A DNA stretch of 64,000 nucleotides from Phaseolus vulgaris (lineage: Eukaryota > Streptophyta > Magnoliopsida > Fabales > Fabaceae): positions 30,532,698 through 30,596,697 of the forward strand of contig NC_023755.2 in NCBI RefSeq assembly GCF_000499845.2. Direction: 5' to 3'. The position numbers and the translations under genes were made by a program. Below are positions 1-64,000 of the stretch, piece by piece (positions within the stretch are counted from its first letter, which is position 1; each line of letters opens with the position of its first letter). The notes beneath the pieces are model-generated. The model was not told where the DNA came from. It worked only from the letters and a program-made list of their open reading frames with translations, and made no database searches.

Positions 1-1
1 C

Positions 2-525
2 TGCCTCGCTCAGGGATCACCCCCCAGCACCTCATCCCCCCAAAGCCTTTTCGCGCTCGAGGGTGGTGGTGAAAACGCCCCTGCGCCTGCCCCTGAGCTT
101 CCCCTGGTCTTTCAACAAATCCTTAAGGGCTATCAGAAAGGGTCCATGGGAGGGTCCAACGAAAAGGTCGCGCGGGAAAGCTTGGCCCTCATCCTTGGTG
201 AATTCTTCGCCCAAACTTCTCCCATGAGGCAGAGTCAACATCAAAAGAGCAACTAGCTTTGGCTAAAGAACTGGCTCTGGTGAAGGAACAACATGCGCAG
301 CAGGCTCAGGTCTTTTTCCACCATGAGACTGCACTGAACCAGGAAATAAGTGCCCTCCGACAGGCCGAGCTGGAAGCCAACAAGAAACTCCACGACAAGA
401 GCCAAGAGTACACCACCCTGTTTGGCAAGGTGGTGCCACTACGTACCCAGGTGGTGGGACTCCAAGAAGAAGTTGAGGCTAACAAGGTTAAGATGGCCAG
501 ACTTGAAGAACGGGCCAGCATTTAA
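2..525 (+). pseudogene. Fragment of coiled-coil exon of the retrotransposon antisense gene (AS0)
   Basis: Reading + frame 2 from base 2 gives a Gly-rich 'EGGGE' segment followed by a Pro/Ala linker, as in the coiled-coil exons at 36945-38353 and 55537-56858. The frame breaks at about 241-243 and homology continues in another frame (259-525) through a charged coiled coil with the signature 'KKLHDK' and 'VVPLR'. Both ends are missing: the 5' side is cut by the window edge and the 3' side by copia sequence from about 526. It is more diverged than the other copies, so it probably comes from a third subfamily. It implies the remnant of a minus-strand Tat element. No function is likely in this broken state. 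Confidence 0.6.
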
Positions 526-551
526 AGAACTTTTCACTTTATTGATCTCAT

Positions 552-1067
552 TCATATTATTTTCAGCAATAAGAATATCATCAACATATATGAGGAGAGC
601 CATAAAGGAGGTTTCAGTTTTTTTATAAACATGGAACTATCAGCTTTTGAATGAACAAAATTAATGGTAAGAAGAAAGGAAGTGAGTTTATTGTACCATT
701 GTTTGCTAGCTTGTTTCAAGCCATATAAAGACTTGGTTAGCTGACAAACCTGATGAGATTTTTTAGTGATGACTCTAGGAGGTAATTCCATGTATACTTC
801 TTCTTGTAGATCACCGTGTAAGAAAGCATTGTTTACGTCCAATTGTTCTTGATGCCAATCCATGATAGATGCAATAGCTAGAATACTTCGTATGGTAGTA
901 AGTCTAGCTACGGGTGAGTATGTTTCCATATAATCAATACCTTCACGTTGCGTATACCCTTTCGCTACAAGCCTTGCCTTGTATCTCTTGATGTCTCCAT
1001 TAGCTCTTCGTTTGATTTTGTATACCCATTTGCAACCGATGGGCATTTTGTTGGGAGGAAGATCCAT
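552..1067 (-). pseudogene. copia reverse transcriptase fragment (N-terminal part)
   Basis: The 171-residue frame contains the hallmark start of the copia RT domain: 'GCKWVYKIK', '[10 protein letters not shown]', 'TYSPVA' and '[13 protein letters not shown]', then 'LYGLKQA'. These are the template-positioning and palm segments. The frame then ends close to where the YADD/YVDD catalytic box should come, and the sequence leaves homology at about 530. 'VNNAFL' has Asn where copia RTs usually have Asp-Val-Lys/Asn. It is not functional because it lacks the palm Asp pair and the RNase H. Confidence 0.85.
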
Positions 1068-1220
1068 GATTTCCTAGGTCTTGTTGACTTCTAGCGCCTT
1101 AATTTCCATCTCCATAGCTTTCACCCATTCAGGGAATTATTTAGCTTCTTCATAGAATCGTGGCTCAATTTGTGTTGAAATAGATAAAGTATACTTTAGT
1201 TGTCTTTCTGACAGTTTTCT

Positions 1221-1487
1221 TTAAGAAATAACAGAACTGAGTGGGTAGAGTACCTTATCATTGTTTTTTAGAGTCTTTTTACATGATGTTGCCATGATTT
1301 GATGATGATAATCTTCCAGATATGCAGTTGTTTTTCTTTCTCTTGTAGATTGTCTCAAAATTTCATGTTCAACTTGTTCTTGGCTTAGTCTCTGTTCTTC
1401 TTGTTCTATTAAGTTCTTCTCAATTCCAATCTGCTCAGGATCATCACAGTGATACCTCATTGGATCATTGGTCTCTTCTCCAATCAC
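1221..1487 (-). pseudogene. copia integrase-RT spacer remnant
   Basis: An acidic, Gln-rich 88-residue frame lies between integrase and RT of C1 and contains 'RQSTRERKTTAYLEDY'. This resembles the basic 'R.R..P..L.DY' motif that precedes the RT domain in copia polyproteins. Position and composition support a linker role only. The intervening bases 1068-1220 and 1488-1654 belong to the same polyprotein but have lost a continuous frame. Confidence 0.55.
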
Positions 1488-1654
1488 CTGCTCATTCCTT
1501 CTTTTAAATCATAAAAATAAGTCTCATAAAAAATCACATTTCTGGATATAAAGGTTTCTCTAGAATGCACATCCATGACAATATAACCTTTTGTTCCTTG
1601 CTTGTAATCGAGAAAGGTGCACTTTCGTGCTCTAGGATCAAGTTTCCTTCTGTT

Positions 1655-2362
1655 TTATTCAAGAGTTAAAGCAAAACACAAAAAACCAAACAATTTGATA
1701 TCAAAAAGGTTGGGCACACAATTATACAGAAGCTTGTAAGGACAATTATTTTGAATAACATGTGAGGGTAAACGGTTTATTAAATGGACAACATGCACAA
1801 CAGCAAAGGACAAAAAAACTCTAGGCAAATTAGATTGGAACATTATGCAACGAGTAACATTAAGAACATGTTGGTGTTTTCTTTCAACAGTAGAGTTTTG
1901 TTGTGGCATTTCATTACATGAAGTTTGATGCATTATGCCATACTTATCATAGAAATCCTTCCATCAAAATTCTTTTCCGTTATCAGTCCTAACAGTTTTA
2001 ATATCTTTATTAAGTTGACTCTTAGCATAAGTGACAAAACGTTGCATATGCTCTCTAGTTTCACTTTTACTTTTCATTAAGTGTATCCACGTATATCTGC
2101 TAAAATCGTCTACTATAGTTAAGAAGTACCTGTGTCTGTGTATGGAGGAAACACCTAGAGGACCCCATATGTTCATGTGCACAAGATAAAAAATGCATTG
2201 GCTATTAGTTTTGCTAAGGGGGAAAGGAATCTTACGCTGTTTTGCAAGATGACAAGGAGCACAAACAGTTATGTCATTAACATGTATACTAGCATGATTC
2301 TTGGCTAAATTTTCTAAAACTTTATTTGATGGATGGCCCATTATGCAAAGACAAACATTCAA
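1655..2362 (-). pseudogene. copia integrase, broken, first catalytic Asp replaced
   Basis: Two minus-strand frames (2362-1964 and 1933-1655) make up a GAG-pre-integrase and integrase core. The zinc part shows 'MGHPSNKVLENL' and 'CAPCHLAKQ'. The core shows 'FLTIVDDFSRYTW' and 'RTDNGKEF' (second Asp), then 'PQQNSTVERKHQHVLNVTR' (catalytic Glu). The first catalytic position reads 'VHMNIWGP' where the family has an Asp (V-D-x-W-G), so it has become Asn. A frameshift at about 1940-1960 separates the halves. The loss of the Asp together with the frameshift shows a dead copy. Confidence 0.85.
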
Positions 2363-2461
2363 GTTTTCAATAGCTTTAAAAGTGTAATCATTCTAAAAGA
2401 TAAAAACAAGACTGTCTTCCTTATCTGCACACAACTGGTAGAGACCATTCTTGATCTCAGC

Positions 2462-2770
2462 TCAACCAATCATCTTCAAGGTAGTCTTCTCTTGTATCTG
2501 ACAAGCATTTTGTGAGAAAAGAAGTTGGCATCCTAAAGAGTTTGTCAGTCGCTGAATAGAGATAATATTCAACATAAAATTTGGTGTATATAGAACATTA
2601 TATAAAATAATGTTTATAGCCAATATAACAGTTCCATCACATGCATCAATGACACTTTGATTATTTGGAAACTTAACTTTTACAGGTTTAATTTTATAAT
2701 AGCTAGTGAAAGAAGAGAGGGGACAAGCTACGTGATCTGTAGCCCCAGTGTCAATGATCCAAGAGTGCAT
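2462..2770 (-). pseudogene. copia aspartic protease fragment
   Basis: The frame begins 'MHSWIIDTGATDHVAC', which contains the Asp-Thr-Gly-Ala active-site loop of retropepsins, followed by the copia-typical 'VKFPNNQSV' and 'VLYTPNFMLNIISI' segments. In copia polyproteins this domain follows gag and releases the mature proteins. It is cut off at 2462 by frame loss toward the integrase. Confidence 0.8.
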
Positions 2771-2989
2771 ACCTCTCTTACCTATGTTGTTTTTTTATGG
2801 CAAACGAATCTCCTATGGTATTGTTTATCACCTTGTCTTTGTTCTTTGAATCTTGAATCATGTTTATCAGTTGTTGAAGTTGCTCCGGTCCAAAGGCTTT
2901 AAAGATTTGCTCATTGAGAGTTTCATTGTGTGCTTGTTTTTAGGTCTCAGACACCAAATCACCCTCCTTCTCAAGAGCGTTTGCAGTGT

Positions 2990-3100
2990 AATTCATCTTC
3001 TTCTTCATCCAAGGTGGGAACTCGTGTTTTGAATAACACTCGTCAGCAGTGTGATTCATCTTGTGGCAGTAAGAACACTGCTTTCCATAGTTTTTTCCTC
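2990..3100 (-). pseudogene. copia gag zinc-knuckle remnant
   Basis: Reading the minus strand through 3090-3005 gives 'KQCSYCHKMNHTADEC', a perfect C-x2-C-x4-H-x4-C nucleocapsid knuckle, followed by 'FPPWMK'. The knuckle binds genomic RNA in Ty1/copia particles. No long frame remains, so this segment is visible only by its motif. It lies where gag should be, just upstream of the protease in element order. Confidence 0.7.
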
Positions 3101-3554
3101 TTCCTCATCCATAACTACGCCCACCTTGACTGGTGTTGTTGCTCTTGTTGATTTTCTGATTGGCATTGTTGAACATTACCTTTGTATCCATCCCCATGCC
3201 TTCATTCAAGTGACGTTCCTATTGAAGAACCAAAGAGAAGACACGATTGATTCTTGGTAGAGGTTATGTCAAAAGAATTTTCATTTTAACAACATTATAC
3301 ATTTCTCCCAATCATTTCAAGAAACACATTACCTTTTCAGAGTCCTTGTAGCTGGTTATGGTCTTCATCATGTTACAACTGCACTTGACCTTACAAACAC
3401 AAGTAGGTAAGGGGCGCAAGGCATCAAGCTCTTCCCACGGTGTCTTAGAGTCAGTGTAATAATGTGTAATGCTTCTCTCCCCTTGTTTGATGGAATTTAT
3501 TTATTGTAAAAGATCTGAAACACAAAAATGGTTGGTTTTTGAAAATCTTTCTCA

Positions 3555-4912
3555 AGGTGGGTGGGTCGTCTAACCAGCTGGGTAGCGTGGCTGGGGTTAT
3601 TTTGGAAGGACCCAACGGTGTGTTGATAGAGAAATCCCTGAGGTTCGCTTTTAAAGCAAGCAACAATCAAGCGGAGTATGAGGCTTTGATCGCCGGTATT
3701 CTTTTGGCAAAGGAAATGGGGGCAAAGGTGCTGATGGCCAAGAGTGATTCGTTGTTGGTCACGGGGCAGGTAACCGGCGAGTTCCAAGCCAAAGTGATGT
3801 GATTCCAATAGCCATATAGAGAAAGGTTCTTGACCTTCTTAGGAATCACCTTGAGTTGGACATTATAGAGGCACTTTTCTTAGAGTTGGATCATTGTTCT
3901 AAGACAAGAACTCACCAAAAACTAGTACCAAATCCCAAACTCATTTGGATGAACCAATTTTAGTCAAATTGAACCGAACAAAAGAGTAAGAAAAGCAAAG
4001 GAACAAGATGAATGGACTGAAATATAAAACTGCCGAACCAAAACTTATAAAAAAACAGCAAGAACACCAAACCAAAACTCAAGAACACAAGCTAACAAAA
4101 ACAATAGAAAGAGAAGAAAGGAAGGAGAAGAGAGTGCTCATGAAGATGGAAGAATGTTGGATGATCTCGCCACTAGAAGTGTGGAATGCTCCTAGATGAG
4201 AGTGATGCCGCCACTTGAGGACTCCAATGATCCATCAAGATAAGACTAGAGAAGAAGGCTCAAAGCTCTCCAAAGTTCACTCAAAATTTGAGTAGAGTTT
4301 TCTTAGATTAATTCCAATATGAATTTTACAAAGAGAGCACCTCTATTTATAGCCTAAGGTGCTGAAAAGTAAGCTACACAAATTCAAAAACTCCCTCCTA
4401 AAAAGCTTCTAGAATTTGCGCCTAAAACAAAGCATGAGGAAGGTGTGATCCCTTCTCTCACTTTGGCACCTCCTTATTTACTCCTACACCTATCTACTAA
4501 TACACCCCCCCTCCTAAAGCTCCTAACTAAAGCCTAAAAGATGCTAAAACAAAAGAGGTTTCTAATGTTTCCCTCTAAGCACCTCCAACTAAAGAAATTA
4601 CAAAAAGAGAAAATAAATGTCCTCTAGCTCCCAAAGCTTTGAACATGCTTCTTGTAATCCTTTGATGTGGACTTTGACCTCCATGGGCGTCCTCCATTTG
4701 TGCCTCCACCTCTTCTTGATCTTGTTGATTGGCCTCCATGTCCTCTTGAGCTTGATCTCCATCACAAAGATCCGCAGATGGCGGCTTACCTGGAGTACGT
4801 GCAAGAGTTAAGGAGATCCTTTGTTTTGTTTGAAGTGGTGCACGTGCCAAAAGAGCAGAATGCCCGAGCTGACTTGCTAGCCAAGCTCGCCAGTTCGGGC
4901 AAGGGGGGCTGA
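3555..4912 (+). pseudogene. Second (archaeal-like) RNase H domain of T1, split by solo LTR
   Basis: The left part ends in 'SNNQAEYEALIAGILLAKE' and 'DSLLVTGQVTGEFQAK'. The right part resumes at 4770 with 'DPQMAAYLEY' and 'VPKEQNARADLLAKLASS'. Together they are the RNase H fold with Glu and Asp positions conserved ('AEYEAL', 'SDSLLV', 'ARADLLAK'). This extra RNase H after the RT-linked one is typical of Tat-lineage gypsy elements. The 970-bp S1 insertion with CAAAG duplications separates the halves. A TGA at about 4910 (Arg codon in the copies) ends the frame before integrase. Confidence 0.85.
3795..4764 (-). mobile_element. Solo LTR S1 (TGATG...CATCA family), TSD CAAAG
   Basis: The 970-bp insertion starts TGATGTGATTCC and ends TCTCCATCA, so it has TG...CA termini within a 5-bp inverted repeat. 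It is flanked by direct CAAAG at 3790-3794 and 4765-4769, and removing it plus one CAAAG restores the RNase H frame exactly. This is the structure of a solo LTR. On the minus strand a TATA box (TATAAATAGAGG, near 4340-4351) marks its promoter direction. Near its minus-strand start it carries a short open frame ending 'RITRSMFKALGAR', shared with S2 and S4. Confidence 0.9.
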
Positions 4913-4936
4913 CAGAGGACCGTTATTCAAGAAACT

Positions 4937-6295
4937 TTGAAGACACCTCGAGCATTCGTGGCAGATCACCAGGTTCTTCATGTTTGCAGGTCGATGGAAA
5001 GGACGGCGAGGAGCCAGAGATCTCTAACACAGGAGACTTTGAGGACGCCGAGGGTCAGAGCGCGCCAAGCGGAAGAGGTAAAAACGATGCAAGTTTGCGC
5101 TATCCACGAACCAGATACGTGGGTAACGCCATACCAGCGCTACTTGGCAGATGGCGTGCTCCCAATGGACTCAACAGAGGCCAGAAAGATAAAGAAGAGC
5201 TCCAGCAAGTTTACCCTCGTCGATGGCGAGCTGTACAGGTTCAGATTTACACACCCTCTTCTTGTATGTGTACACGGAGAGAAGTGCACGAGAATTATGG
5301 CTGAGCTCCACGAAGGGATTTGTGGGAGCCACATTGGGGGTCGAGCTCTGGCAACAAGGACTGTCCGCGCAGGATATTACTGGCCCACAATGAGGGAAGA
5401 TTGCAAGAGATATGCCCAGCGTTGCAAGCAATGCCAGCAGCACGCCGATTGGCATAAGGCACCCCTAGAAGAGTTAAAGTCAATCTACAGCCCCTGGCTG
5501 TTCCACACGTGGGGAATCGACATTTTGGGGCCCTTCCCGTTGGCGATCAGGCAAATGAAGTATTTGGTTGTGGCGATCGAGTACTACACGAAGTGGATTG
5601 ATCACCACGCACAAAATCCAGATTTTCATGTGGAAGAATATTGTGTGTTGTTTTGGTGTGCCCAAGCGCTTAGTATCAAATAATGGGACTCAGTTCGCAA
5701 GTCACCTGTTGAAGAAGCTGTGCGAGGACATTGGGACACAACAGGTGTTTGCTTCTGTGGAGCACGAGCAAACGAATGGGCAAGTGGAGTCCGCTAATCG
5801 GGTCCTGCTGAGAGGCTTGAAGAGGAGGTTGGAAAAGGCCAAGGGGTCTTGGGCTGAAGAGGTTCCCCGCATAGTGTGGGCATATCATACCACTGAGCAA
5901 TCGGGAACCCATGAAACCCCGTTTAGCTTAGTGTATGGATGCGATGCCATGATTCCAGTCGAAATCCAGGAAAGCTCGCCAAGATTCCAGAACTTCGTGG
6001 CGGAAGACTCGAACGAAGAAAGGAGAATGAACTTGGATTTGCTGGACGAGGTCAGGGAGGAAGCACGGGTGAAGGCTGAGGCAGTAAAGAGAAGAGTTGA
6101 GATGGTGACCTGGTGATGAGGAAGGCCCACCAGTACGAGATGGAGAACAAGTTATTACCCAAGTGGACAGGACCGTTTAGAATAACCGAAGCACTCGGGA
6201 ACGGCGCCTACCGCTTGGAGACGCTGGAAGGAGGGGCGATTCCTCGCACTTGGGACGCCACCATCTCAAGTTTTATTACAGTTAAGGCATTGTAA
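4937..6295 (+). pseudogene. Gypsy integrase of T1 (broken)
   Basis: The zinc-binding H-H-C-C region is visible as 'HEGICGSHIGG' ... 'CKQCQQHADWHKA'. The core has the first Asp in 'WGIDILGPFPL', the second in 'LVSNNGTQFASH' (changed to Asn from SDNGTQF in sister copies) and the Glu in 'NGQVESANRV'. The C-terminal part ('MENKLLPKWTGPFRITEALG', 'YRLETLEGGAIPRTW') is the chromatin- or DNA-binding tail. A short deletion near 5600 shifts frame, and another near 6105 joins 'AVKRRVEM' directly to 'VTW'. With the second catalytic Asp lost and two frameshifts, the enzyme is dead. Confidence 0.9.
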
Positions 6296-6641
6296 GTAGT
6301 AATTAACTCGAACAGTTTAAGATGTTTCAATTTAAACAATTTTTCAAGGGGGCACTCTTTTTCCCTAAGGAGGGTTTTAATGAGGCCACCCAATAAAGAA
6401 GGTTTCAAAGTTTATCGAAGTTTCCCAGTTATTAAGTTTGCATGCTCATCGTTTTTTAAGTTTTCACAAAGGGACTTTATCGCCCTTCTGTAGTTTTAAA
6501 CAATGGTAAATCCAAGTCGCATGCATCCAGTACAAAGTATGAAGTTTTAAGTCCTCACCGCCCCCCCCCCCCCTCGGCGATCGGAGGCACAAGTATAAAA
6601 CTTTCTGATCGCCATCTGGCGAGAAAGAGATTAAAAAAAAA

Positions 6642-6960
6642 GACCTCCTCGCCTCGAGCGAGTGTAGGCGAAAGAAAAGATTAGAAAGACCTCCTTGCCT
6701 CGAGCGATTGTAGGCGAGAGAAAGATTAGAAAGACCTCCTCGCCTCGAGCGAGTGTAGACGAGAAAAGATTAGAAAGACCTCCTCGCCTTGAGCGAGTGT
6801 AGGCGAGAAAAAGATCAAAAAGACCTCCTCGCCTCGAGCGAGTGTAGGCGAGAAAAAGATCAAAAAGACCTCCTCGCCTCGAGCGAGTGTAGGCGAGAAA
6901 AGATTAAAGTCCTGCTTGCCCTGAGCGAGTATAGGCAAGAGCAGATCACAAGACCTCTTT
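6642..6960. repeat. 45-bp tandem repeat, about 7 units (T1 3' region)
   Basis: Units begin GACCTCCTCGCC at 6642, 6688, 6733, 6777, 6822 and 6867, a spacing of 44-46 bp, with a weaker unit near 6911. Each contains CTCGCCT...AGGCGAG, a 7-bp inverted repeat around GAGCGAGTGT, so each unit could fold as a small hairpin. The array lies between pol and the antisense gene. Short frames read across it are by-products of the repeats. Confidence 0.9.
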
Positions 6961-7890
6961 GTGTAAGCAAATTGAGGCAAGTTGAAAGCCCTCAATACAC
7001 CCAGGGGGGGAGGAGATGTAACCCCTGGGCAAGTCGAGGCATCAGGAAAAGTCCTTCTCACCCCCGAGTGAGTTCAGGGAAGATGAAGCTGAAAAGTCAG
7101 GGGTGTTAATAATCTTAAGTATGGGAAAGGAGGGTTGGAGAAAAACTCCTTTCCCCTTGAGTGAAACACCAATATTGACCTAGTAAGACCAGTTAAATTG
7201 GAAGTTAAAAGGCGGTTGGGGAAGGTTCGCAGAGGGCACCTCACCACCTAAATCATTGTTCTAAAACTCAGAGAGGTAGAGAAGGATCCGAAAGGCGGCT
7301 CTACCCCCAGATGAGGGGACAATGATTTAAGTTATCTCAGGTTAAAGACTCGGGAAGGTTAGGGGGAGATCCGGAAGGCAGCTCTCCTTCCAGATGAGCA
7401 GAGATGAAGTCATGTGATGGCCCCGCAGGGGACATTTTCAGTTAAAGGAAAATGGCATCGCCGAAAGCCCATGGCTTGGGACTGAAATAGAAAGAGCATT
7501 ACACGGCGAGAGCCAGATCAACGAAGTTTTAGGCGATAACCTAGAAATACACATGTCACTTGGCAGATCAAGCAAGCAAGATTTCAGATACTAAGAATGA
7601 CCCATGCCTACTGCCCAGTAAGTGATTTCATGTCAAATGTTATTGCTATAGACTAAACGTTTGTTCAAGTTCAGTTGATTTCCAGAGAATTAAGCGTCAG
7701 TTTGTGCTAAGTTAATTGGGTTGAGTAAAAACCAACCAGTTATCAGGTGATCGCACAACAGATAAAGTTTGAGCCACGTATATTCATGTATATCAAAACA
7801 GTTTGAGCAGAATGAAAATTATTACATATAAATCAAAGTTAAATACAAGAGGTTTCAAGGTGATAAAATTGAAGTGGTAGATGGGAGCAG
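6961..7890 (+). other. T1 3' untranslated region
   Basis: No gene is seen. Blocks such as 'GGTAGAGAAGGATCCGAAAGG' pieces near 7270-7400 recur in T3, T4 and T6 (for example near 21080, 36390 and 57410), so this is conserved element sequence and not host DNA. The upstream portion 6296-6641 begins with the AGGGGGCACTCTTTTTCCC-type block and 'AATGAGGCCACCCAATAAA' that follow pol in every copy. Confidence 0.7.
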
Positions 7891-9254
7891 TTAAGTTGGA
7901 GGCATGATCTTGCCATCCACCACTTCGTTGTACACTGAAATCTCAGAGAGGTCGAGATCGGGGAATTTGCAAGCAAACTGCTCCAAAGCTGCTCCAAAGC
8001 CGGAAGTAAGAACTTGGGCAGCCTCAAGCTGAAGCTCGTCGATCTTTGACTTGAACCCGTTGTTCTCTTCACGAACCTGGGTGATTTCAAGTTGAAGCTT
8101 GTCGACCTTCTCCTTGAACCCGTTGTTCTCTCTACGAACCCGGGTGATTTCAAGCTCAAGCTCGTCAGCTTTCTGCTTGAACCCACTGTTCTCTTCACGA
8201 ACTCGGGCAAGCTCGGTAGCCGTCTCACTCAATTCTTTGGCTGCCTTATCCCGATCTTGCTCAACTTTGCCCAGAAGAGTTTCCCGTTCGGTCGACCTTT
8301 TCTCCAGTTTGGACATTTGATCTGCGTCGGACCTTCGGGCCTCCTCCAGCTCTACGATTCGCTTCCTCATAGGAACGATTTTACTCTCCAGCTCAACGGC
8401 GTCCTGAAGCTTGTCGTGCAGTTTCTTGCACAATTCTTTCTTGTCCTTACGCAAGCTTCGGAGCTCTTTGTTGAGAGTGTTTTCGATCCGCGAGAACTCT
8501 AAGCCTTGCATCATCATGTCGCATTTGACTTTCTCGGCTTCGACTCTCGCGGTGCTTGCCACCTCCTGGTGGATGCGGCAATCGAGCTGAAGTTTGTCCA
8601 AGGAGCGTTTTAGCCCTTCGCCAACGATTTGAGGAAGGCATTCGTCGGCCATGGCGTGTAGGCGCACGTTGAAAGATTTCAAGGCTTCTTGGAGGGGAGT
8701 TGGAAGGCTCGGTGTTGGAGGAGGAGGTAGGGGTTGGTGCTCACCACCACCCTCGCAAGGTTGGATGGCGAGGGGAGCCTCGAGGCATGGTGATGAGGCT
8801 GGTAGTTTTGTTGCAGCCTGGGAGGAAGCTTGTGTATCAGCAAGCTGTTCAGGCGCAACTTCAGCAGCCGAGGTGTTGGAGGAGAGAACGTCCCCAGCGG
8901 ACTCAAAGGGCGTGGAGGCACTGGGGGGGATTCTCGGCGTAGTCAGGAGGGGCGACCTCAGCTACTGGTGGCTCAGTTGCAACTCCCCTTCTCCTTTTGC
9001 AAATCAGCCCGTCCTCGGTGCTCTCGTCCGCTTCCTCGTCTGATACAACCCTGGGGGCTTTCCTCTTAGCCCTTTTGGGTGGTAGTTTTTTCCGCTCAGG
9101 GGCGGGAAGAGCAACAGCGTTGGACGGGCCAACTGGCGGAGACTGGCCTTGGGCAGCGGCGATCTCCGTGATAGAGTTTGGGAGCCCGCCGCAAGATTGT
9201 GGAGCTTGGCTATGGAGCGTAGCTCAGCCATCCTGTCCTTCCCCAGCATCATAT

Positions 9255-9443
9255 CTGCATAAAGGGGCCAACAGTTACCGACCAGCACAAAGATTCGACA
9301 GTTAATAATGCACAGGAAGATAAGCGGTGTAAGTCAATGCGTGGAAAAAGTTAAAACCATACGCAAATCAAAACAACAACATCAAAGTAAGGACAAGGTG
9401 ATGCAAGTTTGAACTAGGGGAACTCAAAGACTTAAGGAAAAAC
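9255..9443 (-). other. Phase-1 coding intron of AS1
   Basis: On the minus strand the exon 1 end CACATAG is followed by GTTTTT, and the intron ends ...ATGCAG before ATATGATG. Joining gives '...DVHI-DMMLGK' in frame. The same junction, phase and length class (188-199 bp) occur in AS2, AS4 and AS6. Confidence 0.8.
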
Positions 9444-9476
9444 CTATGTGAACATCCAGTTGGCCTTCGAGAAACT

Positions 9477-10524
9477 TGATGTGATTCCACTAGCACAATT
9501 AGAATGATTCTTGACATTCTTAGGAATCATCTTGAGTTGGTTAAGAGCTAGGCACTTTATCATAGAAATGGATCAAGGTTCTATGAACAAGAAGTCACCA
9601 AAACTAGTGTCAAAACACAAACTCATATAGAACTTCCAATTATTGTCAAATTGAACCAACAAAAAGAGGTAAAAACCAAAGGCACCAAATAGAATTGAAT
9701 GAAAACAACTTTGAACCGAACAAAATGAAATTAAAGCCAAGAAAACTGAATAAGAAAGCTGGAAACAGAAATGTACTGAACCAAACACAAAGAAGAATAA
9801 GAACAGCTGCTGGAAAACTTAAAGCCGAACCAAAAAACTGAAGAACACCAACTCAAAACATGAACAACAAAAGAGAAGAAAGGAAGGAGAAGAGAATTGC
9901 TCATGAAGATGGATGTATGATGAATGATCACGCCACTAGAAGTATGGTTGCTCTTAGATGAGTGTGTTGCCGCCACTTGAGGACACCATGGATCCTTCAA
10001 GATAAGACTAGAGAAGAAGGCTCAAAAGCTCTCCAATGCTCACTCCAAATTTGAGTATAATTTCTTTAGATAAATTCCAATCTGAATTTTACAAAGGGAG
10101 CACCTCTATTTATAGCCTAAGGTGCTGAAAACAAAGCTAAGAGAATTCAAATTCCCTCCTAAACCTATTTAGAACCGGCGCCTAAAACCATGCATGAAGA
10201 AGGTGTGACCTCTTCCTTCACTTTGGCACCTCCTTTTCTACTTCTACACCTATCTACTAACACACCCCCCCTCCTAAAGCTCCTAACCAAAACCTAAAAG
10301 ATTCTATAACAAAAGAGGTTTCTAATGTTTCCCTCTAAGCACCTTCAACTAAAGAAATTACAAAAAGAGAAAATAAATGTCCCCTAGCTCCTAAAGCTTT
10401 GAACATGCTTCTTGTAAGCCTTTGAGGTGGGCTTTGACCTCCATGGGCGTCCTCCATTTGTGCCTCTACCTCTTCTTGATCTTGTTGATTGGCCTCCATG
10501 TCCTCTTGAGCTTGATCTCCATCA
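9477..10524 (-). mobile_element. Solo LTR S2 (TGATG...CATCA family), TSD AAACT
   Basis: This is a 1048-bp element with ends TGATGTGATTCC and CTCCATCA, flanked by AAACT at 9472-9476 and 10525-10529. It lies inside exon 1 of AS1 at the 'YEF-LEGQ' codons, and excision of the element plus one duplication restores the frame. It carries the same TATA box direction and internal 'TRSMFKALGAR' frame as S1. Confidence 0.9.
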
Positions 10525-11465
10525 AAACTCGTAGTTGATGATGGAGGAAGTAGGCAGAGTCACGTTAGAAGAGGCAACTCCTTTCCAGAAGTTGCATAAG
10601 TCTTTGTCGAACTCTCCCATTTTTTCTGGCTCCCTGGCCTTCCTGAAGCTCGACTCCTTCTTTCCCTTGTTCACCCAATACAAGGGAAACCCGTCGAGGA
10701 GGAAAGGGTCTCGGTCGTTGCAGCGAACGCGCACGAATTTCCCCTTCCAGTCCTTATAAGATTGCTGGAAGATGGAAAGGATGGACCTCCCAGCGACCCC
10801 GTTGAGGCTAACCCATAAACGATCACCCGGGTTCTTGGCCTCGAACAGGTAGAGGAACACGTCCACTGAAGCCAGATGCCCCAAGTGTGCGCAAATGATT
10901 TGGTAGGCCCGGACGAACGCCCAGCTGTTGGGATGAAGCTGGGCGGGGGCTATGTCAAGCTCGGTCAGGAGCTCCCTCTCGAAGCGGGTGAAGGGGAATT
11001 GGAGCTTGACTTTCGTGAACATTGTGGCATAGATGAAGCAGAAGGGGCCGTCGTCGCTCCCCTGGTTATCGGTGCAAATAGGCTCTCCAGGAGGACAAGG
11101 ATGCACGGATACCTTGTCATCGTGTTCCTTGCTGAAAGAAAGATGAGTTTGGTCACCTTTCTTAAGGTGGAGGATGTCGCGATCGGTGTTGATGGATGAA
11201 GTCTCACCCAGCAGGGCTGAAGAGGCCCAAGGATATAGTTGCTTGTAGTTTGGAAGGGACCTCACAACTGCGCTGGTGTGAGGTGGGTTTGGCTGCGGTT
11301 GGCTGGGTCGAGAAGGCGCGGGTCTCACGACCTTGCTCGAAGGGACGTTAGGATCCCTTGGGGGGTCGCGGGAGGAGGAAGGGTTTGCCCTACGGGTGTT
11401 CGTCGGAGGGTTGCGGGGATATGGAGGAGGGTTTGGTGTAACTTTGGAGCGAGCCATTGGAGAAG

Positions 11466-11700
11466 CTGCAAGAAGACGAAAAGGGGAAGAGATGAGAGTT
11501 TGTAAGCAGAGAGACTCAACAGAAGAGAAGGAGATAGAAGAACAAGGGGGGCTCGCAGAGAAAAGGTTTAGAAACCCTAAACGCAGAAAAGAAAAAGCGA
11601 AACAGAGAAAACATCCCACAACGTATGCTTCAGACAGTTAATGGATGATGTAAACCGATCAAAATGCAGCAAATATCAGTGGGAGTGATAAAAAAGTTAC
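11466..11700 (-). other. Leader (5' UTR) intron of AS1
   Basis: The minus strand reads AAAAG|GTAACTTTTTT ... TCTTCTTGCAG|CTTCTCCA-ATG. This is a 235-bp GT...AG intron with a pyrimidine-rich end, 8 nt upstream of the ATG. Matching leader introns sit in AS2 (235 bp), AS3 (228), AS4 (240) and AS6 (236 after removing a solo LTR). The longer open frame reaching 11619 runs into this intron and is not coding. Confidence 0.75.
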
Positions 11701-11894
11701 CTTTTGATTATCAGAAAGGTGTTCAGTAAGATGAAGATTGAGGGAGTCGAAGCGTTCGCTGAGGTGTTTCGAGAGCTTGGAACAAGGAAGAAGATAATGA
11801 AACAGTGAAGTGGCGCGAAGTGTTTAAAGGTTTTGAAGAGTCTCGAACGTTGCGAGAAGCGCAAGCGACACGAAATTATGGTCGTTGATAAGTC

Positions 11895-11900
11895 CACGTG
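11895..11900 (-). promoter_or_regulatory. G-box CACGTG upstream of AS1 leader exon
   Basis: A CACGTG sits about 195 bp upstream of the leader intron donor of AS1. Equivalent copies are at 15434 (AS2), 18303 (AS3) and 53031 (AS6), with a one-base variant at 39973 (AS4). Conserved placement suggests part of an antisense promoter. Transcription start is not established. Confidence 0.4.
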
Positions 11901-12021
11901 TCGAGCGATCGAAGGGGTTGGTGAAGTGTCAAATCGATGAACAGTATGAGCGCCAACGCGCAAGGCCACGTAGGTCGCCGGAAATTTAACCCAATAGCTT
12001 TTTCGCTGAACAAGTCGCAGC

Positions 12022-12038
12022 TCAAGACTGGGGGCTTG
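12022..12038 (+). other. Polypurine tract of T1
   Basis: AAGACTGGGGGCTTG lies immediately before the TGTACC start of the 3' LTR. The same G-rich block precedes the 3' LTR in T2, T3, T4, T5 and T6, as expected for the plus-strand DNA primer. Confidence 0.7.
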
Positions 12039-12672
12039 TGTACCGACCAGGTCATCGCTTGTGATGATGTGTCTGGCACGTGACCGTGTGGGGCGTGCTC
12101 AGCAGAACACGTGGACAAGAGAGAGATGAATGGTTCAGGAGTGAGCATAGTCGCCGACTCATGGAAGTAGCGTGTTGCAATGAACATAGCCGGTTGTCGC
12201 CGGGTTTGTATGACATCGACGTGTTAGACAATGGGAGATCGGGTGGTCAGACGTCGTCTATGGGGGCACATCGCCGGATCTTCCAGGAAACCTAGTTAAA
12301 ACTGTTGGAGGCTCAGAAGAGTAGTTTCCAGCGAGTAAGTCCAGTAAGATGGTTGCTGTACCAGCATGGGGAACAAAGGTTGAGTAAGCTGGGGGAAACA
12401 CCTTGCTCATCGGCGACGGGACTCCCAGAGTGGACATTCGTTGGTGGCAAGGCTTCCCCAGCTAGCACGTGTACGGCGTAGCAATAAGGAGGGTGGCACT
12501 CACGACAAGCGATATCACAAAGATGATGCACTTTGTTGCTTCCGGTACACACCTTGTCATGTGGTGTTTCACAGCGTAGTACGTGCTAGATTACTCCTTG
12601 AATAGGGGACTTGGTCGCGCGGCTGGCCACTACACACAGATAATATTCAAGTTACCTCAACCCAGATGACGA

Positions 12673-12831
12673 CACGTGTAGGATTGGATGCTACCTGTCC
12701 TTCCAACCCAGATGATGCCACGTGTAGGGTTGGATACAGTATAGAAACGACGCTCGAGTTACCTTAGCCCAGATGATGACACGTGTAGGGCTGGGTGCTA
12801 CCTGCTACCCCGGCCCAGATGGCGACACGTG
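12673..12831 (+). promoter_or_regulatory. Array of four CACGTG (G-box) motifs in T1 U3
   Basis: CACGTG occurs at 12673, 12719, 12780 and 12826, each within a repeated CCCAGATG..GACACGTGTAGG unit of roughly 45-60 bp, upstream of the TATA box at 12893. Three more CACGTG motifs lie earlier in the LTR (12077, 12108, 12466). G-boxes bind bZIP and bHLH factors, including ABA-response bZIPs, so stress-linked transcription is possible but not shown. Confidence 0.6.
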
Positions 12832-12892
12832 CAGGGTTGGATGCGAGCCACGCGTCCAAAGTGTAACTGCCTGTAGAGAGAAAAAACCTAGC

Positions 12893-12899
12893 TATAAAG
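12893..12899 (+). promoter_or_regulatory. TATA box of T1 LTR
   Basis: GCTATAAAGG about 290 bp before the LTR end. T4 has GTATATAAGG in the corresponding place. Confidence 0.5.
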
Positions 12900-13183
12900 G
12901 TAAACTTAACAGAATTTGCAGAGGTACGTTTTTCATTACGGCTCATTGCTAGGGTTGTGTGCACTTTAGTACGGTTCTGCAGAGTATATTTCTCTCAGTT
13001 TTTGGGTGTTCTTGTCACTGACTTGAGCGTCGGAGCGCCACCGGCCGCATAGGCGCCACTTTGTGTTTTTCAGGTTCTGAGAGAGGCCATCTGTGGAGTG
13101 GACTTGAAGGGCACGTGGTGTCAAGCTGGTGAGGGAGAACGTGACGAGGCAACGCTCTCGCGCTAGGTCAACCGGCAGGAACA

Positions 13184-14089
13184 GCTATATAACTGACAAA
13201 ACCATTCAACCGGTTAAATCGTAGTTTTAACCGATTAAATGTGTGTTTTCATAACAGTTTTTTGAAAACCAGTTTTAACTGATTTGGTTGTTCAAATCTG
13301 CCTTCACCGGTAGCTTTTCACGTTATATAAAATTAGTCTTCTTTAAAGGATTGATAAAGCAGAAAAGTTTGATACTCTGATTTGAGATTGTTTTGAGAGA
13401 TTACCAACTGTTTGTGAAAAGGTTTTTTACCAAGTGTTAGCAAGATTGCCTTTGAGCTTTGCTGTGATTCAAGAACTGATCAATAGGGTTTCTGGTGTAG
13501 TGTGATTCCAAGTGTTTTTTATCCCTGTTTAGGTTCTCGTAACTGTTCATATTACTCTCTAAATAACTGTTGTAAAATCCTGTAAATTCAGTGTGATTCT
13601 GGCTTGAGGTGTTGGTTGTGTGCAAAGAGGGTGAGTAGGCTTTGTGGGATTCAAAGTCACCTCTTTTTGTGATGTGTGTGTAATTTGTGATTGGTTGCAT
13701 AGTGAAATACTTAGTGGTTTGATTGAGGACTTGATGTAGCTCTTGGATAGAGTGAACCAGTATAAACCTTGTGTGTAATTCTCTCTATCTCTTCTCTCCA
13801 TATTTGTTTGATATTTTCCGCTGTCATAAACAACCGATTGAATCGTGATTTTAATCGATTATATTTATGTTATCTGTTTCTGTTTGGAAATTTGATTGGC
13901 TTTCTGAATTTCTTTTCTGAGTTGTTTGTTAAAGTTTCATTTTGAGCAAAGTATTTGTGAAAATCTTTTGGAAACAATTCACCCCCTTCTTGTTACAGCC
14001 ATCAATCCTAACAATTGGCATCAAGAGCAAGGTTCTTGAAAGTTACTCAAGTTTTGATTTATGGCTTTTGAAAATCTTTTGATGGCTGA
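13184..14089 (+). mobile_element. Ty1/copia LTR and start of gag (C2)
   Basis: 13184-14013 looks like a copia LTR: a TATA-like GTTATATAAAA near 13322 and an end CCTAACA at 14013, followed by ATTGGCATCAAGAGC, a near match to the initiator-Met-tRNA primer site TTGGTATCAGAGC. An ATG at 14061 begins 'MAFENLLMAD', and T2 interrupts it at 14090. Several imperfect AACCGATTAAAT-type motifs occur at 13208-13240 and 13830-13855. The left LTR end is probably lost or abuts T1. No pol is present. Confidence 0.65.
14014..14028 (+). other. Primer binding site of copia element C2
   Basis: ATTGGCATCAAGAGC directly after the CCTAACA LTR end resembles the plant copia PBS complementary to the initiator Met tRNA, with two or three mismatches. 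Confidence 0.55.
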
Positions 14090-15293
14090 TGTTCCCACCG
14101 GTTGACCGGGATCGTCTTTGCGCGTGGCTTGTCCTCGCGAACTAGGGCACCTTTGTTTTGCTTCGTCTGTGAGTACCTGAAAAGAAGTGAAGAAAGGGGC
14201 GCCCTCGCAGCCGTTTGCACTCCAACGATCAAGTCAGCTAGCGAGAAACATCAAAGGTGACGCACCTCCGTATCGGAACACCGTAGACGAATGCTCTGAA
14301 GGTGGTCAGAAATAACTGAGTGACTAAAACTGTGTTGCCCTAATTGCCTTGTGCTCACAGTGGGTGCGCAGCGAAAACAACTAGGGTTTGTGCTCTGTGT
14401 AACTATGAGAATTAGGTCAAAAAACTATCCTCATTCAAACGTCCCAAGGTCTCCTTTTATACACCCTTCACATTTAAAACGCGTTAAAGCACATTGAAAG
14501 CGTATAAAAATATTCCTTGGAACGTTCGAATCTTAACTGAATTAGCGCGTACCTTTCACTGAAACCTTTAATGAGCACGTGTGCATTGCCACGTGCCCTT
14601 CTGACTTGATCGTTATTCTGCGCAGAGGGTCCCACAGCGCCGCAACCCAACTTAGGGTTATTTCATGGTGTGGGCCCTTCTCCCTTCGAAGTGCTTCTGG
14701 CGCGTGGGGTGACTTTCTGGGTGCCAACTCATGCGCCCCAATTGCTAGTCACTCGCTCTGGGGGTGCATCTACCTTTCTCTCGTATCATACACGTGGTTC
14801 TCCCCTGATCATGGCCCTCTCATGGGTCGTATCTGTACTAGGGTCTCCCAGCAGTGGCGTGGATACTTCACGAGTCAGGTTTACCCCCTACTGGTACTAG
14901 AACTTATAGCCTTGAAGCCACCTTTCTTTGTTACTGTTCTGAGCTATTAAGGTCCAAAGCATCCTCACGGTGTCACCCCCTCCACGGTCTTTCCTACCCA
15001 TGGGCATCGGGGGGTAACACCATCGATATCTCCGCTTGGCTACGTCTTCTCTTGGCGATGTCTTTGCCCGGCGATGCCTCTCTTGGGCGATGTCTTTGCT
15101 CGGCGATGCCTCTCTTGGGCGATGTCAGACCACCTGATCTTCCATTAGCTAACACGTTGGTGACACACAAAGCGGCGACAACCGATTATGTATGCCGCAG
15201 AACGCCACTTCCATAAACGACGACTATGTTGCCTTCTTGACCACCCACCTTTCTCTTGTCCACGTCATCACACCCGATGACTTGATCGGTACA
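14090..15293 (-). mobile_element. 3' LTR of T2 (1204 bp)
   Basis: Begins TGTTCCCACCGG and ends TTGATCGGTACA in + orientation, which is the reverse complement of the TGTACCGATCAA...GGGAACA pattern of the other LTRs. It shares the GTCTTTGCGCGTGG block with the LTR of T3, so T2 and T3 LTRs form a subfamily distinct from T1/T6. Confidence 0.85.
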
Positions 15294-15433
15294 CAAGCCC
15301 CCCAGTCTTAAGCTGTGACTGGTCCAGCGAAAAGACTAAGAAGTTGAAATTTCGGCGACCTACGTGGCTTCGCGCGTTAACGCCCACGCTATTTACTGAT
15401 TTGACATTTCACCAACCCCCTCCTGTCAACTGA

Positions 15434-15439
15434 CACGTG
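15434..15439 (+). promoter_or_regulatory. G-box upstream of AS2
   Basis: TGACACGTGGACTTATCAAC is conserved upstream of the antisense leader exon. The related block in AS6 is at 53029-53048 and in AS3 near 18301. Confidence 0.4.
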
Positions 15440-15624
15440 GACTTATCAACGACTATCATTCACTGCCGTTTGCGCTTCTTGTAACGTTCGAAACTCTTAA
15501 AATTCTCGAGCCACTTCACTGTTTCATTATCTTCTTCTTCATTCTCAAACTTTCGAAACACCCTAGCTAACACTTCATCTCCCTCAATCATCGTTTTCCT
15601 CGAAGCATCTTCGCTCATCAAAAG

Positions 15625-17356
15625 GTAACATTTTTACTTCTCCCACTGATATTTGCTGCATTTTAATCGGTTTGCATCATCCATTGACTGTCTGGAGCAT
15701 ACGTTGTGGGCTGTTTGTTCTCTGTTTTTTCTTTTTCTGCGTTTTAGGTTTTCTCTTCTCTGCGAGCCCCCCTTGTTCATGTTGTTTTCTTTTTCGTTTT
15801 TCACTCGAGTCATTCTGTTTATCAACCTTCCACTCTTCCCTTTTTCATCTTCTTTGCAGTTCTCCTGATGGCTCGTACAAGAATCACACCAAACCCCCCT
15901 GCCTCTTCTCGAAACCCACCTCCAAAAACACGCAGAATCCCTTCATCAGAAAACCCTTCCTCATCTCGTAACCCACCTAGGGATCCCAACGTCCCTTCAA
16001 GTCGGGCTGAGAGACCTGCACCCTCTCATCTTGACCAACCGCGACCAACCCCTCCACAATCCAGTGCCGACGCGTGCCCCACCCTTGACTACAAACTACT
16101 ATACCCCTGGGCCACTCCAGCCTTGTTGAGTGAGACCTCCTCTATCAACACTGAAGCAGATGTTCTTCGTTTGAAGAGAGGAGACAAGGCCCACCTTTCC
16201 TTTACTAAGGAACATGATGACAAGGTGGTTGTTCGCCCTTGTCTTCCTGGGGAACCTATCTGCACTGACAATGAGGCGAACAACGATCACCCCTTTTGCT
16301 TCGTCTACGCAACCGTATTCAAGAAGGTCAAGCTCAGACTCCCCTTCACTCGCTTTGAGAGGGAGCTTCTGACTGAGCTTGACATCGCCCCCGCCCAGCT
16401 GCACCCCAACAGCTGGGCGTTCGTTAGGGCATACCAAATCATCTGCGCACACCTAGGCCACCCAGCTTCTGTAGACGTATTCCTATTTCTGTTCGAGGCC
16501 AAGAAGCCAGGGGATCGTCTTTGGGTGAGCCTTAATGGGATTGCTGGGAGATCCATCCTCTCAATCTTCCAGCAATCCTACAAAGACTGGAAGGGCAAGT
16601 TTGTCCGCGTGTCCTGCAACGATCGGGATCCTACCCTTCTTGATGGATTCCCCTTCTACTTGGTGAACAAGGGGAAGAAGGAGACCCAGGACAATTTTCG
16701 GAGGGCGAGGAGTCCAGAAAAAAAGGGGGAGCTTGACAAAGACTTGTGCAACTTCTGGAAAAAAGTTGCCTCCTCCAACATCACTTTGGCCACCCTCTCC
16801 ATCATTAACTTTGAATTTGCTGAAAGTCAACTGGACTTTCACATAGGTCTGCCCTCCCTTCTTCTCCAAATTTCTCTTTCTGTGTTAAGTCCACTTTACT
16901 CTTTATCAAATTTGCTTGTATTACACTGACCTACATTCGTTCTCGGCTGTTTGATTCATACATTAGTGTTCCCATTGCTTGCTTTCCTATGCATTATTAA
17001 TTGCTTGAACTGAGTTGATTTGCAAAGATTGATCTCTTTGTGCAGACACAATGTTGGGGAAGGAGCACATGGCTAGGCTACCCTCTATAGTCAAACATCA
17101 CGACCTAGCGGCGAGCTCTCAAACCGTCCCAAATTCAGTTTTCGGAAGCTGCTGTTGCCCTGGGCAAATCCCCCCAAGTGGGCTCACCTTCCCCTGCCAC
17201 TCTTCCTGCCCCCGAGAGGAAGAAACTACCATTAAAAAGGGCCAAGAGGAAGAATCCCACGGTGGTATCGGACGAAGAAGAGGACGAGAGCACTGAGGAT
17301 GGTCTTGTTTGCAAAAGGAAAAGAGCAACCAAAACTGAGCCACCAGCGGTTGAAAG
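15625..17356 (+). pseudogene. Antisense gene AS2 of T2 (exon 1 intact, exon 2 cut)
   Basis: The leader intron is 15625-15859 (GTAACA...TTTGCAG, 235 bp) and the ATG is at 15868. Coding exon 1 (15868-16846, 979 nt) is fully open. It has a Pro/Arg-rich N-terminus, then 'LYPWATPALL', 'HLSFTKEHDDK', 'PFTRFERELLTELDIAPAQLHPNSW', 'IFQQSYKDWKGKFVRVSC' and 'ELDKDLCNFWKK'. The phase-1 intron is 16847-17045 (GTCTGC...GTGCAG). Exon 2 begins 'DTMLGKEHMARL', soon loses frame after 'SSQTVPNS', and stops at 17356 where T3 is inserted. The exon 1 domain resembles the plant 'putative gypsy type transposon' family. The role is unknown. Confidence 0.75.
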
Positions 17357-18114
17357 TGTTCCGGCCGGCTGACCGCGATCGTCTTTGCGCGTGGCTTGTC
17401 CTCGCGAGCTAGGGCACCTTCGTTATGCTCCATCTGCGATACCTGAAAAGAAGTGAACAACGGGGCGCCCTCGCGGCCGTTTGCACTCCGACGATCAAGT
17501 CAGCTAGCGAGAAACATCAAAGGTGACGCACCCTCTGAAGGTGGTCAGAAATCACTGAATCACTAAAATTGTGTTGCCCTAATTGCCTTGTGCTCACAGT
17601 GGGTGCGCAGCGAGAACAACTAGGGTTAGTGCGCTGTGTAAAACTGCGAGAACTGGGTGAAAACCCGGATCCTTTTCAAATGACCCAAGGCCCCTTTTTA
17701 TATACCTTCTGTATTTAAAGCGCGTTGAAGCGCATTGAAAGCGTATAAAAATGTTCCTTGGAACGTTCGAATCTTAACTGAATTAGTGCGTACCTTGGAA
17801 AACTTTCTCTAAAACATTTAATGAGCATGTGCTAATTGCCACGTGTCCTTTTGAATTGATCGTCATTCTGTGCGAAGGGTCTCACAGCGCCGTAACCCAA
17901 CTTAGGGTTAATCCATTGTGTGAGTCCTCCTTCCTTGAAGTGCATCTGGCGCGTGGGGTGACTTTCTGGGCACCAACTCATGTGCCCCAAACTCGAGTCA
18001 CTCGCCCTGGGGGTGTATCTGCCTTTCTCTCGTACTTCTTCCTTGGGTCCCACGAGGGGTCCTACCACATGTTGACTTTGACTTTTGGTCCACGCCCGGG
18101 GACGGGACGGTACA
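17357..18114 (-). mobile_element. 3' LTR of T3 (758 bp)
   Basis: TGTTCCGGCCGGCTGACC...GGGACGGTACA on +. It shares GATCGTCTTTGCGCGTGGC and AGTGGGTGCGCAGCGA blocks with the T2 LTR but lacks about 450 bp of its U3. Downstream CAAGCCCCCCAGTCTTG is the polypurine tract complement. Confidence 0.85.
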
Positions 18115-18501
18115 CAAGCCCCCCAGTCTTGAGCTGACACTTGTTTCAGCGAAAAGACTAAGGCCTCGCCCATTATCCACGTGGCATTCTTGCTGATGTG
18201 ACATTCCTTCATTCAGTTTGACTTGACAATCCCTGAGGAACCGATGTGACATTTTCTGCGTTTAAAGATGTGACGTCTTAAGTTGCGCTTTTAATCTTTT
18301 GACACGTGGCTTAATCGCACGGCCATCACTTAGCACCTCTCGCACTGATCAGGTTAACATTACATCTTTCAAAACGCGCGCTCCCAACCACTGTTTCATT
18401 CACTCTTCGCATTCCCTCCACTGTTCATCTTCCCTGCGACTCTTGCGTTCTCCGCTTCCAAAAGTTCAAGCTCACGCCTTTTCGCCTTCCAACCACAAAA
18501 G

Positions 18502-20715
18502 GTATGGCCCTTTTTGTTCCGATCGTCTTTATACTTCATTGTCTTGATCTCATAACTGCCTGGGATTGTTTATTTTTATGTATTTCTTATGTTTTACCCC
18601 TTTCCTCCGCATTTCTTCGTTCTCCCTTCTTTTTTGGATTTCTCACGTGGGTAGGGGTCTTCCTGGGTTTATTTCCCCTTTTCCGCCTTAACCCTATTCA
18701 CTGAACCTTTCCTCTTCTTCATTCTCCAGCTTCCTCATCAATGGCACACACTAAAACAACGGCTAACCCTCCACCCCCCTCCGTCAATCATAAGGCCCTC
18801 TATCCGTGGGCTCCGAACGACCTGCTTGACGAGTGTTCGGACTTGGTCTCCACCAAAGCTTGGAGGGACCATATAGGGGAGCCAAGCACCTATGATCACT
18901 GCGCCTTCGCGAAAAGGCACGATAACGACATCTCTGTGCTTCCTTGCACTCTAGGGGAGCCCGTGTGTGGGGACGAATGGGCTAACAACGGGGTCCCCTT
19001 CTTTTATTTTTATCAAGTGGTGTTCAAGCGTATTGGGATGCGCTTGCCCTTTTCCCGATTTGAGAGGGAGTTGCTGACGGAGATTAACATCGTCCCTGCC
19101 CAGCTGCACCCCAACGGTTGGGCTTTCGTCAAGGCTTTTGGCGTGCTGTGCGGGTTCTTTAGGTGTACTCCCTCTGTTGACGTTTTCCTACACTTCTTCG
19201 AAGTGAAGAAACAGGGGAAGAGCCTTTGGGTGAGCCTCAGCAACATCCCTGGAAGGGTCCTTTTATCCCTATTCCAGCAATCCTTTAAGGGGTGGAAAGG
19301 CAAATTCTTCAAAGTTTGCTGCTCCGAGTACGACCCCTCCGCCCTAGACGGCTTTCCCCTATACTGGGTGAAGGAGGTAAAAACTGTGAAGCCCAAATCA
19401 TTGGACGAACTGCCCTCGAACGACCGAGAGGCTTGCCAAATATTGACCAGCGTGGGGGGTTTTGACACCGCTACTCTGATAAATCTAGAGTTCAACACCG
19501 AAGCTCTAGCAAAATATATAAGTACGAATGCTTTTTGTTGTAACCTTCTGGCCTCTATTTCTGTTGGATCTTTGCTTAATGCATGATTTGCCTGCTCATT
19601 TTGTGCTTTAATTTTAACCTTTGCCTAACCTCTGCCATGTTTTGTTTCCTTGGTGCAAATTCCAAGATGGATAGGCAGTGACGGTTGTGGATGGCTCAGT
19701 TGCTGAGGCCGAAAGACGGGGCCTTGGCATCTGCCCCTCCGAGCTCTGCCACGTCCCCAGCTTCTCCCCATCCTCACTCTCAATCTGCCACGACTCCGTC
19801 AACCCCACCAGTCCAAACTTCCTTCCACCAGCCTCCAAGTTCCCCTCTTCCCATTGCGGCCATGCCTCTTGCGCTGGCCGAGGCCGCTGCTCCCTCAGCC
19901 CCCCTTGACAAAGGGAAAAGGGTGGTGGTGGTCACTGATGATGATGAAGATTCTGCTGAGGGGCAAGTCTTCAAGCGTCAAAGGACAATTCAGCATGCCC
20001 CTCAATAGGTCACCTCGACCACTTCTTCCTCTCACGGGTCCGAGTCTTTGAGGGAGGATCCCCCTAGTGCCACTTCCCCTCCTCATCCGACGAACTCGGA
20101 GGTTGAGACTGAGGCCACGACCATTCTTTCGCCTGCCCCAGAGCTCCCTCCTCCTATGCAAGATTCGTTGAGGGGGTTCCTGGCCAGGGAGTCCTCAGAC
20201 AGTCAAGTTGAAGGGGCCCAGCAAGAAAGCTTATATTACTACATGGGGGCCTTCATGTCTTGTGCTTACGCTTGGCACAAACAGTCCAGGGTCAAAACTG
20301 CTCAAAACTCTGCCTTCTAAGCACTGAAGAAGGAAGTTGCTTCCTTAAAAGAAGAGAAGGAGAAGTTAAAAAAGGAGAAGGAGAGGCTAGCCACCCACTG
20401 GGGGCGGCAGGAGGAAGCATACAAAGCCTCGCTGGAGGTGGCACAGAAAGCAAGGGAAGAGGCCAACAAACGGTTATATGAGACGGCTCAAGCCCAAGCT
20501 GGGCTCCTTAATGAAGTGGTGCCTCTTCGGAAAAAGATTGCTGATCTCGAGGCGGCTACGGAGACCTCTAAGGTATACCAGAAGAAACTTGAGGACCAGT
20601 GTGTGAATCGGGAGTAGTGACTGGGAAAGGCTGAGGTCGCACTTGCAAACAAAACTGATGAATGCTCCTGGTTAACCGCTAAGAACAACTCTCTTCAAGC
20701 ATGGAAATCAACTTA
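18502..20715 (+). pseudogene. Antisense gene AS3 of T3 (diverged subfamily)
   Basis: The leader intron is 18502-18729 (GTATGG...CTCCAG) and the ATG is at 18741. Exon 1 (18741-19521, 781 nt, phase 1) is open. It lacks most of the Pro/Arg-rich N-terminus but keeps 'LYPWAPNDLLDE', 'PFSRFERELLTEINIVPAQLHPNGWAFV', 'SVDVFLHFFEVKK', 'LFQQSFKGWKGKFFKVCC' and 'DGFPLYWVKE'. The donor is GTACGA. The expected TGCAG acceptor reads TGCAA near 19657, suggesting a G-to-A splice mutation. Exon 2 has a Pro/Ser-rich segment, an acidic 'TDDDEDSAEG' stretch, then a long coiled coil with 'NKRLYETAQ' and 'VVPLRKKI'. It holds in-frame stops at 20006, 20318 and 20613. It is clearly a separate subfamily from AS1/2/4/6. 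Confidence 0.7.
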
Positions 20716-22049
20716 ACTCAAACAAATTGTTAGTCTATAACAATAACATTTGACACGAAATCACTTACTGGCAGTAGGCGCGGGTCAATCTTAGTATCTG
20801 GAATCTCACTCGCCTGATCTGCCAAGTGGCAAGTGTGTTTCTATGTTATCGCCTAACACTTTGCTGATCTGGCACTCGCCATGTAACCTTCTTTCTATTT
20901 CAGTCTCAAAGCCATAGGCTTCTGGCGACGCCATTTTCCTTTTAACTGAAAACGTCCCCTGTGGGGCCACCTCATGACTTCATCTTTGCTCGACTGGAAG
21001 GAGAGCTGCCTTTCGGATCTCCCTCTACCTTCCCTGAGTCTTTAACCTGAGATAGCTTAAGTCATTGTTCCCTCATCTGGGGGTAGAGCCGCCTTTCGGA
21101 TCCTTCTCTACCTCCCTGAGTTTTAGAACAATGATTTAGGTGGTGAGGTGTCCTCTGCGAACCTTCCCCAGCCATCCTTTAACTTCTTTTTTAACTGGAC
21201 TTACTAGGTCAATATTGATGTTTCACTCAAGGGGAAAGGCGTTTTCCATCAACCTTCCTTTCCCATACTTAAGATCATTAACACCCTTGACTTTTCAGCT
21301 TTATCTTGCCTGAACTCACTTGAGGGTGAAAAGGGCTTTTCCTGATGCCTCAACTTGCCCAGGGGTTACATCTCCTCCTCCCCTGGATGCACTGAGGACT
21401 TTCAAACTTGCCTCAATTTGCTTACGCAAAGAGGTCTTGCAATCTGCTCTTGCCAGTGCTCGCTCAGGGTGAGGAGGACCTTTTAATCTTTTCTCGCCTG
21501 CACTCGCTCAAGGCGAGGAGGTCTTTTTAATCTCTTCTCGCCTGCACTCGCTCAAGGCGAGGATGACTTTTTAATCTTTTCTCGCCTGCACTCGCTCAAG
21601 GCCAGGAGGTCTTTTTAATCTCTTCTCGCCTACACTCGCTCAAGGCGAGGGGGACTTTTTAATCTTTTCTCGCCTGCACTCGCTCAAGGTGAGGAGGTCT
21701 TTTTAATCCTTTCTCGCCGGATGGCGATGAAAACTTAAAAAACTTTATACACGTGCCTCCGATCGCCAGGTGGCGATGAGGCCTTAAAACTTTAACTTGT
21801 ACCTCCGATCGCCAAGTGGCGATGAGGGTTTAAAACTTTATGCTTTAAAACTTTGTGCTGAATGCATGCGATCTGAATTCACCGTTGCTTTAAATTACAC
21901 GAGGGCGACAAAGTCTCTTTCCGAAAACTTTAAAAACGATAAGCATGCAAACTTAATAACTTAGAAACTTTGATAAACTTCGAAACCTTCTTTATTGGGT
22001 GGCCTCGTTAAAAACCCTCCTTAGGGAAAAAAGAGTGCCCCCTTGAATC
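20716..22049 (-). other. T3 3' untranslated region with hairpin tandem repeats
   Basis: No gene is seen. 21440-21720 is an array of roughly 45-bp units TCTCGCCTGCACTCGCTCAAGGCGAGGAGG, each with CTCGCC/GGCGAG arms, the reverse-strand counterpart of the T1 array. Near 21720-21840 are GATCGCCA(A/G)GTGGCGATGAGG units. The blocks 20750-21300 match 57060-57700 of T6. Confidence 0.75.
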
Positions 22050-24480
22050 GCCCCTCCTTCCAGCGTCTCCAAGCGGTAGGCTCCGTTCCCGAGTGCTTCA
22101 GTTACTCTAAACGGTCCTGTCCACTTAGGTGACAGTTTGTTCTCCATCTCATAGTGGTGGGCCTTCCTCATCACCAGGGCGCCATCTCTGAATTGCCTTG
22201 GCCTTATTCTGGAGTTGTACTTGCGCTCAACTTTTCTCTTTACTGCCTCGGCCTTCACCCGTGCTTCCTCCCTGACTTGATCCAGCAAATCCAAGTTCAT
22301 TCTCCTCTCTTCATTCGAGTCTTCCGCCACGAAGTTTTGGAATCTCGGCGAGCTTTCCTGGGTTTCAACGGGAATCATCGCATCACACCCATACACCAAA
22401 CTAAATGGGGTTTCGTGGGTTCCCGATTGCTCAGTGGTATGATACGCCCATACTATACGGGGAACCTCTTCAGCCCAAGACCCTTTGGCCTTCTCCAACC
22501 TCCTCTTCAAGCCTCTCAACAAGACTCGATTGGCTGACTCCACAGAAGCAAACACCTGCTGTATCCCAACATCCCCACACAGCTTCTTCAACAGGTGACT
22601 TGCAAACTGAGTCCCATTATCTGATACCAAACGCTTGGGCACACCAAATCGGCACACAATATTCTTCCACACGAAACTCTGAATCTTATGCACGGTAATC
22701 TGGGCTACTAGTTCTGCTTCAATCCACTTCGTGAAGTACTCGATCGCCACAACCAAATACTTCATTTGCCTGATCACCAATGGAAAGGGTCCCAGAATAT
22801 CGATTCCCCACATATGGAACGGCCAGGGGCTGTAAATTGACTTCAGCTCTTCTGGAGGCGCCTTGTGCCAATCGGCGTGCTGCTGGCATTGCTTGCAACA
22901 CTGGCATATTTCTTGCAATCTTCCCTCATTGTGGGCCAGTAATAACCTGCACGGAGGGTTCTTGTTGCCAAAGCTCGACCCCCGTTGTGACTCCCACAAA
23001 TCCCCTCATGGAGCTCAGCCATAATTCTCATGCACTTCTCTCCATATACACCTACTAAAAGAGGATGTGTGAACCCGAACCTGTACAACTCGCCATCGAT
23101 GAGGGTGAACCTGCTGGAGTTCTTCTTTATCTTTCTGGCCTCTGTCGGGTCCATTGGGAGCACGCCATACACTATGTAGCGCTGGTATGGCATTATCCAT
23201 GTATTTGGCTCATGGATAGCGCAAACTTGCGTCATCTTCGTCTCTCCCACTAGACGTGCTCTGACTCTCGGCGTCCTCAAAGTTTCCTGAGTCAAAGATC
23301 TATGACTCCTCGTCGTCCCTTCTATTGACTTGCACACTTGAAGAACCTGGTGATCTACCACGAATGCCCGAGGTGTCTTCAAAGTTTCTTGTATAACGGT
23401 CCTCTGCCTGCCCCCCTTCCCCGAACTAGCGAGCTTGGCTAGCAAGTCCGCTCGGGCATTCTGCTCCATTGGCACGTGCACCACTTCAAACAAAACAAAG
23501 GACCTCTTCAACTCTTGCGCATACTCCAGGTAAGCCGCCATCTGCAGATCTTTGACCTGAAACTCACCCGTTACCTGCCCAGTGACCAACAACGAGTCAC
23601 TCTTGGCCATCAACACCTTTGCTCCCATCTACTTTGCCAACAAAATACCGGCGATCAAAGCCTCATACTCCGCTTGATTATTGCTGGCTTTGAAGGCAAA
23701 CCTTAGAGATTGTTCTATCAACACACCGTTGGGTCCTTCCAAAATGACTCCAGCTCCGCTACCCAGCTGGTTAGACGACCCATCCACTGAGAGCACCCAA
23801 CGAAAATCATCCCCTGCACTCTACACTGTTTCAAAAGATAGCTCGACCACAAAGTCAGCGAAGATTTGCCCCTTGATCGAATTTTGACAAATCCACCGCC
23901 CATTTCACCATCCTCCCAGCTACATCCGGTTTCTCCAAAACCTTCTGGATGGGTAAGTTAGTCATTACCAACACTGTAAAGCTCTGGAACTAATGACGCA
24001 ACCTCCTCGCCGAAAACACTACCGCCAGTGCTGCTTTCTCTAAAGCCTGATATCTCACTTCTGGGCCCTGCAACACCTTGCTAACAAAATAGATAGGTCT
24101 CTGGACTTGATCTTGATCCTGGACAAGCACCGCACTTATCGCCTTCTCAGTTATGGCAAAATATAACCTGAGGGGCGTTCCCATTTGTGGTTTGCACAGA
24201 ACCGGCGGCCTTGCCAAATACACTTTGAGCTTCACAAAAGCTTCTTCACACTCCCTCGTCCAGACAAACCTGTTATTCCTCTTCAGACATTGGAAGTATG
24301 GGTGGCCTTTTTCTACACTAGTAGACACGAACCGAGACAGGGCGGCCATCCGGCCTGTGAGCTGCTGCACCTCCTTTACAGTGGCAGGACTCCTCATCGC
24401 CAGAATGGCAGCACACTTGTCGGGATTCGCCTCGATTCCCGTCTCGGTCAAGAGAAATCCCAGAAACTTCCCTACCAACA
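22050..24480 (-). pseudogene. T3 pol remnant: RT end, RNase H, second RNase H, integrase
   Basis: 24480-23990 encodes the RT C-terminus and first RNase H ('GKFLGFLLTETGIEANPDKC', 'KPVLCKP', 'RPIYFVSKVLQGPEV'), ending at a TAG where sister copies have Tyr in 'RRLRHYF'. The second RNase H spans about 23790-23450 ('DSLLVTGQVTGEFQVKDLQ', 'VPMEQNARADLLAK'). Integrase runs 23340-22050 with 'CQQHADWHKAPPEE', 'WGIDILGPFPL', 'VSDNGTQFASH' and a nine-residue in-frame loss that turns 'VEHPQTNGQVESAN' into 'VESAN'. There are several frameshifts. The final residues are lost where 'LEGGAI' runs straight into the untranslated CAAGGGGGCACTC block. Confidence 0.8.
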
Positions 24481-26310
24481 AGATAGCGTAGAATGCGTTT
24501 AACTGCCTTCCAATGATGGTCTTGTGGGTCGTCCATAAACTGACACACCTTGTTCATTGCATAGGACAGTTATGGACATGTGATGAGGATATATTGAAGG
24601 GCTCCCACAACTGATCGAAACATGGATGGATCATGCATAACATAGGACGCATCTTTTGGTGTGCGAAGGTTAGTTTGCATGGGTTTGGGTAGAGGTTTAG
24701 CAGCATGCATGTTTGTACGTATAAGGAGGTCATTTATATATTTATGCCGAGACAAGTGCAAACCACCATTAGAAAGACGATTAACCTGAACACCGAGAAA
24801 GTAATGAAGAGGGCCAAGATCCTTGAGTGCAAAATAGGAGCCGAGTTTGGATATGATATTTTGAACTTCTTGTAAGGAAGAGCATGTAATGATAATATCA
24901 TCAACATAAATTAGAATAAATATTGTGTATGAGAAATGAAACTAAACAAATAAAGAATGGTCACTTTTGGTAGAGTGAAAACCAAAAGTTTGAAGAGTGG
25001 TACCTAGCTTTTGAAACCATGATCGCGAAGCCTGTTTTAAACCATATAAAGCTTTGTGAAGTTTGCAAACTAGATGTGGAGAATTGGACACAAAACCCAG
25101 TGGCTAATTCATATAGACATCCTCCTGAAGATCTCCTTTCAGAAAAAACATTGTTTACGTCAATTTGATGGATAGGCCAATTAGCAAAAACCGCATGAGA
25201 TAGGACGTGCCGAATGGTGGAAGGTTTAACCAAAGGACTGTATGTATCATTGTAATCACATCCTTCTGTTTGACTGAATCCCTTCGCAACAAGGCGAGCT
25301 TTCTGCCGATGAAAGGAACCATCCGTATGGTATTTGTTTTTGAAAAGCCATTTGCATCCAACAACTTTATCTCCTTCAAGAAGAGATGTTAAGGACCAAG
25401 TGTGATTGTTGAGAAAAGCAGTGTATTCATCAGTCATTGCTTGAAACCAAGGAGGAGAAGAGAGAGCTTTGGTGATAGACGTTGGAACTGGTGACGGTAA
25501 AACAAAGTGAGTATGAAAAGTTTTGGGTTTGAAAATACTTGCCTTGGATCTCATTGTCATACGATGAGTATTGACAGTGTTAGGGTCAGTGGAAGAGGTA
25601 GGCACCAAAGCGGTAGAAGGATTAGGATTAGTAGGTACAGTAGAATCAGGACTGAGTTGGGAAACGAGAGAATAATTAATAGAAGGGGAGTGAATAACAG
25701 TGATAACTTGGTTCAAACAGTCAGATGCAATGTTATCATGTACAAAAGGATGAAACTTATATTTAGGAATATCATAAAGGAATAATTCTTCATGAAAAAT
25801 AACATGCCTAGAAATATAGACCTTACTAGTGTTAGAGAGGCAAATATAGCCTCTGTTATGAATGTAGTAGCCAAGAAAAAGGCAACATTTAGATTTGAAA
25901 TCAAGCTTGTGTTTGTTATAGGGGTAGAAGCAAAGGATAACAGACACACCGAAAGGTTTTTAATGTATTATATACAGGAGGTTTGTGAAACAACAATTCA
26001 TATGGAGATTTATTTTGTAAAACAGGGGAAGGCAGATATTAATGATATGCATGGCAGTGGTAAAGGCTTCACCCCAAAATTTGATGGGTAACAAAGCAGA
26101 AGCAAGAAGGGTTAAACCCATTTCGTGCCTATGCTTGCGTTCGATAGAGCCATTTTGCTCATGGGTGTGGGGACAAGTGAATCGATGAAGAATACCATAC
26201 GTTTGGGTAAAATGTTTAAAGCATATTAATTCCTTTGCATTATTAATTTGAATAGCACGCTGTTTAAAACCTGTTTGACTTTCCGCAAATGTTTTGAAAC
26301 GAAGGAGCTA
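24481..26310 (-). mobile_element. Ty1/copia fragment C3 (integrase end, RT, start of RNase H)
   Basis: The minus strand gives an integrase core end 'CPHTHEQNGSIERKHRHEMG' (about 26180-26110), the integrase C-terminus 'CLFLGY..HNRGY' (25880-25830), RT with 'VGCKWLFKNKYHTDGSF', 'ARLVAKGFSQTEGCDY', 'TYSPLVKP' and 'IDVNNVF', and the catalytic box 'YVDDIIIT' (about 24912-24889). The region before RNase H follows: 'VVGALQYI', 'KVCQFMDDPQDHHWKAVKRILRYL'. The frame breaks after 'VNNVF' and elsewhere. Homology ends sharply at 24480, fused to T3 RT. It is a different copia family from C1. Confidence 0.8.
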
Positions 26311-27869
26311 AATGAGTGTTGAAGTTGAATGTTGAATACAATGATTACCCCTGCCCTTTGGTTTTGGAAAGGAAGTAGAGGTTTTCACGAAGTTTGCACT
26401 CTGATGGATCAGTAGTATTGTATGTCTCTTGGACGTTCAAATTTATTTCATTTGACTTGTTTTTGTGATTGAAATATTATATACAGTTCATTTTGCAAAT
26501 GCTCCTTGTAGGCAGTTAAATTAGAACCCTATCGGAATTCCGTTTTCTTGAAAGTCAGTTCTTACATGATTAAGAGTTTTCAACTTTTTTGTTTCAGTGT
26601 CTTTTGTCAGCTCTGCATTGATTTTAGTAGTTACGGACACTTAGAGAGTAGTAACTTATTTGATTTTCTTGCGAGTGATAGTGGTAACTGGTTAGGCTTG
26701 GTATTAATGAATAAATCGTTTATTACTGGTGTTTAAGTTGAAGAATGTTTGTACTTGGTATGTCATTTTTCTCCTACCCTCTCCGGATGGATGATTTATT
26801 TCCTGTAAATATTAATAATTGAATTTCACACATGTTGATTTGGTTGGTGGATCTGCGATAATGTTGTTGGTTGTTATTTACATTGCTGGATAGCAACATT
26901 TGGAAATTGGAACAGACCTTTCGTTGTTTTTGGTGAAACTTGGGTATGTACTCGGGATATGAAGCATTTCTTGTCTTCTTCATTGGTTTCAGAGGTTTTG
27001 GATGGAGTAAAAGAAGAAAGAGTGTCCTGGAAATGTGTTTTATAAGCAAACAAACTTCGTGTTGTCTTTGTTTTATTCTGAATGTTTGGATTTTCCATTG
27101 GATTTGCTTACCTTGCTAGAGTTGATTTTGTATAATATTGCTTTCACTGAGAGATATTAGCACACTTCTATTTAATTTTGGATGTGGACTATCCTTTTCT
27201 GCAAGGAGGATACCCATCCTCCAAATTCCTCTTGTTTCTTCTTTCCAAATGTGAATGTATTCTGGCTTTGTCCATATGAAAGTTTTGATTAGTTATCTCT
27301 TTGGCACACAGTAGACAAATACTTAATTTGTTAAGTCTCTTTACCTCAATTTGTATGACTTCTGTGATAGTAATCCTTATCTCTTGAGTCATTTTCACAG
27401 GCAAAACATATTACGATTCATAGTCGGCTTTTAAAATTTTTAACATCTTGTCTTCAAACCTGTACTTGTTCATAAAACAGGTTACTGGAGTAAAGGCAGA
27501 AAGCTCATACGACATGAAGGGCTACATTTTTTAAGTGACTTGACCAATATCAAAGGTTGCTAAGTTAATCTTAGTCAAACATTACATCAATAATATAGAA
27601 TGTAATACATTTATTAAAATGATTTCATTAATTTAATTAAATGTAACATCAATTATTAAACTTTTATAATCAATTTTAAAAAGTTAATTATTTTAGTGGA
27701 TAAAAGTTATTTTAGGGTTTTTCAAAAACAAAAAAAAAAAAAAGAGCAAGGGGTCAGTAGTTTCTCGGGGGATAAATCAGAAGTTATTTTAATAGTTTCC
27801 CACTTCCAAGCTTGAATCCACGTTCCCTTTGGTGCCATAGCTTCAATCCGCATTCCGGTGAGAGGAAAA

Positions 27870-27990
27870 TGCAAGTCATGGGAATTGAACGGGCCACTAA
27901 GGAGTCAAATGGTGCATTTCTTTCTTCTCTCCATCCATCTTCAAACAAACCCTACTCCTTTAGAGTGGTCTGACGAATATACTGCCATGG
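27870..27990 (+). other. Exon-like patch with possible GTGAGC donor (candidate host 5' exon relic)
   Basis: The composition rises to near-genic GC here. ATGCAAGTCATGG opens a 26-codon frame from 27869. The patch contains a pyrimidine-rich leader-like stretch (CTTCTCTCCATCC), then CCATGG|GTGAGCAC, and AT-rich intron-like sequence. No protein family is recognised. It could equally be chance. Confidence 0.2.
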
Positions 27991-28786
27991 GTGAGCACTC
28001 ATTAGCGTTTACAATTCATCAATTTTTCATTTCTTAAATTATTTTAAAATGTTCGTATATTTTATGTGATCTTGTTCTGACCATAATCAATTGTTTTAGT
28101 TGGGTTTGAATTAAATCTTTGATTAAGAGCTAGGGTTTAGTTGGTCTAAAATAATATCTCTGAAAGTATGGTCTTTAATCAAGTCCAGCAGCACTATGTG
28201 ATCTATGTAACCAATCTTGCCTAGAGGAAAAAGGCTTTTGCTGTCCTACATCATATAATAGGCACACAAGTTTGTAATAGAGACAAATATAGTAAGAAAC
28301 AATCCCCCAAATAATTGGTTTGAATCAACCAGACATATAGAAGTATCTATCTGAATAAAACAAAGGGTAGACTGGTCACTTGCTTGCATCGGGTCTTCTA
28401 CTACCATGCCTTCTGTGTGCAAGTCTTCTCTTGACCTGACCAGTGATGGTACTTTATAAAATGAAGAATTCCCCCACACTCGTCCTGGATGAGTATGACG
28501 ACTACTTATTACAATTTCCACTAGGAAATGCACACTCTTTCTCATGATTTCTCTTCCCAGAGGTAGATAGATTCATTCTGATGATTGGTTTAGGTGATCT
28601 AGTGACAACCAATTTATTAGGGGTAAAAGGGACACGAGTGGAGTTGGTAATGGATGGCGGATAGTGATAGAAGGGGTAAAAGGGATTTTTTTAGCACTAA
28701 TTTATGAATTGTATTGTATTAAAGGAATTAGCTTTCAAGAAAAATCACAGACCATTCTGTTTTGTAAAAACAGTCTCAACACACAC

Positions 28787-28826
<40 letters not shown>

Positions 28827-28829
28827 TAT
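28787..28829. repeat. (A)n(TA)n microsatellite, target site of T4
   Basis: A run of A followed by about 14 TA units ends exactly at the TGTACC start of T4. The TA run resumes at 41074 after the 3' LTR, so T4 split one microsatellite. Confidence 0.85.
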
Positions 28830-29549
28830 TGTACCGATCAGGTAGTCGGAAGTGATGACGTGGCAGCAAGCGATAATGTAGACGTGTTGAGCGGAACACC
28901 TGGCTGACAGAAGGGAAGCACATCGGGAAGTTTGTGCAGTCGCCAATTGTTAGCTTGGCGTTCTCCGATCTCTGGTATGTATAACCGGCGGTCACCAGGC
29001 TCGCGTCATAGTCGCCGTATGTGAGTTTAGGCGACCAAGTGGTCAGAGACCGCCGAAAGGGGCACATCGCCGAAGGATCATGAAGGCTTGCTTAAGGCTT
29101 TCAAGGGGTACTAGTACGAAGGTCGAAGTTATCAGATGATCATTCCCTGGCCAGAGGTCGATGCAAGGGAACAGTTTACCAGAACATGCACGATGTGCAA
29201 GTAAAGCATATCGTGATAGCAGCAGGCGAGACCACAGAGAAGGTGTACATGGTGACACCCCGTACTCGCCGCTTAAGGGGTCGCGCTCCAAGGAAGCTGT
29301 AGTTACTCCTCGCATGGGTAACTTAGTCAAATAGCTTGAAGAGTAGAGGTGACGCTCAAGTAGAAGGTGGCTCCAGATGGTGACACGTGTACAGCTGGAT
29401 GCGAGCCACGTGTCCAGAGGTGTAACCGTCAGGAGAGAGAAAGTGCTCAGGTATATAAGGAACTCTAACGAACTTCTGAGGTACGCGCGTTTAGAACACT
29501 TCTTTACGCTTTTGAGAGACTCTTGCACTGGAGTCAACCGGCAGGATCA
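28830..29549 (+). mobile_element. 5' LTR of T4 (720 bp, internally deleted)
   Basis: TGTACCGATCAGG...CCGGCAGGATCA. Relative to the 946-bp 3' LTR, about 226 bp are missing between the TTTTGAGA near 29515 and GACTCTTGCACT. GAGA/AGA microhomology at the edges points to illegitimate recombination. The TATA box and upstream CACGTG motifs are retained. Confidence 0.9.
29452..29458 (+). promoter_or_regulatory. TATA box of T4 5' LTR
   Basis: GTATATAAGG follows two CACGTG motifs (GACACGTGTACAG and GCCACGTGTCC, near 29381-29413). The 3' LTR reads GTATATAAAG in the same place. Confidence 0.55.
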
Positions 29550-29571
29550 TCAAGCGCCCACCGTGGGGCCG
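29550..29571 (+). other. Primer binding site of T4
   Basis: AAGCGCCCACCGTGGGGCC immediately follows the 5' LTR and matches the TTTGGCGCCCACTGTGGGGC of T5 with a few changes. The position fits a tRNA primer site. I do not assign the tRNA. Confidence 0.65.
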
Positions 29572-29649
29572 TGTAAAGCGTGTTTCCCATCCACAGCGTG
29601 AGTTCTTGAAGTTTTTGAGATTCTTGTGTGGTTGTGTGCTGGTGCAACC

Positions 29650-29830
29650 ATTTTCAGCGTTTTCCACCGTTCGTTTGGATTTTCATTCGGTGTATCGGCG
29701 TTTTTCACCGTTCGTTCGAAGTTTTGATCGGTAGTTTGAAGTTTTCCACCGCTTGTGAGTTTCAATCGGTGAATTGAAGTTTTTACCGTTCGTTCGTGTT
29801 TCTGACCGGTGAATCGGGAGTTCTGGAGGA
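29650..29830 (+). repeat. Imperfect ~40-bp repeats in the T4 leader
   Basis: Four units share TTTTyCACCGTTCGTTyG followed by a GATCGGTG-like half (near 29660, 29700, 29742 and 29780). They lie between the primer site and gag, where packaging and dimerisation signals of retroelement RNA usually sit. Confidence 0.6.
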
Positions 29831-29999
29831 GAAGCGGTAGTTTCGTGTCAAGGTTGCAAGTTTCTGTGGAGGTTTTTGCTGTTGTGATTGCGTTCTTGGA
29901 AGTTCTTTGGAGTTTACGAAGTTTTGACCGATTGATTGCTGGATCGATCGTTTCGCTGGTGAAGGTTTTGCTCGCTGAGGTTTGGTTTGTTGATTTTTC

Positions 30000-32900
30000 A
30001 TGAGAAAGATGAGAAGTACGCGTTCCAGTCCCGTTGTGTCAGCTGCTGTAGAAGGCGCCATGACCATGGCGCAGATGATGGAGATCATGCGCGCGTTGCA
30101 AGAAAACGTGGAGGCATCGCGCATAGAGCAGGCGAAGATGCATGAAGACCTGGTCGCCTCTCAGGCCAGGAATGAAGAGCTCAGCAAGGTCATGGAGGAA
30201 TTGCGTCAAGCTCTTCAGGAGCAGAGAGGACGCACAGTTGTTGAAGAAGTTGCGCCGTCATCGCCACCGCGCGTTTTCCCAATGCCGTTTGCTCAGGCGA
30301 TCACGGACACGCCGATCCCTGCGAGCGTGGTACCTGTGAAAGCCTTTTTCACCGGCGTGGAGGATCCTGAAGCACATCTCACTACGTTCCACACACAGAT
30401 GATGCTGTCAGGAGGCTCAGATGCTATCTATTGTAAGATGTTTGTGAGCACGCTCCAGGGAACAGCGCTGGAATGGTTTGTTAGCTTGCCTACAGGTCAC
30501 ATAACCAATTTCCAGCAGTTTTCGAAGCTTTTCGTCGACCAGTACATTGTGAACAAGGCGCCACCTAGGGTGTCTTATGACCTGTTCGATGTGAGGCAGT
30601 ACCAGGGAGAGTCCCTCAGGGACTATTTGAATCGTTTTGGAGCACAGATGGTCCGGTCGCCTGCCAAAGACGAGGAGATGTTGGTATACGCCTTCAAAAA
30701 GGGCGTGCTGTCGGGACCTTTCTGTGAGGCGCTGATTAGGGCCCACCCCGCCATGTTTGCTGAAGTTAGGCGACTTGCTGTGGCCCACATCGCCGACGAG
30801 AGTGAGGTCGCCGAGAAGAGAGGGAGCGTGGCTCCTGCTAGGCCACGAGCCCAGACTAGAATCCAGCCGCAGAGGGTGCTGGAGACGGCGGCGGCCAAGA
30901 AGGATCAAAGGACTCGCCATCCTTACGATCCAAAGAAAAACAAGGGAAGGGGCCCAGGGCGCCCTAGGGAGTTCAATCGCCCACCCAGGTACAAGTTTGT
31001 CATGGGATTGGCGGACCTGATTGCCATTCCCAACATAGCTGCCAGGCTTAAAGCGCGTGAGAAAGTTGGCGACAAGGTGTTAGGACCAAAGCCAAACGCC
31101 TGGTGTGAGTTCCACCAGAGTTTTGGTCACACCCTTGATTCGTGTTTGGCCCTGGGTTACCAGCTCGACGACCTGGTCAAGAGCGGCTTCTTGAATGATT
31201 ACTTGCTGGACAAGAGGACGGGGGGTGCGTCGAGCTCTCAGCCGGCGAGTGGTGAGGGTCAGCAGCATGAGATGCCCACTCATGGCGAGATCCACACCAT
31301 CGCCGGAGGTTTCTCAGGTGGTGGGTGCACTGTATCACAGCGGAAGAAGTATGCAAGGTCTGTGATGGCAGTAGATGTGTTTGAAGATCACTCGCCAGAT
31401 GTGGACATTACGTTCACAAAGGAGGATCTCAGGGACGTTGTGCCTCACGACAACGATCCCATAGTGGTCTCGCTAGTCACGGCGGGAAGGAAGGTCCATC
31501 GGGTGCTGGTGGACCAAGGAAGCTCGGCAGATGTGATGTTCTGGCCGACTTTCACCAAGTTGCAACTACCCCTTGACCAGCTAAGACCCTATGGAGGATG
31601 CTTATATGGGTTCGCTGGCGATCAGGTGGAGGTCAGGGGGTACGTTGAGCTGAGAACAACGTTCACGGATGAGGTGGCCTCTAGGACGGAGAAGATCAAG
31701 TACCTCGTTGTGAACGCCCCCTCAGCGTATAACATTCTGTTGGGAAGGCCAACCCTCAACAGAATAGGAGCTGTGCCCTCAACCAGGCACATGAAGGTTA
31801 AGTTACCATCAATGGAGGGGGTGGTGATCACTATCAGATCTGACCAGAAGGAGGCGAAGAAGTGCTATGAAAATAGCCTCAAGAATAAAAGGTCAGTAAG
31901 TTACATCACCACGACGCCGCCTCCTGGTGTGAAGCCCAGGCCAACAGAATGGCGAGTTGTTGATGCGGCGATGGAAGTGGCCGCCGGAGGCGATGTCACC
32001 ATGATAGACGCTGAGGTTGAGGGAAAGAGCGCCGGACAGGAAGAAGAAGCGAGAAACCACCCAGAGGAAGCGAGGGAGTCGGGAATCGCCAGGGCGGTGA
32101 TCGCCAGGGAAACCAGACCCAAACCCGTCGAGGAGTGGCTTGAGAGGGAGATCGGGGGCAAGGTCTTCAAGTTGGGAAGATATTTGGAAGGTGAGCTCCA
32201 ATACCAGATCGCCAAGGTGATAGAACGGCATTTGGATGCTTTTGCATGGTCTGCTTCAGACATGCCGGGAATTGACCTCGACTTCTTGTGTCACCATTTG
32301 GCAATGGACACACAGGTCAGACCAGTGCTACAGAGAAGAAGGAAGTTTAATGAGGAGAGGAGACAGGCGATTAGGGATGAAACGCAGAAGCTCCTCGCCG
32401 CAGGCCATATCAGGGAGGTCCAGTACCCTGAATGGTTAGCTAATGTCGTACTGGTGAAGAAGAGCAACGGGAAGTGGCGCATGTGCGTCGACTTCACGAA
32501 CTTGAACAAGGCTTGTCCAAAGGATTCATACCCTTTGCCAAGCATAGATGCCCTGGTCGACAGCGCAGCAGGGTGCAAGTTGCTGAGTTTTCTGGACGCC
32601 TTCTCGGGGTACAACCAGATAAAGATGCATCCTATGGATGAAGAGAAAACTGCCTTCATGACTGAGAGATCGTGCTACTATTACAAGGTGATGCCCTTCG
32701 GGCTGAAGAACGCGGGGGCCACGTACCAAAGGTTGATGGATAAGGTACTTGCACCGATGCTGGGAAGGAATGTGCAAGCGTACGTAGATGATATGGTCGT
32801 GACCTCGTTAGAGAAAAGCAAGCACGTCTCAGATCTGGAGGAGCTGTTTACCATGATTGCCAAGTTCAGATTAAAGCTAAACCCCGAGAAGTGCATTTTT

Positions 32901-35330
32901 GGCGTGGAGGCGGGGAAGTTCTTAGGTTTCCTCTTAACTGAAAGGGGAATAGAGGCAAATCCTGATAAGTGTGCTGCCATCTTGGCGATGAGGAGCCCGG
33001 CTACCGTGAAGGAGGTGCAGCAGCTTACAGGTCGGATGGCCGCCCTGTCTCGTTTCGTATCAGCTAGTGGAGAGAAAGGCCATGCGTACTTCCAATGCTT
33101 AAGGCGAAACAACAAGTTTATCTGGTCGAAGGAATGCGAAGAAGCCTTCGTGAAGCTTAAAGAATACCTGGCGAGCCCGCCGGTTTTGTGCAAACCTTTG
33201 GTGGGAACCCCTCTCGGGTTGTATTTTGCTGTAATTGAGAGGGCGGTGAGTGCGGTGCTCGCCCAAGATCAAGATCAGGCCCAGAAGCCTATTTATTTCG
33301 TCAGCAAGGTGTTGTAAGGCCCAGAAGTAAGGTATCAGGCCTTGGAGAAAGATGCGCTGGCTGTAGTATTTTCGGCGAGGAGGTTGCGCCACTATTTCCA
33401 CAGTTTTACAGTGCTGGTGATGACCGACCGCCCATCCAGAAAGTCTTGAAGAAGCCTGATGTAGCTGGGAGAATGGTGAAGTGGGCAGTGGAGCTGTCGG
33501 AGTTCGACATCAAATATGAGCCCCGAGGACCGATCAAGGGGCAGATTTTCGCTGATTTCGTGTTCGAGCTCTCGTCGGAAGCGGCGCCAGTTGAGGGGGA
33601 CGATTTTTGCTGGGTGCTTTCGGTGGAAAGATCGTCTAACCAGCAGGGTAGCGGTGCTGGAGTTATTCTAGAAGGGCCCAACGACGTGCTGATAGAACAA
33701 TCCCTGAGGTTTGCCTTTAAAGCTAGCAACAATCAAGCAGAATATGAGGCGTTGATCGCCGGAATCTTGTTGGCTAAGGAGATGGGGGCTAGGGTGTTGA
33801 TGGCCAAGAGTGACTCATTGTTAGTCACGAGACAAGTAACAGGCGAGTTCCAGGCCAAGGATCCACAAATGGTGGCTTACTTGGAGTACGTGCAGGAGTT
33901 GAAGAGTTCCTTTGTCTCATTTGAAGTAGTGCATGTGCCCAGAGAGCAAAATGCCCGAGCTGACTTGCTAGCCAAGCTCGCCAGTTCGGGCAAGGGGGGT
34001 AGGCAGAGGACAGTTATCCAAGAAACTCTGAAGACTCCTAGAGCGTTTGTGGAAGACCACCTGGTTCTTCAGATAAGCAAGTCGACGGAGAAAGCGGCGA
34101 GGAGTCACAGGTCCTTGACCTAGGAGACCTTGAGATCGCCGAGAATAAGAGCATGTCGGGGGGAGAGGGTGAACATGACGCAGGTCTGCGCTACGCATAA
34201 GCCAGACACATGGATAACGCAATACCAGCGCTGCCTGGCATATGGCCTCCTCCCGCTGGATCCGACGGAGGCTAGGAAGATAAAGAAGAACTCCAGCAAG
34301 TTCACCATGATCGATGGCGAGCTGTACAGGTTTGGGTTTACACACCCACTCCTAGAATGTGTGCACGGAGAAAAATGCACTAGAATTATGGCCGAGCTCC
34401 ATGAAGGTATATGTGGGAGTCACGTCGGGGGACGAGCTCTGGGTGCAAGAACTCTCCGTGCAGGTTATTATTGGCCAACGATGAGGGAGGACTGCAAGAA
34501 GTATGCACAGTGTTGCAAACAATGTCAGCAGCACGCCGATTGGCACAAGGCGCCTCCAGAAGAGCTGAAGTCAATTTACAGCCCTTGGCCGTTTCATACT
34601 TGGGGAATTGACATTCTGGGACCTTTCCCATTGGCGGTCAGGTCTCGTGTGCCAGTTTGGTGTGCCTAAGTGCCTGGTGTCGGACAACGGAACTCAGTTT
34701 GCAAGTCACCTGTTGAAGAAGCTATGCGAAGAGGTGGGAATACAACAGGTGTTTGCATCCGTCGAGCACCCACAGACAAATGGCCAAGTAGAGTCTGCCA
34801 ATCGGGTGTTGCTGAGAAGTTTAAAGAGAAGGCTAGAGAAAGCTAAGGGATCGTGGGCTGAAGAGGTACCCCGCATAGTTTGGGCGTACCATACCACTGA
34901 ACAGTCAGAAACTCACGAGACCCCGTTTAGCTTGGTTTATGGATGTGATGCAATGATTCCAGTTGAAATCCAGGAAAGCTCGCCGAGATTCCAGAACTTT
35001 GTGGTGGAAGACTCGAATGAAGAAAGAAGGTTAAATCTGGATTTACTGGATGAGGTCAGGGAGGAGGCAAGAGTAAAAGCCGAGGCAGTAAAAAGAAGGA
35101 TTGAGCGAAGATACAACTCCAAGGTAATGCCAAGGCAATTTAGAGAGGGCGACCTGGTGATGAGGAAAGCCCATCAGTACGAGATGGAGAACAAGTTATC
35201 GCCTAAGTGGACGGGACCGTTCAGAATAACCGAGGTGCTCGGGAACGGCGCCTACCGCTTAGAGACGTTAGAAGGAGGGGCGATTCCTCGCACCTGGAAC
35301 GCCACACACCTCAAGTTATATTACAGTTAA
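30000..35330 (+). pseudogene. T4 gag-pol polyprotein (near complete, broken)
   Basis: The start is 30000, or more likely 30009, where 'MRSTR' matches 'MRNTR' of T5. Residues 15-75 form a coiled coil. The retrotransposon gag domain spans roughly 105-260 ('GVEDPEAHL', 'WFVSLPTGHI', 'YQGESLRDYLNRF'). The knuckle 'CEFHQSFGHTLDSC' is at about 368. Protease 'LVDQGSSADVMF' is at about 501. RT spans 790-980 with 'FLDAFSGYNQIKM' and 'YVDDMVV' at about 928, then the first RNase H. TAA at 33315 replaces Gln, one base is lost near 33430, and TAG at 34121 replaces Gln. The second RNase H is at 33600-33990. Integrase has 'WGIDILGPFPL', then a deletion near 34640 before 'VSDNGTQF' and 'NGQVESANR'. The C-terminus ends at 35330. 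Confidence 0.92.
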
Positions 35331-35564
35331 AGCTTTGTAAGTAAAAACGAACATGAAGAGATTTACAAGCTTTCTGTTAAAACAGTTTTGAAGGGGGCAC
35401 TCTTTTTTCCCTAAGGAGGGTTTTTAATGAGGCCACCCAATAAAGAAGAGTTTCCAAGCTTAAGTTTCTGAGTTTGCATGCCTTTTATGTTGAAAGTTTT
35501 TAGAATCGAAAAAAGACCTTATCACTCGCGCGTGATTTAAGGCAAGTTCAAAGTTATATTGCAT

Positions 35565-35945
35565 GCTCTCAGTTAAAAGTTTTAAAGTCCCCATCGCTTT
35601 TCGGCGATTGGCGGCATCAGTTAAAAGTTTTAAAGTCCCCATCGTTTTTCGGCGATTGGCGGCATCAGTTAAAAGTTTTAAAGTCCCCATCATTGGCGGC
35701 ATCAGTTAAAAGTTTTAAAGTCCCCATCGTTTTTCGGCGATTGGCGGCATCAGTTAAAAGTTTTAAAGTCCCCATCGCTTTTCGACGATTGGCAGCATCA
35801 GTTAAAAGTTTTAAAGTCCCCATCGCTTTTCGGCGATTGGCGGCATCAGTTAAAAGTTTAAAGTCCCCATCGTTTCTCGGCGATCAGCGGCAGTAGTTAA
35901 AGTTTTAAAGTCCTTATCGTCTTTCGGCGATCGGAGGCACCAGTA
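35565..35945. repeat. 48-bp tandem repeat, about 8 units (T4 3' region)
   Basis: AGTCCCCATCG recurs at 35586, 35634, 35682, 35719, 35767, 35815, 35862 and 35909. Spacing is 47-48 bp except one shortened 37-bp unit. Each unit has TCGGCGATTGGCGGCATCAGTT and an AAAGTTTTAA spacer. This corresponds to the 49-bp GATCGCCATATGGCG array of T6. Confidence 0.9.
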
Positions 35946-35989
35946 ATGACTAAAGACCTCAACGCTCTCGTGCGTCTTGGGGCAAGAAA

Positions 35990-36250
35990 GAGAAAAAGAC
36001 CTCCTCACCTTTGAGCGAGTGTAGGCAAGAAAAAGTCCTCCTCGACTCTGAGCGAGTGTAGGCAAGAACAAGTCCTCCTCGCCTTTGAGCGAGTGCAGGC
36101 GAGAAAGAGAAGAAGTCCTCCTCGCCTTTGAGCGAGTGCAGGCGAGAAAGAGAAGAAGTCCTCCTTGCCTTTGAGCAAGTGCAGGCAAGAAGAAGTCCTC
36201 CTTGCCTTTGAGCAAGTGCAGGCAAGAAAAAGTCCTTTTCACCTTAGAGT
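35990..36250. repeat. ~40-bp hairpin tandem repeat, about 7 units (T4 3' region)
   Basis: GTCCTCCTCGCCTTTGAGCG...GCAGGCGAGAAAG units, each bounded by CTCGCC and GGCGAG arms. A long minus-strand frame across it (to 35850) encodes only repeats of itself and is not a gene. 35331-35564 and 36251-36944 around the arrays are conserved untranslated element sequence with no gene. Confidence 0.85.
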
Positions 36251-36944
36251 GAGTTCAGGCAAGATGAACTGAAAAGTCAGGGGTGTTCGTGACCTTAAAC
36301 GGTGGGAAGGGAAGGAAAAATGGCTTTTCCCCTTTAAGTGAAACATCAATATTGACCCAGTAAGACCAGATCATTGTTCTGAAACTCAGGGAGGTAGAGA
36401 AGGATCCGAAAGGTGCCTCTACCCCCAGATGAGGGAACAATGGTCAAGATATGAAGGTAAGGAGGGTCACATCGCCAGAACCCTACGGCGATCAGAAGAA
36501 TTCCAGGCGATGACGGGTGTAAGGGCTCACTTTGTTGGGCAGATCAGGTAAACTGTATTGTGGTACTAGTTTAAGTTAAAACCTGCTGCCTAGTAAGTAA
36601 CTTATGTTAAAGTTTGTTGCCTTAAGTTCACAAGTTATATTAAATGTCATCGCTTGAAAGTTAATAGTTGCTCAAGTTCTACTTTGAGTTAACTGTTTGA
36701 TAAATTGTTATGAAGTTAACAGTTTATTCAAGTTTGAAGCAGTGTGTGAAAGCGAGTAAAAGTGAGCAGCATTTAAAGAGAAGTATTAGAAAACAACTTT
36801 TCAGCATTGAAAGTCATACAAAAGTGGCTATTCAAGTTTGAACACGAATGTGATCAAGTACATAAGCAGAAGAATTACATATAAAGTTTTTACAAACAAA
36901 AGATGAGCGCCAAGTTTCAAAAACAAGGTGATGGAGGGAGGCAG

Positions 36945-39529
36945 CTAGTCTTCAGAGGGTACGATCTTCCCATCCACCACCTCGTTGCAGATTGACACCA
37001 TGGAGAGGTCGAGCTCGGGGTATTGGCATGCAACCTTCTCCAGAGCGGCGTCGAACCCGGCGGTGAGGACTTGGGCAGTGCTTTGCTCGAGCTCTTGTGC
37101 TTGTTTCTTCAGTTCTTCCGTTTCCTCACGAGCTCGAGCTAGGTCCTCAGCAGCCTTTTTGCCTTCGTCCTGAGCCTGGGCCAACTCTGCAGCAGTCTTT
37201 GTGGCCTCCTCTCGAGCTTTGGCGAGCTCAGCAATGGCATCGTCCCTCTCCTTTTCAACCTTTCCGAGGAGAACCTCCCGATCTACTGACCTTTTCTCAA
37301 GGTTTTCCATCTTGGTCGCATCCGCCTTTTTCGCAGCCTCCAAGTCTGCCACCTTGAGCCGGAAAGGGACCGGTTTGCTTTCCAAGTCGATTTTCTCTTA
37401 TACTTGGAGGTGCAGTTTTTGGCGCAGATCGGAGGCTTCCTTGCGCACGCTCCTTAGCTCAGCATCCATGGCGTCCTCCAGCCTTGAGTGCTCCAACTCA
37501 GCCATCAGCAGGTTGCACGAGAGCTTTTCAGCCTCAGCCCTTGTAATCAGATTTGACTCCTTGAGCGCTGAGTTTTCATCTTGGAGCTTCTTGAGTGCGT
37601 CCTTCACAGCTTTTGATACTATGGAGGGGAGATCCTTCGCCATCATCTTCAGTTTAGCTGTGAAGGGCCCCAAGATCTCTTCGAGGGAGGTTGGGAGGCT
37701 TGAGGTTGTTGTTGGTGGAGGTGCTGGAGGAGTTTGGTGCTGATTTTCACCACCACCCTCTTGAGTTTGAAGGGCAAGGGGGGCTTCTTGGCGTAGTGGT
37801 GAGGTCGGAGATTCTGTTATGAGTATTGGCGAATTATGAGCGCCTTCATCTCCTCCTGGTGCGACCCCAGCAATAGAAGTGGTTGAAGGAGGACCCTCTC
37901 TGGCAGATACGAATGGCGTGGAGGCGCTTGGAGGGTTCTCAATGAAGCTTGGGTCGCTGCTTTCAACCACGGGGGGTGCGGCGGCCAAGAGTGTTGCTTG
38001 GACTGGTTGTGATGGAGCTGGAAGTGAGGGCGGTGTTGGTGTTGGGAGTGCAAGTGGTGAAGAGGGGGTCGCCCTTGTTCTCTTGGTGACGAGGCCATCC
38101 TCAGTCGCCTCGTCATCCTCTTCTTCCTCTTGTACCACTTGAGGAGCTTTCCTTTTTGGTTTCCTCAAGATCAGCTTTTTCCTTTGAGGGGCGGGTAGTA
38201 CCCCGGAAGAGGTTGCACCTCGGGGAGGAGTCTTGCCTTGAGCAGCGGCGATCTCCACCACCGAGTTGGGCACGGTTTGGGAGCCTGCCGCGAGCTTATG
38301 AGACCGGGCGATCGCCCTCAGTTCAGCCAGCTTCCCTTTGCCCAACATATTATCTGCGCAAGATAAAGAACAAATGAGCAACCAAGGCAGAAGCCAAACA
38401 TGCAAGCGCATTCATATAAGATAACACAAGCAGTACATGGATGAAAGATCGGAGTCAACACAGAATAATGAAATGCCAAAATATAGTGGTGAAGACGCTA
38501 AGTTAATGTTAACTCGAAGTGAAAGACTTGGTGCTGGGGCAGGAGCTAACCTATGTGAGCTTCGAGTTGGTCCTCAAGGAACTCGAAGGTGATTATGGAG
38601 GCGGTGGGGAGGGTGATATTGGCAGCGGCCACACTCTTCCAGAAGAGGCAGAGATCTTTGTCTAACTCCCCCATATTGTCAGGACTCCTTGGCCTCCTGA
38701 AGCTTTCTTTAGAGTCTTTGTTCCTCTTGTGTACCCAGTACAAGGGGAAGCCGTCGAGCAGGGAAGGGTCTTGGTCGTTTTGGCACACCTTGACGAACTT
38801 CCCCTTCCAGTCTTTGTAAGATTGCTGGAAGATCGAGAGGATTGACCTCCCAGCAATCCCGTTCAAGCTAATCCAGAGGCGATCTCCGGGATTCTTGGCC
38901 TCGAACAGGAAAAGAAAGACATCCACTGAAGCCGGCAGCCCCAAGTGTGTGCAGATGATTTGGAACGCCCTCACGAACGCCCAGCTGTTGGGATGAAGCT
39001 GGGCAGGGGCGACGTTGAGCTCGGTTAGTAGCTCCCTCTCGAAGTGGGTAAAAGGAAGCCTAAGCTTCACTTTCTTGAAGAATGTCGTGTAGATAAAGCA
39101 GAACAACTCGCCATTGTTCCCCTTATTATCCGCGCAGATCGGTTCCCCGGGGAGGCAGGGTAGCACGATCATTTTGCTATCGTGCTCTTTGTGGAAGGAG
39201 AGGTCGGATTGGTCTCCTTTCCGCAGTCGGTGCACGCCCAGCTCGGTGTTTATTGAGGATGTCTCCTTCAGCAGAGTCGGGGTGGCCCAAGGGTAGAGTT
39301 CTTTATAGTCTTGTGGAGGAAGGGAGGCTCCTCCGGCGACTGGTGGAGTTGCCTAAGTAGGATTGGCGTGAGAAGAAGTAGGCCTCTCAGCCTGATTAGA
39401 AGGAGCACCAGAGGCTCGTGGTGGGTTGCGCGCTGGTGGAGGATTTGCCCCAGGAGCAACCCTACGGGCTTGGGGTGGAGGGTTTCGTGATGAAGGAGGA
39501 GGGTTCGCGGTGGACTTTGTGTGAGCCAT
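36945..39529 (-). pseudogene. Antisense gene AS4 of T4 (best preserved copy)
   Basis: The ATG is at 39529-39527, two coding exons are 39529-38551 (979 nt) and 38353-36945 (1409 nt), and the intron is 38550-38354. The spliced frame is 796 codons including the stop, with no frameshift. It has only two in-frame stops, TAG at 39355-39353 and TAA at 37400-37398. Exon 1: Pro-rich tail, 'LYPWATPTLL', 'DLSFHKEHDSK', 'FERELLTELNVAPAQLHPNSWAFV', 'SVDVFLFLFEAKNPGDRLW', 'FQQSYKDWKGKFVKV'. Exon 2: 'DNMLGKGKLAELRAIARSHK', basic 'RKKLILRKPKRK', acidic 'EEEEDDEATEDG', Pro/Ser-rich middle, then heptads and the tail 'LDLSMVSICNEVVDGKIVP'. It looks like a nuclear coiled-coil protein. Function is unknown. Confidence 0.8.
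38354..38550 (-). other. Phase-1 coding intron of AS4 (197 bp)
   Basis: On the minus strand GCTCACATAG|GTTAGCTCC ... TTATCTTGCGCAG|ATAATATG. Splicing joins 'EAHI' to 'DNMLGK' in frame, the same position as in the other copies. Confidence 0.8.
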
Positions 39530-39537
39530 CGCAGGAA

Positions 39538-39777
39538 CTGCAAAGGAAAGAGAAAAGGATGAAATGAGGATAACAAAGAACGACTCGATTGAGGATGAAG
39601 AAGACAGAACGAACGAATAAGGGTTCGCTAGGATAAACGTTATGAAGGACGAAGCCCTAAGTCACGAGAAAAGGAGAAAAGGAAAAAACAGCCCACAACG
39701 TATGCTTCAGACAGATAAAGGATGATGCAAACCGATTAAAATGCAGCAAATATCAACAGAAGAAGTAAAAGGGGTAC
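39538..39777 (-). other. Leader intron of AS4 (240 bp)
   Basis: Minus strand ACAAAAAG|GTACCCCTTTT ... TTCCTTTGCAG|TTCCTGCG-ATG. It contains the conserved TGATATTTGCTGCATTTTAATCGG-type block found in the leader introns of AS1, AS2 and AS6. Confidence 0.75.
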
Positions 39778-40111
39778 CTTTTTGTGATCAGATGAGCGTT
39801 GAAGAAAGTTGAAGATTGAGAGAGACGAGAAGCTTCGTGGTTCGCAGAGAAAACGCTTAGAACGCTTGAGAGTGAAGAAAGATGATGGAACAGTGGAAGC
39901 GCAAAGGGTTTAAGGGTTTTTCGAACGTTTTCGGAAGCGCAAACGACAGTTGAAGACGACCGTTGATGAAGCCACGTATCGAGTGATGGAAAAAGAGGTT
40001 GGTGGAGCGTCAGAAAAGCAGAGGGTACGGGCGTACGGAAATCTGCGCCAGTGCCACGTAGATCGACGATGACGTGGCCTCTTAGTCTTTTCGCTGGTCA
40101 AGTCTCAGCTT

Positions 40112-40127
40112 AAGACTGGGGGGCTTG
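40112..40127 (+). other. Polypurine tract of T4
   Basis: AAGACTGGGGGGCTTG directly before the TGTACC of the 3' LTR. Confidence 0.75.
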
Positions 40128-41073
40128 TGTACCGATCAGGTACTCGGAAGTGATGACGTGGCAGCAAGCGATAATGTAGACGTGTTGAGCGGAACACCTG
40201 GCTGATAGAAGGGAAGCACATCGGGAAGTTTGTGCAGTCGCCAATTGTTAGCTTGGTGTTCTCCGATCTCTGGTATGTATAACCGGCGGTCACCAGGCTC
40301 GCGTCATAGTCGCCGTATGTGAGTTTAGGCGACCAAGTGGTCAGAGACCGCCGAAAGGGGCACATCGCCGAAGGATCATGAAGGCTTGCTTAAGGCTTTC
40401 AAGGGGTACTAGTACGAAGGTCGAAGTTATCAGATGATCATTCCCTGGCCAGAGGTCGAGGCAAGGGAACAGTTTACCAGAACATGTACGATGTGCAAGT
40501 AAAGCAGATCGTGATAGCAGCAGGCGAGACCACAGAGAAGGTGTACATGGTGACACCCCGTACTCGCCGCTTAAGGGGTCGCGCTCCAAGGAAGCTGTAG
40601 TTACTCCTCGCATGGGTAACTTAGTCAAATAGCTTGAAGAGTAGAGGTGACGCTCAAGTAGAAGGTGGCTCCAGATGGTGACACGTGTACAGCTGGATGC
40701 GAGCCACGTGTCCAGAGGTGTAACCGTCAGGAGAGAGAAAGTGCTCAGGTATATAAAGAACTCTAACGAACTTCTGAGGTACGCGCGTTTAGAACACTTC
40801 TTTACGCTTTTGAGAACACTTGAGTACGCTGAGAGAACATTTGCACGGTTCCTTGAGTTTAGCTTTTCTCTCTTAGTATTTGGTGGTTCTGTCACTGACT
40901 TGAGCGTCGGAGCGCGATCGGCCGCAGCGACGCCATTCTGTGTCTTTGTTTTCTTCAGGTTCTCGAGAGGATTTGAGACGTGGAGATCGAAGGCTAGCGT
41001 GGTGCGAAGCTGATCGAGAGAAGATACCTTTGACGTGGCAAGACTCTTGCACTCGAGTCAACCGGCAGGATCA
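40128..41073 (+). mobile_element. 3' LTR of T4 (946 bp)
   Basis: TGTACCGATCAGG...CCGGCAGGATCA. It retains the segment lost from the 5' LTR, including GACTTGAGCGTCGGAGCGC, a block shared with the T1, T5 and T6 LTRs downstream of the TATA box and so probably in R/U5. Confidence 0.92.
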
Positions 41074-43637
<2,564 letters not shown>

Positions 43638-44398
43638 TCAGACATTGTTCACCAGGATGTGCCGATGTGCCACCCGACAATGTAGTGAGGGCGATGAGAC
43701 ATCAGACATAGAGATGAGACATCGGTGATTCAAACAGTAGAGCTGGGCCATGAGAGGTGGATCCCAGACCACACACCAGTTATCAGTTAGGGAGAAGCCT
43801 AGGTCACGAGAGCCCATGCGTGTGGTGTGGATGACGCGTTCAGGCGTAACACAAGTAAAGAGCCACTGGAAAAGATACAACCTGAGAGGGTCACGTCCCA
43901 GAAGTGAGTTGCACGCATGGCACGTGAATGGCTAGGGCGCTCCCAGGACGAGCGATCCCAAAGATCAGGTGCACGAGGTGGCACCCCGGCGGTCGTCTCG
44001 TTAGAGGTCGCACTCCAGTTAGGGAGCCTTACGCGCTAGGTTGCCCTAAGAGTGGGTAATAGCGGTGCTAGGACCCACCCTCAGAAAGCCTATTTTGGGT
44101 AGTGGAAACAGTGGAAACCCTGAACTATATAAAGGGAAGTAACAAACCTAGTAAGGTACGCTATTCATTTGTGCCGCTTCACACACACAGTTTACACAGA
44201 GCTTTACGCTTAACAATTTTGGTGTTTCCTAGCCCTAAGATTGACTTGAGCGTCGGAGTGCAAACAACCTCTAGGACGCCCTTTGTCTTTGTGTTTTCAG
44301 GTGTTCCATCGGAAGGAAAGCACGAGCGAACGCAGGGATTCTTGGGCGTGAGATTGTCGTAGACGTAGGAAGACGTTTTCGGTCAACCGGCAGGAACA
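43638..44398 (+). mobile_element. 5' LTR of T5 (5' truncated)
   Basis: It aligns with 48780-49485 from TCAGACAT onward and ends ACCGGCAGGAACA. It contains CACGTG/ACGTCC motifs, the TATA-like CTATATAAAGGG near 44126 and the GACTTGAGCGTCGGAGTGC block. It is longer than the homologous part of the 3' LTR because the 3' copy lacks about 60 bp around 49405. Confidence 0.85.
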
Positions 44399-44418
44399 TT
44401 TGGCGCCCACTGTGGGGC
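44399..44418 (+). other. Primer binding site of T5
   Basis: TTTGGCGCCCACTGTGGGGC directly after the LTR end. It is the cleanest copy of this site in the window. Confidence 0.7.
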
Positions 44419-44466
44419 ACGATCTAAAACGCTGTCCCACCAACAAGAACCATAAAGATTGAGAAG

Positions 44467-47060
44467 ATGAGAAATACGAGGCAAGGATCTGCTGCACCAA
44501 ACGGGGGCGAAAGCCTCACCCTGCAACAGATTATGGACACGATGCAGGCCCTCTAAGAAGAAGTGGCTGCGTCAAGAGCGAATCAAGAACGCATCCAGAC
44601 TGATTTGGCTGCGTCGCTGACAGCGAATGAAGAACTACACCGATCAAATGACGAATTGCGTAGGGATCTGCAAAATCAGGAAGGCGAAAGTAAGGAAGAT
44701 CAAGAACCCGTGACGCTGCCCAGGGAGTTCCCAATGCCGTTCTCGCAAGCGATCATGGATGCAGTAATACCAGCCACGTTCGTAGGGCCAGAGGTCGCTT
44801 TCACCGGTACAGAGGACCCGGAAGCTCATCTGACGGCTTTCCATACGCATATGATGTTGGTTGGGGGCTCTGACGCGGTGCGATGCAAGTTGTTCATGAG
44901 CACTTTGGTGGGAACTGCGATGGATTGGTTCATCAGTCTTCCTGATGGCCACGTGACGTCGTTCCCACAACTCATGAAACTGTTCAGAGAACAATACATC
45001 GTGAATCGGGCTCCCCCGTCCATTTCTTACGATCTTTTTGACGTAAGGCAGTATCAGGGAGAGTCCCTGAAGGAGTTCCTCAACCGTTTTGGGGCACAGG
45101 TTGTGCGGTTGAACATTAAGAGTGAAGAGATGATGGTGCATGCGTTTAGAAAGGGCATCGTGCCAGGACCCTTCAGCGAATCACTCATCAGAAACCACCC
45201 TAAAACTTTTGGTGAGATAAGGCGCCGAGTGGTGGCTCACATTGCTGCGGAGGGAGAAGTCTATGAGAAGCGTGCGTGTGTTGTTCCCACGCGCCCACAT
45301 GCACCAGGTCGACCTCAACCCTTGAGGGTACATGAGGCAACGACAGAGAAGAAGACCCCGACGAAGCAACAACTCTACCAACCCAGGAAGCCCCAAACCA
45401 GGGGGCATGCAAGAGAAAATGTGCCTCCTAGGCACGAATTCATAGTAGAATTAAAGGACCTCATTGCTATCCCCAACATAGCAGAGAGACTAAAGATGCC
45501 CGCTAAGTCCGACAAGAAGTTAGGACCCAACAAGAACGCCTGGTGCGAGTTCCACCAAGCGTTTGGCCACCCCATACGCAACTGCTTGGCGTTGGGACAC
45601 CAGTTAGATGAGCTGGTGAAGAGCAGTTTCTTGAATGACTACTTGGCGGAGTCACAGGGAGCCCTGAACTCGACAACATCAGGAGAGGATCAGGGGCACG
45701 AGATACCCGTGCATGGTGAGGTCCACACTATCGCAGGAGGTTTTTCGGGAGGAGGGTGAACCACTTCTCAGAGGAAGAGATATGCACGAATAATGATGTC
45801 GGTAGAAGCGCAAGAGGCGGATGACGCTCTTGACGTTGACCTCGTCTTCACCAAGGCCGACCTTCGAGACGTCGTCCCACACGATAACGACCTGGTGGTG
45901 ATCTCAGTAGTAACCGTTGGGAGGAGGGTGCACCGTGTATTGGTAGATCAAGGGAGCTCGACAGACGTGATGTTCTGGACGATTTTCAACAAGCTGCAGT
46001 TGTCCCCCGACCTGTAAGGCCTTATGCGTGGGCACTTGGAGCTGAGGACCACCTTCACAGATGGTACCGCGTCCCGTACGGAGAACATCAAGTACCTCTT
46101 CGTCAACGCCCCCTCCGCATATAACATACTGCTAGGTAGACCTACGCTGAACAGGCTGAAGGCGGTATCATCGACGAGGCACATGAAGATGAAGTTGCTT
46201 GACTTGGGGGGAAAAGTGATTACCATCAAGTCAGATTAGAAGGAGGCTAAGAGGTCCTATGAGAACAACCTTAAAATGAAGAGAGGGGTATTCATGGTCA
46301 CTACGCGTGCACCGCACTCAGAAGAGGTCGCCCAGCCCGAGGTCACCCACGCAGAGATCGCCTGGGAAAGGCGACCTGAGCCAATCAGCGATGTGGGAAA
46401 AGAGAGATTGGAGGAAAGATCTTCAAGCTTGGCAGCGCTCTCACGGCGTAGGATCGGATTGCCAAGGTCTGACCTGTCCACCAGCGGGCGAAAGAACAAC
46501 ATTTTGCTGACTTAGAAGAGCTATGCACGACAATAGCTAAGTGCAGGCTGAAGTTGAACCCCAAGAAGTGCATGTTCAGAAAAGAAGCAGGGAAGTTTCT
46601 AGGTTTCTTGCTCACTGAGCGTGGGATAGAAGCGAACCCAGAAATGTGTGCAGTGACGAGGCACATGGCTGCCCTGTCCGGATTCGTGTCAACTGGAGGA
46701 GACAAGGGCCACCCTTACTTCCAGTGCATATGGACCCAGTGTAAAGAGGCGTTCATCAGGCTGAAGGAGTACCTAGCCAACCCTTCAGTCTTGTGCAAAC
46801 TAGTTCAGTCCTTGTTCAGAAAGGGGATCAGGTTCAGAAACCTATGTATTGCAAGGGCCTGAGGTAAGACACCAAGCATTGGAGAAGGTGACCCTAACGG
46901 TCCCATGTCAAATAGAGAGTAAGCTCCCCCTAACGGACTGGTCCTTTCAGAGTGACAGAGGCCCTTGGAAATGGAGAATACAGGTTTGAGACGCGGGAGG
47001 AAGGCGCGATTCCTCGCACATGGAAAGCGGTCAACCTCAGAGTTATTTCAGTTAAACAAT
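44467..47060 (+). pseudogene. T5 gag-pol remnant
   Basis: ATG at 44467 ('MRNTRQGSAAP'), TAA for Gln at 44554, then a 398-residue gag frame (44563-45759): 'EDPEAHLTAFH', 'WFISLPDGHV', 'YQGESLKEFLNRF', knuckle 'CEFHQAFGHPIRNC' and 'IHTIAGGFSGGG'-like end. A TGA at 45757 replaces Cys. Protease 'LVDQGSSTDVMF' follows at about 45946. A further deletion is at 46015 and TAG for Gln at 46237. RT is collapsed: sequence passes from the region before RT straight to 'ADLEELCTTIAKCR' near 46505, then 'FLGFLLTERGIEANPE'. After about 46865 only the pol C-terminal tail remains ('EEGAIPRTWKAVNLR', to 47060). Confidence 0.88.
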
Positions 47061-47159
47061 AACATTGTACATTGTCTTAGGGGACGCTCTTTTCCCCTTA
47101 TAAGGGTTTTTTAATGAGGTCACCCAATAAATTTCGATTGAAATATGCTCTCGAATTTT

Positions 47160-48480
47160 GTACAATGAAGTTACGAACTTGTTCCCCTTGCGTTAGAAGT
47201 CTCGAGAGTGGGAAAGGTAGGTTCGTAGAGAACACCTCCCCCCTCGAGTGAGAATGCCAAGGTTGAACGAAATAGTTAACCAGATAAATCCTCCTCGCCC
47301 TTGAGCGAAGCCGAGGTTAGTTACGAACTGTTCACCTTGCATTAGAAGTCTCGAGAGCGGGAAAGGTAGGTTCGTAGAGAACATCTCCCCCCTCGAGTGA
47401 GAACGCCAAGGTTGAACGAAATAGTTCACCAGTTAAATCCTCCTCGCCTTTGAGCGAAGATGAGGTCAGTTACAACTGTTCACCTTGCGTTAGAAGTCTC
47501 GAGAACGGGAAAGGTAGGTTCGTAGAGAACACCTCCCCCTTCGAGTGAGAACGTCAAGGTTGAACGAAATAGTTCACCAGTTAAATCCTCTTCGCCTTTG
47601 AGCGAAGATGAGGTCAATTACGAACTGTTAACCTTGCGTTAGAAGTCTCAAGAGCGGGAAAGGTATGTTCATAGAGAACACCTCCCCCCTCGAGTGAGAA
47701 TGCCAAGGTTGAACGAAATAGTTCACCAGTTAAATCCTCGTCGCCTTTGAGCGAAGATGAGGTCAGTTACGAACTGTTCACCTTGCGTTAGAAGTCTTGA
47801 GAGCGGGAAAGGTAGGTTCGTAGAGAACACCTCCCCCCTCGAGTGAGAACGCCAAGGTTGAACGAAATAGTTCTCTAGTTAAATCCTCATCGCCTTTGAG
47901 CGAATATGAGGTCAGTTGCGAACCGTTCGCTTGGGTTAGAAGCCTTCAGTGTTGGAAAGGTAGGTTCGTAGAGAACACGTCCCCCCTCAAGTGAGAACGC
48001 CAAGGTTGAACGAAATACTTCACCAGTTAAATCCTCCTCGCCTTTGGGCGAAGATGAGGTCAGTTGCGAACCGTTCGCTTGGGTTAGAAGCCTCGAGTGT
48101 GGGAAAGGTAGGTTCGTAGAGAACACCTACCCCTCGAGTGAGAACACCAAGAATGAACTAGTATGGTTCACAAGAGAAACCCTCCCTCGCCTTTGAGCGA
48201 GAACGAGGTCAGATACGAGCCATTCCCTTACGTTAGAGGACCTCGAGGGCGGAGGAGGTAGGTTCACAGAGGACACCTTACCTTCGAGTGAGAACGTTAG
48301 GGTTGATGGTTCATCGGTGAAATCCCCTTTTAAGAGGTTAGTCACAAGCTTTCCCTTGGGTTAGAAGTCTCGGGAGAGGAAAGGGCAGGTTCGGAGAGAA
48401 CGTCGTCCTCTCGAGTGAGAACACCAAGGTTGAGCAGCGCAGTTTACAGATAAATCCTCCCCTGATACTGAGCAAGGGTG
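47160..48480. repeat. 149-bp tandem repeat, eight units plus a degenerate one (T5 3' region)
   Basis: The GTTAGAAGTCTCGAG landmark occurs at 47192, 47341, 47489, 47638, 47787, 47935, 48083, 48232 and 48360. Spacing is 148-149 bp for the first eight and 128 bp for the last. Each unit carries GGTAGGTTCGTAGAGAACAC, CCTCGAGTGAGAA and CTCCTCGCCTTTGAGCGAA. The unit is a larger relative of the CTCGCC...GCGAG short repeats of the other copies. Confidence 0.93.
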
Positions 48481-48656
48481 AGGTCAATTCAAGGTTAGTG
48501 TGCAAACCCCCACTACCTATACGCAGTAGATAAGACGGGCAGGCGTGCTACCTAAAGTTCAAAGAGTTCGTTACAGGCGCTGTTGGAACATAGGTCGCCT
48601 AGGTGAGGACTTAGTCTCTTCACTGAACAAGTTACAACTCGAGACTGGGGGGCTTG

Positions 48657-49485
48657 TGTACCAACCAGTCCTCAGGTGTCGTTTGACCACTAGTGATGGT
48701 GGGGCCGCGTAGGGTGGGTCCCACGAGTGGCAGGGGTCAGCGTCTCGCGAGGCACGCGCGCCTAGGTACCGAAGAGTGGTCAGACATCGTTCAACAGGAT
48801 GTGACGATGTGCCACCCGACAGTGTAGTGAGGGCGATGAGACATCAGACATAGCGAAGAGATATCGGTGATTCAAACAGCAGAGCTGGGCCACGAGAGGT
48901 GAATCCCAGACCACACACCAGTTATCAGTTAGGGAGAAGCCTAGGTCACGAGAGCCCATGCGTGTGGTGTGGATGACGCGTTCAGGCGTAACACATGTAA
49001 AAAGCCACTAGAAAAGATACGACCTGAAAGGGTCACGTCCCAGGGGTGAGTTGCTCGCATGGCACGTGAACGGCTAGGGCGCTCACAGGACGGGCAATCC
49101 CAGAGATCAGGTGCACGAGGTGGCACCCCGACGGTCGTCCCGTCAGAGGTCGCACTCTAGTTAGGGAGCCCTACGCGCTAGGTTGCCCTAAGAGTGGGTA
49201 ATAGAGGCGCTAGGGCCCACCCTCAGAAATCCTATTTTGGGTAGTGGAAACAGTGGAAACCCTAGACTATATAAAGGGTAGTCACAAACCTAGTAAGGTA
49301 CGCTATTCATTTGTGCCGCTTCACACACACAGTTTACACAAAGCTTTACGCTTAACAGTTTGGGTGTTTCCTAGCCCTAAGATTGACTTGAGCGTCGGAG
49401 TGCAATCAGAAGGAAAGCACGTGCGAACGCAGGGATTCTTGGGCCTGAGATTGTCGTAGACGTTTTCGGTCAACCGACAGGACCA
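48657..49485 (+). mobile_element. 3' LTR of T5 (829 bp)
   Basis: TGTACCAACCAGTCCTCAGG...CAACCGACAGGACCA, preceded by GACTGGGGGGCTTG. The TATA-like CTATATAAAGGG is near 49268. The same LTR family occurs as a fragment at 50507-51111. Confidence 0.88.
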
Positions 49486-50506
49486 TTAATATATAAACTT
49501 TTTTACAATTTTAGTTATTTTTTTTTTATGTTTTATTATATGTGCATGGGATACTTAAAAAAATAGATACAAAATTACATTGTGATTAATTCAGATTTTA
49601 TAAAAAAAATAGGGCTACATGCGTCATTGTGACTAATTCAGATTTTATAAAAAAAATAGGGCTACATGCGTCATTGTGACTTTCTCTCTTCTCCCTCTTA
49701 TTTCTCTGCATTTAAGAGAAGAAACCTGCACCTTCCATTCACCCCTCCCCCGCTCCCTCATCTTCCTTAATCCCCTGATCCAAATAAGGGGTGCACCTTC
49801 AGTTCCGTCCGCAGGAACAGTGCACCCTTATGCAAAGAGGCACCAAATCGTGTTAAAAAGAGTGAAAAGAAAATTCTACTTGTCTAGAGAAAAGGTAAGA
49901 TGGTAATTTAACACAAACCTTTTAAGAGTGAAAAGGAAAATAAATGGACAAAAAACATTAACGAAAGAAATAAGGCTTTTTCTTCCTTTCTTTATTCACG
50001 AGTGAGACACTCCCTCCCCAGTTTCTTTGCATATCCGCATTTCGATTTCTTTGGTAACCAACACTACTCACTCGGTTACAAAACACAAGGAAAAAAAGAG
50101 TAGAAAATAAAAAATTATTAAAGAGAAAATTTATAAAAAATTTCGATTTCAGGTGTGATTGCTAATTTTTTGGTGTGATTGCTAATTTTTTTTCAAGTTG
50201 CGTTACAATTTTACCTTGTGATAGATTTCATTTGTTCCTTACTAAATAAGAAGATAACTTCAAACAAATTACAAAACCACGTGCTATAACTGAGATCACT
50301 AATAATAAAATATAGTACTACGTACAATAAGTTGGTTGAGTAGAAGATGGTGAGAGCATTAATTGAAATAGGTTAAACAGGGATATTATGGATACATGCA
50401 TGTACGTAGTTGTAAGTTCAATCATTATAAATAGAAGGATTTCAGGATATCCTTATACAAAAACAAGCACAACGTCTCTCCCTAGTTGTAAGCATAGATT
50501 ATGACT
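49486..50506. other. AT-rich spacer, no supported gene
   Basis: It includes a 47-bp tandem duplication (49584-49677), a CT-rich stretch (49680-49790) and a segment at 49870-49960 homologous to 42620-42720 on the other side of T5. No convincing frame. Confidence 0.6.
49584..49677. repeat. 47-bp tandem duplication
   Basis: TAATTCAGATTTTATAAAA...GGGCTACATGCGTCATTGTGA occurs twice head to tail (49584-49630, 49631-49677) with a single T/C difference near the start. Confidence 0.9.
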
Positions 50507-51111
50507 GTACCGACTAGTCCTCGGGTGTCGTTGACCACTAGTAATGATGGGACCGCGTAAGCTGGGTCCCACGAGTGTCGTGGGCCAATGTCTCGCTGGG
50601 CACGTGAGCCAAGGTACTGAAGAGTGGTCAGAGGCCAATCACCAGGATGTGCTGATGTGTCCTCGGTAGGGCGGTGAAGGCGATGAGAGATCGAACATCG
50701 GTGACTCAAACAGTAGAGTTGGACCACGAGAGGTGGATCCTAGAACACACAGCAATTATTAGTTAGGGAGAAGTCTAGATCACGAGGGGTCCATGCATGT
50801 GGTGTGGATGACGCGTTTAGGCGTAACACGAGTAAAGAGCCACTAGAGGAGAGACGACCCGTGAGGGTCACGTTCCAGGGGTGAGTTGCATGCATGGCAT
50901 GTGAACAGCTAGGGTACTCCCATGACGGATGGCCCCAGAGATTAGGTGCACAAGTTGGTACCCAGGTGGTCATCCCGTAAGAGGTTGCACTCTAGTAAGG
51001 AGTCTTACGTGCTAGATTGCCCTAAAAGTGGGTGATAGCGGCGCTAAGGCACACCATCAGTAAACCTAATTATGGTTAGCGGAATCAGTGGAAACCCTAG
51101 AGTATATAAAG
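50507..51111 (+). mobile_element. LTR fragment of the T5 family
   Basis: It starts TGTACCGACTAGTCCTCGGG and tracks the T5 LTR as far as the TATA region (AGTATATAAAG near 51101), where solo-LTR S3 interrupts it at 51112. The remaining R/U5 part is not found downstream, so it was deleted or the copy is truncated. Confidence 0.8.
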
Positions 51112-51745
51112 TGATATGATTCCACTAGCCAAATAGAGATGATTCTTTGACATTCTATGGAATCAACTTGAGTTGGAGATAGCTTAGGCACTTTTAATAG
51201 AATTATGAAGCCATTTGGAAAAGAAAACAACAAACAATAAAACAGCAAACAAAGTTAAGAAAACAAAGTTAGCCAAAAGAATTTGGAACCAACTACCGAA
51301 GTGAAGTGTCACTTAAATCACTCCAAAGAAAGAATACTCCCTTGACCAAGCTGATCTTGAGGCCTTGAGTACCATCAAATGAAATATGTCAAAGCAAGAG
51401 CACACAATCTTCAAAGCACTTCACCACAAAACCAATGAATAATGAAAGACAAACAAGAAAAGGTATAAGCAATAAAAGGCTATAACAAAAGGAATACTAG
51501 CTGTATGACAAACTCAAAGAGTAATGAATAAAAGACAAGCAAGAAAATAAGGTACTCAATGAAAAAGAAGGCACACAAAAGAGACCTAAAGAAAAGCACT
51601 AGAGTAGATGAAGAAAACAAAAACAGAGCTACTGGAAAATATTTTTATGCAAACTGTGCTTGATGTTCACTGATTTAACTGGAATGATATAAAGCGAACT
51701 GGATTATGAAATTTTAACCACAAAAAGTTGAAGATCTTAGCTCAA
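51112..51745 (-). mobile_element. Partial, diverged LTR S3 of the TGATG...CATCA family
   Basis: It begins TGATATGATTCCACTAGCC with the family's GGAATCA.CTTGAGTTGGAG block, preceded by TAAAG as candidate duplication. Homology to S1/S2 fades after about 150 bp, and the element is cut at 51746 by the LTR of T6. No CATCA end is present. Confidence 0.6.
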
Positions 51746-52891
51746 TGATCCTGCCGGTTGACCTAGCGTAAGAGCGTTGCCTCGTCACGAACCTCCTCAC
51801 CAGCTTGACTCCACGTGGCCTTCAAGTCCACACCATAGAAAACCTCTCTGAGAACCTGAAAACACAAGGTGGCGCCTCTACGGCCGGTGGCGCTCCGATG
51901 CTCAAGTCAGTAACAAGAACACCCAAAGACTCAGAGAAAATATGCTCTGTGAAACCGTACTAAAGGCACACAACTCTAGCAATGAGCCGTAATGAAAAAC
52001 GTACCTCTGTAAATTCTGTTAAGTTTACCTTTATGGCTAGGTTTTCTCACTCTCCAGGCCGTTATGCTTTTGGACGCGTGGCTCACATCCAGCCCTGCAC
52101 GTGTCGCCATCTGGGCTGGGATAGCAGGTAGTGCCCAGCCCTACACGTGTCATCATCTGAGCTGGGATAGCTTGAGTGTCATTTCTCTATTGCATCCAAC
52201 CCTACACGTGTCATCATCTGGGTTGGAATAACAGGTAGCATCCAACCCTACACGTGTCGTCATCTAGGTTGAGGTAACTTGAGCGTCATTTCTGTGTAGT
52301 AACCAGTCGTGCGGCTAAGTCCTCTACTCAAGGAGTAAGCTAGCACGCAATATGCTCTAGAACACCACCTGACAAGGCGAGTATCGGGTGCAGCAAAGTG
52401 CACCATCTCTGTGATATCGCTTGTCGCTAATGCCACCCTCCTTATCGCTGCGCCATGCATGTTCTGGCTGAGGAAACCTTGCCATCAACGAATGTCCACT
52501 CTGGGAATCCTGTCGCTGATAGGCAAGTTGTTCCCTTCAACCCACACGCCCTTCACGCCCTATGTTGGCGCAACAATCATCTTACTGAAATTATACGCTT
52601 GATCTTACTCTTCTGAGCCTTCAGCAGCTTCAACTGAGTTTACTGGGACATCCGACGATGTGCTCCTCGCGGCGGCGTCAGACCACCTGATCTCCCATTT
52701 GTCTAACACGTCGATGACACATAAACCTGGCGACCACCAACCATGTTCACTATAGAACGCCAGTTCCATGAACCGGCGACTATGCTCACTTCTGAACCAT
52801 TCATCTTTCTCTTGTCGACGTGTTCCGCTGAGCACGCCCCACATAGTCACGTGCTAGACACGTCATCACACTCGATGACCTGGTCGGTACA
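51746..52891 (-). mobile_element. 3' LTR of T6 (1146 bp)
   Basis: TGATCCTGCCGGTTGACC...CTGGTCGGTACA in + orientation, the reverse complement of a T1-type LTR. CACGTG motifs repeat within CTACACGTGTCATCATCTG-type units at about 52095-52265, matching the U3 array of T1. A TATA box on the minus strand falls near 52030. Confidence 0.9.
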
Positions 52892-53030
52892 CAAGTCCCC
52901 CAGTCTCGAGCTGCGACTTGTTCAGCGAGAAGACTAAAGAGGTTTAAATCCGGCGGCCTACGTGGCTTTGCGCGTTGGCGCTCGCACTGTTTACTGACTT
53001 GACACTTCACCAACTCCTTCGATCATTCGA

Positions 53031-53036
53031 CACGTG
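53031..53036 (+). promoter_or_regulatory. G-box upstream of AS6
   Basis: GACACGTGGATTCATCAACG about 200 bp before the leader-intron donor, in the same place as in AS1-AS3. Confidence 0.4.
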
Positions 53037-53401
53037 GATTCATCAACGGCCGTTATTCATTGCCATTTGCGCTTCTCGTAACGTTCAAAACTCTTCGAGA
53101 CTCTTAAACACTTCGCGTCATTTCACTGTTTCATTATCTTCTACCTCTCTTCAGACTCTCGAAACGCTCCAGCGAACGCTTCGATTCCCCCAATCACCAT
53201 CTTTCTGAATACTCTTCTGATCATCCAAAGGTAACTTTTTTTATCACTTCTACTGATATTTGCTGCATTTTAATCGGTTTGCATCATCCATTAACTGTCT
53301 GGAGCATACGTTGTGGGATGTTTTCTCTACTTTGTTTTTTCTTTTCTGCGTTTAGGGTTTTTGAACCTTTTCTCTGTGAGCCCCCCTTGTTCTTCCATCT
53401 C

Positions 53402-54388
53402 TGATGTGATTCCAATAGCCACATAGAACAAGATTCTTGACACTTTGAGGAATCACCTTGAGCTGGAAAATATAGAGGCACTTTCTTAGAAGTTGGATCA
53501 TGGTTCTAAAATCAAGAACTCACCAATAACAAGTACCAATTCTCAAACTCATTTGGTTGAACCAAATATTGTCAAATTGAATCAACAAAGGAAAATTAAA
53601 AAGAAGAAACCGAACAGAATTGAATTAAAATCAAAACTACCGAACAGAATTAAGAAACAAACAAACTTTAGGTGCTGGAAAATTAGAAGAACCGAAACAA
53701 CAACAACTCAAAACACAAGACAACATGAACAAATTGAAGAAGAAGAAAGGAAGGAGAAGAGAATGCTCATGAAGATGGAGGAATGGTTGGATGATCACGC
53801 CACTAGAAGAATGGATGCTCCTAGATGAGTGCGGAAGCCGCCACTTGAGGAAACCATGGTCCTTCAAGATAAGACTAGAGAAGAAGCTCAAAGCTCTCCA
53901 AATGCTCACTCCAATTTTGAGTATAGTTTCTTTAGATAAAATTCAAATCTGAATTTTACAAGGAAGGCACCTCTATTTATAGCCTAAGGTGCTGAAAAAT
54001 GAAAGCTAAACAATTCAAAATTCCCTCCAAAAGCTATCTAGAACCGGCGCTAATTGCCTAAGCAAGGAAGGTGTGATCCCTTCCTTTACTTTGTCACCCC
54101 CTATTCTACTCCTACACCTATCTACTAATACACCCTCCTAAAGCTCCTAACTAAAGCCTAAAAGATGCTATAACAAAAGAGGTTTCTAAGGTTTCCCTCT
54201 AAGCACCTTCAACTAAAGACACTACAAAAAGAGAAAATAAATGTCCTCTAGCTCCCAAGGCTTTGAACATGCTTCTTGTAATCCTTTGAGGTGGACTTTG
54301 ACCTCCATGGGCGTCCTCCATTTGTGCCTCCACCTCTTCTTGAGCTTGATGAGTGGCCTCCATGTTCTCTTGGGCTTGATCTCCATCA
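53402..54388 (-). mobile_element. Solo LTR S4 in AS6 leader intron, TSD ATCTC
   Basis: A 987-bp element, TGATGTGATTCC...CTCCATCA, with ATCTC at 53397-53401 and 54389-54393. The internal minus-strand frame ends 'RITRSMFKALGARGHLFSLF' as in S1. Confidence 0.9.
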
Positions 54389-55348
54389 ATCTCCCTCTCT
54401 TCCGTCGAGTCTCTCTGTTTACGAACTCTCATATCTTCCCTTTTCGTCTTCTTGCAGCTTCCTCGATGGCTCGTTCAAAAATCACACCAAACCCTTCCTC
54501 CTCCCGCGACCCCCCAAGGGGTCCTAACGTCCCTTCCGACCGAGTCGCGAGACCCGTGTCTTCTCGACCTAACCAACCACAACCAAACCCACCACAACCC
54601 AGCGCGACTATACCCGTGGGCTTCCGCAACCCTGCTGGGTGAGACTTCATCCATCAACACTGATCGCGATATCCTTCGTGTCAAGAAAGGTGATGCGGAT
54701 CACCTCTCTTTCAGCAAAGAGCACGATGACAAAGTAGTTGTGCGCCCTTGTCCTCCCGGTGAGCCAATCTGCACCGATAATCAGGGAGCGACGACGCCCC
54801 TTTCTGCTTTGTCTACGCCACCATGTTCAAGAAGGTCAAGCTTCGGTTTCCCTTCACACGCTTTGAGAGGGAGCTCCTGACCGAGCTCGACATAGCCCCC
54901 GCCCAGCTTCATCCCAATAGCTGGGCGTTCGTCCGGGCTTACCAAATTATCTGCGTGCACTTGGGACACCCGACCTCGGTGGATGTGTTCCTGTACCTAT
55001 TCGAGGCGAAAAACCCGGGCGATCGTCTATGGGTTAGCCTCAATGGGGTCGCTGGGAGGTCCATTCTCTCCATCTTCCAGCAATCCTATAAGGACTGGAA
55101 GGGGAAGTTCGTGCGTGTTTGTTGTAGCGACCAAGACCCTTCCCTTCTCGACGGGTTCCCCTTGTATTGGGTGAACAAGGGGAAGAAGGAGTCGAGCTTC
55201 AGGAAGGCCAGGGGGCCAGAAAAAATGGGAGAGCTCGACAAGGACTTGTGCGGTTTCTGGAAAAGAGCCGCCTCCTCCAACGTGATTCTGCCCACTTCCT
55301 CCATCATCGCCTACGAGTTTCTCGAAGGCCAGCTAGACGTTCACATAG

Positions 55349-55536
55349 GTTTGTCCTTAAGCCCTTGAGTTCCCTTAGCCTACACTTGCATCGCCCCGTC
55401 TTTATTTTGATGTTGTTGTTCTGACCTGTGTGTGGTTTTAACTTTCCCCATTCATTGTCTTATATTGCTTATCTTTCTTTGCATTGTTAACTGCTGAATT
55501 CTTGTGCTGGTTGGTAACTATGGGTCACTAATGCAG
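55349..55536 (+). other. Phase-1 coding intron of AS6 (188 bp)
   Basis: CACATAG|GTTTGTCC ... CACTAATGCAG|ATATGATG. CACTAAT shortly before the acceptor is a reasonable branch-point-like motif. The junction reads 'DVHI-DMMLGK'. Confidence 0.8.
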
Positions 55537-56858
55537 ATATGATGTTGGGGAAGGATAGGATGGCTGAGCTACGCGCCATAGCCAAGTCCCACAAACTTGC
55601 GGCGGGCTCCCAAACAGTCCCGAACTCTGTCGCGGAGATCGCCGTTGCCCAAGGCCAATCATCGCCGGTGGGTCCACCCGCAGCTGCTGCTCTTCCAGCC
55701 CCCCAACGCAAGAAACTACCCCTTAAGAAGGCTAAGAGGAAAGCCCCCAGGGTAGTGTCAGACGAAGAGGCAGACGAGAGCACCGAGGACGGGCTAGTCT
55801 GCAAGAGGAAGAGGGGGGCTGTGATCGAGCCCCCACCAATTGAGAGCGCCGCCCCAAACTATATCGAGAGCCACCCCAGCGCCTCCACTCCATTCGAGTC
55901 TGCTGGGGATGTTCTTGCTTCGATCGCCTCAGTTGCTGAAGCCGTTCTTGAGCAACTTGCTGATACGCAAGCCTCTTCCCAAGTCGCCGAAGAACTTCCT
56001 GCCTCACCACCACGCCTCGAAGCTCCCCCCGCCATCCAACCTTGTGAGGGTGGTGGTGAGCACCAACCTCCGCCTCCTCCAGCAACCTCAAGCCTCCCAC
56101 CCCCTCTTCAGGAAGCCTTGAAGTCCTTCACCGTGCGCCTAAGTGCCATGGTTGACGATTGTCTTCCCCAAATCGTCGGCGAAGGGCTAAGGGACTCCTT
56201 GGAGAAGTTCGAACTTGATAACCGGGTCCATCAGGAGGTGGCGAGCACCGCGAAGGCCGAAGCCGAGAAGACCAAGTGCGACATGCTGATGCAAGGCCTC
56301 GAGTTTTCGCAGGTCGAAAACGCTCTCAAGGACGAGCTTCAAACCGTGCGCAAGGACAACAAAGAACTGCGCAAGAAGCTTCATGACAAACTCCAAGACG
56401 CCGTCGAGCTGGAGAACAAGATCGTCCCTCTGAGGGAGAAAATTGCCGCGCTGGAGGAGGCAAAGAAAACCGATGCCGAAAAGATGGCCAAGCTGGAGAA
56501 AAGGTCGACTGAGAGGGAGACCCTTCTGGGGAAAGTCAAACAGGATCGGGACAAGGCCTCCAAAGAATTGAGCGAAACTGCTACCGAGCTTGCCCGGGTT
56601 TGCGAAGAAAACAACGGGTTCAAGAAGAAGATCGACGAGCTCGAGCTTGAAATTACCCAGGTTCGTGAAGAGAACAGTGGGTTCAAGTCGAAGATCGACG
56701 AGCTTCAGCTTGAAGCTGCCCAAGTTCTTACTTCCGGCTTTGGAGCGGGTTTGGAGCAGTTCGCTTGCAAATTTCCCGACCTTGACCTCTTAGAGTTTTC
56801 GGTGTACAATGAAGTGGTGGACGGCAAGATCGTACCCCCAGTTGACTTATCGCCTTGA

Positions 56859-58544
56859 AACTTGTATCTAATTTTGACTTGTATGTAATATCTTTTATTC
56901 TGCTCAAACTGTTCGATATTCATGTGCACATGTATATATATATAGTCTTCTAACTTATCTGCCGTGCAATCGACTGATTTAACTGGAAGGGTTTTTCCCA
57001 ACTCAATGTACTTTGTCCAACAGGTACTTAACTCTCTGCAAACGGTTAATTCAAAACAATAATGTTTAATACGAAATCACTTACTTGGCAAAAAGGGCTT
57101 AGGTCGATCTTAGTATCTGAAACCTCTCTCACCCGATCTACCAAGGGCCAAAGGCGTTTCTACACCGTTGCCCAGAACATTGCTGATGCGGCCATCGCCA
57201 TGCGATTCTCTTTCTATCTCGATCTCAAACCATGGGCTCCTGGCGACGTCATCTTCCTTTTAACTGGGAGTGTCCCCTGCGGGAGCACCTCCGGATTTCA
57301 TCTTTGCTCATCTGGGGGGAGAGCTGTCTTTCGGATCTCTCTCTACCTTCCCCGAGTCTTTACCCTGTGATAACTTACATCATTGTTCCCCCATCTGGGG
57401 GTAGAGCCGCCTTTCGGATCCTTCTCTACCTCCCTGGGTTTTTACCCTGAGATAACTTACATCATTGTTCCCCCATCTGGGGGTAGAGCCGCCTTTCGGA
57501 TCCTTCTCTACCTCCCTAGGTTTTAGAACAACGATTTAGGTGGTGAGGTGCCCTCTGTAAACCTTCCCCAACCACCCTTTACCTCAGATTTAACTGGTCT
57601 TACTAGGTCAATATTGGTGTCTCTCTCAAGGGGAAAAGAGTCCTTCTCCAACCCTCCTTTCCCATATTTTGAGATCGTTAACACCCCTGACTTTTCAGTT
57701 TCATCTTGCCTCAACTCACTCGAGGGTGAGGAGGACTTTTCCTGATGCCTCAACTTGCCCAAGGGTTACATCTCCTCCTCCCCCGGATGCACTGAGGGCT
57801 TTCAACTTGCCTCAATTCGCTCACGCAAAGAGGTCTTGTGATCTGTACTTGCCTGTGCTCGCTCAGGGCAAGGAGGACTTTAAAATCTCTTTCTCGCCTA
57901 CGCTCGCTCAAGGCGAGGAGGTCTTTTAAATCTCTTTCTCGCCTACACTCGCTCAAGGCGAGGAGGTCTTTTTAAATCTCTTCCTCGCTGGGAGGAAATC
58001 TAATACTTGTGCCTCCGATCGCCTGGAGGCGGTGAGGACTTAAAAAACTTTATTCTTGTGCCTCCGATCGCCATACGGCGAGGAGGACTTAAAAAACGTT
58101 ATTCCTGTGCCTCCGATCGCCATATGGCGACGAGGACTTAAAAAACTTTATTCCTGTGCCTCCGATCGCCATATGGCGACGAGGACTTTAAAAACTTTAT
58201 TCTTGTGCCTCCGATCGTCATACGACAATGAGGACTTAAAAAACTTTATTCCTGTGCCTCCGACCGCCATATGGCGACGAGGACTTAAAAAACTTTATTC
58301 CTGTGCCTCCGATCGCCATATGGCGACGAGGACTTAACAAACTTTATGTTTCGAAAATTTTGTACTGGATGCATGCGGTTTGGATTTACCATTTTTCTTT
58401 AAAACTACAGAAGGGCGATAGAGTCTCTCCCCGCAAACTTGGCAAACAGACAGCATGCAAACTTAACAGCTGGGAAACTTTGATAAACTTCGAAACCTTC
58501 TTTACTGGGTGGCCTCATTAAAACCCTCCTTAGGGAAAAAGAGT
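56859..58544 (-). other. T6 3' untranslated region
   Basis: No gene is seen. Conserved GGTAGAGCCGCCTTTCGGATCC blocks are at 57410 and 57485. About 57850-57990 has CTCGCCTACACTCGCTCAAGGCGAGG hairpin units. The region ends with the post-pol block GGTGGCCTCATTAAAACCC, cut by S5 at 58545. Confidence 0.75.
58011..58350. repeat. 49-bp tandem repeat, 7 units (T6 3' region)
   Basis: GCCTCCGATCG recurs at 58011, 58060, 58109, 58158, 58207, 58256 and 58305, exactly 49 bp apart. Most units contain CGCCATATGGCG, a perfect 12-bp palindrome. The unit at 58207 reads CGTCATACGACA, with changes on both sides of the palindrome. Confidence 0.93.
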
Positions 58545-59643
58545 TGATGGATATCCACTATTGGAATCACATTTCAAAGTGATAAGTCATGTTTGCCCAT
58601 TTCTTCTTGTCTTCTCTTATATAATAGCAAACTGACTTTGTTTTATGCAGGAGTACTGAATTCGTGGACGAATTCTCTCCAACTCGGGGAGTATGATGGA
58701 TATCCACTAGGAGAGGATTTTATTAATGAAGGAAGAGGATTTTCACCTACACATTTGAAGTTCTTCCTTCTAGTCGTCTCACAAATTAAAAGAAGTCAAA
58801 GAGAAGATCAAGCCTAAAGATAAAGAAGTCTACAAACTCTCAAATAATAGGCTTCATATTAAATATCTCTCTTTATAGTTTCTTTAAAATTGTAAATAAT
58901 ATAGAATAATGTTTAGAAAGGTGCTTAGAGGGAAACATGAGACACCTCTTTTGTAAAAGCATCCTTAGGCTTTAGTTTAGCAAATTCTAGAAGCTTGGGG
59001 AGTGAGCTTAGTAAGGGGGGTGTGATCTTAGGATTTTTTTGGGTAGCTTAGGGAATAAGCTATGTAAATGACCAGCCCTTACTCCTATAAAAGGAGGGCT
59101 TAGGTCCTTCACAATGCAGATTGGAATTAATCTAAGAAAACTCTACTCAAATTTTGAGTGAACTTTGGAGAGCTTTGAGCCTTCTTCTCTAGTCTTATCT
59201 TGATGGATCAATGGAGTCCTCAAGTGGCGGCATCACTCTCATCTAGGAGCATTCCACACTTCTAGTGGCGAGATCATCCATCCTCCTTCCATCTTCATGA
59301 GCATTCTCTTCTCCTTCCTTCCTTCTCTTTCTATTGTTTTTGTTAGCTTGTGTTCTTGAGTTTTGGTTTGGTGTTCTTGCTGTTTTTTTATGAGTTTTGG
59401 TTTGGCAGTTTTATATTTCAGTCCATTCATCTTGTTCCTTTGCTTTTCTTACTCTTTTGTTCGGTTCAATTTGACTAAAATTGGTTCATCCAAATGAGTT
59501 TGGGATTTGGTACTAGTTTTTGGTGAGTTCTTGTCTTAGAACAATGATCCAACTCTAAGAAAAGTGCCTCTATAATGTCCAACTCAAGGTGATTCCTAAG
59601 AAGGTCAAGAACCTTTCTCTATGTGGCTATTGGAATCACATCA
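58545..59643 (+). mobile_element. LTR element S5 (3' LTR plus collapsed 5' part), TSD AGAGT
   Basis: The ends are TGATGGATATCC and TTGGAATCACATCA, with AGAGT at 58540-58544 and 59644-59648. It is oriented opposite to S1, S2 and S4. A second TGATGGATATCC begins at 58694, so it is not a simple solo LTR. 58545-58580 looks like the two fused ends of a 5' LTR (TGATGGATATCCAC joined to TATTGGAATCACAT). 58580-58693 is a short internal remnant ending in a purine-rich ACTCGGGGAGTA, and 58694-59643 is a 950-bp LTR. A TATA box CCTATAAAAGGAGG lies near 59082. Confidence 0.8.
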
Positions 59644-59716
59644 AGAGTGCCCCCTTGAAAAATTGTTTAAACTGATACATCTTAAACTGTTGGAGTTAAT
59701 TGCTACTTACAAGGCC

Positions 59717-62700
59717 TTAACTGTAGTAAAACTTGAGATGGGTGGCATTCCAAGTGAGAGGAATCGCCCCTCCCTCCAGCGTCTCCAAGCGGTAGGCGCC
59801 GTTCCCGAGTGCTTAAGTTATTCTGAACGGTCCTGTCCACTTGGGTGACAATTTGTTTTCCATCTCGTACTGGTGGGCCTTCCTCATCACCAGGTCGCCA
59901 TCTCTGAATTGCCTTGGCTTTATCTTGGAGTTGTACTTACGCTCAACTCTTCTCTTTACTGCCTCAGCCTTCACCCGCGCTTCCTCCCTGACCTCGTCCA
60001 GCAAATCCAAGTTCATTCTCCTTTCTTCGTTCGAGTCTTTCGCCACGAAGTTCTGGAATCTCGGCGAGCTTTCCTGGATTTCAACTGGGATCATCGCATC
60101 GCATCCATACACCAAGCTAAACGGGGTTTCGTGGGTTCCTGATTGCTCAGTGGTATGATATGCCCACACTATGCTGGGAACTTCCTCAGCCCAAGACCCC
60201 TTGGCCTTTTCTAGCCTCCTCTTCAATCCTCTCAGCAGAACCCGGTTAGCGGACTCCACTTGCCCATTCGTTTGTGGGTGTTCCACGGAAGCAAACACCT
60301 ATTGTGTCCCGATGTCCTCGCACAGCTTCTTCAACAGGTGGCTTGCGAATTGAGTCCCATTGTCCGATACTAGACGCTTGGGGACGCCAAAACGACACAC
60401 AATATTCTTCCACACGCAACTCTGGATTTTATGTGCGGTGATCTGGGCTAATGGTTCTGCCTCAATCCATTTCGTGAAGTATTCGATCGCCACAACCAAA
60501 TACTTCATTTGCCTGATCGCTAACGGGAAGGGCCCCAGAATGTCAATTCCCCACGTGTGGAACGGCCATGGGCTGTAGATTGACTTTAACTCTTCTGGGG
60601 GCACCTTGTGCCAGTCGGCGTGCTGCTGGCATTGCTTGCAACGCTGGGCATATCTCTTGCAATCTTCCCTCATTGTGGGCCAGTAATAACCTGCGTGGAC
60701 AGTTCTTGTCGCCAGAGATCGACCTCCAATGTGGCTCCCACAAATCCCTTCATGGAGCTCGGCCATAATTCTCGTGCACTTTTCTCCGTGTACACATACA
60801 AGAAGAGGGTGCATAAATCCAAACCTGTACAGCTCGCCGTCAATGAGGGTAAACTTGCTGGAGCTTTTCTTCATCTTTCTGGCTTCTGTTGAATCCATTG
60901 GGAGCATGCCATCTGCCAAGTAGCGCTGGTATGGCGTTATCCACGTATCTGGCTCGTGGATAGTGCAAACTTGCATCGTTCTCACCCCTTTCGCTTGGTG
61001 CGCCCTGACCCTTGGCGTCCTCAAGGTCTCCTGCGTTAGAGATCTATGGCCCCTTGATGTCCTCTCCGTCGACTTACAAATGTGAAGGACCTGGTGATCT
61101 GCGATAAAAGCCCGAGGAGTCTTCAAAGTTTCTTGAATAACGGTCCTCTGTCTGCCCCCCTTGCCCGAACTGGCAAGCTTGGCTAACAAGTCAGCTCGGG
61201 CATTCTGCTCTCTCGGCACGTGTACCACTTCAAACAAAGCGAAAGATCTCCTTAGCTCTTGCATGTACTCCAGGTAGGCTGCCATCTGCGGGTCCTTGGC
61301 TTGGAACTCGCCAGTTACCTGTCCAGTGACCAACAGCGAATCGCTCTTGGCCATCAGCACCTTCGCCCCCATCTCCTTCGCCAACAAGATACCGGCGATC
61401 AAGGCCTCATACTCTGCTTGATTGTTGCTTGCTTTGAAAGCAAACCTCAGTGATTACTCTATCAACACGCCGTTTGGTCCCTCCAAAATGACCCCAGCCC
61501 CGCTGCCCAGCTGGTTAGACGACCCATCCACCGAGAGTACCCAACGAAAGTCATCCTTGGTGTTTTGAGCTGTTTCGAAAGACAGCTCGACCACAAAATC
61601 AGCGAAGATTTGCCCCTTGATCGATCCCCGGGGCTCGTACTTGATGTCGAATTCCGATAGTTCCACCGTCCACTTCACCATTCTTCCTGCTACATCAGGT
61701 TTCTTCAAAACCTTCTGGATGGGCAAGTCAGTCATTACCAACACCGTAAAGCTCTGGAAGTAATGGTGCAACCTCCTCGCCGAAAATACGACCGGTAACG
61801 CCGCCTTTTCTAAGGCCTGATACCTCACTTCTGGGCCTTGCAGCACCTTGCTAACAAAATAGATGGGTTTTTGGACCTGATCTCGATCCTGGACGAGCAC
61901 TACGCTTATTGCCCTCTCAGTTATGGCAAAATACAGCCTGACTGGTGTTGCTGCTTGGGGTTTGCATAGAACTGGTGGGCTCGCCAAATATTCTTTGAGC
62001 TTTATGAAGGCCTCCTCACACTCCTTCATCCAGACAAACCTGTTGTTCCTCTTCAAGCACTGAAAGTATGGGTGGCCCTTCTCTCCACTGGCCAATACAA
62101 ATCGGGACAGGGTGGCCATTCGCCCCGTGAGCTGTTGCACCTCCTTCACAGTGGCGGGGCTCCTCATCGCCAAAATGGAGGCACATTTCTCGGGGTTAGC
62201 CTCGATCCCCCTCTCTGACAGGAGAAATCCCAAAAATTTCCCTGCCTCCACACCAAAGACACACTTCTCAGGATTTAGTTTCAGCTTGTACCTGGCGATA
62301 GTAACGAACAACTCTTCTAAATCGACGACGTGTTTGCTTTTTTCCAGGGACGTCACGACCATGTCGTCAACGTATGCCTGCACATTCCTCCTGAGCATAG
62401 GCGCGAGAACCTTGTCCATTAGCCTTTGGTATGTGGCTCCCGCATTCTTCAGCCCGAAGGGCATCACCTTGTAGCAGTAGAATGACCTTTCCGTCATGAA
62501 GGCAGTCTTCTCTTCATCCATTGGGTGCATTTTGATTTGGTTGTACCCCGAGAAGGCATCCAGAAAACTGAGTAGCTTGCACCCTGATGCACTGTCTACC
62601 AGGGCGTCTATACTCGGCAAAGGATAAGAATCCTTTGGGCAGGCCTTATTCAGGTCTGTGAAATCAACACACATCCGCCATTTTCCGCTACTCTTCTTGA

Positions 62701-63369
62701 CCAAAACGACATTGGCGAGCCATTCTTGATATTGGATCTCCCTGATGTGGCCTACTACGAGGAGTTTTTGTGTTTCGTCTTTGATCGCCTGCCTTTTTTC
62801 CTCGTTGAACTTTCTCCTTCTTTGGCGGATGGGCCTGACTTGGGGATCCATTGCTAAACGATGTCACAAAAAATCGGGGTCGATTCCCGGCATATCTGAA
62901 GCAGACCCGCAAATGCATCCAGGTGTCTACTTATCACCTTGGGGATTTGGTCTCGCGTCTCGCTGTCTAAGGTTCTTCCCAACTTAAATGTCTTGCCGTC
63001 GATCTTCTTCTCAAGCCATTCCTCTATTGGCTGAGGCTTCTTTTCACTGAAGATCAGCGCCCTCGCGATACCTGCATCCCTGGCGGTCTCCGAGCAGTTT
63101 CTCTCTCCCTCCATCCGGGCGGCGTTCTCGGACCTCGCCTCGATATCCTCCATTGGGACGTTGCCCTCGGCGGCCACCTCCAACGTAGTATCCAGCACTC
63201 GCAGGGTTTCCTGTGCAGGCTCCGTGCCAGGGGGAGGCGTTGTGGTTACGTGGCATACAGACCTCTTGTTCTTGAGGCTGTTTTCGTAACACTTCTTCGC
63301 CTCCTTTTGGTCAGAACAGATGGTGATGATCACTCCATAGACAGTAGTTTGACCTTCATGTGCCTTGTT
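59717..63369 (-). pseudogene. T6 pol: RT, RNase H, second RNase H, integrase
   Basis: Pol reads from 63369 (pre-RT linker, 'ITICSDQKEAKKCYENSL') to its natural stop at 59719-59717. RT (62851-61900) carries 'WRMCVDFTDLNKACPKDSYP', 'FLDAFSGYNQIKM' and 'YVDDMVV'. The first RNase H has 'KPIYFVSKVLQGPEV'. The second RNase H spans about 61540-61160. Integrase has 'CQQHADWHKVPPEE', 'WGIDILGPFPL', 'VSDNGTQFASH' and 'NGQVESANR', with all three acidic residues present. Lesions: frameshift and stop near 62865-62900, TAA for Gln at 61456, TAG for Gln at 60301, and TAA for Glu at 59815. It is the least damaged integrase in the window. Confidence 0.9.
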
Positions 63370-64000
63370 TGATGGAGGAGGGCCCAAGCTCACCACACGA
63401 TGAAAGCCAAGCCTCCAAGACTAGACGGTCTAGCTTATGATGAGGAGCGTCTAGACTAAAAAAGGAGCGTCTAGCCCATGAAGAGGAGCGTCTAGGCCAT
63501 GATGAGGATTCCTTCTAGACCGTCTAGCTTCACATACACATGGGTCAAAGCTATGGTTTTGGGAAGAGAAGACCTTTGTAATTGTTACATAAAGGCCCAT
63601 TAGGGGTGCTTAGTAATTAGAGTAGTGTAGAAAGCATATTTGTGTGAACATTCTAGAAAGACCATGGAGGGGGTGAGCATAAAAACTAGACACACCCCTC
63701 CCCATGTGCTCATTTGTGCACCCATGTGCCATGTGCACCCATGTGCTTCACATTTACATTTCATTTGGCTAGCATTAGGGTTGCATTATGGTCCTCCTTA
63801 GCTTATAAAAGGAGGAGCCTACACCTTGTATTTTCAAGTTTATTGTGAGTAAAGTTATGCTGCCATTTTGTGCCAAGCTTTGCTTCTCCTAGAATTCTAG
63901 GCTCTAAACTTCACATCCTTCACCTTTCCTTGGGCTGGCCGAACCTCCCTATAATCATACCTATCATGCACCTTCAAGATCAACACCACTCTTAGGAGGA
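63370..64000 (+). mobile_element. LTR S6 (TGATGG... family), cut by window end
   Basis: It starts TGATGGAGGAGGGCCC right after pol homology of T6 ends at 'GGCACATG' (reverse). Left candidate duplication is TTGTT (63365-63369). A TATA box GCTTATAAAAGGAGGAGCC lies near 63801, close in sequence to that of S5, with the same orientation. The 3' end and the second target copy lie outside the window. Confidence 0.65.
63421..63528. repeat. Short GTCTAG/GGAGCGTCTAG repeats in S6 U3
   Basis: GGAGCGTCTAG occurs three times within about 60 bp, framed by CTAGACGGTCTAGC at 63421 and CTAGACCGTCTAGC near 63515. The framing motifs are near-palindromic and almost identical. Confidence 0.8.

Follow-up and report, generated by a model that had tools for sequence, protein, structure and literature searches.

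Retand is reported to be the most abundant transposable-element family of the common bean, and one of its non-autonomous bean subfamilies is reported to be inducible by virus infection and to have inserted recently, which means that active relatives exist (PMC13392006). Antisense TRP28 (PF04195) open reading frames (ORFs) were found in 97% of Retand clusters (Vicient, 2025; PMC11963269). They were predicted with ORF Finder, and TRP28 and Smc-like appear in the survey as two distinct domains among antisense ORFs. In the portion of its text available to us, the words "intron," "coiled" and "purifying" are absent, and the references alone contain "splic" and "exon." In the genus studied here, an antisense ORF2 between pol and the 3' LTR was described for common bean in 15 Ty3-gypsy families, some of them with an SMC match (Gao et al., 2014; PMC4093653). 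This ORF2 was predicted with FGENESH and GENSCAN, both able to insert introns; the whole word "intron" is absent from the available text, and the passages on ORF2 name no Transposase_28 domain. No description of splicing of the antisense gene was found in the available parts of the published accounts of these ORFs, and its function is stated there as unknown.

Three further systems are comparable. Grande, a related element of maize, also carries an accessory gene on its antisense strand, gene23 (Gomez-Orte et al., 2013); the likeness is one of description, a 2020 review reporting a promoter of its own and a nuclear protein for gene23 (PMC7264820). The HBZ gene of HTLV-1 works alike, with a spliced antisense transcript from the 3' LTR and a regulatory protein, but the first exon of this human retroviral gene lies inside the 3' LTR, whereas the coding exons of the bean gene are internal (PMC1459196). 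A possible functional parallel is VANC of the VANDAL transposons, an element-encoded protein accompanied by tandem repeats that differ from one related element to the next. However, VANDALs are another kind of transposon with another protein, and hypomethylation was shown there (PMC5735166).

The window analysed here, a stretch of 64,000 nt of Phaseolus vulgaris DNA, holds several Tat-like Ty3/gypsy elements, whose copies of the antisense gene may belong to the bean ORF2 families of PMC4093653. They share with the Retand TRP28 ORFs the position between pol and the 3' LTR, the antisense orientation, the domain and the tandem arrays in the region (PMC11963269), but in the window a single gene seems to contain both the TRP28 and the coiled-coil part as its exons. 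This antisense gene is very probably a spliced coding gene, and its split structure suggests that the two known antisense ORFs are halves of one protein. The sequence-only reading had noted that antisense frames were already described in such elements; this is right, but understates a record of 97% of Retand clusters, 15 bean families and a nuclear gene23 product (PMC11963269, PMC4093653, PMC7264820).

The antisense gene in T4 and the other copies

Ty3/gypsy elements of the Tat clade are marked by an extra RNase H that follows the native one and precedes the integrase. T4 bears this mark, since by Pfam its native RNase H (RT_RNaseH_2) is followed by a second RNase H (RVT_3) and then by integrase matches, which are below cut-off. 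An additional RH is also named for autonomous Retand (PMC13392006). The pol region of T4 ends at about 35330 on the forward strand, the antisense gene runs from 39529 to 36945 on the reverse strand and the 3' LTR follows from 40128 (Table 1), which is the pol-to-3' LTR antisense position of the Retand/Tat TRP28 accessory ORF (aORF-3R). The gene also lies opposite the pol matches in T1, T3 and T6; T2 has no assigned pol match. No target-site duplication was seen at the ends of T4.

Table 1. Coordinates of T4, its antisense gene and the other copies in the window.
Feature	Position	Strand	Remarks
T4 5' LTR	28830..29525	+	Direct repeat 98.7% identical to 40128-40822
T4 gag-pol, several frames	30000..35330	+	Pfam matches: gag, RT, RT_RNaseH_2, RVT_3, integrase (integrase below cut-offs)
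Two tandem arrays between pol and antisense gene	35569..36264	+	TRF, dyad scan
T/A-rich stretch with TATGTAAT	36865..36905	-	After stop codon; common to T1, T4, T6 (alignment)
Exon 2, ending in TAG	36945..38353	-	Acidic stretch, KRxR patch, PPSAS motif, heptad region, C-terminal motif
Phase-1 intron, GT..GCGCAG	38354..38550	-	Donor residue fit in homologues; annotated proteins spliced here
Exon 1, coding part, 979 nt (3n+1)	38551..39529	-	ATG at 39529 to phase-1 donor
Last 8 nt of 5' leader, preceding ATG	39530..39537	-	
Leader intron	39538..39777	-	Donor AAAAG/GT at 39778/39777; acceptor TTGCAG ending 39538
Leader exon and presumed promoter	39778..40127	-	Between polypurine tract/3' LTR and leader donor
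T4 3' LTR	40128..40822	+	Partner of 5' LTR direct repeat
T1 copy	7891..11701	-	ATG 11457, exon 1 to 10525, then LTR-like insertion
T1 copy, continued	Exon 1 end 9444, intron to 9255, exon 2 from 9254	-	Exon 2 frameshifted
T2 copy	15868..17351	+	Exon 1 15868-16846 (open), intron 16847-17045, exon 2 ends 17351
T3 copy	18741..20635	+	Exon 1 18741-19521 (open), exon 2 from about 19659 with stops
T6 copy	54466..56858	+	Exon 1 54466-55348, intron 55349-55536, exon 2 55537-56858

The coordinates that the sequence-only reading gave for the T4 gene and for its two introns hold. Exon 1 encodes a Pro-rich N-terminus and a PF04195 (Transposase_28) domain, and exons 1 and 2 join into 2388 nt, or 796 codons including the stop. 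The 796-codon frame stood as far as the absence of a frameshift goes, but it contains two in-frame stops, one at codon 59 of exon 1 and one inside exon 2. Alignment of T1, T2 and T4 shows the leader block to be conserved and to contain ACGTGG blocks, and the presumed promoter of the T4 gene is just this conserved block. Past the stop codon, the T/A-rich stretch with TATGTAAT is a possible poly(A) region.

The same gene plan recurs in T1, T2, T3, T4 and T6, as had been claimed, but none of the five copies is intact. The leader acceptor lies 8–11 nt 5' of the ATG in all of them, whereas the donor is present in four, T6 being disrupted upstream; donor AAAAG/GT and acceptor TTGCAG align in T1, T2 and T4, while T3 has its own donor with CAG and T6 an acceptor only. 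Exon 1 measures 961 (T1), 979 (T2), 781 (T3), 979 (T4) and 883 nt (T6). All are 3n+1 as reported, but this is weak evidence alone: T6 reaches its length through two deletions, of 29 nt and 1 nt, which offset each other and leave the sequence between them out of frame, and T1 does so only when an LTR-like insertion of about 1 kb is skipped. The phase-1 intron, attributed to every copy, keeps GT..AG in four of the five; in T3 the acceptor is lost, with AA at 19657-19658 in place of AG. The coiled-coil exon likewise belongs to the common plan but is truncated after 306 nt in T2 (at 17351), frameshifted in T1 and interrupted by stops in T3; in T6 it is open for 439 aa. Such introns would survive transposition because the element moves via its sense RNA, in which antisense introns stay unspliced.

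The predicted protein and the tandem arrays

The HMM search that had been proposed gave a PF04195 match above cut-off for the in-frame part of exon 1 in each of the five copies (29.9–44.2 bits against 26.2). By our own crude measure against shuffles, heptad positions cover 164 of 239 residues in the exon 2 tail of T6 (100 shuffles: mean 22.9, maximum 101) and 85 of 268 in T4 (mean 16.1), where the best shuffle, at 86, is just above T4. Of the aligned relatives, six extend as far as the C-terminal motif, and all six have a variant of it. An NLS-like KRxR patch is present in the eight exon 2 representatives; it was picked by our own pattern, so that this presence gives no rate. A SUMO-interaction motif beside this patch was dropped as a candidate: it occurs in T3, P0046 and P0047, three of 14 representatives that include six from outside exon 2, against a shuffle mean of 0.4 and maximum of 2, and before clustering in 4 of 67. 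For SMC proteins, neither the ATPase head nor the hinge of Pfam gave a match to E 0.1 in exon 2 of T6 or the open part of exon 2 of T4, T6 yielding only weak matches of coiled-coil type below cut-off. On the catalytic transposase fold that the Pfam name suggests, a profile of 60 homologues gave no relative of PF04195 in a PDB sequence search (best E 0.28). Viral contigs likewise yielded no relative.

In the explanation that we favor, the gene would be transcribed from its own promoter adjoining the 3' LTR and then spliced, and its product of about 790 aa would be an oligomeric accessory protein located in the nucleus, acting in trans on the element's own DNA or on nuclear complexes, in transcription, silencing or integration. 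Taken whole, this proposal has about an even chance of being right. That the protein is a nuclear accessory factor of some kind is evenly balanced as well; this probability was lowered slightly, from a little above even, because the NLS-like patch had been chosen by our own pattern. The suggested nuclear location draws on that patch and on what the review states of Grande (PMC7264820).

The protein could instead aid nuclear entry of the pre-integration complex or target choice rather than regulate transcription or silencing. The NLS-like patch and heptad region would suit such a factor, and the 2020 review treats pre-integration complex import together with retroviral accessory factors (PMC7264820), but no integrase interaction domain was found and the dyads common to the arrays would be left unexplained. 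We consider this role unlikely, though not negligibly so.

These dyads bear on a more specific form of the trans-acting accessory protein. Five Tat-like elements carry unlike tandem arrays with a common dyad, TCGC-N5/6-GCGA (29 of the 31 copies in the window); the T4 arrays hold four exact TCGC-N6-GCGA dyads, and T5 has a dyad-bearing array but no antisense gene. The antisense protein might be a nuclear, self-recognizing factor of the element family, directed at the dyads in the arrays: the coiled coil would form a dimer, the TRP28 part would read DNA with the dyad as its target, the elements would have multiplied the dyad in their own tandem arrays, and T5, lacking the gene, would be served in trans by the spliced antisense protein. 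We regard this as rather unlikely. If true, LTR retrotransposons would have their own equivalent of VANC anti-silencing, and one mechanism would account for the antisense gene as well as for the family-specific tandem arrays seen in Retand elements. With a dyad common to unlike arrays, the vague idea of a regulatory role can be put directly to the test as binding. Enrichment of GGCGA was dropped as a signal, gag-pol also being at four times its shuffles.

Coding constraint and the splice junction

Both exons are under purifying selection in the antisense frame. For exon 1, dN/dS in the gene frame is 0.07–0.29 in the eight of ten copy pairs with unsaturated dS, the ratios being rough at such high dS (0.57–2.9); T4 gives 0.15 against T1, 0.07 against T2 and 0.12 against T6. 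Four of the five other frames give 0.79–1.96, and the fifth (0.15–0.55) shares third positions with the gene frame. Exon 2, compared in frame among T1, T2, T4 and T6, gives 0.13–0.23 in four of six pairs, T1-T2 and T2-T4 being omitted from this range (T4: 0.23 against T6, 0.17 against T1); it is under weaker constraint than pol, at 0.04–0.07. Among the window copies, the dN/dS check proposed earlier for the two exons came out on the side of selection, and chance ORFs were ruled out by the codon test.

The antisense RNA itself could also be what matters, restraining the element by pairing with its sense RNA, and the protein could be incidental. Regulation by dsRNA is raised as an option in the review (PMC7264820), and some non-coding sequence is kept, the leader intron of T4 being 64–66% identical to that of T1 or T2 where exon 1 is about 70%. 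However, intron 2 is only 44–53% identical to that of T4 (some intron windows behind these identities are one base off at an end), and selection tracks codons, the nucleotide changes falling at third positions with low dN/dS in one frame. We consider an RNA-level role improbable.

The phase-1 donor looks conserved beyond the window. Among 216 aligned homologues, 149 span the donor, and 141 of these have G, S or C at the junction, residues compatible with an NGT codon; hydrophobic read-through tails follow downstream, and it was by such protein read-through that the intron was tested across the family. In P. vulgaris, seven annotated proteins, which may be predictions only, join both halves at the exact phase-1 site (sequences of four examined). 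Eight matches continue past the upstream end of exon 2 but contain no exon 1 sequence, and six of them read AD, as GCAG/AT would; of the others, P0037 reads MD and P0042 has one residue.

The TRP28 and coiled-coil exons might nevertheless be two separate antisense genes with the gap as a spacer. The 2025 survey lists TRP28 and Smc-like ORFs apart (PMC11963269), and many database proteins begin at an ATG just past the acceptor or stop at or soon after the donor. Against this stand the donor fit, the GT..AG ends in four of the five window copies (not T3), the seven annotated models and three full-length relatives (P0045, P0046 and P0171) that carry both halves in one open frame with the intron retained, and two separate genes are very improbable. 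If the TRP28 and Smc-like ORFs are instead exons of one gene, ORF-finder surveys have split the protein, and it is the spliced form that localization and knock-out studies should employ.

Functionless passenger DNA caught by the element, a reading to which the damage in all five window copies might point, is already contradicted by dN/dS in both exons and by family-wide conservation, and can practically be dismissed. The selected role that the sequence-only reading had proposed is borne out by this constraint, the donor fit, the heptad region and the C-terminal motif in distant relatives.

Unspliced RNA could still yield the TRP28 half alone. Other junctions also occur among the relatives: in P0014 the halves meet elsewhere, P0018 joins other points, a different donor is used in P0031 and P0039, and the intron retained in P0171 has no fitting end.

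Structure of the antisense gene

The antisense gene of these elements is real and is of an already known kind. In the available portions of Vicient (2025; PMC11963269), antisense ORFs are described in all Retand clusters analysed, with TRP28 (Transposase_28, PF04195) in 97%, Smc and further domains, and predicted DNA binding; the word "intron" does not occur in these portions. Excerpts of other papers report antisense ORF2 in 15 bean families, via FGENESH and GENSCAN (Gao, 2014; PMC4093653), and Transposase_28 in 23% of Retand elements (Neumann, 2019; PMC6317226), and summarize gene23, an antisense accessory gene of maize Grande, with a plea to examine antisense and spliced transcripts (Vicient and Casacuberta, 2020; PMC7264820). 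The exon structure below was not found in titles, abstract starts and passages returned by our literature search, and its priority is not certain, the 2013 Grande, 2011 extra-ORF and 2006 Retand papers lying outside that search. To the known kind of gene are added a gene structure for which no description was found in that search, and a concrete candidate target, the dyad of the arrays.

On its plus strand, T4 carries gag, RT, native RNase H, a second RNase H and integrase (the integrase match is below the cut-off), an order that is a mark of the Tat clade, and a polypurine tract ahead of the 3' LTR. The three-exon plan proposed by the sequence-only reading recurs in T1, T2, T3, T4 and T6, although the copies are damaged. 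The leader acceptor lies 8–11 nt ahead of the ATG in all five, which bears out the proposed closeness of the leader intron, and the leader donor was found in four of the five. The T4 spliced frame does have the proposed 796 codons, counted with the stop, but is interrupted by two in-frame stops. In T1, exon 1 is split by an LTR-like insertion and exon 2 has a frameshift; T2 exon 2 ends prematurely at 17351; T3 has AA where the acceptor AG is expected, and stops in exon 2; T6 exon 1 has deletions of 29 nt and 1 nt that cancel each other. The LTR-like sequence of about 1 kb occurs three times, twice inside T1, where one copy breaks pol and the other exon 1 of the antisense gene; the third copy ends directly upstream of the T6 gene.

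The 350 nt from the polypurine tract to the leader donor, with ACGTGG blocks, are conserved in T1, T2 and T4 and less so in T3; they would be the gene's own promoter. Downstream of the stop codon, T1, T4 and T6 share TATGTAAT, a putative poly(A) region.

Positions in the window of the T4 gene, the tandem arrays (limits by TRF) and associated features
Feature	Position	Strand	Remarks
T4 LTRs	28830-29525 and 40128-40822		mutual identity 98.7%
T4 leader donor AAAAG/GT	39778/39777	minus	
T4 leader acceptor CAG	39538	minus	
T4 ATG	39529	minus	
T4 exon 1	39529-38551	minus	979 nt
T4 phase-1 intron (intron 2)	38550-38354	minus	
T4 exon 2	38353-36945	minus	
T5 element	43638-49405		LTRs 43638-44263 and 48780-49405; gag 44563-45756; pol remnants
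T1 array	6639-6941		wider limits 6540-7070; 6 dyads
T3 array	21459-21841		wider limits 21430-21850; 6 dyads
T4 array	35569-36264		wider limits 35560-36290; 4 dyads
T5 array	47169-48296		wider limits 47169-48440; 7 dyads
T6 array	57857-58347		wider limits 57700-58560; 6 dyads
LTR-like sequence, ~1 kb	3795-4768, 9477-10527, 53402-54388		three copies

Selection and protein features

The codon pattern shows that the antisense strand encodes a protein under selection. By the Nei-Gojobori method, applied to each of the ten pairings among the five copies, exon 1 dN/dS in the proposed frame was 0.07–0.29 in eight pairs (dS 0.57–2.9), dS being saturated in the other two; four alternative frames gave 0.79–1.96, and the fifth, on the opposite strand with third positions in common, 0.15–0.55. 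Exon 2 was compared in frame in four pairs (T1-T2, T2-T4 and T3 left out) and gave 0.16 for T6-T1, 0.13 for T6-T2 (100 codons), 0.23 for T4-T6 and 0.17 for T4-T1. The values for both exons agree with the selected role that had been proposed for the gene. In pol of the same elements, dN/dS was 0.04–0.07 in six of seven comparisons (the seventh saturated); the antisense protein is therefore under constraint, though a weaker one than pol. Compared with T4, exon 1 is about 70% identical, exon 2 59–60% and intron 2 44–53%; at 64–66%, the leader intron is conserved nearly as well as exon 1.

The protein consists, in order, of a proline-rich N-terminus, the PF04195 domain, the junction, an acidic stretch, KRxR, a heptad region and a C-terminal motif. 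The shared exon 1 domain noticed earlier is PF04195, above the cut-off in all five copies; a sequence search of the PDB found no relative of it. T4, T3 and six representatives from the database have the acidic stretch followed by KRxR, and seven of the eight have PPSA; the KRxR patch is given without a frequency estimate because it was located by its own pattern. By a crude measure of our own, the proline-poor heptad region covers 164 of 239 residues in T6 (shuffles: mean 22.9, maximum 101) and 85 of 268 in T4 (mean 16.1, maximum 86). The motif GF..AL.Q.AC..P.LDLS....VVDG.IVP, with variants, is present in all six of the seven aligned proteins that reach the C-terminus.

The phase-1 intron across the family

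The T4 product was searched with the best 8000 candidates scored and 50 matches listed. Among the matches listed, P. vulgaris supplies the best named relatives, and P. coccineus, Mucuna and Arachis supply weaker ones; one Arachis protein (P0050, named TMV resistance protein N) combines a PF04195 match with other domains and may be a fused gene model. Of the 50, eight annotated proteins of P. vulgaris, possibly predicted models, start near the exon 1 end. Seven of these (P0003, P0005, P0017, P0024, P0033, P0034 and P0041) join exon 1 to exon 2 exactly at the T4 site, and the eighth, P0014, joins the halves at another site; P0031 and P0039 use the T4 acceptor with an earlier donor, and P0018 joins points other than the T4 junction.

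The donor signal is family-wide. Where the phase-1 donor is conserved, the junction column of an unspliced translation should hold a residue with an NGT codon, which may be G, S, C or R. Among 216 aligned sequences from the matches listed by two other searches, 149 have sequence on both sides; the residue is G in 108, S in 24, C in 9 and something else in 8, several of which are misaligned. The fit of 141/149 is approximate, since some fitting sequences (e.g., P0162) are misaligned as well. A smaller first sample fitted in 72 of 77. Past the junction, hydrophobic residues make up 56% of the tails of the 94 sequences that run on for at least 15 residues, compared with 39% upstream; translation of a pyrimidine-rich intron would look like this. 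Eight matches lack exon 1 sequence but extend 5' of exon 2, and six of the eight have AD there, as an acceptor GCAG/AT would give. At its end, the retained intron reads AG or SG in P0045, P0046, P0047 and P0172 (fitting AG/GT), VD in P0175 (GTAG/AT) and VG in P0202 (GTAG/GT); P0171 does not fit. The proteins behind these junction and retained-intron counts may be partly non-independent, and the counts are to be taken so. The gene is probably spliced in vivo. In P0045, P0046, P0047 and P0171 the retained intron is open, and its hydrophobic translation might pass for part of a membrane protein's membrane segment.

Tandem arrays and a candidate target

Tandem arrays lie past pol in five Tat-like elements for which gag or pol was matched (T2, whose bounds were not set, was left out). 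Their units are unlike, 37–49 nt and in T5 149 nt, and have AAGTCCTCNTCGCC in common. With up to two mismatches it matches 49 times in the window against 1.4 expected; 46 of the 49 lie in or beside arrays, all 46 in the element sense direction. The dyad TCGC-N5/6-GCGA occurs 31 times against 0.86 expected, an enrichment that is partly circular because the motif was derived from these arrays, and 29 of the 31, copies inside one array not being independent, fall within the wider array limits (6% of the window). That units so unlike share the dyad speaks for it. Among half-site spacers of 0–30, 5, 6 and 15–16 alone were prominent, the last reusing a third half-site within the unit. In ungapped unit comparisons, 9 of 21 exceeded all 300 Markov draws (raw, per comparison), among them T5-T4A, T4A-T6B, T4A-T3B and T6B-T3A; T4B matches T3B alone (2/300), and T5-T6B, T5-T3B and T5-T1A are weak (16–22 of 300). 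It speaks against the dyad that T4 keeps it exactly in only four of about 15 units.

The most economical role of the antisense protein would be as an accessory factor of the element in the nucleus, a reading to which we give an even chance; it would presumably act as a nuclear dimer. That such a dimer might recognize the dyad, as a counterpart of VANC, the anti-silencing proteins of VANDAL transposons, is an unlikely though concrete analogy. VANC targets are reported, in the passages available, as tandem repeats differing among related elements (PMC5735166), and the bean arrays, candidate targets by sequence, vary likewise.

T5 has no antisense gene by tblastn; its units carry the dyad, and the preceding base differs among units. 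In the T4 array, two units at 36150-36230 have all three GCGAG-like half-sites changed jointly to GCAAG, so that symmetry or pairing is kept.
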